A DNA stretch of 45,895 nucleotides from Candidatus Krumholzibacteriia bacterium (GCA_024762975.1 JANTGJ010000012.1:1-45895), one strand, 5' to 3'; shown: positions 1-45,895, counted from the first letter of the stretch. Numbers and translations are program-made. The notes: generated by a model not told the origin, from the sequence alone.

Positions 1-1
1 A

Positions 2-1135
2 GGGGTCGTCGTTCGGTTCCAGTTCGGTCGTGACCAACGGAGTCCGGGAGCCGTTCATCTCGTCGATCAACTCGGCTGCGCCGGTGATCTCGGAATCGAT
101 TCCGTCCGGGTCGCTGTCATCGAAATGGTAGTCCCAGAAGCTGTACAGCAGGCCCAGACCGTCGGCGTAGTGCTCGCGCCGGGTCTCGAGAATGTCCTCG
201 TTCACATCCTGTCCGGTGCGGCTGTAGTCATGTTCACAGCGCACGGTCGGGTAGGTGCCAAGCTGGCCGTCGAACCGAACCCTCGTCTGGTCGGTACCAT
301 CGTCGTGCGCCGGGCCTCCGGCGAGCAGGAAACCCGAGTTGTCGAACGTGGTCGCGCCGACGACGGTCAGATTCTCCCAGGCGCCGGCCGACCGGTCCGG
401 ATCCGCCTTGTAGGTGCCGTGTCCATCGGTAGCGAGGTAGAACCAGTCCTGCTCCAGGGCGTTCGCGGTAGTCGTTTTTTCATCCATCCGGAAGTGGCGA
501 ATCCGCCAGCCGTCGCGCCCGTCGTGGGTCACGGGTTCCTGGGCATAGAGGACCTGCAAACCGTCGAACTCACGGGTCGAACTTTCGGCTCCGGTCCGGA
601 CCGTTGTCGAAGAGGTTCCTTCATACAGCCATACGTTGCCTTGTTGCAAAGGGAAGTCGATCGATCCCAACGGCGGCTCGGCCGTCGAGAAACTCCAGGT
701 GTAGTCGGCAGCCAGGGTGTTGCCTGCCTCGTCGGCCAGCGCGGAATCGACCGTAGCCTGGTAGGTGGCCGAAGGGTCGAGCGGCTCGGCGGGGGTGAAG
801 ACGATGTCGCGGGTACCGGCCTTGTTCGAGGCCGCGACCGTCAACGGAGTCCCGTCATCCAGCGAGATCGAATGGCTGGTGACCGAGTCCAGATCGATGT
901 CCTCGGAAAAGGTGACCGTCACTCGGGAGTCCACGGCGATGCCGGTGGCACCCGCTGCCGGCAGGACTGCCGTCACCCGCGGTCGGGTCGTATCGACCGT
1001 AGGACCGCCGTTGTTCGACTCGTCGTCGCTGCCACAACCGGCCGCGGCAATCAGCAGAAGAAATCCCAGGTTGATCGCCGGTCGGTGAATCCTGCCTATT
1101 TCGATGACGTTCCTCCGTTTTCCTGATCTACACAT
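2..1135 (-). CDS. Secreted lipoprotein with bacterial Ig-like (Big_5/SbsA-type) domain, partial at left edge
   Basis: Reverse-strand translation from ATG at 1135: MCRSGKRRNVIEIGRIHRPAINLGFLLLIAAAGCGSDDESNNGGPTVDTTRPRVTAVLPAAGATGIAVDSRVTVTFSEDIDLDSVTSHS...; lipobox AAGC; Ig-like 'P..GATGIAVDSRVTVTFSEDID' motif; open through the window edge. Confidence 0.75.
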   Translation of the reverse strand, partial: MCRSGKRRNVIEIGRIHRPAINLGFLLLIAAAGCGSDDESNNGGPTVDTTRPRVTAVLPAAGATGIAVDSRVTVTFSEDIDLDSVTSHSISLDDGTPLTVAASNKAGTRDIVFTPAEPLDPSATYQATVDSALADEAGNTLAADYTWSFSTAEPPLGSIDFPLQQGNVWLYEGTSSTTVRTGAESSTREFDGLQVLYAQEPVTHDGRDGWRIRHFRMDEKTTTANALEQDWFYLATDGHGTYKADPDRSAGAWENLTVVGATTFDNSGFLLAGGPAHDDGTDQTRVRFDGQLGTYPTVRCEHDYSRTGQDVNEDILETRREHYADGLGLLYSFWDYHFDDSDPDGIDSEITGAAELIDEMNGSRTPLVTTELEPNDDP

Positions 1136-1230
1136 CCATTGCGGGAATACGATCCATCTTTTACCATATCGCGATCGTATCATGAAGATACAACCATCAA
1201 CAAGCGACCGCGGGTCGTAAGGGGCGAATC

Positions 1231-2601
1231 ATGGACAGCATCACTCGTAAAATGGCCCGTTTCACGTTGGATCTGCAGTATGACCGGATTCCGGCCGAAT
1301 CGGTCAAGGAGGCCAAGCGATTCCTGCTGGACAGCGTCGGCTGCGCGATGGCCGCGGTGAATAATCCCGACATGGCTGCGATGTACCGTTTCACCGAGAA
1401 GCTGGGGGGGACGGCCGAAGCCACACTGATCGGCAATGGACACCGCACGAACGCGGCGAACGCCGCGCTGATGAACAGCCTGCTGGTGCGTGCGCTGGAT
1501 TACAATGATATCTACTGGGAGCAGGACCCGTCGCATCCGTCGGATATCATCTTCGGCGCGATCAGCCCGGCCGAAGCCCTGAAAAAGGGCGGACGCGACA
1601 CCCTGACGGCAATCCTGATCGCCTACGAACTGGAATTGCGCTGGTGCCTGGCCTGCTTCCCGGGGGTGCGCGAGATCGGTTGGCATCATGCCACCCTGAC
1701 GCAGTTCGTCAGTCCGTTCGTCGCAGGTAGGATCTACGGCCTGGATGAAGACCAGCTGGTCGCCGCCGCGGGCATCAGCGGCAGTTCGCACTATACCGTG
1801 GGCGGCGTCGTGGCCGGCCACCTGACGAATATGAAGAACACGGCTGACCCGCTGGCAACGCAGGCCGGTGTGCTGGCCTGTCTGATGGCTGCCGAGGGCT
1901 ATGAGGGGCCGGTCGAGGTCATCGAAGGCAAGGAGGGCTTCGAACACGTCCTGCCCAACATCGAGCTGAAGCCCGAAATCCTGCTGGAGGGTCTGGGGTC
2001 GAAGTTCCTGATCAACGACTGCGGCTACAAGGCCTTCCCGACCGAAGCGCTGACGCACCAGCCGATGTCCGCGGTGCTGCTGGCGATGCAGAAGAACGGC
2101 CTGGTCGCCGAGGATCTGGCCAAGATCCATATCCAGACCACGGCCCGGGGCGCCGATATCCTGAGTGACCCCTCAAAGTACGACCCGCAGACGAAGGAGA
2201 CGGCGGACCACAGCCTGCCGTACTGCCTGGCGGCGGTGGCCGCCGACGGCGGGGTGTACCCGAACTCGTTCAGCGACGAGAAGCTTTTTGACCCGCGCAT
2301 CCGCGCCCTGCTGGGCAAGATCGAGGTCGTGGCGAATGATGAGATCGACGCCATGTTCCCGGGCACCAAGCGCGCCATTGCCACGCTGACGACGAACGAC
2401 GGGCGAACGTTTACCGAGACCGTCGATCATGCCAAGGGCAGTCCGCAGAACCCGCTCAGCGACGACGAGCTGATCGCGAAGTTCCGCGCCAACTGCGATG
2501 GAGTGCTGGATACCGCGCGTCAGGATGCGATCATCGAGGCGACCTGGGGCTTCGACGAGTTGGGCGATGTGGGCGATTACATGAAGTTGTTGGTGGTCTG
2601 A
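1231..2601 (+). CDS. MmgE/PrpD family protein (2-methylcitrate dehydratase-like)
   Basis: MDSITRKMARFTLDLQYDRIPAESVKEAKRFLLDSVGCAMAA... LVRALDYNDIYWEQDPSHPSDIIFGAISPAEA typical of the MmgE/PrpD fold; SD-like AAGGGG upstream. Confidence 0.9.
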   Translation: MDSITRKMARFTLDLQYDRIPAESVKEAKRFLLDSVGCAMAAVNNPDMAAMYRFTEKLGGTAEATLIGNGHRTNAANAALMNSLLVRALDYNDIYWEQDPSHPSDIIFGAISPAEALKKGGRDTLTAILIAYELELRWCLACFPGVREIGWHHATLTQFVSPFVAGRIYGLDEDQLVAAAGISGSSHYTVGGVVAGHLTNMKNTADPLATQAGVLACLMAAEGYEGPVEVIEGKEGFEHVLPNIELKPEILLEGLGSKFLINDCGYKAFPTEALTHQPMSAVLLAMQKNGLVAEDLAKIHIQTTARGADILSDPSKYDPQTKETADHSLPYCLAAVAADGGVYPNSFSDEKLFDPRIRALLGKIEVVANDEIDAMFPGTKRAIATLTTNDGRTFTETVDHAKGSPQNPLSDDELIAKFRANCDGVLDTARQDAIIEATWGFDELGDVGDYMKLLVV

Positions 2602-2682
2602 CCGAATCCGATTCTGATGCGCCGTCGATCGGCCGTCCTGTTCGGGCGCCGGGCGGCGGCGCATTGCCTTTTTCGGTTGCTT

Positions 2683-2705
2683 TCGACTCGTCCCTCGGGC
2701 ATAAT
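2683..2705 (+). promoter_or_regulatory. Possible promoter with -10 CATAAT 6 nt upstream of the ATG (leaderless initiation?)
   Basis: The -10-like CATAAT at 2700..2705 is preceded by a weak TTGCTT -35-like hexamer at about 17-bp spacing; ATG is at 2712 with no Shine-Dalgarno-like sequence between. Confidence 0.3.
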
Positions 2706-2711
2706 CCGCCC

Positions 2712-4181
2712 ATGAAAACTTTGCTTCGATTTCGACAGCTCACAGCACCGGGTCTGCTCGCAGCATCGGCTCTTTGCTGGCTCTGCGGGGGTGTCGCTGG
2801 CTGCGGCGATACGGCGAGCCAAAGGACGGCCGCTTTTTCTTTGTCTGCCAATGAAACCGCTTTCATTGACAGTTTACAGCACCACACCTTTCGCTTCTTC
2901 TGGGAGCAGTGCGATCCCGTGACCGGCCTGGCGCCCGATCGCGTGCCCAGTCCATCATTCGCCAGCATGGCTGCCACGGGGTTCGCACTGACTGCGTATC
3001 CGGTCGGAGTAGAGCGCGGTGAAGTGACCCGTGAGCAGGCAGCAAGGCGGGTGCTGAAAACTCTCAGATTCCTCTACCAATTGCCCCAGGGTGACGACCC
3101 CCGACACTCTGCAGGCGTGAACGGATTCTACTACCACTTCGTGGATATGCAGACGGGTCTGCGATTTCGGGACGTCGAGCTTTCGACGGTCGATACGGCG
3201 CTTCTGTTGGGCGGCGCCCTGTTCTGCCAGTCGTATTTCGATCGAACCACGGCGGTCGAGGACAGCATCCGGACGATAGCCGAGCAGATGTATCGGCGAG
3301 TGGATTGGCAATGGGCCTCGCCGCGCGCGCCGTTGATCGGCCACGGCTGGTCTCCCGAAAACGGGCACCTCCCGTACGACTGGGGAGGCTACAACGAAGC
3401 CATGCTCGTCTATCTGATGGCGCTGGCATCCCCGACCCATCCCGTGGAGCCGGAGTCGTGGGATGCCTGGACGGCCGGGTATCGCTGGACGGAATTCCAG
3501 GGGCGCGAGCAGATCGCATTCGGTCCGCTATTCGGCCATCAGTACACTCACGTCTGGATCGATCTGAATGGGATCCGGGATCAATTCTGCCGCGAACACG
3601 ATCTTGATTATTTCGAGAACTCGCGGCGTGCCCTGCTGTCGCAACGAGACTATGCGCGGACCAATCCCGGTGCCTGGCGTGGCTACGGTGACCGTCTGTG
3701 GGGACTGACCGCCTGCGATGGACCGGTGCACGGCACGTTCGAGATCGACGGCCGGCAACGGGAGTTTCGGACCTACTGGGCACGTGGTGCTGCATCGGGG
3801 GCCATCCACGATGATGGGACCATCAGTCCCACGGCGGCGGCCGGTTCGCTGCCTTTCGCACCCGAGGCGGTCGTGCCTTTGCTACTGGCCCTGCACGAGG
3901 ACCATGGAGAGTACCTCTATGGGGAATACGGTTTTCTGGACGCCCTGAATCCGACCTTCACCTTGGATGTACCGGTGCAGCATGGGCGAGTGGTACCGGA
4001 CCATGGTTGGTACGACACCGACTACCTGGGCATCGACCAGGGGCCGATCGTGGCCATGATCGAGAACTGGCGAACAGGACTGATTTGGAAGACGCTGAGG
4101 ACCAATCCGCACATTGTTCGAGGTCTGAAGCGCGCCGGGTTCCAGGGCGGTTGGCTGGACTCGGCCGTGGATCAGCCGTGA
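2712..4181 (+). CDS. Lipoprotein glycoamylase-like protein (PF10091; GH144-like, candidate endo-beta-1,2-glucanase)
   Basis: Signal/lipobox MKTLLRFRQLTAPGLLAASALCWLCGGVAGCGD; motifs HHTFRFFWEQ, NGFYYHFVDMQTGLR, LSTVDTALLLGG, GGYNEAMLVYLMALASPTHP, FGPLFGHQYTHVWID, WGLTACDGP, YLGIDQGPIVAMIENW. ORF track begins at 2664; ATG 2712 fits the signal peptide. Confidence 0.85.
   Translation: MKTLLRFRQLTAPGLLAASALCWLCGGVAGCGDTASQRTAAFSLSANETAFIDSLQHHTFRFFWEQCDPVTGLAPDRVPSPSFASMAATGFALTAYPVGVERGEVTREQAARRVLKTLRFLYQLPQGDDPRHSAGVNGFYYHFVDMQTGLRFRDVELSTVDTALLLGGALFCQSYFDRTTAVEDSIRTIAEQMYRRVDWQWASPRAPLIGHGWSPENGHLPYDWGGYNEAMLVYLMALASPTHPVEPESWDAWTAGYRWTEFQGREQIAFGPLFGHQYTHVWIDLNGIRDQFCREHDLDYFENSRRALLSQRDYARTNPGAWRGYGDRLWGLTACDGPVHGTFEIDGRQREFRTYWARGAASGAIHDDGTISPTAAAGSLPFAPEAVVPLLLALHEDHGEYLYGEYGFLDALNPTFTLDVPVQHGRVVPDHGWYDTDYLGIDQGPIVAMIENWRTGLIWKTLRTNPHIVRGLKRAGFQGGWLDSAVDQP
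2852..2865. promoter_or_regulatory. Possible intragenic LacI-family operator TGAAACCGCTTTCA
   Basis: Same consensus match; extended palindrome AATGAAA-CCGC-TTTCATT at 2850..2867, about 140 bp inside the first glycoamylase-like gene. Confidence 0.35.
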
Positions 4182-5482
4182 TTCGCGCGAATGACTGGCG
4201 TGGGCTGTGTGTGGCCGTGATCGGGAGCCTGTTGCTGGGCATCGGAGCCTGCGCGGACGGTGAGCGTGAGTCCATCACGATCCGGTTTTGGGTCATGGGC
4301 CGTGAAGGAGAAATGGTCCAGGAGTTGACGCGCGAGTTCGAAGCACAAAACCCGGGGATTCGCGTCGACGTGCAGCAGATTCCCTGGTCGGCCGCCCACG
4401 AGAAGCTGTTGACCGCCTATGTGGGGCGCGCTACTCCCGACCTGACCCAACTGGGGAATACGTGGGTGCCCGAATTCGCTGCCCTGCGTGCTCTGGCACC
4501 TCTGGATGCGCTGGTGGACGAATCACCACAGATTGACCCAAACGACCATTTTCCAGGCATTTGGGACACGAATGTGCTGGATGGGGAACTCTTTGGTCTG
4601 CCTTGGTACGTCGATACCCGGGTTCTCTTCTACCGGACTGATTTGCTGCGTGGGGCGGGCTATGAATCGATGCCTACCCATTGGTCCGGCTGGCGGGACG
4701 CGTTGCGTGCCGTCACCGACAGGGGCGGGCCGGGTCGGTATGGAATTCTGTTGCCCATCAACGAGTGGCCGCAGCCGGTCATCTTCGGACTGCAGGTGGG
4801 TTCGTCGCTGTTGGCCGATCGGGATACGCGCGGTGTTTTCAGCCAGCCGGCTTTCCGCGAGTCGTTCCGCTTCTACCTGGATCTGTTTCGCGATGGACTG
4901 GCGCCGCCGGTGGCGAACAACGAGGTAGCCAACCTCTACCAGGAATTCGAGCGTGGCACGTTTGCGATGTATATCTCCGGACCGTGGAATCTGGGTGAAT
5001 TTCGTCGCAGGCTGCCGGCCGAACTGCAGCAGGAATGGTCGACCGCGCCGTTGCCGGCACCGGATGGCCAGGAGGGACCGGGCCTTTCGTTGGCCGGTGG
5101 ATCCAGCTTGGTAGTTTTCCGAAGCTCCGAGCATCAGCAAGCGGCATGGCGATTAATCGAGTTTCTGTCACAGCCGGAACAGCAAGTGCGCTTTTTCGAG
5201 CTCACGGGTGACCTGCCGGCGCATCGTTCCGCGTGGAATGATCCGGTCCTGGCCAATGACCCGCAGGCTCGCGCATTCGCCCAGCAACTAGAGCGAGTCG
5301 TGCCGACCCCCAAGATTCCCGAGTGGGAGCAGGTGGCCAACCGCGTATGGGAAGCTGCCGAGCAGGCGATCCATGGCGCTAACGACGTGGACAAAGTGCT
5401 GGCGGAACTGGATCAGGACGTCGACCGGATGCTGGCCAAGCGCCGCTGGCTGATGCAGCAACGCGAAGAGGAAACGCCGTGA
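4178..5482 (+). CDS. Extracellular sugar-binding protein of ABC transporter (SBP family 1)
   Basis: Lipobox-like GSLLLGIGACADG then ITIRFWVMGREGEMVQELTREFEAQNPGIRVDVQQIPWSAAHEKLLTAYVGRATPDLTQLGNTWVPEFAA; GTG start overlaps the upstream TGA stop. Confidence 0.9.
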   Translation: MIRANDWRGLCVAVIGSLLLGIGACADGERESITIRFWVMGREGEMVQELTREFEAQNPGIRVDVQQIPWSAAHEKLLTAYVGRATPDLTQLGNTWVPEFAALRALAPLDALVDESPQIDPNDHFPGIWDTNVLDGELFGLPWYVDTRVLFYRTDLLRGAGYESMPTHWSGWRDALRAVTDRGGPGRYGILLPINEWPQPVIFGLQVGSSLLADRDTRGVFSQPAFRESFRFYLDLFRDGLAPPVANNEVANLYQEFERGTFAMYISGPWNLGEFRRRLPAELQQEWSTAPLPAPDGQEGPGLSLAGGSSLVVFRSSEHQQAAWRLIEFLSQPEQQVRFFELTGDLPAHRSAWNDPVLANDPQARAFAQQLERVVPTPKIPEWEQVANRVWEAAEQAIHGANDVDKVLAELDQDVDRMLAKRRWLMQQREEETP

Positions 5483-6369
5483 GTAGTGGTTTGGCTCGCA
5501 AAAAGGCCCGCGCCGCCTGGTGGTTTCTGACTCCTGCGCTGGTGTTGCTGGCGCTATTCTTTGTTTTGCCGGTCGCGGCGGGGCTGTTGCTCAGTTTGAC
5601 CGATTTCGACATCTATGCCGTCGGAGATCCGTCCGTCGCCCGATTCGTCGGGTTGAAGAACTATGCCCATCTGCTGAGTGACGGGACTTTCTGGCGCGCG
5701 GTGGGCAACACGCTGCAGTTCGTACTCATCGGCGGCCCGTTGTCGCTGGCGGTCTCGTTGGCGGCAGCCTTGCTGCTGAATGAAAAGGCCGTGCGCCTGC
5801 GCGGGCTGTTGCGCACCGTCTACTTTGCTCCGGTGGTCACGACCCTGGTCTCGGTGGCCATCGTTTGGCGATATCTCTATCACCCGCGGTATGGGCTGCT
5901 GAATTTTCTGCTGGGTCAGATCGGAGTCGATCCGATCGACTGGTTGGGCGATCCGAACTGGGCGATGCCGGCCATCATCCTGCTCGCCGTCTGGAAGAAC
6001 TTCGGCTACAACATGCTGATCCTGCTGGCCGGTCTGCAGGTCATTCCGCGCGAATTGTACGAGGCGGCCTCGATCGACGGAGCCGGTCCCTGGCGCCGTT
6101 TTCGTCACATCACCCTGCCGGGACTGGCACCGACCTTCCTGTTTGTTTCGGTCACGACGATGATCGGCTACTTCCAGGTATTCGCCGAACCCTACGTGAT
6201 GACTCAGGGGGGGCCGTTGGGCGCAACCCGCAGCCTGGTGCTCTTTATGTACGAAGAGGGCTTCCGCTGGTGGCGCATGGGGATGGCTTCTGCGGTTGCG
6301 GTACTGCTGCTGGTGATCACCCTGATCGGTACGCTGATCCAGTTGCGCCTGGACCGGAGGGAAGCATGA
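5479..6369 (+). CDS. Sugar ABC transporter permease (MalF/UgpA type)
   Basis: TM helices; EAA loop ELYEAASIDGAGPWRRFRHITLPGLAPT; GTG start overlaps the upstream stop. Confidence 0.93.
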   Translation: MSSGLARKKARAAWWFLTPALVLLALFFVLPVAAGLLLSLTDFDIYAVGDPSVARFVGLKNYAHLLSDGTFWRAVGNTLQFVLIGGPLSLAVSLAAALLLNEKAVRLRGLLRTVYFAPVVTTLVSVAIVWRYLYHPRYGLLNFLLGQIGVDPIDWLGDPNWAMPAIILLAVWKNFGYNMLILLAGLQVIPRELYEAASIDGAGPWRRFRHITLPGLAPTFLFVSVTTMIGYFQVFAEPYVMTQGGPLGATRSLVLFMYEEGFRWWRMGMASAVAVLLLVITLIGTLIQLRLDRREA

Positions 6370-7190
6370 TGCGGTTCCGACCGAGATCCGCGCTACTGCA
6401 TCTGGTGCTGTTCGTCGGGGCGTTGGTTACATTGCTGCCCCTGGGTTGGATGGTCGCTGCCGCGTTCATGCAACCGGGAGAGGCAAACTCGCTGCCACCG
6501 CACCTGGTGCCTGCTGATCCGACACTCGAGCATTTTCGGGCCCTGTTCACGCGCCTGGATTTCCTGCGCAATCTGGCCAACAGCGCGATCGTCACTACGC
6601 TGGCGACGCTGCTCTCGGTGCTGGTCAACTCGATGGCGGGCTATGCGTTCGCCAAGTTGCCCTTCCCGGGACGCGAGCGGCTCTTCAAGTCGCTGGCTGC
6701 GGCCCTGGTCGTGCCCGCACAGGTCGGTATGCTACCGCTATTTCTGCTGCTGCGCGAACTGGGGTTGGTCAACACCTATGCCGGCGTACTGGTGCCCTAC
6801 CTGGCCAGCATCTTCGGCATTTTCCTGATCCGGCAATACGCCCTCAGCGTTCCGGACGAATTGCTGGACGCCGCTCGCATCGAGGGTGCTGGCGAGTTCG
6901 CTGTATTCCGCCTCGTGGCCTTGCCGGTGATCAAGCCGATCCTGGTGACGATGGCCGCATTCACTTTCCTGAGCGCCTGGAACGATTTCATGTGGCCGCT
7001 GATCGTGCTGTCCGATAGTTCGATGTACACGCTGCCGGTGGCGCTTGCCAACCTCGTGGGAGAACACGTTCAGGACACCGAGTTGATGATGGCCGGTTCC
7101 CTGCTGACCATCCTGCCGGCGCTGGTCGTGTTCCTGATTTTTCAACGCATCTACGTACAGGGCATCATGTCCGGGGGAGTCAAGGGATGA
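6366..7190 (+). CDS. Sugar ABC transporter permease (MalG/UgpE type)
   Basis: MMRFRPRSALLHLVLFVGALVTLLPLGWMVAAAF...; EAA loop ELLDAARIEGAGEFAVFRLVALPVIKPI; ATGATG start overlaps the upstream TGA. Confidence 0.93.
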   Translation: MMRFRPRSALLHLVLFVGALVTLLPLGWMVAAAFMQPGEANSLPPHLVPADPTLEHFRALFTRLDFLRNLANSAIVTTLATLLSVLVNSMAGYAFAKLPFPGRERLFKSLAAALVVPAQVGMLPLFLLLRELGLVNTYAGVLVPYLASIFGIFLIRQYALSVPDELLDAARIEGAGEFAVFRLVALPVIKPILVTMAAFTFLSAWNDFMWPLIVLSDSSMYTLPVALANLVGEHVQDTELMMAGSLLTILPALVVFLIFQRIYVQGIMSGGVKG

Positions 7191-10100
7191 GGCGGTTGTG
7201 GGTGATGTGGACTGTCGCAGTAGTCGGACTCATGGGGTGTGCTGGAGCATCGCGGACCATGGAAGATCCGGCCCAGTGGTCGGCCCATCCGGCCGACGGC
7301 GTCGAGTTGGCGCTACAGGAGCAGAGCGGTGCCCTGCGTCTGGACTTCCGGTTTTCCGCCGGCGGCTATGCGATCGCGCGTCGTGAGGTGGATCTCGAAC
7401 TGCCGGAGAACTATGCCTTCCGGTTTCGTCTGCGCGGCGATGCACCCGTGAATGATCTCGAGTTCAAACTGGTAGACGCCAGCGGTGAGAACGTGTGGTG
7501 GCACGTGAAGCGCAATCTGGAGTGGCCGACCACGTGGGAGACGGTGCGCATCAAGAAGCGGCAGATCAAGTTTGCCTGGGGACCGGCCGGCGGAGGCGAG
7601 CTGACGCATGTCGCGGCAATCGAGTTTGCGATCACCGCCGGCAGCGGAGGCGAAGGCACAGTATGGATTGACGATCTGGAATTGATCGAACTGCCGGTCG
7701 AGTCGGGACCGCCGCCGGTCCCGGTCGCTCGTGCGAGCAGTTTCGCACCGGGGTACGAAGCAGCGCGGGCATTGGACGGGGATCCGGGCACGAGTTGGCG
7801 GCCGGCGTCCGATGATCTGCAGCCGTGGTTCGAATTGGATTTGCGCGGGGCCCGCGAATTCGGAGCCCTGACCCTCGACTGGGAAGCCGATCGCGGCGCA
7901 TCCCGGTACACGGTCGATGGTTTCCTGGAGGGCAAGTCGCAGCGGCTGGTTTCCGTGCAGGGAGGCAATGGCGGCGTGGACGATCTGTATTTGCCCGAGT
8001 CCGAGGCGGAGGTCCTGCGTGTTGCGATTCCGGCCACCGTCGGTCTGGCCGAGATTCGTCTGCAGCCGCTCGAGTACGCTGCGACGCGGGAAGCATTCTT
8101 CATGAATCTGGCTCGTCGCGCCGAGCGCGGGCTGTATCCGCGCGGCTTCCTGGATGAGCCGACTGCCTGGACAGTGGTTGGTGTTGATGGCGATACCCGG
8201 GAAGGGTTGTTGGGCGCGGACGGCGCGTTGGAAGCCGGACCGGGCGGTTTTACGATCGAACCCTTTCTGGAGTCCGGCGACCGGCTATTGACGTGGAACG
8301 ATGCGGTGAAAACGACACGGTTGGTCGATGGTGATTTACCGCTGCCGGTGGTCACATGGAACGTCGATCCCTGGAACCTGGAAGTGCAGGCGACGGGAGT
8401 CGGCAAGCCCGGTAGCAGTTCGGTGATGGGCTCCTATATCGTGCGAAACACGGGCCAGGACCCCCTGCAGGGGATGCTCTGGCTGACGATCCGTCCTTTC
8501 CAGGTCAATCCGCCGGTGCAGTTCCTCAACGTTCTGGGCGGAACGTCGAAGATCGCGACGATCGCCCGGGATGGCGATCTGGTACTCGTCAACGGCAAGC
8601 CCGGTGTCGTTGCAATGGACCGCCCCGACGCGTGGGGAGCTTCGACCTATGCAGGTGGCAGTATTGTCGGACATCTCGTTCGCGGGGATTTACCGGAGCG
8701 ATCTGCGGTGGACGATCCGTTCGAGGCGGCTTCGGCCGCGATGGGGTATCGCTTGGCTCTGGAGCCGGGCCAGTCCCGCCGGATCGAGATCGTACTGCCC
8801 TTGCATGAAAACGCGCCCGACGCTGAATCCATCGATGGAATCGCGGCTCAGCGTGCGGCCCGTGACTACTGGCGGACGAAGGCCGACCGCGTGACGATTG
8901 AGGGTCCTCCCGCAGCCCGGCAGGCGATCGAGACGCTGAAGGCGCAACTCGGTTGGATTCTGGTCAACCGGGCCGCCGCAGGCATCCAGCCGGGTACCCG
9001 CTCCTATGCGCGCTCGTGGATTCGCGACGGTACGCTGACCAGTGTGGCTTTGCTGCGCCTGGGATGTTTCGAGGAGGCGCGAGACTTCCTGCTGTGGTAT
9101 GCGCCACATCAGTATGAGAATGGCAAAATTCCCTGTGTCGTGGACTGGCGCGGCGCCGACCCGGTGCCGGAGCACGACTCGACTGGCCAGTTCATCTACC
9201 TGGTGAGGGAATACCTGAGGTATACCGGTGACCTGGCGGTCGCGGAACAGATGTGGCCGCGCGTGGTGCGGGGCGTGGAGTATCTCGAATCGCTGCTCGC
9301 GCAGCGGCGGTCTGCCGGGTACGCGACACCGGACCAGCGCCGCTTTTACGGGATCCTGCCACCATCGATCAGTCATGAAGGCTACGCGGCCAAACCGATG
9401 CACTCGTATTGGGATGACTTCTTCGCGCTGCGCGGGTTCAAAGATGCGGTCCAACTGGCCGAACGGCTGGGAAAACCCACTGCCGGTTTGATGGCGATTC
9501 GTGACCGGTTCGCGGCTGATCTGTCGGCCTCGCTGGAGGCTTCGCTGATGTTCCATGACATCGACTACGTGCCCGGTTGCGCCGACCTGGGTGATTTCGA
9601 TGCAACCTCCACCACCGTGGCGCTGGATCCCGCTGCAGCTGGCAACCTGCTGCCCGAAGGATCGTTGCAAGCAACCTTCGAACGCTATTGGGAGTTCTTT
9701 GCCGGTCGTCGCGATGGCGATCCCTGGCGGGCATTTACACCGTATGAGATCCGTACGATCGGTACCTTTGTGCGCCTGGGTTGGCGCGAACGCGCGTACG
9801 AAGCTTTGGAATTCTTTCTGGCACACCGCGTCCCCAGCGGGTGGCGACAGTGGCCGGAAGTCGTGGCCTCGGATACCACGCGGGCCTGGTTTGTCGGAGA
9901 CATGCCCCACACCTGGGTCGGATCGGACTACGTTCGAAGTTTCCTGGATCTGTTGGTCTATGAGGATCGCGATGCCGGCGATACGGCAACGGCACTGGTT
10001 CTGGCCGCGGGTCTGCCCGCGGCATGGCTGGAAGGGGAGGGATTTCGCGTCGATGGCCTACCCACGCCCTGGGGGACGTTGGGGTACCGGATCTGGAAGT

Positions 10101-10279
10101 GCCCGGAGGGTGTCCGCATGCAGATCGATGCTGGTGTTCAGCCACCGGGAGGATTGCGCATCGACGCGCCGATTCGGCCCGTTGGGGTGCTGTTGAACGG
10201 AAAACCCGCCTCGCTGGACGATGCCGGTCGCATTCGAGTCGATCGTGTGCCGGCCCAGTTGCTCTGGCCGTCCCGCTAG
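7187..10279 (+). CDS. Large lipoprotein: F5/8 type C (discoidin)-like domain plus (alpha/alpha)6 six-hairpin glycosidase-like domain
   Basis: Lipobox VVGLMGCAGA; discoidin-like 'ARASSFAPGYEAARALDGDPGTSWRPASDDLQPWFELDLRGAREFGALTLDWE'; six-hairpin-like 'RSYARSWIRDGTLTSVALLRLGCFEEARDFLLWYAPHQYENGKIPCVVD' and 'GPPAARQAIETLKAQLGWILVN'; ATGA overlap with upstream permease. Confidence 0.75.
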   Translation: MRRLWVMWTVAVVGLMGCAGASRTMEDPAQWSAHPADGVELALQEQSGALRLDFRFSAGGYAIARREVDLELPENYAFRFRLRGDAPVNDLEFKLVDASGENVWWHVKRNLEWPTTWETVRIKKRQIKFAWGPAGGGELTHVAAIEFAITAGSGGEGTVWIDDLELIELPVESGPPPVPVARASSFAPGYEAARALDGDPGTSWRPASDDLQPWFELDLRGAREFGALTLDWEADRGASRYTVDGFLEGKSQRLVSVQGGNGGVDDLYLPESEAEVLRVAIPATVGLAEIRLQPLEYAATREAFFMNLARRAERGLYPRGFLDEPTAWTVVGVDGDTREGLLGADGALEAGPGGFTIEPFLESGDRLLTWNDAVKTTRLVDGDLPLPVVTWNVDPWNLEVQATGVGKPGSSSVMGSYIVRNTGQDPLQGMLWLTIRPFQVNPPVQFLNVLGGTSKIATIARDGDLVLVNGKPGVVAMDRPDAWGASTYAGGSIVGHLVRGDLPERSAVDDPFEAASAAMGYRLALEPGQSRRIEIVLPLHENAPDAESIDGIAAQRAARDYWRTKADRVTIEGPPAARQAIETLKAQLGWILVNRAAAGIQPGTRSYARSWIRDGTLTSVALLRLGCFEEARDFLLWYAPHQYENGKIPCVVDWRGADPVPEHDSTGQFIYLVREYLRYTGDLAVAEQMWPRVVRGVEYLESLLAQRRSAGYATPDQRRFYGILPPSISHEGYAAKPMHSYWDDFFALRGFKDAVQLAERLGKPTAGLMAIRDRFAADLSASLEASLMFHDIDYVPGCADLGDFDATSTTVALDPAAAGNLLPEGSLQATFERYWEFFAGRRDGDPWRAFTPYEIRTIGTFVRLGWRERAYEALEFFLAHRVPSGWRQWPEVVASDTTRAWFVGDMPHTWVGSDYVRSFLDLLVYEDRDAGDTATALVLAAGLPAAWLEGEGFRVDGLPTPWGTLGYRIWKCPEGVRMQIDAGVQPPGGLRIDAPIRPVGVLLNGKPASLDDAGRIRVDRVPAQLLWPSR

Positions 10280-10283
10280 GGAA

Positions 10284-10976
10284 TCAATCCCGCGGCACCA
10301 CGGCATTCACGGCTTTCGCCCACACGTCGTAGCCCTTGTCATTGAGGTGCAAACGATCGGGCAGAAAGAAGGAGTCGTCCGGTAGCCCGTCTTCGCCCAG
10401 TAGGGGCAGGCCGACCTCGATATAGTCCATCAGTGGATCGGCTGAACAGCGCTCTGCCAGCAGTTTGTTCGCCTCGAGCATCGCCGGCCATTTCGCCCAC
10501 CGCAGGCCGCCCGGTTTGATCGACATCACATAGAAATGCACGTGGGGCAGTTCGGTGCGGACGAGCCGCACGAAGTCGTCGAATGCGTTGATGAAATCAT
10601 TCGGTGTCACACCGAAGTCGATGTCGTTGTCGCCCTCGTACAGCAGGATCGCAGCAGGGCGGTAGGGCAGGACGATCTGGTCGCAGTAGTACATCACGTC
10701 GTAGATCGTGCTACCCCCGAACCCGCGCGGTATGACGCGGCGCGGAGCGAGGTCCTGCGCGATGCGCGGATGCCACATCCGCATGCTGGAGCTACCGATG
10801 CAGAGCAAGCCGCCGGCGGCCGGAAAGTCGGTGGAGTCGGCGGCTACGAAGGCTGCAATGTCGCCCGCGAATCGCTCCGGATCCGGGAAGGCAGGGGAGT
10901 AGGTGTTTTCTGTCGCGGTCACGGCGGATGGGCCCATCAACCCCATGAAAAAGAATAATATCGCCATGGAGCGCAT
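10284..10976 (-). CDS. Secreted SGNH/GDSL-type hydrolase
   Basis: Signal peptide MRSMAILFFFMGLMGPSAVTATE; GLLCIGSSSMRMW (block I-like), YEGDNDIDFG (block III-like GDND), LPDRLHLNDKGYDVWA (block V DxxH). Confidence 0.85.
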   Translation of the reverse strand: MRSMAILFFFMGLMGPSAVTATENTYSPAFPDPERFAGDIAAFVAADSTDFPAAGGLLCIGSSSMRMWHPRIAQDLAPRRVIPRGFGGSTIYDVMYYCDQIVLPYRPAAILLYEGDNDIDFGVTPNDFINAFDDFVRLVRTELPHVHFYVMSIKPGGLRWAKWPAMLEANKLLAERCSADPLMDYIEVGLPLLGEDGLPDDSFFLPDRLHLNDKGYDVWAKAVNAVVPRD

Positions 10977-10980
10977 GATG

Positions 10981-12336
10981 TTACCCCTCCTGGTCGAGGC
11001 GGCCGCCCGCCGATTCGATGATCTCTCGGTACAAATGACCGCTGTCTTTGATCGTTCGTTCCTGCGTTTCGAAGTTCACGCGGATCAGACCCATTCGCTT
11101 GCTGAAGCCGCAGGCCCATTCCAGGTTGTCCAGCAGGGACCAGACGAAGTATCCCCGCAGGTCCACTCCTTGAGCGATCGCTTCACGCGAAGCGCGCAGA
11201 TGTTCGAGTAGATAAGCTGCGCGCCGGTCATCGCGCACACGTCCATCGGAGTCGGGCGCGGGATCGTCGAAGGCGGCCCCATTCTCGGTGATGTAGATCG
11301 CTGGGTTTCCGTACCTCTGTTTCATCCAGACCAGAGTTTGAAGCAGACTCTCCGCCCGGACCTCCCAGCCCAGTTCTGTGTATTCCGCGCCGGGTTGGCG
11401 CACCTGTGCCGCCGGCACGGGGCTGGCCTGCGTTTCAGCTCGGTTCACTGAGCGCGTGTAATAGTTCAAGCCGATGAAATCGAGGGGCTGAGCGATCAGT
11501 GAAAAATCCTCGTCATCAAACCGGGGCCAATTCTCACCGAAGATCTCAGGCATTTCGGTCGGGTAAGAGCCTCGCAGTAGCGGGTCCAGGTATTGCCGAT
11601 TCATGTACGCCTCTGCCAGGCGGGTTGCGTGTAGATCTTCCGGCGTGTCGCTGGCCGCATCCTTGGGCTCGATGTTCACCACGATTCCGATCTGACCGTC
11701 GGACAGGGAGCGGTAGCGCCGGACGGCCTCGCCGTGGGCGCGCAACAGATTGTGGCTGGCCAGAGGCGCCAGCGAAAGGTCCTGCTTCCCGGGGGCATGG
11801 ACGCCGTGCACGTAGCCGGCGTCGACGATGACCCAGGGTTCATTCAGCGTGGTCCAGCGCCCTACTCGATCAGCCAGTCGGCGCCAGACGATCTCGGCGT
11901 AGTCGGCGAACCAGTCCGCGCTGTCGCGATTCGCCCAGCCGCCCTGTTCGTCCAGCTTCGCCGGCAAATCCCAGTGATAGAGAGTAGGCACCGGCTCGAT
12001 GCCGGCGGCGAGCAATCCATCGACCAGGCGCTCGTAGAAATCGAGTCCGTGCTCATTGATGGCACCCGTCCCCTCGGGCTGGATCCGGTTCCAGGCGAGG
12101 CTGAATCGGTAGGCGTTCAATCCGAGCTTCTGCATGTACCCGATGTCCTCGCGCCAGCGCTGATAATGGTCGCAGGCGACATCGCCGGTATCCCCGCCGG
12201 CGATTCGTCCTGGCTGCTGCGAGAAAAGATGCCAATTGCTCGGGCCTGCACCGTCGCTCAACGGCGAACCCTCGATCTGATACGAGGACGTGGCGGCGCC
12301 CCACAGGAAGTCGTTCGGAAAGGAACTGCCGCTCAT
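10981..12336 (-). CDS. GH1 family beta-glucosidase
   Basis: MSGSSFPNDFLWGAATSSYQIEGSPLSDGAGPSNWHLFS; TLNEPWV (acid/base) and YITENGAAFDD (nucleophile); ATG at 12336 overlaps the stop of the upstream GH94 gene (ATGA). The ORF-track start at 12564 is too long. Confidence 0.95.
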   Translation of the reverse strand: MSGSSFPNDFLWGAATSSYQIEGSPLSDGAGPSNWHLFSQQPGRIAGGDTGDVACDHYQRWREDIGYMQKLGLNAYRFSLAWNRIQPEGTGAINEHGLDFYERLVDGLLAAGIEPVPTLYHWDLPAKLDEQGGWANRDSADWFADYAEIVWRRLADRVGRWTTLNEPWVIVDAGYVHGVHAPGKQDLSLAPLASHNLLRAHGEAVRRYRSLSDGQIGIVVNIEPKDAASDTPEDLHATRLAEAYMNRQYLDPLLRGSYPTEMPEIFGENWPRFDDEDFSLIAQPLDFIGLNYYTRSVNRAETQASPVPAAQVRQPGAEYTELGWEVRAESLLQTLVWMKQRYGNPAIYITENGAAFDDPAPDSDGRVRDDRRAAYLLEHLRASREAIAQGVDLRGYFVWSLLDNLEWACGFSKRMGLIRVNFETQERTIKDSGHLYREIIESAGGRLDQEG

Positions 12337-15300
12337 GGTGACTCCTCGGGTCCCAGCGTGATTCGGGCTTGGTGGATGCGTCCGTCGCGCACCAGGGGTA
12401 GGCGCGCTGGTCCATGGGGGGGGGGCAGTACTTGACTGTCCCATTCGATCGAGATCACTCGTGCGGAGCAGAGTTGGGGATTGATGACTTCGATGTCGTA
12501 CCGAGTCTCCGGTCGTGTGCCGACCTCGCGATCGGGAGTCGACAGCAGCCCGGGAACTCGCCATGTGATCGAATAGCTCGGCCAGTCGTCCGGCACGCAG
12601 GGGGCCACGACGAGTTCGTCACCCTCTTGACGCAGGCCGAGGATTGATTCGAGCGCAACGCGGAGCATCCAGCCCGAAGAACCGGTATACCAGGTCCATC
12701 CGCCGCGTCCGATATGGGGCTCGGCGCCGTAGACATCGGCGGCAACGACGTACGGTTCGACCTGATACCGCTCGACGGCTTCGGCATCGCGGGTATGGCG
12801 CACCGGATTGATCATGGTCAGCAATCGTGCTGCGACGTTGCGGCGGCCCAACTCGGCCATGGCACGCACCGCCCAGAGCGCTGCGTGGGTATACTGCCCT
12901 CCATTCTCGCGCACACCGGCCACGTAGCCCTTGATGTAACCCGGGTCATGCGGCGTGTCGATGAATGGCGGCGTCAGCAGTCGGACCAAGCCGTTCTTCT
13001 CGTCGATCAGATGCTTCTGTACGGCATCCATGACCTGGGCTGCTCGCCGTGGTGATGCGGCACCGGACAGGACCGACCAGGACTGTGCCAGGGCATCGAT
13101 GGCGCACTCCTTATTCTCCCACGAACCGAGCGGTGCGCCATTGTCATAGTAACCGCGACGATACCAGTCGCCGTCCCACCCGGTGTCGTTGAGTGTGTGA
13201 ATCATCTCGTCGCGATAGGTGCGGTACCGATCTGCCCGTTCGGATTGTCCACGGTCCAGGCAGAACGGCAGAAAGCCGTCGATGATCTTGACCAGGAAGA
13301 AGCCCATCCACACGCTTTCGCCGCGCCCTTCACGTCCGACGCGGTTCATACCGTCGTTCCAGTCGCCGGTGCCGAATAGCGGCAAGCCGTGAGCGCCGCG
13401 AACCAGGGATCGATCCAGGGCCCGGCAGCAGTGGTCGTACAGGGTGCCGCTCTCGCCGGACGGCTGCGCCTGCAGGAAAACCTCGTCCTGGCCTTCCTCC
13501 AGTTGCGCCGCCGTCAGGTAGGGGCGCACTTCTTCCAGGATCTCCCGGTCGCCAGTGGCAGAGACGTATTCGGCGGTCGCCCATGGGAGCCAGAGCAGGT
13601 CGTCGGCGAAGCGGGTGCGAATTCCGCGGTCCAGCGGTGGATGCCACCAGTGCAATACATCGCCCTCGACGAACTGGTGTCCGGCGTGCAAGAGGATCTG
13701 ATCGCGCACGAGCTTGGGCCACAGTGGCAGTAGCGACAGGGAATCCTGCAATTGATCGCGATAGCCGTAGGCTCCACCCGACTGGTACAAGGCCGATCGC
13801 CCGTGCAAGCGACACGCGAGCGTCTGGTACCCGAGCCAACCGTTGACCATCAGGTCCAATTCGCGGACCGGAGTTTGGATCTGGATTCGGTCCAACTGGT
13901 CACGCCACGTATCGCGTGTCGATCGCCACGCTTCATCGCAGGCGCCGGGGCGAGTGAATTCCTGGATCAGTTCGCAGACCCGGTCGCGATTCTCTTCCGC
14001 AGCCAGCAGAACCCAAAACTCCTGCGTTTGTTGCGGCTCCAACTGGAATTCGGTCTGGAGGGCGAGGCACGGATCGAGGCCCGCACCGGTGCGTCCGTCC
14101 AGAGGACCTGCGTTGGGTGTGCAGTCGATTGGTGTACCGGCGCCGCCGGTGAAGCAGGTCGCGTCGCCGGTGTAGGTGAACGAATTGAGTTTCTGTTCCG
14201 CAACCAGGGTTGCGGCGGCCACCGCACCCTGGAACGGGCTGGTACGGCAACTGCGGGCGAGCAATGCATTGGTGTTGCCATCGAATTCGGTGACGACGTA
14301 GCGTGCGTCGTTGGCGACGGATTCGCCCAGGACGAGTTGGTGGACTGAAATGAGGGATAGATCGCGTCGTTGCTGACCCGGGTTGGTTACCCGGATTCGG
14401 GTCAGACGCACGGGGCGGGTCCGGTCAACACAGGTGAGAGTCTGGACCTCCAGGCCATTACCCTCTCGCTGCCAGCGAGTGTAGCCCTGGCCGTGCCGTA
14501 CCTGGTAGTCACCGCCTCCGGGAGCGGGCCCGGGCTGGCAGGAAAATTGGCCGCCAGTGGTTTCGTCGCGCAGGAACAGTGCCTCGCCGTGCGGGTCGAG
14601 CAATGGATCGTTCGGCCAGGGGGTGAGTCGGTTTTCGCGGCTGTTTCCGAACCAGGTCGTGCCCGCGCCGGTTTCACTGACCAGGCACCCGAATCGGTCG
14701 TTGGCCATCACATTCGTCCACGGGCGCGGCGGCAGGTGCACACCGCAACCGGCGGAAGGCACTTCGATGGCATACTCGCACCCATTCCCAGTGAACCCGC
14801 CCCAACCGTTGTGGAACTCGATCTCATCGCTCAACTTCGGTTCAGTGGTCTTCGTTTCATCCCGCATCTCGATCGGCGCCACGAGGTTGGGGGCCGGCCA
14901 CTGGATCGACTCGAGCGGGTGCTTGCCATCGAGGTACAGATCGGCCGCCAGGCGAAGCAGGTTCCGGTCGCCGGAGGCGAGTCCGCTCAGGCGCACGACG
15001 TTCTGAGCGGGGGCTGCCCCGGAATTCGGACAATCATCGTCGATGATGGTCAACTGGATCGGCAATCCGAGCGACTGCCAGGAACGATGTAGTTTCTCCA
15101 GCAGCGAAACCGCCTCTGGTTCCGCCTCCACCACGACGAGCGGATATCGTCGGTCGATCGCCCATTCGGCCAGTCGTTGCGGATCGAAGGTTCCGACCTC
15201 AAGTTCCGGCATCTGCCGACGCAGGCTTTGCTCACGCCGAAGGACGGCACCGGCGAGTTCTTCGGCCGCTTGCTGCTCATCAACCGAAATTCCGATTCCG

Positions 15301-16199
15301 GCCATGCGTTGCTCGGCGCATGCGCTTGCGCTCCTGAATGCGCGATCGACTTCTTCTGGGCCGGTCAGGGCACTGATGAGTTCGGGAATTTCATCCGGGT
15401 CGGTTGCGGCTCCCAGCAGGAACGTGCAACTGATCAATCCGCCAGGCTTCAGTTCAAAGGCACGCCGCAGCGAAACAACGGGATCGAGGACGTTTCCGAC
15501 CGTTCCGGACAAGGGCTTGGAACCGGTCATGGCCAGCAGATCACCGGGTGCTCGGCCGCGACCGAAGAAGCGGGCTCGGTCCGTTTCGAACTCCACAGGC
15601 CCCGACTCCAGCAGTGAGTGAACAAGTACGGGCGTCAGCTCGTGCGGGGAGCGGGAGCGCCGGCCTACGCAGAGGGTCCGTTGATCCGGCAGCAGCGATG
15701 ATTGGAGGAACAACTTGGAGAATGCGGGGTGGGCGGCGTGGGCCGCCCTTTCATTCAGAACCACCTCGGCCAGCGAGGTGACGTCCAGTCGGCGGGTGCA
15801 GGTGTCCAGATTCCGGATCGTGATCCGGTGAAGTTGTGCCGATCGACCCGGAACAACACAAATTTCCTGCTGGACCCGCAGTTCGCACCCGATCTGTTCG
15901 GAAACGAAGTTGCCCGGCTCCCAGCGCGTGTCGGGAGTCTGGAAATCTCTACTGGTAGCCCTGCCGGCGGGCCACCACAGACTCCGATCCAGATCGCGAA
16001 TGAAGAATCGCAGGCCGGTCGCTGCGGCGCCTTCCCAGCAAGTCAGAGCGAGGTCGCCAGCGGTGGAAAATCCGAGTCCGGAGCCGTCAGTCACAGCGAT
16101 GTAACTTTCTGGATCCGAGCCAATTGAGCTGCTGAGGATGGCGCCATTGGCGGAGGCAGCGCTCCTCAGGGGAAAGGGGTGAAAGGGGGACTTCGTCAT
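12333..16199 (-). CDS. GH94/glycosyltransferase-36 family protein resembling the C-terminal half of cyclic beta-1,2-glucan synthase NdvB; candidate beta-1,2-oligoglucan phosphorylase
   Basis: NdvB-like segments AHPAFSKLFLQSSLLPDQRTL, EFETDRARFFGRGRAPGD, GAYGYRDQLQDSLSLLPLWP, FVEGDVLHWWHPPLDRGIRTRFADDLLWLPWATAEYV, and the GH94 motif GTGDWNDGMNRVGREGRGESVWMGFF; no signal peptide or TM segment, so likely cytoplasmic. Confidence 0.88.
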   Translation of the reverse strand: MTKSPFHPFPLRSAASANGAILSSSIGSDPESYIAVTDGSGLGFSTAGDLALTCWEGAAATGLRFFIRDLDRSLWWPAGRATSRDFQTPDTRWEPGNFVSEQIGCELRVQQEICVVPGRSAQLHRITIRNLDTCTRRLDVTSLAEVVLNERAAHAAHPAFSKLFLQSSLLPDQRTLCVGRRSRSPHELTPVLVHSLLESGPVEFETDRARFFGRGRAPGDLLAMTGSKPLSGTVGNVLDPVVSLRRAFELKPGGLISCTFLLGAATDPDEIPELISALTGPEEVDRAFRSASACAEQRMAGIGISVDEQQAAEELAGAVLRREQSLRRQMPELEVGTFDPQRLAEWAIDRRYPLVVVEAEPEAVSLLEKLHRSWQSLGLPIQLTIIDDDCPNSGAAPAQNVVRLSGLASGDRNLLRLAADLYLDGKHPLESIQWPAPNLVAPIEMRDETKTTEPKLSDEIEFHNGWGGFTGNGCEYAIEVPSAGCGVHLPPRPWTNVMANDRFGCLVSETGAGTTWFGNSRENRLTPWPNDPLLDPHGEALFLRDETTGGQFSCQPGPAPGGGDYQVRHGQGYTRWQREGNGLEVQTLTCVDRTRPVRLTRIRVTNPGQQRRDLSLISVHQLVLGESVANDARYVVTEFDGNTNALLARSCRTSPFQGAVAAATLVAEQKLNSFTYTGDATCFTGGAGTPIDCTPNAGPLDGRTGAGLDPCLALQTEFQLEPQQTQEFWVLLAAEENRDRVCELIQEFTRPGACDEAWRSTRDTWRDQLDRIQIQTPVRELDLMVNGWLGYQTLACRLHGRSALYQSGGAYGYRDQLQDSLSLLPLWPKLVRDQILLHAGHQFVEGDVLHWWHPPLDRGIRTRFADDLLWLPWATAEYVSATGDREILEEVRPYLTAAQLEEGQDEVFLQAQPSGESGTLYDHCCRALDRSLVRGAHGLPLFGTGDWNDGMNRVGREGRGESVWMGFFLVKIIDGFLPFCLDRGQSERADRYRTYRDEMIHTLNDTGWDGDWYRRGYYDNGAPLGSWENKECAIDALAQSWSVLSGAASPRRAAQVMDAVQKHLIDEKNGLVRLLTPPFIDTPHDPGYIKGYVAGVRENGGQYTHAALWAVRAMAELGRRNVAARLLTMINPVRHTRDAEAVERYQVEPYVVAADVYGAEPHIGRGGWTWYTGSSGWMLRVALESILGLRQEGDELVVAPCVPDDWPSYSITWRVPGLLSTPDREVGTRPETRYDIEVINPQLCSARVISIEWDSQVLPPPHGPARLPLVRDGRIHQARITLGPEESP

Positions 16200-16258
16200 G
16201 TAGGTTTCCTTTCAACCTGTGCTCGATCGGGACAGCTTCCAGACTCGCATAGGGAAAT

Positions 16259-16287
16259 CCTATAGAGCAAAAAATTCCTTTTGTCAA
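16259..16287 (-). promoter_or_regulatory. Candidate sigma70-type promoter of the GH94-GH1-SGNH operon (-35 TTGACA, 17-bp spacer, -10 TATAGG)
   Basis: Minus strand reads TTGACA-AAAGGAATTTTTTGCTC-TATAGG (16287 down to 16259), about 60 bp upstream of the GH94 ATG at 16199. Confidence 0.6.
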
Positions 16288-16302
16288 AGATCGTCTTGAC
16301 AA
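16281..16302. promoter_or_regulatory. Inverted repeat TTGTCAA-N8-TTGACAA overlapping the GH94 -35 element
   Basis: TTGTCAA AGATCGTC TTGACAA: perfect 7-bp arms. Confidence 0.4.
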
Positions 16303-16315
16303 CTTTTTCATTTTA

Positions 16316-16329
16316 TGAAACCGTTTACA
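16316..16329. promoter_or_regulatory. Candidate LacI-family operator TGAAACCGTTTACA
   Basis: Matches the LacI-family consensus TGNAANC|GNTTNCA at every fixed position, with central CpG, in the intergenic region between divergent GH94 and lacI-type genes. Confidence 0.65.
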
Positions 16330-16441
16330 TCTGCAGCGGAAGAGGGATTTCTCCGCTGGTTCTTTAAAATAAGGATTTCGACAGATCCTGCGATCAGCGA
16401 AGGAGCGGTGGCGGCGGGATTGGGACGGGGAGTCGCCCACA

Positions 16442-17476
16442 TTGGCTACGATTCGAGAGGTCGCCCGCGCCGCTGGCGTATCCACCGCAACAGTCTCCCG
16501 GGTGTTCAGCAACAGCCCCCTGGTTAGCGCTGACACCGCGGAACGGGTATTGAAATCGGCCCAGCAATTGGACTATTGGCCCAACAGCGCGGCCCGGAGT
16601 CTGTCGACCCATCGAACCCATACGATCGGGATCATGCTGCCCGATCTGTTCGGCGAATTCTACTCCGACCTCATGCGTGGACTGGATCGTGAGGCGAGCC
16701 TCCACGAGTACCAGATCCTGCTTTCCAGTTCCCATTCCGGTGGGTCGGATGTCCTGGCCGCCAGCCGTGCGATGCTGGGCCGAATCGATGGCCTGATCAT
16801 GTTGGCCCCGGATGAGAAATCGATCGATACGGTGGAGCGCGTTCGGCGCCGCGTACCGGTTGTACTGCTCAACCCACGCCAGCCCGTCGAGGGATGCCAC
16901 TCGGTCGAGGTAGCGAATTACGATGGTGCGCGGCGGGTCGTCGAATACCTGTTGGAGCTGGGCCATCGGGATCTGGCTTTTGTCGCTGGCCCCGAAGGCA
17001 ATGTCGATGCGGAAGAGCGGCGACGCGGATTTCGGGAGTCGCTGCAGGTGGCCGGACTGGACCCGGACCAGGCTCTGGAACTGCCGGGAGATTTCAGGGA
17101 GATCGCGGGCGTCGAAGCCAGCACAGTCATCCTCGCTCGCCATCCGAGACCCACGGTGGTGTTCGCCGCCAACGATGCGATGGCCATTGGGCTTCAGTCG
17201 GCGTTGCACCGCGCGGGGTGCCGTGTTCCGCAGGATATTTCAGTCGTGGGTTTCGACAATGTAGCCATGGCCGGCTACCTGAATCCACCATTGACCACGG
17301 TCAACGTGGATGCCTGCGGGCTGGGCCGCGAAGCGGTCCGCATGATGTTGGACGTCCTGCGTGCGAGCGAAGAATCGGCGCAGATCCGGAGGGTCATTCC
17401 GGCCGCTTTGAAGATCCGCGAGTCGTGTAGCGCAGTAGAGGCACTGCGCGCCGGCCACAAATCGAATTCGAACTAG
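16442..17476 (+). CDS. LacI family transcriptional regulator (TTG start)
   Basis: MATIREVARAAGVSTATVSRVFSNSPLVSADTAERVLKSAQQLDYWPNSAARSLSTHRTHTIGIMLPDLFGEFY: LacI HTH plus periplasmic-binding-like effector domain. Confidence 0.95.
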   Translation: MATIREVARAAGVSTATVSRVFSNSPLVSADTAERVLKSAQQLDYWPNSAARSLSTHRTHTIGIMLPDLFGEFYSDLMRGLDREASLHEYQILLSSSHSGGSDVLAASRAMLGRIDGLIMLAPDEKSIDTVERVRRRVPVVLLNPRQPVEGCHSVEVANYDGARRVVEYLLELGHRDLAFVAGPEGNVDAEERRRGFRESLQVAGLDPDQALELPGDFREIAGVEASTVILARHPRPTVVFAANDAMAIGLQSALHRAGCRVPQDISVVGFDNVAMAGYLNPPLTTVNVDACGLGREAVRMMLDVLRASEESAQIRRVIPAALKIRESCSAVEALRAGHKSNSN

Positions 17477-17496
17477 TTGAGGGCACGGAGCGAGAG

Positions 17497-19395
17497 GTGA
17501 CAGCCATGAAGACGACGATCACGATCATGACACTGCTGCTGTGGGCGGCCTGCACCCTGGTAGTCCCAGCCGGGGCCCAGGACGCGCGCGAAGATGCGAT
17601 TTGGGCCCGAACGGCGCTGGCGCCGATTGTGCTGGATGGTGTACTGGACGAACCGGGGTGGGCGGTCGCCGACTCCCAGATCATCGAGTACGGGATCGAC
17701 TCCGGGATGCCGGGCAGCGGATGGAAGACCGAGGCCGGTTGGCAGCCCATCGATCCGACCCACGCGACCATAAAATTCCTGGTGCATGGGAATCAACTCT
17801 ATATGGCAGCTATCGTCCAGGACGAGTCGATTGGCGGCAGTATCGAATTCAATCGCTTCGATGGGCTGCTGATGGGTATGAAGGACCACTCGGTGGAAGG
17901 CTATCCCAAGCCCCAGTCCGAGTACATGTACACCTGGTGGCACGACGAACTGACCGATCCGCAGCCTGAAGGAACCATGCCGGGCTTCATCGGCTCCTGG
18001 GCTGAACTGCCCCACGGCTCGCCGCGCACTCCGGAACAGATCGCGGCCTGGGATGCGGTCACGGTCGTTGATGGCACGACCAACAATGACGATGTGCCTG
18101 ACAATGGATACACGATCGAAATGCGTTTCGACCTGGATGTGATGGGCTACGATGTGACGCAGGTCGACGGTGACATTGTCGAGTGGAACATCTCGGTGTA
18201 CGACTGCGATTGGTATTGGCCGATCAGCGTCACCAGCTTCAGCGCGAACCGCGTCTGGTGGCAGGGCCCGTGGGGAAACACGTCCTGGTACAGCGAAGTG
18301 CGCATCCACGCGCGGCCCGATGTGACGACGGCCAGCGGCCCGGCACCGCAGATTGCTGCCGAACTGGTGGTTCCCTCGATCAACGAAGCGCCCGTCATCG
18401 ACGGCACGCTGGACGAGGGCGCCTGGAGTTCCCCGAATATCTACAGCTTCGACATCCGCTGGGGGGACGATGCGCTGCGCGAGTCCTATGATGGCATCGG
18501 CGCCTACCGGTCCGGCCAGTTCCAGGCGACAGTCAACGGCGGTGAAGCCTTCGTGCTCGATCCGGCCGATGCGACGGTGAAGGTCTTCCACGACGGCGAC
18601 ATGCTCTACATGGGCTTTGAAGCCCGCGATCAGGTGGTGCAGTACCACCCCAGCCTGGACCGTTGGGATGGGTTCATCGTGACGATGGAGGACCGTGCGA
18701 ATCTCGGCTCGGACAACACCCTTCTGGTCAAACGTCTCTCCTTCCAGGTCGACGCCGACGGCAGCGCCCTGCCTCAGGACGATCTTTTGAGTCTGGTGAC
18801 GACCAATGACGCGGAAGTCGCGGTTTCGCTGATGGCAGGAACCACTGTCGATACGCTCGGCCAGCAGTCGGACACAGGCTACACGGCAGAGATGGCGATT
18901 GATCTGAAAGCCCTCGGCTATCCGGCCGGACTGGGCGATGGCGCGATCTTCTTCGGTGTCGTCCACCTGGACGGCGACTCCTTCATTCCGACTTCCGATA
19001 GCTATGGCACCCGTACCTGGTGGTACCGGGAGTTCCCGGGCACCTGCTGCCCGGTTTGGGGCTACTTGCAGCCGGGGGCATCGGCGGTTGGCGGACCGAT
19101 CGTTGGGTTGAGTGAATACGGTCGCCTGTTGGGCTCGAGTTCGCCTTCGTCGCGCCCCTACATCCGTTTCGCGATGCCGGATCAGAATCTGGTGGCGTTG
19201 CAGGTCTACGATGTGCGCGGCCGCCTGATCGAGCGCCACTCGTTCGGATCCATGGACGAAGGAGAGAATCGTGTGCCCCTGTTCGCGGTGAAGCGCCCGG
19301 CAGCGGGCATCTACCTGTACCGCCTACAGCTGCTCGACCCGGTGACGGGAATCGAGCGGGCCGTGATGACCGGCAAGTCGGTCCTGGTGAGATAA
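17497..19395 (+). CDS. Secreted protein with two CBM9-like (DOMON-type) domains and a C-terminal FlgD/T9SS-like sorting domain
   Basis: Repeated unit: 'APIVLDGVLDEPGWAVAD...ATIKFLVHGNQLYMAAIVQDES' and 'APVIDGTLDEGAWSSPN...ATVKVFHDGDMLYMGFEARDQ'; C-term 'VALQVYDVRGRLIERHSFGSMDEGENRVPLFAVKRPAAGIYLYRLQ'. Likely start ATG 17497 or 17506 (MKTTITIM). Confidence 0.8.
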   Translation: MTAMKTTITIMTLLLWAACTLVVPAGAQDAREDAIWARTALAPIVLDGVLDEPGWAVADSQIIEYGIDSGMPGSGWKTEAGWQPIDPTHATIKFLVHGNQLYMAAIVQDESIGGSIEFNRFDGLLMGMKDHSVEGYPKPQSEYMYTWWHDELTDPQPEGTMPGFIGSWAELPHGSPRTPEQIAAWDAVTVVDGTTNNDDVPDNGYTIEMRFDLDVMGYDVTQVDGDIVEWNISVYDCDWYWPISVTSFSANRVWWQGPWGNTSWYSEVRIHARPDVTTASGPAPQIAAELVVPSINEAPVIDGTLDEGAWSSPNIYSFDIRWGDDALRESYDGIGAYRSGQFQATVNGGEAFVLDPADATVKVFHDGDMLYMGFEARDQVVQYHPSLDRWDGFIVTMEDRANLGSDNTLLVKRLSFQVDADGSALPQDDLLSLVTTNDAEVAVSLMAGTTVDTLGQQSDTGYTAEMAIDLKALGYPAGLGDGAIFFGVVHLDGDSFIPTSDSYGTRTWWYREFPGTCCPVWGYLQPGASAVGGPIVGLSEYGRLLGSSSPSSRPYIRFAMPDQNLVALQVYDVRGRLIERHSFGSMDEGENRVPLFAVKRPAAGIYLYRLQLLDPVTGIERAVMTGKSVLVR

Positions 19396-19484
19396 ATACG
19401 GATGAGGTTCGGGTGGGCTCCATCGATGAGCCCACCGCTGGGAACGAGGATTCCAGACCGGAGGCAAGGACCCTGGTACCGCAA

Positions 19485-22124
19485 ATGAGAAAACCGCTGG
19501 CCGCCTGGTCGCTCGGGTGCCTGCTGATCGCGTGCCTGCTACCGTGTTTCGCCTGGGCGGGGACGACCGGGACCATTGTCGGCCGCGTGACCGATTCGCT
19601 CGGGCTTCCGGTACCGGGAGCGACGGTCGAGGTTGTCGATACGCGATTCGCGGCCACGAGCGATATGAACGGCGGCTTCGTTCTCCTGAATATCCCCTCC
19701 GGTACATACGCGGTCCGCGCCGGCGCCGCAGGCTATCAGCCCTATTTGATGGAAGAAGTGATCGTTTCAGCGGACCGCAGCACGACGATCGAGCTGGAGA
19801 TCGGCGACCCTTCCCTGGAAGTCGAAGAGGTCGTCGTCGTCGCCAAGCGGTCGCCCGTGGACCTGAAGATCACCAGTTCGCAATCCACCCTGACGGCCGA
19901 GGAGATTGCGGATCTCCCGGTGCAAAGCCTGGAGGACGTCGTCAATCTGCAAGCCGGCGTGGTGGATGGACACTTTCGCGGCGGACGCAAGGGCGAGGTG
20001 CAGTACCAGGTGGACGGCGTGAGTGTGAACAACGCGTTCGACAACACGTCCAGCCTGTCGATCGACCGCTCGCTGCTGCAGGAAGTCCAGGTGATCAGTG
20101 GCACCTTCGATGCCGAGTATGGCCAGGCGATGAGCGGTGTGGTCAACGCCGTCCTCAAGCAGGGCAGCGAGGAACTGGAGGCGGACGCCGAGATCTATAC
20201 CGGTGGGTTCTTGTTTCCCGGTCGCCAGGAGGCCCGGCGTACGGACGACGATACTCCTCATCTGACCGGAACCCAGAGCTATCAGGTTTCGCTCGGCGGG
20301 CCGCTGGTGCTGCCTTCGACGCGTTTCCTTTTCAGTGGCCGCTACTACAGTTTCGATGACTACGTCTATGCCGAGCGTCGATATCTACCGACGGACCTGG
20401 CAGACTCGACCGGCAGCGTTGTCGGTACCGGCGATGGAGAAGAGTTCGCGCTCGGTTATTCGCGGGAATGGTCGGGAGTCGCAAAGCTGTCCAATAGTAC
20501 GTTCGAGAGCGCCCAGCTCAGCTATCAGATGATCTTCAACACCCGCGAAAGCCGGCCGAATTCCTACGCGTATCGCTACCTGCCCGATGGACTCTCAATC
20601 CAGCGCGCGATGTCGATCTCGCATGGGTTGGACTGGAGCCAGGTCCTCGGCGACGAGACGTTCCTGGATTTCAGCTTCCGCCACAACTACTACCGCTATC
20701 GTGACTACCTGTACGAGGATCCGTACGATTCGCGCTACGACGATCCGCTGCAGTTGAACAACACGGGTACCAACGGCGACTATTTCTTCCAGGGTGTCCA
20801 GACGAACCACTACCGGCAGACGACGAACACGATGATCTACAAGGGTTCGATCGTCAGTCAACTCAACCTCGAAAATCAGGTCAAGACGGGTTTCGAGGTC
20901 AGCTTGCCGCGCGTCGAGTTCGGCAACGATATGTATTTCACCTACGGCGAGGGACAGTTGGTGCGGCACATCAACGAGCCGCCCGATTACCCTGGTCCGC
21001 TGACACGGCATCCGGTCATGGGTGCGGCCTATGTGCAGAACCAATTCGAGAACGAGGACCTGATCGTGCGCCTGGGTGCCCGCATGGACTACTTCGATGC
21101 GCGCTCGACCGTTCCCGGCGATCTGGCCAATCCGGCGAACGCGATCGAGGGCGCCCCCGAATCGCTGCCGGTCGATACAACCGCCAAGACATCGGTTTCT
21201 CCGCGGCTGGGAGTTGCTTTTCCCGTGAACGAGAGTGCAGCGATCCACGTGGCCTACGGCCACTTCCGCCAGTTCCCCTCGGTCTCGACGATGTTCACCA
21301 ACTCGGACTACGATATTCTTGAGCGCCTGCAGGCCGGAACCGTTTCGTACGGTGTGATGGGCAACCCCGATCTGGCTCCCGAGACCACGGTTCAGTACGA
21401 GTTGGGCTACAAGCAGGCGATCAGCTCGGACCTGGGTTTCGAATTGACGGTCTATTACAAGGACATTCGCGATCTGCTGGGCGTCGAGTTCATCTCGACC
21501 TACACCGGCGCCGAGTATACGCGACTGACGAACGTGGACTTCGGCAGCGCCACGGGCGCGACCCTGGCGATCGATCACCGCGCGGTGGGCCCGTTCAGTG
21601 TGTCGCTGGATTACACTTGGCAGCAGGCCCTGGGCAATGCCAGTGACCCGAGCGAGACCGCGAACCGGGCGGCGGCGGGCGAGGACCCGCGTCCGCGCCT
21701 GGTGCCTTTCGAGTGGGATCAGCGGCACACCGTGAATCTCGCCACATCAATCTACCGCCCGGGCAACTATCGGGCCTCCGTGGTGGCCAAGGTTGCCAGC
21801 GGAATGCGCTACACACCCACGACCGAGAACGCCTTCGGATTCGGATCCTCCACGAACTCGGGCCGCAAGCCGGCGGCTTTCCTGGTCGACCTGCGTGCCG
21901 AAAAATTCTTCGGCGAGAGCGGACGCACCGGGCTCTTCCTGCGTGTGTTCAATCTTTTCGATACCCGGTACTTCAATGGCCCGGTCTACGCGACGACGGG
22001 CAGTCCGTACTACGCTCGCAATCCGAGCCCGGGCGAACTGGTCAGCCTGAATAATCCGACCCTGTTGTATTCGCCGCGGCGTGTCGAGTTCGGCATGCGC
22101 TGGGGATGGGGAGGGGGTTGGTGA
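19485..22124 (+). CDS. TonB-dependent receptor with N-terminal carboxypeptidase-regulatory-like domain
   Basis: GTIVGRVTDSLGLPVPGATVEVVDT...; plug domain ITSSQSTLTAEEIADLPVQSLEDVVNLQAGVVDGHFRGG...YQVDGVSVNN; C-terminal barrel ending FGMRWGWGGGW. ORF track starts at GTG 19413; ATG 19485 begins the signal peptide. Confidence 0.92.
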   Translation: MRKPLAAWSLGCLLIACLLPCFAWAGTTGTIVGRVTDSLGLPVPGATVEVVDTRFAATSDMNGGFVLLNIPSGTYAVRAGAAGYQPYLMEEVIVSADRSTTIELEIGDPSLEVEEVVVVAKRSPVDLKITSSQSTLTAEEIADLPVQSLEDVVNLQAGVVDGHFRGGRKGEVQYQVDGVSVNNAFDNTSSLSIDRSLLQEVQVISGTFDAEYGQAMSGVVNAVLKQGSEELEADAEIYTGGFLFPGRQEARRTDDDTPHLTGTQSYQVSLGGPLVLPSTRFLFSGRYYSFDDYVYAERRYLPTDLADSTGSVVGTGDGEEFALGYSREWSGVAKLSNSTFESAQLSYQMIFNTRESRPNSYAYRYLPDGLSIQRAMSISHGLDWSQVLGDETFLDFSFRHNYYRYRDYLYEDPYDSRYDDPLQLNNTGTNGDYFFQGVQTNHYRQTTNTMIYKGSIVSQLNLENQVKTGFEVSLPRVEFGNDMYFTYGEGQLVRHINEPPDYPGPLTRHPVMGAAYVQNQFENEDLIVRLGARMDYFDARSTVPGDLANPANAIEGAPESLPVDTTAKTSVSPRLGVAFPVNESAAIHVAYGHFRQFPSVSTMFTNSDYDILERLQAGTVSYGVMGNPDLAPETTVQYELGYKQAISSDLGFELTVYYKDIRDLLGVEFISTYTGAEYTRLTNVDFGSATGATLAIDHRAVGPFSVSLDYTWQQALGNASDPSETANRAAAGEDPRPRLVPFEWDQRHTVNLATSIYRPGNYRASVVAKVASGMRYTPTTENAFGFGSSTNSGRKPAAFLVDLRAEKFFGESGRTGLFLRVFNLFDTRYFNGPVYATTGSPYYARNPSPGELVSLNNPTLLYSPRRVEFGMRWGWGGGW

Positions 22125-25100
22125 TGGATCGGAATCACACCTGCACGAGGAGAGCCCGAAACGTGTCGAATTGCGAAAGGCCAACGAACCGGGGTCGAGG
22201 AATCACCTGGATCAGTCTGGGGTTGGTGGCCGCATTGATTCTGCCGGCTGCGGTGGCGATCGGCGATGTCATCACCCCGGTGCCCCAGGATCAGCGGGGT
22301 CGCGAGGATGCCGAGCGCGCGGGGCAGCACGATGCGAACAACATGCGAACCCTGTTCTGGAATTACGGAATGGTCGGCGACTATCCGCGCGATCCGGGGA
22401 ATGTCGATCTGAGTGTATTCCACTCCGTCGAGGTGCCCAAGGGCAGCGGCATGAACTACGGCGACGGGGTTACGCCCTTCGTGCTGGCCAAGATCACGCA
22501 GGTCGATGGGTCCGAGGCCTACATCATGGAGACGGGTTTCCGTGAGAGGCAGGGAACGAGTCCGTATTTCAATCGAGTCATGCGTTTTGAGCCACGTCCG
22601 GGCTATTTTCAGCCCGATCCGGCTCTGAATCCTGGCCGGTCGCCTGCGATGAGCAACGATCCCCGCACCTGGCCCGACTACTGGCCCGACCGCCTGGACG
22701 ATCCGAGCGATCCGGGCTGGAGTGGCTCGTGGAACGGCTACTTCGGCAAACAGATCGTGGCCGACCAGGAAAGCTACGTGGTCCTGGACGATGACTACTA
22801 CGATGCGTGGAATTTCTATCCGGACAGTCGCGACTCGACGCGCAACGGGTTGGGTTTGCGAATCGAGGTGCGCGGGTTCCAGTGGGCCAATCCGCAGGCC
22901 CGCAACGTGATCTTCTGGCACTATGATATCACCAACGAGGGTACGACCGACTACGACGACAATATCGTATTCGGTCTGTATATGGATTCGGGTGTGGGCG
23001 GTTCGGCTTTTTCATGCGATCAGATCTACGAATCGGACGACGACAACGCCTACTTCGCCCGTGAGTTCGATGGGCAGCCGATCAACCTGGTCTATACCTG
23101 GGACAATGGCGGGCACGGAAGAGACCTTTCCGGTTCCTGCTCGACCACCGGCTACCTCGGCTATGCGTACATGGAAACTCCGGGCAAGCCGACCGACGGC
23201 CTGGACAACGATGAGGACGGCATCGTTGATGAGCGACGCGATGGCGGCCCGGGCACTTTCCTGGTCGGGATGGACAACATCCGCGCCTACGTCGAGTCGA
23301 ATTACGACATGACCCGCTTCGAGTCGGTCTACGGTCCCCTGGAAGACATGCCTGCCTACCGCGCTGAACTGTGGTGGACAGGAGATGAGGACCTGGATTG
23401 GACGATCGATAACCACGACGTAGGTGCCGACGGTTTGGCCGATACCGGAGACGAGGGCGAGGGCGACGGCATTCCGACGGCGGGCGAGCCGAACTTCGAC
23501 GATACCGACCTGAATGAGTCCGACCAGATCGGCCTGACGGGTTTCAAGATGAATCGGATCCTGCCGGGCTATGGCAACCCGGATCAGACCACGGACAACA
23601 TCGTTTTCTTCACCGGAAACGAGAATTGGCCCGAAAAGCTGTACGAACAGTTCTCCGATCCTGATCCGAACGAGCGTTTCGACGAGCCACTGGCCAACAA
23701 CTACAACATCGGATTCCTCTTCGCCTCCGGACCGTTCCGCCTGGCCGCGGGCCAAACTGAACGATTCAGCCTGGCCTTGGCCTACGGTGCGGATCTGACC
23801 GAACTGGCCAATAACACGCGCACCGTCCAGCAGATCTACAACGCGAACTATCGCTTCGCGACCCCGCCGAAGACGCCGACACTGACCGCCGAGACGGGTG
23901 ACGGATTTGTCCAGTTGTCCTGGGACGACGTTGCCGAAAACGGCGCCGATCCCGTCACCGGCGAGTTCGATTTCGAGGGCTACCGAATCTACCGTTCGAC
24001 GGATCCGGATTTTCGGGATCCCCAGGTGATCACCACGGGGACAGGCAGCGGCCCCTTGGGCAACGGAAAGCCAATCGCTCAGTTTGATCTCAAGAACGGC
24101 GTCAGCGGCTTCTCGGATCTGAGCATCGAGGGTGTGTCCTACTACCTGGGTACCGACTCGGGGCTGACCCATACCTGGACCGACAACACCGTGACCAACG
24201 GACAGGCCTATTACTACGCGGTCACAGCCTATGATCGTGGATCCGAGGCCTTCAATTTCTACCCATCCGAGAACGCGATCACCCCTTCGAGGACAGCCCG
24301 CGGCGGGCTCGTGCTTCCATCGAATGTGGTCGAGGTCCGCCCGAACCCGAAGGTACAGGGTTTCGTCGCGGCGACGACCGATACGGCGGCCCACGTGTCG
24401 GGAGTCGGCAGCGGCTCGGTCGGGATTCAGGTCGTCAATTCGAGCCTGGTTCCGGACGACCACCTGTTCCGGTTGACGTTCGAAACCCCGTCGCCGGACA
24501 GCCTGCGTGCGCGGTCCTATGCGTTGACCGATGCGACGACGAACGAGATCCTGTTCGAAACGGGGTTGGATTTCCTGGGCGAAGGCATCGGACCGGTGGG
24601 CTCGGGTTTGTTGCCGGTCGTCCGCACGGCAACCGAGGTCCAGGTCGATCCCGAGACCACCGGATTCCTTTCCGGCAGTTTGACGGACGCGATTTTCCTG
24701 GTGAGTTACGAGTCGAGCGTCTTGCCCATCAACCGCCTGCGGCCCGGTTTCCCCGAGGACATTACGATCTTCTTCTCGGACGACGTCGAGTCCACTTCGA
24801 TCGCCTCGGGAATCCAATTTCCGACGCCGATGCCGGCCCGCTTCGAGATCATCATGCACACCGACGAAGGCGACGTCCCGCTGGATTTCCTGTTCCGCGA
24901 TCGCGCCGACTCGGGTGAGGATCCGGACGGCACGCTCAGCCGAACCGACGAACTGATTCGCATCGTGACCTATCTGCCAGAGAGTCCGGACGTGCCGCAG
25001 GGCACCTGGACGATTGCGTTGGCCCAAGAATCTGCGAATCCGCCGGCCGCCGGCGATGCCTGGCGACTGAGCTTGAAGCGACCTTTCGGATCCGACGATG

Positions 25101-25465
25101 TCTTCGAGTTCGCAACCCGTGGCGAGTACGTCGATCAGGACGCGGCTCGGGCCGGTTTCGAGCCCTACGTCGTGCCCAATCCCTACCTGGGATCGGCCAG
25201 CTTCGAGCCGGAGCGTTATGCGGTGTCCGGACGCGGCGAAAGGCGCATCGAGTTCCGCGGACTTCCAGCCAGCTGCGAGATTCGCATCTTCAATGTCCTG
25301 GGCGAACTGGTGCAGACTCTCCGCCACGATGGCGGAACTGATGGATTTGTGGCCTGGGATCTTAGGACGAAGGACCTGCTCGATGTCGCGCCGGGCCTGT
25401 ACATCTTCCATGTCGACGGCGGACCGGCGGGTAAGGCCACCGGCAAGTTCGCCATCGTGAAATGA
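22124..25465 (+). CDS. Large secreted protein with fibronectin type III-like domain and C-terminal FlgD/T9SS-like sorting domain
   Basis: Signal sequence ISLGLVAALILPAAVAIGD; FN3-like 'PKTPTLTAETGDGFVQLSWDDVAENGADPVTGEFDFEGYRIYRSTDPDF...YYYAVTAYDRG'; C-term 'PYVVPNPYLGSASF...CEIRIFNVLGELVQTLRHDGGTDGFVAWDLRTKDLLDVAPGLYIFHVDGG'. ATG 22124 overlaps the upstream stop (TGATG). Confidence 0.85.
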   Translation: MDRNHTCTRRARNVSNCERPTNRGRGITWISLGLVAALILPAAVAIGDVITPVPQDQRGREDAERAGQHDANNMRTLFWNYGMVGDYPRDPGNVDLSVFHSVEVPKGSGMNYGDGVTPFVLAKITQVDGSEAYIMETGFRERQGTSPYFNRVMRFEPRPGYFQPDPALNPGRSPAMSNDPRTWPDYWPDRLDDPSDPGWSGSWNGYFGKQIVADQESYVVLDDDYYDAWNFYPDSRDSTRNGLGLRIEVRGFQWANPQARNVIFWHYDITNEGTTDYDDNIVFGLYMDSGVGGSAFSCDQIYESDDDNAYFAREFDGQPINLVYTWDNGGHGRDLSGSCSTTGYLGYAYMETPGKPTDGLDNDEDGIVDERRDGGPGTFLVGMDNIRAYVESNYDMTRFESVYGPLEDMPAYRAELWWTGDEDLDWTIDNHDVGADGLADTGDEGEGDGIPTAGEPNFDDTDLNESDQIGLTGFKMNRILPGYGNPDQTTDNIVFFTGNENWPEKLYEQFSDPDPNERFDEPLANNYNIGFLFASGPFRLAAGQTERFSLALAYGADLTELANNTRTVQQIYNANYRFATPPKTPTLTAETGDGFVQLSWDDVAENGADPVTGEFDFEGYRIYRSTDPDFRDPQVITTGTGSGPLGNGKPIAQFDLKNGVSGFSDLSIEGVSYYLGTDSGLTHTWTDNTVTNGQAYYYAVTAYDRGSEAFNFYPSENAITPSRTARGGLVLPSNVVEVRPNPKVQGFVAATTDTAAHVSGVGSGSVGIQVVNSSLVPDDHLFRLTFETPSPDSLRARSYALTDATTNEILFETGLDFLGEGIGPVGSGLLPVVRTATEVQVDPETTGFLSGSLTDAIFLVSYESSVLPINRLRPGFPEDITIFFSDDVESTSIASGIQFPTPMPARFEIIMHTDEGDVPLDFLFRDRADSGEDPDGTLSRTDELIRIVTYLPESPDVPQGTWTIALAQESANPPAAGDAWRLSLKRPFGSDDVFEFATRGEYVDQDAARAGFEPYVVPNPYLGSASFEPERYAVSGRGERRIEFRGLPASCEIRIFNVLGELVQTLRHDGGTDGFVAWDLRTKDLLDVAPGLYIFHVDGGPAGKATGKFAIVK

Positions 25466-26499
25466 GGGGCGCGCCAATCAAGATGAATAAGACGGCACTG
25501 GCAGCACTGATCGTATTCGTACTTGGCTGGAGCGCCACGGAGGGGCTGGCCCAGAGTAAGGTCGGAACGACGATCGGCACCTTTCTGCGAATCGAGCCCA
25601 GCGCCCGGGGCGCCGCGGTCGGCAACGCAGGCTCGGCGATGACCGGGTCGATCGAATCGGCATACTACAATGTGGGAGCGGTGGGGCTGCTGGAAGCACC
25701 CGCGGTTCAGTACACCCACAGCATGTGGTTCGCCGATATCAGTTACGACTACGCGGCGTTTGCGGTTCCGGCCGGTGAATCGGGAAACGTGTTTTTCAGC
25801 GTGACGGCTCTCGGATCGGGCGACATCCAGGTGCGAACGGTCGAGCAACCGCTGGGCACGGGAGTGAACTACAGCGTAACGGATGTCGCACTGGGATTTG
25901 CCTACGGACGGAGGATCACCGAACGCTTCAGCGCCGGACTGCAGGCCAACTACATCACCGAGAAGATCTGGAACACGTCCAGCCAGACCATGACGCTGAA
26001 TCTGGGGACGGTCTATCGTCTGACCGGCAACGGCGCCACGATCGGCTTCAGCCTGTCGAATCTGGGCACGCGCGGAAAGTTCTCGGGCTCGGACCTGGGA
26101 ATTCAATTCGACGCCGATTCCGATTCCTACGGCGACAACAGTGCCTTGCCGGCCGAACAGTCCACGGACGAGTTTCCGCTGCCCGGTCTCTTTCGCCTGG
26201 GAGTGAGCATCCCGTATTCGTTGGGCGAGCAGAATCGGCTGCTGGTGTTGCTCGAGGGACTGCACCCGAACGACAACAGCGAAAGTATGAATGTTGGATT
26301 GGAATGGACCCTGCGCGAAATGTTTTCCCTCAGGGGAGGCTACCAGACGCTTTTCCAGGAGGAAACCGAGTTGGGGCTGACCGCTGGATTTGGTGTGGTT
26401 GGCGGACTCGGCGAGCGCAGTTACGAATTGAATTACGCCTGGGCGGCGCACGAGTCACTGGAATCGACCCATCGTCTGACGATGGTCATCGGGTTCTGA
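25462..26499 (+). CDS. PorV/PorQ family outer-membrane protein
   Basis: 'SKVGTTIGTFLRIEPSARGAAVGNAGSAMTGSIESAYYNVGAVGLLEAPAVQYTHSMWFADISYDYAAFAVPAG' is the PorV-type N-terminal signature; barrel-like C-term ending in F. Start 25462 (ATGA overlap) or 25483. Confidence 0.82.
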   Translation: MRGAPIKMNKTALAALIVFVLGWSATEGLAQSKVGTTIGTFLRIEPSARGAAVGNAGSAMTGSIESAYYNVGAVGLLEAPAVQYTHSMWFADISYDYAAFAVPAGESGNVFFSVTALGSGDIQVRTVEQPLGTGVNYSVTDVALGFAYGRRITERFSAGLQANYITEKIWNTSSQTMTLNLGTVYRLTGNGATIGFSLSNLGTRGKFSGSDLGIQFDADSDSYGDNSALPAEQSTDEFPLPGLFRLGVSIPYSLGEQNRLLVLLEGLHPNDNSESMNVGLEWTLREMFSLRGGYQTLFQEETELGLTAGFGVVGGLGERSYELNYAWAAHESLESTHRLTMVIGF

Positions 26500-26545
26500 G
26501 ACAATGGACCCGCGGAGAACGTGGAAGTCGGAGTGGAGAGATACG

Positions 26546-28222
26546 ATGAAGGCACAACACGACACGACGACGAATTTCCGGCGCGGTCGGGCGCTGCTGG
26601 CCCTGCTGGCTCTGGCCCTGCTGTGTGGCCTGGGTGTCCAGGGATCCGAACTGACGGCACGGGCGGAGGCTTCGCCGCTTCTCCCCTCTGCTTTCTCCGC
26701 GGAGAAGTCCCTGACGAATGAGGCGCTGCTGGACAGCCTGCAACGTACCGGTTTCGAGTACTTCTGGGAACAGGTCAATCCGGTGAATGGGCTGATCCGG
26801 GACCGGAGCGCGGCTTGGTCTCCGTGCAGTATCGCGGCCCAGGGATTCGGGATCACCGCCATTTGTATCGCGATCGATCACGGTTGGGTACCGCGGGAAG
26901 AGGGGCGCGACCGCATCCTGCTGGGAATGCAGACGCTGTGGAACGGCCCCCAGGGGGATACCGGGAACAACACGAACGGCTACAAAGGATTGTTCTACCA
27001 CTTCCTGGACATGAATTCCGGCCTGCGGGTCTGGGATAGTGAGCTCTCCTCCATCGATACAGCGCTGCTGATGGCCGGGGTGTTGGACGCGAAACAGTAT
27101 TTTGATACCGAGGAAGCAGGGGATGCGGAGTTGCGCGCCCTGGCGGACTCGCTCTACCTGCGTGTCGACTGGGAGTTCATGCGCAACGGCGGCAATGGAA
27201 TCCGTATGGGCTGGAAACCGGGAACCGGCTTCTCCGGATTCGGCAACTGGATTGGCTACAACGAGGCGATGATCATGTATGTCCTGGCGCTGGGTTCCCC
27301 GACCCACCCGGTGCCCTGGTACACGTGGCCGTATTGGACCAGCGGCTACAACTGGAGCACCCAGTACGGTCAGACCTACCTTGTCTTTCCGCCGCTCTTT
27401 GGTCACCAGTACTCGCACTGTTGGATCGATTTCCGGGAGATCCAGGACGACTACATGCGATTGCGCGGCATCACCTATCACGAGAATTCGCGGAGGGCGA
27501 CGATCGCAGCGCGCGAGTACTGCATCGACAACCCCTACGGGTGGGCAGGGTATGGCGAGAACCTGTGGGGCTTGACCGCTTCGGACGATCCCGATGGATA
27601 CGCGGCACACGGAGCGCCGCCGGCCCAAAGCGACAACGGCACGATCACGCCCACGGCTGCGGCCAGTTCGATCGTGTTTGCCCCGGAGATCGTATTGCCC
27701 GCGTTGCAGTACATGTACGACAACTACGCGGGCTTGATTTGGGGGCCCTATGGGTTCAAGGACGCATTCAATCTGACCCGGTTCTGGGTCGCCAGCGATT
27801 ATCTGGGCATCGATCAGGGGCCCATCGTCGCGATGATCGAAAACTACCAGAACGAGGGGGTCTGGTCGCGGTTCATGCAGGATCCCTACGTACAGGCTGG
27901 ATTGCGGGGCGCGGGTTTCGGCTCTCTCGCTCCGGTGCAGCAGGAGTCCGGAGTATTGGAGATCGTCCAGCTGGGGCAGAACCGGCCCAATCCGTTCGGG
28001 AAATCGACCACGATTTCGTATCGCGTTGCCGAGCCTGGCCCTGTCACTTTGCGCCTCTACGATTTACGGGGTCGGAAGGTGCGTGAGGTCAGTGGGAACG
28101 CGAAGGACCAAAACACGCAGCATATCACCTTGGATGCGAGGGATCTCGCCAGCGGAGTCTATACGTATTCCCTCGAGGCGAATGGAAAGAAGGTTCAGAA
28201 GCGATGCATCATCATCAAATAG
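26546..28222 (+). CDS. Second glycoamylase-like protein (PF10091; GH144-like) with C-terminal FlgD/T9SS-like sorting domain
   Basis: LLDSLQRTGFEYFWEQVNPVNGLIRDRS...GYKGLFYHFLDMNSGLRVWDSELSSIDTALLMAGVL...GYNEAMIMYVLALGSPTHPVP...FPPLFGHQYSHCWIDFREIQDDYMR...WGLTASDDPDGY...YLGIDQGPIVAMIENYQ; C-term NRPNPFGKSTTISYRVAEPGPVTLRLYDLRGRKVREVSG...LASGVYTYSLEANGKKVQKRCIIIK. Confidence 0.88.
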   Translation: MKAQHDTTTNFRRGRALLALLALALLCGLGVQGSELTARAEASPLLPSAFSAEKSLTNEALLDSLQRTGFEYFWEQVNPVNGLIRDRSAAWSPCSIAAQGFGITAICIAIDHGWVPREEGRDRILLGMQTLWNGPQGDTGNNTNGYKGLFYHFLDMNSGLRVWDSELSSIDTALLMAGVLDAKQYFDTEEAGDAELRALADSLYLRVDWEFMRNGGNGIRMGWKPGTGFSGFGNWIGYNEAMIMYVLALGSPTHPVPWYTWPYWTSGYNWSTQYGQTYLVFPPLFGHQYSHCWIDFREIQDDYMRLRGITYHENSRRATIAAREYCIDNPYGWAGYGENLWGLTASDDPDGYAAHGAPPAQSDNGTITPTAAASSIVFAPEIVLPALQYMYDNYAGLIWGPYGFKDAFNLTRFWVASDYLGIDQGPIVAMIENYQNEGVWSRFMQDPYVQAGLRGAGFGSLAPVQQESGVLEIVQLGQNRPNPFGKSTTISYRVAEPGPVTLRLYDLRGRKVREVSGNAKDQNTQHITLDARDLASGVYTYSLEANGKKVQKRCIIIK

Positions 28223-28327
28223 TCCGACCACGGATCGCGTCGGTTGGAGGGAGGTGGGGACTGACAAAAGGGTAGTGAGCACGGAAGAACAACTGAAACC
28301 AGACACTCAACTGCAAGGAGAATCACC

Positions 28328-29128
28328 ATGAAGAAGCTGAACAGAATCGCCATTTTGTGTGCTATGGTCTTGTTGATCGTCGGCATGACGACCAGCGCAC
28401 TGGCTACGCTCGAGCCGAGCGATGCCGTGGTCATCGAGCGCGTATTCAACGATTCATTCGCGTCGATCCTGACGGTCGACAATAGCTTCCCGTCGATGAT
28501 CGCGATCGACGACGAAGCCGCCGGCCCGCTGGGCTGGGCCAATCTGCACATCTGGCGTTTCGCCAGTGGCGGTTCGTCGCCGCAGGAGTTCGCGAACGAG
28601 GACGGCTTCCGTTTCGGCGCCGACCTGACGATTACCGGCAGCGGTGACGGCGAAGCCGGCCTTTCGGTCGCCCCGTGGTGGTCCGGAAATGTCGACGGCC
28701 GTTTCAACGTCCGTACGCCGGACGGTGAAGTCGCAGTCTTTGGCGGTCGTCTGCCGTTCTACTCGTTCACGGCCAACAACGGCGTCACCTATGTCGAGGG
28801 CACGACCGTTCACCTGGAAGTCATCTACCGGACGAATTCGGAGATGAACGAAGCCAACCCGGCCACGATCGAGTATATCTACGATGGTATCAGCAGTGGC
28901 CCGTTGGCCTTCGACGAGGGTAATCCTGCCGAGGCCGACCCGCACGGTACGTGGGGCCTGCTTTCCCCGTGGTATGCTGGCGGATACATGCAGTACAACA
29001 ACATGTCGTCGTTCGGCGAGGGCGCGAACTTCCACGTCGAGTGGGAGGGTATCACTGTCGAGGATCTGGGCTCGGTCGTTGCGACGGATAACGAGTCCTG
29101 GGACGGCGTGAAGGCTCTGTTCCACTAG
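28328..29128 (+). CDS. Secreted protein of unknown function
   Basis: Strong signal peptide MKKLNRIAILCAMVLLIVGMTTSALA; SD AGGAG at about 28317; no family recognised. Confidence 0.8.
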   Translation: MKKLNRIAILCAMVLLIVGMTTSALATLEPSDAVVIERVFNDSFASILTVDNSFPSMIAIDDEAAGPLGWANLHIWRFASGGSSPQEFANEDGFRFGADLTITGSGDGEAGLSVAPWWSGNVDGRFNVRTPDGEVAVFGGRLPFYSFTANNGVTYVEGTTVHLEVIYRTNSEMNEANPATIEYIYDGISSGPLAFDEGNPAEADPHGTWGLLSPWYAGGYMQYNNMSSFGEGANFHVEWEGITVEDLGSVVATDNESWDGVKALFH

Positions 29129-29148
29129 AAATGACTGATTTACCCGCC

Positions 29149-29184
29149 GGGCCGCCTCCCACCAGGGGGCGGCCCCTTCCTTTT
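29149..29184 (+). terminator. Rho-independent terminator-like hairpin downstream of 28328..29128
   Basis: GGGCCGCC tcccaccaggg GGCGGCCC followed by CTTCCTTTT; 8-bp perfect GC stem (29149..29156 with 29168..29175). Confidence 0.75.
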
Positions 29185-29252
29185 GTAGTGGCAGTCGCCT
29201 GGGCGAGCCCGACCTGGCCAATGCAGCTGCTTTTCATGGGAACAAGCAGGCG

Positions 29253-30347
29253 CTAGAAAAACAACTTCGCCACCCTCAAGACTCCCTGTCCCCAGGGCAC
29301 CCGGTGGGAAACGCCGCTCGCATTTTCGAACTCGTGCAGGTGCTCCAGATACCAGCGATAGTTGCGGATCAGGGCGTCCTTGTTCGAATACTTCGGATCG
29401 AAGCCCAGCACGCGCTCCGCTTTCTCGATGCTGACGAAGGAGTCCTCGCAGGCCGTTTCGTAGACCCATTTGTACAGCGGAGAGAGTTTCATCGCCTCGA
29501 GGATGCGCAGGGTCCAGATCACCGGTGAGGCCGGGAAACCCCGGATTTTCTTGCCGAAACCAGCTACGTCCAGAACCGCCTGGTAATCCTCTTTCATGGT
29601 CGTGAACTCCCGGGCGCCGATGTTGAATACATCGTCCACGCGGTCGGCCGGTCCGGTCGCGCACAGGTAGATGCCCTGGCAGACGTCCTCCACATCGCAC
29701 AGCTGGTAGCGGTTGTTGCCGTTGCCGATCATCGGGAATCCACGGCCGTCCTTGGCCCAATCGTAGAAGAGGGCAAAGACGCCGAGGCGCTCCGGTCCAA
29801 TGAAGCTCTTGGGCCGGACGATGGGTACGACCATGCCCTGTTCGCGGAACGAGGCGCACATATTTTCGGCTTCGACCTTGGCAATGCCATAGGGGCCCAC
29901 GCCGTCCATCGGATCTTCCTCGACCAGCGGATGATGATCGGGGATGCCGTAGACAGCGGTGGAGGACACATGTACGACGCGTTGGATTCCGGCGTCGAGC
30001 GCGGCCTGCATGACGGTGCGTGAACCCTCGATGTCCGTCGAGTAGATCTCTTCGGCCTTGTACAACGGCAGCGCGGCGGCCGTGTGCACGACAATGTCCA
30101 CGCCCTCGAGGGAACGGTCCACATCCTCGCGATTGCGGATGTCTCCGTCGATGACTCGAATCCGGTCCCGCTCCGGGTAGTCGAAGGGGGCGATATCCAG
30201 TGAAGTGACCTGGTGACCCCTGTCCAGCAGATAGCGAACCAGGTTGATTCCCAGAAAACCGGCGCCGCCGGTGATCATGTAGTGGCGCGGTTGCGTATCG
30301 AACCCGTTTCCGGATCCGGGAGTGTTGGACGAGGGGTCGGAATTCAT
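29253..30347 (-). CDS. NAD-dependent epimerase/dehydratase (extended SDR)
   Basis: MITGGAGFLGINLVRYLLDRGHQVTSLDI (GxxGxxG), STAVYG, PYGIAKVEAE (YxxxK), RPKSFIGPERLG. Confidence 0.9.
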   Translation of the reverse strand: MNSDPSSNTPGSGNGFDTQPRHYMITGGAGFLGINLVRYLLDRGHQVTSLDIAPFDYPERDRIRVIDGDIRNREDVDRSLEGVDIVVHTAAALPLYKAEEIYSTDIEGSRTVMQAALDAGIQRVVHVSSTAVYGIPDHHPLVEEDPMDGVGPYGIAKVEAENMCASFREQGMVVPIVRPKSFIGPERLGVFALFYDWAKDGRGFPMIGNGNNRYQLCDVEDVCQGIYLCATGPADRVDDVFNIGAREFTTMKEDYQAVLDVAGFGKKIRGFPASPVIWTLRILEAMKLSPLYKWVYETACEDSFVSIEKAERVLGFDPKYSNKDALIRNYRWYLEHLHEFENASGVSHRVPWGQGVLRVAKLFF

Positions 30348-30367
30348 GTGTATTCCCTTTGCGGCGT

Positions 30368-30742
30368 TCAGCTCATGCGGGAGGCGATCAGGATGACGCC
30401 GCCCACGATCAGCAGCAGACCTGAAATCTGGTAGATATCAACCGTCTCGCCAAAGAAAAATACCGAAGCGGAGACAATGATCAAAAAGCCGGTCGAGGTC
30501 ATGACCGGGTAGGCTTGCGAAAGGGGGATGCGGTTCAACGCGTAGGCGTAAGCTCCGACATTCAGGGCGAATAGCGCAATCCCGGCCAGCACCGGCACAT
30601 TCGTCGCCATCTGGCGCAGAATCGTCGCCAGCGGTGCACCGTCCAATGCGAGGCGGCGCATGCCAGCCTTGATCAGGAGGTTCGCGGCGGCGTTGGCCAG
30701 CAACGCGAAGATCAGCGCGAAATGGTGCACCTTCATGTCCAT
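30368..30742 (-). CDS. Small multidrug resistance/EamA-like 4-TM transporter
   Basis: 124 aa, four hydrophobic helices; ANAAANLLIKAGM, ALNRIPLSQAYPVMTSTGFLIIVSASVFFFGETVDIYQISGLLLIVGGVILI. Confidence 0.8.
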   Translation of the reverse strand: MDMKVHHFALIFALLANAAANLLIKAGMRRLALDGAPLATILRQMATNVPVLAGIALFALNVGAYAYALNRIPLSQAYPVMTSTGFLIIVSASVFFFGETVDIYQISGLLLIVGGVILIASRMS

Positions 30743-30901
30743 TGCCTTGGGCTGGGGCTCTCGTCTTGGTCTCGAAGTACCGAATCGGACGAATCATGCC
30801 GCAACTGAAGCCATCTTTCCAGCTTGCGTTTTTTGCAGTCACCGATCGCGGTGCCTGCTATTCTGCCGGCACGATGCCAACCCACTCCGAAAGGCGATTT
30901 G

Positions 30902-31810
30902 ATGAACCCGCGCGACCTGTTGATCGCAATGACCGTCCTTTCCGCTGCCATCGCCGGCTGCTCGGGCGGTGACTCGACCGACCCCGCCTACGTGGCCGAG
31001 ATCGACCAGTGGCATGCCGAACGCATCGAGCATCTGCGCAGCGACACCGGATGGCTGACACTGGTCGGATTGCATGAGCTGAAACCGGGACTGTCGACTG
31101 TCGGCTCGGGAACCGAAGCAACCGTGCGATTGATCGACAAGGCTCCGGCCCGTGTGGGGTACATGGAGGTCGGCCGACTGGGAATCGTCTTCGAAGCGGA
31201 TCCCACCGCGGGGGTGACCGCGCAGGGTACACGGGGTTCCTCGCCCGTTTCGCGATTGCTGTTGAAGACGGATGCGAACGAAGAACCGACAGTGCTGTCC
31301 TGTGGATCGCTGGTATTCCATGTCATCGACCGCCAGGGCCGGTTCTTCCTGAGGGTCAAGGATCGAGAATCCGAAGTCCTGGAATCCTTCACGGGAATCG
31401 ATCGCTTCCCGGTGCAGGCGAAGTGGCGTGTGCCGGCGACTCTCGAGGGAGAGGCCGGCCTGCTTGCGGTCCCCAACGTTCTGGGCCAGGTATCGCAGGA
31501 GGAATTCCCCGGCCTGCTGGTCTTTGAACTTGAGGGTCAGGAATTTCGGGTGGCGCCGACCGGGAAACGGGGCGAAGATCTGTTTCTCGTTTTCGGGGAC
31601 GAGACGAACGGCTCAAGCACCTATGGCGGTGGCCGTTTCCTGTCGATCGACGCTGCCGATACGAATGGCGTCTTCTGGCTGGATTTCAATCGAGCCATCA
31701 ATCCGCCGTGCGTGTTCACACCGTTTGCGACCTGTCCCCTGCCGACCGCCCGGAACCGACTGGCGATCGCGGTTGAAGCTGGAGAGAAGCTCTGGGGCGA
31801 GCACCATTGA
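30902..31810 (+). CDS. DUF1684 domain lipoprotein
   Basis: Lipobox AAIAGCSGGD; DQWHAERIEHLRSDTGWLTLVGLHELKPGLSTVGSG; FGDETNGSSTYGGGRFLSIDAADTNGVFWLDFNRAINPPCVFTPFATCPLPTARNRLAIAVEAGEK is characteristic of DUF1684. Confidence 0.88.
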   Translation: MNPRDLLIAMTVLSAAIAGCSGGDSTDPAYVAEIDQWHAERIEHLRSDTGWLTLVGLHELKPGLSTVGSGTEATVRLIDKAPARVGYMEVGRLGIVFEADPTAGVTAQGTRGSSPVSRLLLKTDANEEPTVLSCGSLVFHVIDRQGRFFLRVKDRESEVLESFTGIDRFPVQAKWRVPATLEGEAGLLAVPNVLGQVSQEEFPGLLVFELEGQEFRVAPTGKRGEDLFLVFGDETNGSSTYGGGRFLSIDAADTNGVFWLDFNRAINPPCVFTPFATCPLPTARNRLAIAVEAGEKLWGEHH

Positions 31811-31860
31811 CGGGAAGGCACCGATACCCGTGCAACGCCGACCCGGTGGCTCGGAATTGG

Positions 31861-31889
31861 CTGACAAGAGTTACCCCGGATGCTACTAT
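31861..31889 (+). promoter_or_regulatory. Candidate sigma70-type promoter upstream of POT transporter
   Basis: CTGACA (31861..31866), 17-bp spacer, TACTAT (31884..31889); ATG at 31949. Confidence 0.4.
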
Positions 31890-31948
31890 GCTCCGAATTC
31901 CAAGGATCGATCGACCCTGCAGAACAGTGACCCCTTCGAGGAGAATCC

Positions 31949-33307
31949 ATGAGCCAAGGAGCGACCACGTGGCGCTTTCCGCGCCCGTTCTGGACCGGTA
32001 ACGCATCCGAACTTTGCGAGCGGGCTGCGTATTACGGAACTTTTATCGCGCTGCGCACCTACCTGATCCGCGTGGTCGGGCTGGACGATGTCCAGTCGGG
32101 CTGGGTGGCGGGTATGTTTGGCGGTTGGATCTACCTGGTCCCTTTCTTCACCGGTGCCCTGGCCGATCGCATCGGATTCCGAAATGCCCTGATGATGGCC
32201 TTTGCCCTGTTGACTGTCGGCTACAGCGCCCTGGGGGTATTCAGCACGCTGGGGCCGGTGATCGTGGGACTGGTGCTGATCGTGTTGGGCGGCGCCATCG
32301 TCAAGCCGGTGATTACCGGAACGGTCAGCAAGTCCTCGACCGAGGCGAATCGCGCGCGTGCCTTCTCGATTTTCTACATGGTCGTCAATATCGGTTCGTT
32401 CACGGGCAAGACGATCGTGGCGCCGATCCGGATCCAGATGGGCGTGGAAAATGTGCCGTGGTTCTCGGCTGCCGCCTCGCTGATCGCGTTGATCGTGGTG
32501 GCCCTGATCTATTTCCCGGACAAGCAAAAGGGAGAGAGCCAGGCCAAATCCGTCAGCGAGACGTTGCAGGGCATGTGGATGGCGATGTCCAACCTGCGCT
32601 TCTTCTCGCTGATCCTGATCACGGCAGGCTTTTGGGCCATCCAGGGGCAGCTCTATGCCTCGATGCCGGACTACGTGCTGCGCATGGCGGGTGAGACCTA
32701 CAAGCCCGAGTGGTACGCGAATATCAATCCGCTGGTCGTCGTCCTCTTCGTGGTCATGATCACGCAGATGGTGCGCAAGTGGCAGCCGCAGAATTCGATT
32801 CTGGTGGCGATGATCCTGATTCCGTTCTCGGCGATCAGTATGGCTGCTTCGGCCTGGTTCGACGGCATGGTCAACATCTTCGGCCTGCAGATGCACCCGA
32901 TCACTTTCATGATGATCATCGGGATCTCGATCCAGGGCCTGGCGGAATGCTTCCTCAGCCCGAAGTGGCTGGAATTCGCGTCGCTACAGGCCCCTCCGGG
33001 CAAGGAAGGCACTTTCCTGGGCTTTGCCCACATGAATACCTTTTTCGCATGGATCTTCGGCTTCGTATTCTCCGGTTTCCTGCTGTCGAAGTACTGTCCC
33101 GAACCGGGTACCCTGGACGCGACCGAGCAGCTGGCGCATACGGCTTACCTGGCAGGCAATGGCCCCTTGCCCGAGGCCTACGCCCATGCCCATTATCTGT
33201 GGTACGCGTACTGCGGAGTCGGCCTGATCTCCCTGGTCGCGCTCCTGATTTTCATCGGCGTGACCAGGAAGATCGATGCAGGCAGGAATCCGGCGGTGGC
33301 CCGCTAG
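31949..33307 (+). CDS. POT/MFS-type transporter (proton-dependent oligopeptide transporter-like)
   Basis: RPFWTGNASELCERAAYYGTFIALRTYLI (POT N-terminal 'E..ERAAYYG' motif), FYMVVNIGSFTGK, multiple TMs; SD GAGGAG before ATG. Confidence 0.85.
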   Translation: MSQGATTWRFPRPFWTGNASELCERAAYYGTFIALRTYLIRVVGLDDVQSGWVAGMFGGWIYLVPFFTGALADRIGFRNALMMAFALLTVGYSALGVFSTLGPVIVGLVLIVLGGAIVKPVITGTVSKSSTEANRARAFSIFYMVVNIGSFTGKTIVAPIRIQMGVENVPWFSAAASLIALIVVALIYFPDKQKGESQAKSVSETLQGMWMAMSNLRFFSLILITAGFWAIQGQLYASMPDYVLRMAGETYKPEWYANINPLVVVLFVVMITQMVRKWQPQNSILVAMILIPFSAISMAASAWFDGMVNIFGLQMHPITFMMIIGISIQGLAECFLSPKWLEFASLQAPPGKEGTFLGFAHMNTFFAWIFGFVFSGFLLSKYCPEPGTLDATEQLAHTAYLAGNGPLPEAYAHAHYLWYAYCGVGLISLVALLIFIGVTRKIDAGRNPAVAR

Positions 33308-33837
33308 CTGGTAGGACCCGGGCGGCCCTGCAGACGGGCCGCCTCGCGTTCCAGGAGCTGCACCGCGGTGTTCATCCGATCCAACAGCACCGGGTTGCCC
33401 GTGGCGATCAGCTTCAACATCGCGTCGTCGATGGTTCCGGAGGCAGCCCCCTGGCGCAGCGCGGGCTCGAAGTGGGTCCACAGGATCGCCACCCGTTGCA
33501 GCTGTTTGAGGGTCTTGGGCTGGGTGGCGGCAAGCAGGCCGAGCTCTGCGTCGCCCTGCGGAAGGCCGGTCAGCGTGCGGTCGAAGAGGTCGCACGTTTT
33601 CGTCAGGAGCGCCTGATTGTTCCCGGCGTCGTAGTCAAGAGCGATCAGGAAGAACTCCTTGCTCATTTTCTGCGTCAGCATCCGTTGGCGTCCCGCCAGA
33701 TCGATGACGATGCCGTCTTGGGCGGCGTCGTGGCGTTCCGCCAGGGCGGTGGGTGCGATCCCCGCGCACAGATAACCTACTGCCAGGATGAGTCCGGCAT
33801 TGCGGTACCACGGGATGGGCTTTCTCTGAGCGGTCAT
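33304..33837 (-). CDS. Type IV pili methyl-accepting chemotaxis transducer N-terminal (PilJ) domain protein
   Basis: DGIVIDLAGRQRMLTQKMSKEFFLIALDYDAGNNQALLTKTCDLFDRTLTGLPQGD is a PilJ-type sensor motif (INLAGRQRMLSQKM-like). Its stop overlaps the convergent POT gene stop in CTAG. Confidence 0.82.
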   Translation of the reverse strand: MTAQRKPIPWYRNAGLILAVGYLCAGIAPTALAERHDAAQDGIVIDLAGRQRMLTQKMSKEFFLIALDYDAGNNQALLTKTCDLFDRTLTGLPQGDAELGLLAATQPKTLKQLQRVAILWTHFEPALRQGAASGTIDDAMLKLIATGNPVLLDRMNTAVQLLEREAARLQGRPGPTS

Positions 33838-34007
33838 GTTTTTCTCCCTCGAGGTCCGGAGTCTGGTGGCGTTCGACGACCGGAACGCATTTATTCTTGT
33901 CCTGGGCGCCGGTGGGGAACACGTTGGATCCGGACCGGCGTTGCTGTGGATCCCGATGGATATCGGCTCTTCTGCTTTTTGCCGAAGCGGATTCTAAGGA
34001 AAACATT

Positions 34008-34733
34008 ATGGAAAAACGGAGGCGATTTGCGCTTCTCGGGGGCAGGACGTTGCGTTACGAGGTGCGAAAGCATCGGCAAGCCCGCAGCGCGACGGCGCGA
34101 GTGAACCGGCGGGACGGTGTGGTCGTGACCCTGCCGTGGAGAGTTCCGTTCCGTGTGGTGCCCTCGTTACTGAAAGAATGGGAACCCTTCCTGGTCGAGC
34201 AGGCCGAGAAATATGGGGTCTGGAACGGTCCCGCCGTTCGCGAATTTTCGACCGGCAGCGAACTCTGGATCCTGGGCGAGCTGCGGTCGCTGCAGATCGA
34301 GGCCCTGCCAGCGCAGCGGAAACGGTACTCCGCGGCGCTGGAACCCGGTGCCTTGCGCCTGGCCCTGGCTCCGGAGGAAATCCTGGATGTGCGGCCGGCG
34401 GTCGAAAAATTCCTTCGCCGTTTGGCCCGCACGGAACTGGTCGATCGTGTTAAACATTGGGCTCCGCGGGTGGGGCGGGAGCCGACGAAAGTGATGATCG
34501 GCGAGCGGACCAGCCGTTGGGGCAGCTGTTCCCGACGCGGGACCCTGTCGTTCTGCTACCGTCTGGTAATGGCTCCGCCGGAAACCATCGACGCCGTCGT
34601 GGCGCACGAACTATGCCACCTCGTCCATCTGAATCACTCCCCCCGGTTCTACGAGTTGCTCGACGAGGTCTGTCCCGGACATCGCCAGGTGATGGCCTGG
34701 CTGGATGTGCACCACGACGAGCTGTTGATCTAG
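34008..34733 (+). CDS. YgjP-like metallopeptidase (DUF45/WLM-type)
   Basis: ERTSRWGSCSRRGTLSFCYRLVMAPPETIDAVVAHELCHLVHLNHSPRFYELLDEVCPGHRQVMAWLD; HELCH motif. Confidence 0.92.
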   Translation: MEKRRRFALLGGRTLRYEVRKHRQARSATARVNRRDGVVVTLPWRVPFRVVPSLLKEWEPFLVEQAEKYGVWNGPAVREFSTGSELWILGELRSLQIEALPAQRKRYSAALEPGALRLALAPEEILDVRPAVEKFLRRLARTELVDRVKHWAPRVGREPTKVMIGERTSRWGSCSRRGTLSFCYRLVMAPPETIDAVVAHELCHLVHLNHSPRFYELLDEVCPGHRQVMAWLDVHHDELLI

Positions 34734-34823
34734 CAGGCTGCCCGGGGACTTGCCGCGCGGACTGCCTACCGGTATCCTCTCCTTCAGATCCCGATCCAAT
34801 TCCCCGAGACCGGAGAGTCGCGC

Positions 34824-35387
34824 ATGAGTGATCTCTATCGCCGCGAAACCACCCTGGCCCTGCTGCACGAATTCACGCGTACGGAGAGCCTGCGTCGTCA
34901 CGCCTACGCCGTTGAAGCCGCCATGAAAGCTGCCGCCGAGCGCACCGGCAACGATGTCGAGTACTGGTCGGCGGTAGGGCTGTTGCACGATTTCGACTAC
35001 GAGAAGTACCCCGAGGCTCCGGATCATCCCTTCGAGGGAGCGAAGATTCTCCGCGAGCGCGGCTATCCCGAAGAATTCGTCCGCACGATCCTGTCCCATG
35101 CATCGTACACGGAGGTCCCGCGCGAAAACGACTGCGCGAAGTGGCTGTTCGCGGTCGACGAACTGTCCGGGTTCTGCATGGCCTGCGCCATGGTCCAGCC
35201 CGACAGGAAGATCGCCCAGGTAAAGGTCAAATCGGTGCGCAAGAAGCTGAAAAAGAAGGATTTCGCGGCCAAGGTCAACCGCCAGGAAATTCAGGAAGGC
35301 GCCGATGATCTGGGGATGGAACGGGATGAACTGATCGAGCATGTGCTGAATGCGCTCGTACCGGCATCCGAAGAACTGGGCTTGTAG
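34824..35387 (+). CDS. HD domain protein (HDIG-type phosphohydrolase-like)
   Basis: LRRHAYAVEAAMKAAAERTGNDVEYWSAVGLLHDFDYEKYPE...HPFEGAKILRERGYPEEFVRTILSHASY. Confidence 0.9.
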   Translation: MSDLYRRETTLALLHEFTRTESLRRHAYAVEAAMKAAAERTGNDVEYWSAVGLLHDFDYEKYPEAPDHPFEGAKILRERGYPEEFVRTILSHASYTEVPRENDCAKWLFAVDELSGFCMACAMVQPDRKIAQVKVKSVRKKLKKKDFAAKVNRQEIQEGADDLGMERDELIEHVLNALVPASEELGL

Positions 35388-36328
35388 TGGGAGGCCGACG
35401 AATCCGGGAGCTGCTGGGTATCGAGCACCCGATTGTCCAGGGCGGCATGGTCTACAACAGCGGGGCCCGGTTGGCCGCGGCCGTCAGTGAGGCCGGCGGT
35501 CTGGGGCTGATCGGCGCGGGCAGCATGCGGCCCGAATTGCTCCGCGAGCAGATCCGCAAGGCGCACACCCTGACCGACAAACCTTTCGGGGTGAATCTGC
35601 CCCTGCTGTACAAGCACGCGCGCGAGTTGATGGAAGTCTCGCTGGAAGAAAACGTGCGAATTTTCTTCACTTCGGCCGGCTCGCCGAAGAAGGCGATCGG
35701 TCCGTTGAAGAAGGCGGGCTGTACGGTGGTACACGTCGTCGCCTCGCCGGCGTTGGCCGTGAAGTGTCAGGATGCCGGCTGCGACGCGATCGTCTGCGAA
35801 GGCTTCGAAGCCGGCGGACACAACGGTCGCGAGGAGATCACGACCTTGGTCCTGGTGCCCGAGTGCGTCTCTGCCGTGGAGATCCCGGTGATCGCCGCGG
35901 GGGGCATCGCGACGGGAGCGCAAATCGTCGCCGCGCAGGCTCTCGGAGCGGACGGTGTGCAGATCGGATCGCGTTTTGCTGCGACGGTCGAGTCCTCGAG
36001 CCACGAGAACTTCAAACAGGCGGTGGTTGCCGCCGGGCCCGGAGATACGCACCTTGTACTGAAGTCCCACGTTCCGGTCCGGCTGCTGAAGAACCGCTTC
36101 TTCGCTGAAATCGTGGCCCTGGAGAACCGCGGTGCCTCGAGTGCGGAGCTGGCCGAGCATCTGGGATCCGGCCGCGCCCGAAGTGGTATGCTGGAGGGAG
36201 ACATCGAAGACGGAGAACTGGAAATCGGGCAGGTCAGCGGCCTGATCGACGATGTTCCGACCGTCGCCGAACTGATGCAACGCCTGTTGCGCGAGATGAC
36301 CGAGACCCTCGAACGACTGAACCCCTGA
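35387..36328 (+). CDS. Nitronate monooxygenase / enoyl-ACP reductase II-like (NPD family)
   Basis: GIEHPIVQGGMVYNSGARLAAAVSEAGGLGLIGAGSM; EGFEAGGHNGREEITTLVLVPE; IPVIAAGGIATGAQIVAAQALGADGVQIGSRF; GTG start in TAGTG overlap with upstream stop. Confidence 0.93.
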   Translation: MGGRRIRELLGIEHPIVQGGMVYNSGARLAAAVSEAGGLGLIGAGSMRPELLREQIRKAHTLTDKPFGVNLPLLYKHARELMEVSLEENVRIFFTSAGSPKKAIGPLKKAGCTVVHVVASPALAVKCQDAGCDAIVCEGFEAGGHNGREEITTLVLVPECVSAVEIPVIAAGGIATGAQIVAAQALGADGVQIGSRFAATVESSSHENFKQAVVAAGPGDTHLVLKSHVPVRLLKNRFFAEIVALENRGASSAELAEHLGSGRARSGMLEGDIEDGELEIGQVSGLIDDVPTVAELMQRLLREMTETLERLNP

Positions 36329-36356
36329 CTCGATTCAGGAACGAACGGAGAACTCT

Positions 36357-37934
36357 GTGAGCGACGCTGCCGCCGTCCCGATCAAGACCAGCATCTGGAA
36401 GCAATTCCCCGGCGCCTTCTGGTGCGCCAACGTCATGGAGATCTTCGAGCGCATGGGCTGGTACGGCTTTTACGCCGTCAGTTCGCTCTACCTGACCGGC
36501 GCGGTCGCCGACGGCGGCCTCGGGCTGTCGAGCGAGGACCGCGGCGTCATCCAGGGCCTGGCGACGTTCTTTCTGTACCTCTTCCCGGCTGTTTTCGGCG
36601 CTCTGGCCGATCGCTACGGTTTCAAGCGCATGTTCCTGGCCTCCTGCACGGTGATGATCCCCGGCTACCTGCTGTTGGGCATTCCCAGCGGCTTCTGGGG
36701 TTTCCTGATGGTCTATTTCCTGGTCGCGATCGGCCATGGCATGTTCAAGCCGGTGGTCATTTCGACCGTCGCCAAATCCACGAACGAGAAAACCGGCAGC
36801 ATGGGCTTCGGCATCTTCTACATGATGGTCAACATCGGCGGCTTCCTGGGCCCGATCGTCGCCGGTATCGTGCGGGGCTGGGACTGGCAGTATGTATTCT
36901 ACGCCTCGGCGGGCTGGATCGTGCTGATGGGGGTCGTCGCGCTGATCTTCTACAAGGAGCCGCCGCGGGACGCCGAGGCCGAGGGTAAGCGCTCGCTCGG
37001 AGAAGTTTTCGCCGGCATGGTTGCCGTGGTTGGGAACGGCCGGTTTTTCCTGCTTGTGGCCGGTCTGCTCTTCCTGTTGGTGATGGGCTCGAAGTGGCTG
37101 GAACCCATCGTCTATCTGCCCGCCGCGGCGATCTGGATTGCTGCGAACCTACTGCTGGACCTGGTGCTGCGAGGCAATCGCGGTCGCGATGACGTCCACT
37201 GGCTGGCGCAGCCGATGAAGGTGGGCGAGGGCCGTTACCTCGTCTTCCTCGTGCTGATGGCGTTCTTCTGGACCAGTTTCAACCAGATTTTCATGACCCT
37301 GCCCGAGTACATCCGTGACTACGCCGACACCAGCGATCTGATCCACAGCTTCGGCCCAATGGCCCAAGCGATCACCGGCATGTTCACGAAAATGGGTGTC
37401 GATACCAGCGAGTGGGGCCGTGCGGTGCTGGAGCACGGCCAGGTCAAGCCCGAACACCTGATCAATCTGAATGCGTTCGGTATCATCATCGGCCAGGTCG
37501 GCATCGCCTACCTGGTGCGCAAAGTGGCTCCCTTGACGGCCATCATGCTGGGCTCGTTCATCACCGTGATCAGCTTCCTGCTGTACCTGGTCGGTCAGGG
37601 CGGCTGGATCATCGTCATCGCGATCCTCGTCTTCTCGATCGGTGAAATGCTGGCCAGCCCGCGCTCGAAAGAGTACGCCGGCCGCATCGCCCCGCCGGAA
37701 AAGGTCGGTATGTACATGGGCTACTTCTACTGGTGCGTGGCTCTGGGCAATCTCTTTGGCGGCCTGCTGTCGGGCGAGATGTACCAGCACTACGGTCCGG
37801 TCGAACGCGGCGGCACCGGCAGTCCGAACATGATGTGGATCGTCTTCGCAGGTTTGGCCATGGTTTCGGTCGTGTTGCTGTACGTGTACGACAAGTGGGT
37901 GCAGGCCCATCCGCAGAAGGGGGGCGCGGAATGA
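36357..37934 (+). CDS. POT/MFS-type transporter, paralogue of 31949..33307
   Basis: [55 protein letters not shown] start. Confidence 0.88.
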
Positions 37935-38347
37935 AATCGTACCGCAGGGAACTGTGGTTCGAGGTCCCGACCCGCCGGGCGTTGATCAACATCACGCCCG
38001 ACGTGGAGCAGTGCCTGGCCGAGAGCGGCATCACCGAAGGGATGGTGCTGGTCAACGCGATGCACATCACCGCCTCGGTTTTCATCAATGATGACGAGTC
38101 CGGTCTGCACCACGACTACGAGGTGTGGCTGGAGAAACTGGCCCCGCACGCCCCGACCGATCAGTACCGCCACAACGTGGGCGAGGACAATGCCGACGCC
38201 CACATGAAGCGGCAGATCATGGGGCGTGAGGTGGTGGTGGCCATTACCGGGGGACGGCTGGATTTCGGGACCTGGGAACAGATCTTCTATGGAGAGTTCG
38301 ACGGGCGGCGGCGCAAGCGGGTGTTGGTGAAGATTATCGGGGAGTAG
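37931..38347 (+). CDS. YjbQ/UPF0047 family protein
   Basis: [72 protein letters not shown]...[49 protein letters not shown] overlap with upstream. Confidence 0.95.
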
Positions 38348-38365
38348 CCGGACTTGTCTTTTCGT

Positions 38366-38397
38366 GACGCCCAGCCGTACCAACACGGCTGGGCGTC
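38366..38397. terminator. Strong hairpin between convergent genes, possible bidirectional terminator
   Basis: GACGCCCAGCCGT accaac ACGGCTGGGCGTC: 13-bp perfect stem, 6-nt loop; no clear U-tract. Confidence 0.55.
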
Positions 38398-38413
38398 CTC
38401 ATTGGTAAAAAAC

Positions 38414-39583
38414 CTATTTCGCAAGCACGATTTTCTGCGTCTCCACCTCGTCGCCCGCCTGGATGCGCACGACGTAGACGCCGGCGGCGCAGATCTTTCC
38501 TGCCGCGTCGCGACCTCGCCACTCGGCCCGCTGCGGCCCCGCAGTCGTCATTTCGGACAGTAGCGTTTCAACCCTGAGGCCGGCCAGATCGAAGACCGCC
38601 GCTTCGCCCCGGGCGTCGGCAGCCAGATCGAATAATATCGTCGTGCCGGGGTTGAAAGGATTCGGCGAGACACTGCGAATCGCCAGAGACTCTCCGTGAA
38701 TTTCCGGCACCCCGGCCGGATCATCATAGCCGACCTCCCGTCGCCAAATACTGCGCCCATAGGTCGCACTGACGATATGGAATCCCTGCCGGAGCGGCCG
38801 CATGTCCACGGCCTTCAACTCGGTCACGACCACCGCCTTGGGGCAGCCGTTGTTCGAGCGGTGCCACGAGGCTCCGCCGTCCAGGGAGCGGGCGTGGCCG
38901 TAGGCGGTACCCAGGTACAGGTGCTGGTCGTTGTCCGGGTAGACGATCAGGTCGGCCAGGGGCAGGTTGGGGAGATTCCCCGTGATGTTGTCCCAGTCCC
39001 GGCCCAGATTCGACGTGTAGTAGATCTTCTGTCCGGGAGAGGACAACCCGTTCATCAGGGCATAGGCGGCGTTCGGATCGGTCGGATGCGGAACGACCTT
39101 GCGCACACGGGTACCGACCGGCAGGCCGCTCTTGCGGTTGTACCACCAGTCGCCCTGCTTGACGTAGCACTGGTACTCCGTATCGGTCGACAAACAGGCC
39201 CAGATCACCGTGTGGCCGGACACGGGGGAGACCGTCAACTCGGAGACCGAGTTGGTGAACTCTGCGACCGATTCCTTCAACCAGACCAGATCCAGGTTCG
39301 ACCGGGAGTAGATCCACCCGTCTCCATGCCTGTAGATGCGACCATCGCACTCGGTGTACTGCGTGATCGTCAGATAGTTCGTTCTCGACGTCCAGGTTCC
39401 GTCATAGCCGTGATCGTTCGAATAGGACCAACCGCCGTCGTGGCCGGCCTCGGGATCATCCCAGGGGGAAGGTACGGGTTGCTGCCAGACGTTCGGTGCG
39501 GGGGGGCGGTCCAGGGGTGAAGCCAGGAAGCAGAGCATGACATGACCGCACAACAGAGCCGGACAGAGGGGAATGCGTCGCAT
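38414..39583 (-). CDS. Secreted BNR/VPS10-like repeat protein with C-terminal FlgD/T9SS-like sorting domain
   Basis: 'SNLGRDWDNITGNLPNLPLADLIVYPDNDQHLYLGTAYGHARSLDGGASWHR'; C-term 'IRSVSPNPFNPGTTILFDLAADARGEAAVFDLAGLRVETLLSEMTTAGPQRAEWRGRDAAGKICAAGVYVVRIQAGDEVETQKIVLAK'. Confidence 0.8.
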   Translation of the reverse strand: MRRIPLCPALLCGHVMLCFLASPLDRPPAPNVWQQPVPSPWDDPEAGHDGGWSYSNDHGYDGTWTSRTNYLTITQYTECDGRIYRHGDGWIYSRSNLDLVWLKESVAEFTNSVSELTVSPVSGHTVIWACLSTDTEYQCYVKQGDWWYNRKSGLPVGTRVRKVVPHPTDPNAAYALMNGLSSPGQKIYYTSNLGRDWDNITGNLPNLPLADLIVYPDNDQHLYLGTAYGHARSLDGGASWHRSNNGCPKAVVVTELKAVDMRPLRQGFHIVSATYGRSIWRREVGYDDPAGVPEIHGESLAIRSVSPNPFNPGTTILFDLAADARGEAAVFDLAGLRVETLLSEMTTAGPQRAEWRGRDAAGKICAAGVYVVRIQAGDEVETQKIVLAK

Positions 39584-39861
39584 GCGCCACCTCCAGGTTC
39601 GGATTGTGTGTCATCGTTACCACGCAGGAATGGGCGTCGCCGCCGGCGAAGCCTTCCGTAAATGGATCCTGAACTATCTCTATCGCGGTACTTGTTTGCT
39701 TGCGGTGTGCGGTTCGCCATCCTCCCGGCGATTCTTGAAGTCAATTCCCGGGAGCATCCTCTCCCCAATCCAAAACCGAAGTCAATGGGGGTGGCGCTGG
39801 ACGGTGCGGCGGGCTGTGCTAGGATGCCCAGATAGAGAACCGTAGGCCCGGAGGTAAGTCG

Positions 39862-40944
39862 TTGAGCGAAAGAGAGTCCGTATCGGTGCCATGCACGGCG
39901 CAGGAACTGGCGGGATTTTTTGCCCTCTCCGGCCCCGAGCACGGCATTGACCTTGCCGGCGCAGTCTCCCTTCCGGCCTCGTTGCCCAACGAGAGTAGAT
40001 TCAGCACGTGGATTGCCGAACGTCGCGACGGCAACCTCGACTACATGGTCCGCAATCCCGAGCAGCGCCTCGACCCAACGATCCGCAATCCCGAAGCGAA
40101 GTCCCTGCTCGTCTTCGCCCAGCGGTACACCGATGGCTGGCCCGCGCACCATCGCGACCCGGTTGCTGGCGGTCAGGCGCCGATCGACGCGCCGTGGACC
40201 GACCGTGTCAGCCGCTACGCCCGCGGCTTGGACTATCACGATGTCCTGCTCAACAGTATCCGTGACTTGTTGAAGGATCTGGTGCAGGAAATCCCCGGTT
40301 TTGTCGCCTACGCCTCCACCGACACCGGCCCCTATCTGGAACGCGAGTACGCCTGGCTTGCCGGCTTCGGTTTCCTGGGCAAGAACACCTGCCTGATCCA
40401 TGAACGACTCGGCTCGGGGATGTTCCTGGGCGTGGCGCTCACCAACCTCGAGATCAGCGGCCTGCCCGAGCAGCAGACCGAACCGCTGTACTCAGTCCTG
40501 CGAAGACGCGAGGAGGCTCCGGCCACCCGTATCCTCTCCGCCTGCGGCCGCTGTACCGCCTGCATCGATGCCTGCCCGACCGACGCGCTCCTGCCGGAGG
40601 GCGGCATGGACGCTCGCCGCTGCCTCTCGAACTTCACCATCGAGCAGCAGGGTCAGACCCCCGAAGAATTCAAACCCGCACAGGGCGGAACTGTCTTCGG
40701 GTGCGATATCTGCCAGGCGGTTTGCCCATGGAATCAGAAGGCCGAACGCGCACGCCACGACATCCCGGAAGTTCGCCACGAGTATGCCACCGGCGAGGAA
40801 CACGCCGAACTCGACCTGGCCCGACTGGCCGAAATCACCGACGAGGAATTCCGCCGGCGTTTTCGCCGAACGCCGATTTGGCGCTGTCATCCCGAGGGCC
40901 TGCGGCGCAATGTACGTACGGCACTCGGGAATCTCGACAAATAG
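39862..40944 (+). CDS. queG: Epoxyqueuosine reductase QueG
   Basis: RRDGNLDYMVRNPEQRLDPT; YARGLDYHDVLL; LEREYAWLAGFGFLGKNTCLI; double 4Fe-4S CGRCTACIDACPTDAL...CDICQAVCPWN; TTG start. Confidence 0.95.
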   Translation: MSERESVSVPCTAQELAGFFALSGPEHGIDLAGAVSLPASLPNESRFSTWIAERRDGNLDYMVRNPEQRLDPTIRNPEAKSLLVFAQRYTDGWPAHHRDPVAGGQAPIDAPWTDRVSRYARGLDYHDVLLNSIRDLLKDLVQEIPGFVAYASTDTGPYLEREYAWLAGFGFLGKNTCLIHERLGSGMFLGVALTNLEISGLPEQQTEPLYSVLRRREEAPATRILSACGRCTACIDACPTDALLPEGGMDARRCLSNFTIEQQGQTPEEFKPAQGGTVFGCDICQAVCPWNQKAERARHDIPEVRHEYATGEEHAELDLARLAEITDEEFRRRFRRTPIWRCHPEGLRRNVRTALGNLDK

Positions 40945-41068
40945 CAATCAATGCCCACCGCAACACTGGTGATCCGGCCGAAATCGCTGTACCATTTGAG
41001 CCTTGGGGAAGGCTCGACGACCATCGGGTCCATGAACGAAATACCGGACGTATCCAGGGGAATCCTCC

Positions 41069-42478
41069 ATGACTAAAGACCTGCTCCACTCGCGGACTCC
41101 GACTGCGACCACGTTGCAGAAGGCTCTCGAGTTCAACCTGAACCCTCTACTCTATGGCTCGATCGTCGAGATCGGGGCGGGGCAGGAGGTGGCGCGCAAC
41201 TTCTTCCAGGCCGGCGGTGCCTCGGGCACCATCGCCCAGACCAGCTCGGCCTATGACATGCGCTTCAGCGACGCGATCTATGGGCCGGATGACACGGGTC
41301 GCTATGTTTCGCGCAGCCGGCTGCTGCGCATGCTGGAGCGGGAGTTCGATCAGGTCGTCGAGCGTGTCCGGGACGACCGGGATCCCGAGTCGCTGTATTT
41401 CGGCTTTGCCGATACCGTTTCGGCCAAACGGTTCGGTGTGGACAGCGAGTGCCACGGCTGGATGGGAATCCAGTTCCAGCACGAGCCGGGCGCCGAGCCC
41501 AGTCGCATCATGCTGCACGTTCTGATGCTCGATTCGACGAATCAGGGGCAGCAGACCGCGCTGGGCATTCTGGGCGTGAATCTGATCCACTCGACCTTCA
41601 AGTACCTGGACGATGTGGACCAGCTGGTCGACTCGTTGAGCGACAATCTGGTCTGGGGTCGCATCGACATCGACTACATCCACTTCGATGGGCCGTGCTT
41701 CAAGTTCGGAGCCAACCGCCAGATGCCGCTCAAATTGGTCACCTCCAGCCAGGGGCCGGTCGTGATCTTCGAGCCGAAAGGACGCTGTGGAATTCCGGCC
41801 GACCTGCTGTACAAGAAGGTTCCTCTGATCCTGCGCGGAACCTTCCGGCCGTTCACGAACGTGCACGCGGACATGATCGAGGCGGGGCGTGAGGCGCTGA
41901 AGAAGGAACTGGGGATCGGTGACGATGACATTGTCGTTCTTTGCGAAATGAACGTCGCGCGCTACCTGTACGAGGACGCAGACGATGTTTCGGATCTGCG
42001 TGCCCGCGTGGACATGATCTGCGAGCTCGGTTACCACGCGATGGTGACCTCGCATCTGCGCTACTTCCGATTGGGCGAATACTTCCTGAAGCACGCGTTG
42101 CGGCGGATCGCTTTCGTGCTGTCGGTGGCGGACCTCGACACGATTTTCGACGAGGACTACTACGAGGGACTGGACGGTGGCATGCTGCAGGCGGTGGCCA
42201 AGGTCTTCGCCTCCGACTCGAAACTTCTGACCTATCCGATCCTGACTCCCGAGGGAACCGTGCGCACCGTGGCGAACCATGTGATCGCCGAGGAACAGCA
42301 CCACCTCTTCCAGCACCTGGTCTACAATCGCCGGATCCTGCCGCTGACGCCGCCGCGCGACAAACTCGTCCCGTTCGAACCGGAGACGATCGGCAGCCTG
42401 ATCGCGCAGGGTAACGAGCGTTGGATGGACCTGGTCCCGGCTTCGGTGCAGCGTCGAATCGGTGAGTTGAAGATCTGA
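41069..42478 (+). CDS. Uncharacterised conserved protein (about 469 aa)
   Basis: Uninterrupted ORF MTKDLLHSRTPTATTLQKALEFNLNPLLYGSIVEIGAGQEVARNFFQAGGASGTIAQTSSAYDMRFSDAIYG...; stop/start overlap TGATG with downstream radical SAM gene; family not recognised. Confidence 0.85.
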   Translation: MTKDLLHSRTPTATTLQKALEFNLNPLLYGSIVEIGAGQEVARNFFQAGGASGTIAQTSSAYDMRFSDAIYGPDDTGRYVSRSRLLRMLEREFDQVVERVRDDRDPESLYFGFADTVSAKRFGVDSECHGWMGIQFQHEPGAEPSRIMLHVLMLDSTNQGQQTALGILGVNLIHSTFKYLDDVDQLVDSLSDNLVWGRIDIDYIHFDGPCFKFGANRQMPLKLVTSSQGPVVIFEPKGRCGIPADLLYKKVPLILRGTFRPFTNVHADMIEAGREALKKELGIGDDDIVVLCEMNVARYLYEDADDVSDLRARVDMICELGYHAMVTSHLRYFRLGEYFLKHALRRIAFVLSVADLDTIFDEDYYEGLDGGMLQAVAKVFASDSKLLTYPILTPEGTVRTVANHVIAEEQHHLFQHLVYNRRILPLTPPRDKLVPFEPETIGSLIAQGNERWMDLVPASVQRRIGELKI

Positions 42479-43494
42479 TGGATCGCGCGCACGCACCGGC
42501 ACGCTGGTGGCTGCCGATCGACGGCGCGCGCGTCCACTGCGAATTGTGCCCGGTCGGTTGTACTCTGGACGAGGGTCGCGACGGACCGTGCGGCACCCGC
42601 GGCAACCGCGGCGGCGAGATGGTACCTCTGCACTACGGTGAAATCGTCTCGGCCGGGATGGACCCGATCGAAAAGAAACCCCTGTACCACTTCCATCCGG
42701 GGCGCGACATCCTTTCGGTCGCCGCGCCGGGCTGCAATCTGCACTGCGCATTCTGCCAGAACTGGCGGATCAGCCAGCCCCAGGCCGTCGGCGGTGCTCA
42801 GCGCACCACGGCGACCGCGTCGATCGAATTGGCGCAGATCGCCGAACGCGAGAACGCCGTCGGCATCGCCTACACCTACAGCGAGCCACTGGTGTGGTAC
42901 GAGTTCGTACGCGACACATCGGAGGTCTTTCGCGCCCGTGGATTGAAGAATGTGGTCGTCACCAACGGATTCCTGAATCCCGAACCGTTGGGTGAACTTC
43001 TGGGCTGCATCGACGCCGCAAACGTCGACCTCAAAGCGATGGATGACGGTTTCTACCGCCGGGTCTGCAAGGGGCGCCTCGAGCCGGTCCTCGCTACGAT
43101 CCGTACCCTGGTCGAAGCCGGGATCCACGTCGAGATCACCAACCTCCTGATCCCGGGCTACAACGACGCTCCCGAGCAGATCCGTGCGCTGGTCGAGTTC
43201 GTTGCCTCGTTCGGCCGGGAGATCCCCCTGCACTTCTCGGCCTACCACCCTTCGTGGAAGCTGGACGCACCGGCCACTCCGCTCGCAACCCTGCTGATGG
43301 CGCGCGAACATGCGTTGCAGAAGCTGGACTGGGTCTATCTGGGGAATGTCACCGGAAGCGACGGGCGGGATACCCGCTGTCCCTCCTGTGGGCAGATCGC
43401 CATCGCGCGGACGGGTCGCACCTCCACGATAACCTTCGGCCCGGGTGGGAGTTGCAGCGCCTGCGGGAAAATCCTGCCGATCCGCCTCGATTGA
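42478..43494 (+). CDS. amrS: AmmeMemoRadiSam system radical SAM enzyme (AmrS/PflA-like)
   Basis: VHCELCPVGCTLDEGRDGPCGTRGNRGGEMVPLHYGEIVSAGMDPIEKKPLYHFHPGRDILSVAAPGCNLHCAFCQNWRISQ (CxxxCxxC); C-terminal zinc-ribbon-like CPSCG...CSACG. Confidence 0.92.
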   Translation: MDRAHAPARWWLPIDGARVHCELCPVGCTLDEGRDGPCGTRGNRGGEMVPLHYGEIVSAGMDPIEKKPLYHFHPGRDILSVAAPGCNLHCAFCQNWRISQPQAVGGAQRTTATASIELAQIAERENAVGIAYTYSEPLVWYEFVRDTSEVFRARGLKNVVVTNGFLNPEPLGELLGCIDAANVDLKAMDDGFYRRVCKGRLEPVLATIRTLVEAGIHVEITNLLIPGYNDAPEQIRALVEFVASFGREIPLHFSAYHPSWKLDAPATPLATLLMAREHALQKLDWVYLGNVTGSDGRDTRCPSCGQIAIARTGRTSTITFGPGGSCSACGKILPIRLD

Positions 43495-43592
43495 TCCGAA
43501 TGTCGAACGAATAACATTTGTGGGTTTCCGGTTTGGGCCTAGCTTTGGTCTGAACGGAGTCTGAGCCTCGGGAAAGGGAAGGGCTGTTTGCG

Positions 43593-45443
43593 ATGAAGAT
43601 CCTGTGGAACCGGTTCTTGGAAATTCTACGTCCGTTGCCGCGGCGATACCGCACGTTTGCTACGGTTTGGGCCCTGAATGTGCCGTTGATGGCCCTCGTG
43701 CTGGCGAAGAATCTGGGGCAGGTCCCGCCCGACCTGCTGTCGACCTTCTACGCGCAGACGGTGGTCGCCTACTACGCACTTCCGATCCTGCTGGTGTGCA
43801 GCGTACTGTTCGTCGTGCTGGCGCCGCTGCGCCGCACCATGTTCATGGTGACGGGAGTCACGCTGGGCGTTTTCGTGTACTGGCTGTTCCTGGACAGTCT
43901 GGTCTACGCCGTTACGCGCATTCATATCGATTTTTTCTGGCTGGAATTCCTGTTGCGCGACTTCACCGGTTTCGGATTCCCGGCCACGACGGTCGTTGCC
44001 GCCGTTGCGGTGCTGCTCGCGGCGCTGTTCCTGCAGGTGGGCATCTACCGCCTGGCGCGCAAACATCCGTTGCGCTGGCCCTGGTTGATCGGCATTCAGC
44101 TGTTGATCGTACTGTCGTTCGGTTTGAGCCAGGTCCTGCACATCGTCGCGTATCAGCGCAATGATGCCCGGATCACGAGCCTGACACCGCACTATCCGCT
44201 GTACATCCCGTTCACGTCGCACGGCAATGCCGAACGGTACGGGGATCTCTTCGCGGTGTTCGGCATCGGGGAGGCGGAAGCGGAAGAGCAGGGCTCCCAG
44301 TCGCTGCACTATCCGCGGCATGCCCTGGAGTTCTCCGAGGTGGAGAATCCGCCGAACCTGCTGGTGATCCTGCTCGAGAGCTGGCGTTACGACGTGGTTA
44401 CGCCCGAGGTGATGCCCCAGGTCTCGAGTCTGGCCGAGCGCTCCTGGGTCTTCGACAATCACCTCAGCAGCGGGAACCAGACCACGTGTGGACTATTCGG
44501 CGTCTTCTACGGTCTGCACGCCACCTACTGGTCGGCCGTGAAGGCCAACAACGCGCTCATCGACAATCCTGTGCTCATCGATCGTCTGCAGGATCTGGGC
44601 TATGATATCGGTGTCTACGCCGACTCGAATTTCGATCGCCACAAGGTCAAGGATACGGTGTTCGCCGGCATCGAGGTCCACGAAGACTTCGCCGGCTCGA
44701 GCGTCGAGGAACACGACCGGGACATGGCGAACCAGGTGAAGGATTTCATCAGCGCACAGACGGCGGCGCAGAAGCCTTTCATGGCCTTCGCCTTCTTCAA
44801 GGCGTCGCACTACAGCTACTACTATCCGGAGGAACATCGCGTATTCCGGCCGGCGAAGGACCTCCGCCTGGGCTTTACCGGTGGCGATACGGAGCCGGAG
44901 AAGTACTGGAACGACTACTGCAACTCCGTCCACTACGATGACGCCCTGGTTGGCGAAATCGTCGAGCACCTCGAACAGCTGGGGCAGATGGACAATACCA
45001 TTGTCGTACTCTCCACCGATCACGGTGAGGAATTCAATGACAACCACGCGAACTTCTGGGGCCATGGCAGCAACTTCACGCGCTACCAGGTGCAGGTGCC
45101 GCTGATTCTTCATCTGCCCGGACGCGAGCCGCGGCGTATCGAACAGGCGAGCAGCCATGTGGACCTGGTTCCGACCTTGATGGCCGGCTACCTCGGTTGC
45201 AAGAACGACGTCAGCGATTACTCCAGCGGGAGGGAGCTGGACCAGTTGGACGACGAGTTGCGCCCCTTTGTCGTCGGCAGCTACTTCAACCATGCCTTCG
45301 TACTCGGTCAGGATGTCTACGACGTCGGCCCGACCGGGACGCGGGTGTACAACTTCGACGATATCGGCCAGGAGGGCAGTTCGCCCGATCCGCGTCTGAT
45401 CCAGCGCGTGATGCGCGAGATCAATTCCTTCTATGAAGAGTAG
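43593..45443 (+). CDS. Membrane sulfatase/alkaline phosphatase superfamily protein (LTA synthase / YejM-PbgA-like)
   Basis: N-terminal TM helices; 'NPPNLLVILLESWRYDVVTPEVMPQVSSLAERSWVFDNHLSSGNQTTCGLFGVFYG'; 'NTIVVLSTDHGEEFNDNHANFWGHGSNFTRYQVQVPLILHLPG'. Confidence 0.9.
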   Translation: MKILWNRFLEILRPLPRRYRTFATVWALNVPLMALVLAKNLGQVPPDLLSTFYAQTVVAYYALPILLVCSVLFVVLAPLRRTMFMVTGVTLGVFVYWLFLDSLVYAVTRIHIDFFWLEFLLRDFTGFGFPATTVVAAVAVLLAALFLQVGIYRLARKHPLRWPWLIGIQLLIVLSFGLSQVLHIVAYQRNDARITSLTPHYPLYIPFTSHGNAERYGDLFAVFGIGEAEAEEQGSQSLHYPRHALEFSEVENPPNLLVILLESWRYDVVTPEVMPQVSSLAERSWVFDNHLSSGNQTTCGLFGVFYGLHATYWSAVKANNALIDNPVLIDRLQDLGYDIGVYADSNFDRHKVKDTVFAGIEVHEDFAGSSVEEHDRDMANQVKDFISAQTAAQKPFMAFAFFKASHYSYYYPEEHRVFRPAKDLRLGFTGGDTEPEKYWNDYCNSVHYDDALVGEIVEHLEQLGQMDNTIVVLSTDHGEEFNDNHANFWGHGSNFTRYQVQVPLILHLPGREPRRIEQASSHVDLVPTLMAGYLGCKNDVSDYSSGRELDQLDDELRPFVVGSYFNHAFVLGQDVYDVGPTGTRVYNFDDIGQEGSSPDPRLIQRVMREINSFYEE

Positions 45444-45576
45444 CCGGACCGGTGGGATCTCGCGTGTCGGCTCGGAAATCAGGTCAAGTGCGTGCCGCGG
45501 CCGCCGATCCTGACTCAGACCGCCTGCCGTGGTCCCGATCGTGTCCTTGCGTCCTCAACGCCGAGGGATGGCCGCC

Positions 45577-45895
45577 ATGAAGGTTCGCCGACTTCTTCTC
45601 CTACTGGTTTCGACCCTGATCGCTGCCGTGCCGGTGGCGGCCCGAGCGGCCGACGATGCGGCGCCCTACGTGCGTACCGCGGAAATCGGAGGCGGTCTCA
45701 GTCGCTACACCGGTGGACTGGGCGAGGGTAATGGACAGTTCGCACGCATCACGCTGGCGAAAGAGAAGGATCGCAGTTGGCTTTTCGAGACCGGTCGCCA
45801 GGAGCGTTTCGGTGAAGCGGCATGGGGCGTTGGCATTTCGCACACGCGCAATTTCCTTTCCGCTTCGGCCATCAGTGCCGGTCTGTCCACCGGCA
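45577..45895 (+). CDS. Secreted outer-membrane beta-barrel protein, possibly YaiO family (partial at right edge)
   Basis: Signal MKVRRLLLLLVSTLIAAVPVAARA then YVRTAEIGGGLSRYTGGLGEGNGQFARITLAKEKDRSWLFETGRQERFGEAAWGVGISHTRNFLSASAISAGLS; runs off the window. Confidence 0.6.
   Translation, partial: MKVRRLLLLLVSTLIAAVPVAARAADDAAPYVRTAEIGGGLSRYTGGLGEGNGQFARITLAKEKDRSWLFETGRQERFGEAAWGVGISHTRNFLSASAISAGLSTG

What the first reader, a model, noticed from the sequence alone, without database searches (positions are those of the whole stretch)
17497..28222. SusD-less surface module: tandem CBM9-like protein, TonB receptor, 1.1-kaa FN3 protein, PorV, sorted glycoamylase
Five consecutive same-strand genes encode secreted or outer-membrane products, several with overlapping stops/starts. 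There is no SusD-like gene. The CBM9-like protein and the large FN3 protein occupy the positions where a ligand-capturing lipoprotein would be expected, so they may act as a non-homologous SusD replacement.
Basis: partly seen in the sequence, partly recalled or inferred. Interest (0 to 1): 0.6.

Follow-up and report, generated by a model that had tools for sequence, protein, structure and literature searches.

The report
SusD-free sugar-uptake module with PorV anchor
This is a gene cluster for eating beta-1,2-glucan whose outer-membrane uptake machine lacks the usual SusD capture protein and instead always carries an uncharacterised 1,100-residue surface protein between the transporter and a dedicated PorV-like barrel, a three-gene arrangement conserved across several bacterial phyla.

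Summary
The five genes are real. The locus is a LacI-controlled beta-1,2-glucan utilisation locus: the "glycoamylase" is a GH144 endo-beta-1,2-glucanase type, and the flanks carry a second GH144, a GH94 phosphorylase, a GH1 and a sophoro-oligosaccharide-type ABC transporter. SusD is absent from the genome and from all 78 sampled genomes of its phylum, so "SusD-less" is phylum-wide. The stronger result is the order TonB receptor - FN3 protein - PorV-like barrel. It holds in essentially every sufficiently long locus of two deep clades (clade A: receptor 34/36, PorV 44/44; clade B: 32/32 and 33/33), in MAGs labelled as at least five phylum-level groups. Clade A always sits with GH144/GH94; clade B never does and sits with other glycan genes. 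The FN3 protein is the most conserved product of clade-A loci. Its N-domain is predicted to be a super-beta-sandwich, the fold shared by carbohydrate-active enzymes, not a SusD fold. Its C-terminal domain is far more conserved than ordinary T9SS tails. Best reading: a T9SS-displayed capture protein/lid held by a dedicated PorV-like barrel, doing SusD's job. Complex formation and glycan binding are untested. The CBM9 protein looks like an accessory binder, not the SusD substitute.

The parts
16316..16329 (.). LacI-family operator TGAAACCGTTTACA between the divergent GH94 and LacI genes
   Evidence: Only two places in the window match TGWAANCGNTTNCA; 0.02 matches expected by shuffling. A match lies within 400 nt upstream of LacI in 18 of 23 related loci with a LacI gene.
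16442..17476 (+). LacI-family regulator, about 20 nt before the CBM9-like gene
   Evidence: Pfam LacI + Peripla_BP_3; junction; in 14/17 well-flanked clade A loci
17497..19395 (+). Tandem CBM9-like secreted protein with T9SS-type C-terminal tail; putative accessory glycan binder
   Evidence: CBM9_1 35.2 bits; internal tandem; tail matches GH144b T9SS tails by hhalign, probability 99.9
19413..22124 (+). TonB-dependent receptor with CarboxypepD_reg N-domain (true start may be ATG 19485); not in the SusC/RagA subfamily
   Evidence: Pfam; TIGR04056 59 bits vs cutoff 368
22106..25465 (+). 'FN3 protein': signal peptide, predicted super-beta-sandwich N-domain (about 62-585), FN3 (about 586-715), beta-rich middle (716-1015), highly conserved T9SS-like C-terminal domain (1020-1119); candidate SusD-function protein
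   Evidence: Models with pLDDT 87 and 86; fold search; conservation; synteny; no Pfam family
25462..26499 (+). PorV/PorQ-family outer-membrane barrel dedicated to the module; candidate anchor of the FN3 protein
   Evidence: NF033709 160 bits vs cutoff 90; NF033710 (true T9SS PorV) 61 vs cutoff 250; only PDB match is PorV
26504..28222 (+). GH144-type endo-beta-1,2-glucanase with T9SS type A tail
   Evidence: PF10091 279 bits + Por_Secre_tail; best PDB match XcSGL 8xul; clan residues E254, F299, Y366 present
28328..29128 (+). Secreted 266-aa protein of unknown family, recurrent at this position
   Evidence: No Pfam or NCBIfam; in 9/17 well-flanked clade A loci
12333..16199 (-). [quoted passage not shown]
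   Evidence: Pfam; 773 bits to 8rf9
10981..12564 (-). GH1 beta-glucosidase, divergent operon
   Evidence: Pfam GH1 513 bits
2664..4181 (+). Second GH144-type protein, N-terminus with lipobox VAGC
   Evidence: PF10091; 8xul 543 bits
2852..2865 (.). Second LacI-type operator match, inside the second GH144 reading frame
   Evidence: role uncertain
4007..7190 (+). ABC transporter: solute-binding protein and two permeases
   Evidence: Pfam; binding protein 255 bits to Lin1841, the sophoro-oligosaccharide-binding protein

Best explanation
This is a LacI-regulated beta-1,2-glucan utilisation locus with a SusD-independent outer-membrane uptake module. Inferred sequence of events: the T9SS-sorted GH144 cuts beta-1,2-glucan at the surface; the CBM9-like protein helps collect it; the FN3 protein, exported by the T9SS, sits at the mouth of the TonB receptor as a capture protein or lid through its super-beta-sandwich N-domain, while its C-terminal domain stays docked on the PorV-like barrel encoded next to it, so a protein anchor replaces SusD's lipid anchor; the receptor imports the oligosaccharides; the second GH144, the ABC transporter, GH94 and GH1 finish the job. 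Shown: gene content, synteny, conservation, fold prediction, operator, absence of SusD. Inferred: secretion through the T9SS, the receptor-FN3-PorV complex, glycan binding by the N-domain, and lid function. Split confidence: beta-1,2-glucan locus 0.9; receptor-FN3-PorV as one functional unit 0.9; FN3 protein as PorV-held SusD-function protein 0.5.
For: Substrate: GH144, GH94 and ABC binding-protein assignments and LacI operators; the published Ignavibacterium album beta-1,2-glucanase cluster has two GH144, a CGS-type GH94, an ABC transporter and a TonB transporter (PMC8861115). Unit: the triplet is present in essentially all testable loci of both clades, with overlapping or near-touching genes, and receptor, FN3 and PorV trees all contain the same A/B split with distance correlations of 0.92-0.97 (support for the split is only 0.42 in the FN3 tree). 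FN3 role: most conserved protein in every clade A comparison, e.g. 32/32 against the receptor and 25/25 against the glucanase; all 23 PDB fold matches of the N-domain at E<0.001 are carbohydrate-active enzymes. Anchor: C-terminal domain 72% mean pairwise identity against 38% and 37% for the GH144 and CBM9 tails in the same 20 loci; related to T9SS tails; SprA present; no lipobox-like motif in 62 of 71 FN3 N-termini by a loose pattern. Precedents: type B CTD proteins anchored by PorP-like barrels (PMC9143113); BtuG as a non-SusD lid (PMC10404256).
Against: No complex could be modelled (single-chain prediction only) and no binding is measured. Fold matches have low TM-scores (about 0.35). Domain-wise distance coupling fits C-terminal domain with PorV and middle domain with receptor, but bootstrap support is only 0.86-0.95 and the N-domain is ambiguous. 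Related C-terminal domains occur in own-genome proteins, one of which (C54) has no receptor or PorV neighbour detected. SusD-bearing genomes may also carry the module (13/48), so it is not simply a substitute in SusD-free lineages.
Confidence: 0.55

Rival explanations
1. FN3 protein and PorV-like barrel form a dedicated T9SS export or display pair: the barrel collects the FN3 protein (and perhaps the glucanase and CBM9 protein) from the translocon, and the FN3 protein is a surface scaffold that does not cap the receptor.
For: PorV collects type A cargo from the translocon (PMC9143113); three neighbouring products carry T9SS-like tails.
Against: The receptor is as tightly linked to FN3 and PorV as they are to each other, and receptor-PorV distance coupling is the strongest of all.
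Confidence: 0.25
2. The FN3 protein is a surface enzyme acting on glycan, not a binder.
For: The N-domain fold matches come from glycan-active enzymes, and the mutarotase-like protein 3k25 also appears.
Against: In GH94 and GH116 relatives the super-sandwich is the non-catalytic domain (family knowledge) and the model has no (alpha/alpha)6 barrel; the same core occurs beside GH16, GH130 and GH144 loci, so one linkage chemistry is unlikely.
Confidence: 0.08
3. Co-regulated operon members without physical contact; conservation reflects transfer of the locus as one block.
For: The same locus in MAGs of several phyla with FN3 identity of 53-80% suggests horizontal transfer of a block.
Against: Clade B keeps only the three-gene core while enzymes, CBM protein and regulator change, which block transfer alone does not explain.
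Confidence: 0.12

Closest known systems
SusC/SusD glycan importers of Bacteroidota PULs
   Same: TonB-dependent receptor plus surface partner, surface GH, extra glycan binder, regulator
   Different: No SusD; receptor outside the SusC/RagA subfamily; partner is a T9SS-tailed super-beta-sandwich/FN3 protein with a PorV-like barrel; LacI regulator and ABC transporter
Ignavibacterium album beta-1,2-glucanase (SGL) gene cluster, IALB_1177-1187 (PMC8861115)
   Same: GH144 pair, CGS-type GH94, ABC transporter, TonB transporter; clade A Ignavibacteria loci show the same gene set
   Different: The passages read mention a TonB transporter only; no FN3 or PorV partner is described there
BtuB-BtuG vitamin B12 importers (PMC10404256)
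   Same: A non-SusD surface protein acts as the lid of a TonB receptor
   Different: BtuG is a lipid-anchored beta-propeller for B12; FN3 protein is unrelated and appears PorV-anchored
Type B CTD protein / PorP-like anchor pairs, e.g. SprB-SprF (PMC9143113)
   Same: T9SS cargo with neighbouring FadL-family barrel that anchors it
   Different: Here PorV/PorQ family, variant type-A-like tail, coupled to a TonB receptor
Cytophaga hutchinsonii chu_1276-1280 atypical cellulose PUL (PMC12016534)
   Same: TonB-like receptor cluster without SusD, with surface glycan binder
   Different: Found in cellulolytic Bacteroidetes for cellulose; its binder is SGBP-B-like

Membership tests
SusCD-type PUL | SusD homologue next to the receptor | tested here: not met
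   PF07980 absent in the genome and in 78 phylum genomes
SusCD-type PUL | Receptor of SusC/RagA subfamily (TIGR04056 above cutoff) | tested here: not met
   59 bits vs cutoff 368
Glycan utilisation locus (functional sense) | Surface glycanase, OM receptor, regulator and downstream catabolic enzymes in one regulated locus | tested here: met
GH144 beta-1,2-glucanase | PF10091 fold family and the E, F, Y clan residues | tested here: met
   26504-28222: E254, F299, Y366 align with E239, F286, Y367 of XcSGL; in the second GH144 E and F match, Y unresolved
T9SS PorV (NF033710 equivalog) | Score above equivalog cutoff | tested here: not met
   61 vs cutoff 250
PorV/PorQ family (NF033709) | Score above subfamily cutoff | tested here: met
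   160 vs cutoff 90
T9SS type A cargo (FN3 protein) | Tail recognised by PF18962 or TIGR04183 | tested here: inconclusive
   No hit, but profile comparison with genuine tails gives probability 96.7
SusD function (capture lid) | Binds glycan and caps the receptor | not testable with these tools
   No multimer prediction or binding assay available

The most novel reading that the evidence does not exclude
A multi-phylum class of glycan importers in which a TonB receptor, a T9SS-exported super-beta-sandwich/FN3 capture protein and a dedicated PorV-like barrel form one complex: a protein-anchored functional equivalent of SusCD, reused with different enzymes for different glycans.
Probability: 0.45. 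Interest if true: 0.78.

Novelty: new variant of a known kind. Interest (0 to 1): 0.62.

Why it matters
SusCD is the textbook way that Bacteroidota import glycans, and related phyla without SusD have had no described equivalent in the papers found here; one survey reports that susCD genes are scarcely found in Ignavibacteriales gene clusters (PMC10576277). A conserved three-gene core that swaps enzymes between substrates would let such loci be found by search, give a role to part of the many PorV-family paralogues, and open a second, protein-anchored design of receptor lid to direct structural test.

Tried and rejected
CBM9-like protein as the SusD substitute: set aside because no homologue was recognised in clade B. 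"SusD-less" as a local oddity: rejected, phylum-wide absence. "Glycoamylase" or starch reading: rejected in favour of GH144. Whole-chain fold search: dominated by FN3 repeats, so the N-domain was modelled alone. PDB sequence search with the FN3 profile: nothing. Distance-coupling test for domain partners: suggestive only. Lipobox scan with a loose pattern: 9/71 scattered matches, not followed. Literature searches for a described receptor-FN3-PorV module found none, but the library lacks most subscription papers and preprints.

Full report
WHAT IS THERE. The five genes exist at the stated coordinates, on one strand, with a TGATG overlap between receptor and FN3 gene and an ATGA overlap between FN3 and PorV genes. 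Gene 1 is a tandem CBM9-like protein (Pfam CBM9_1 in the second half; the halves match each other at E 7e-12) with a T9SS-type tail. Gene 2 is a TonB-dependent receptor outside the SusC/RagA subfamily (59 bits against a cutoff of 368). Gene 3 has no Pfam hit and nothing above cutoff in NCBIfam. Gene 4 is in the PorV/PorQ family but fails the T9SS PorV equivalog; its only PDB match is PorV. Gene 5 is a PF10091 protein with a T9SS type A tail.

WHAT THE LOCUS DOES. Both PF10091 proteins of the genome lie in this window. Both match XcSGL (8xul) best, which is a characterised GH144 beta-1,2-glucanase (PMC12102758), and gene 5 keeps the three clan residues E, F and Y. [quoted passage not shown] The ABC binding protein matches Lin1841, the sophoro-oligosaccharide binder, at 255 bits. 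A GH1 beta-glucosidase and LacI regulator complete the set. A perfect LacI-type operator lies in the divergent promoter and a second inside the other GH144 gene; 0.02 matches are expected by chance. The operator is found upstream of LacI in 18 of 23 related loci that hold a LacI gene. The substrate is therefore most likely beta-1,2-glucan.

SYNTENY TEST. FN3-protein relatives fall in two sets: clade A (53-80% identity over the aligned region) and clade B (35-40%). They come from MAGs labelled Krumholzibacteriota, Eisenbacteria, KSB1, Latescibacterota, Ignavibacteria/Bacteroidota, Neomarinimicrobiota and others; MAG labels can be wrong. Only the best 80 of 150 loci were kept. In clade A the receptor is upstream in 34/36 loci with enough flank, and the two misses (taken to be L040 and L123) are artefacts of over-long open frames, since both loci hold the receptor; PorV is downstream in 44/44. 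In clade B the figures are 32/32 and 33/33. GH144 or GH94 is present in 25/25 clade A loci with over 7 kb downstream and in 0/26 of clade B. Clade B loci carry GH16, GH130 or GDE_C/MGH1-like genes, often ABC transporters and LacI, and a T9SS-tailed protein upstream of the receptor that in several cases has CBM9 or CBM4_9. So the constant core is receptor, FN3 protein, PorV; the rest changes with the substrate. Trees of the three proteins all contain the same A/B split, with patristic correlations of 0.92-0.97, although the split has only 0.42 support in the FN3 tree. A lone exception is a truncated, apparently decaying copy in G075. The window's own genome has a second triplet on contig C32 and a variant on C85.

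SUSD. PF07980 is absent from this genome and from 78 phylum genomes. Of 48 module-bearing genomes reached through named loci, 13 have one to three SusD genes; the two best hits were checked and do not overlap the module loci. The module thus occurs both without and with SusD.

THE FN3 PROTEIN. It is the most conserved product of clade A loci: higher identity to the window than the receptor in 32/32 loci, PorV in 35/35, CBM9 protein in 30/30, glucanase in 25/25. AlphaFold2 models are confident (pLDDT 87 full, 86 N-domain). The N-domain search returns 23 PDB matches at E<0.001, all carbohydrate-active enzymes, mostly of the GH94/GH116 super-beta-sandwich type, with TM-scores near 0.35; no SusD structure is among the 50 listed. 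The C-terminal domain is related to T9SS tails (probability 96.7) but is 72% identical on average among 20 loci in which the GH144 and CBM9 tails are 38% and 37% identical. A disposable sorting signal would not need that constraint; a permanent docking surface would. In a rank-based partial-distance test the C-terminal domain leans to PorV (bootstrap 0.91 and 0.87 in clades A and B) and the middle domain to the receptor (0.86 and 0.95), while the N-domain is undecided. This is suggestive, not significant.

MECHANISM. Inference from these facts and published precedents: T9SS exports the FN3 protein (SprA is present; no lipobox-like motif in most homologues); its tail stays on the neighbouring PorV-like barrel as type B cargo stays on PorP-like barrels (PMC9143113); its N-domain captures glycan over the receptor as SusD or BtuG does (PMC10404256). 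The steps of complex formation, binding and lid motion are not shown.

NOVELTY. The beta-1,2-glucan gene set in Ignavibacteria is published. No paper found in the open library describes the receptor-FN3-PorV core. It is filed as a new variant of TonB-dependent glycan uptake, not as a member of the SusCD family, because two defining SusCD features were tested and not met.

Noticed in passing
window 2852-2865: A perfect LacI-type palindrome lies inside the reading frame of the second GH144 gene, about 190 nt after the listed ORF start; possible auxiliary operator or roadblock.
   Followed up: no
window 28328-29128: Secreted 266-aa protein without Pfam or NCBIfam match recurs after the glucanase in clade A loci and is duplicated in some (L126, L128).
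   Followed up: partly
window 7187-10279: 1030-aa protein with F5/8 C domain and GDE_C-like region, also found beside GH1 in several Eisenbacteria loci (L045, L052, L053).
   Followed up: partly
L010 (G000 contig C85) 7400-15972: Variant module in the same genome: FN3-like protein, a putative lipoprotein, receptor, PorV-like barrel and a further putative lipoprotein, with touching or overlapping ORFs.
   Followed up: partly
L131 (G075) about 7970-10268: Truncated receptor and FN3 gene with an internal stop and no detectable PorV: apparently a decaying copy.
   Followed up: partly
FN3 protein residues 366-376 (window about 23201-23233): Invariant Asp-rich, EF-hand-like loops (DGLDNDEDGIVDE) in the FN3 protein N-domain, possibly calcium sites.
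   Followed up: no
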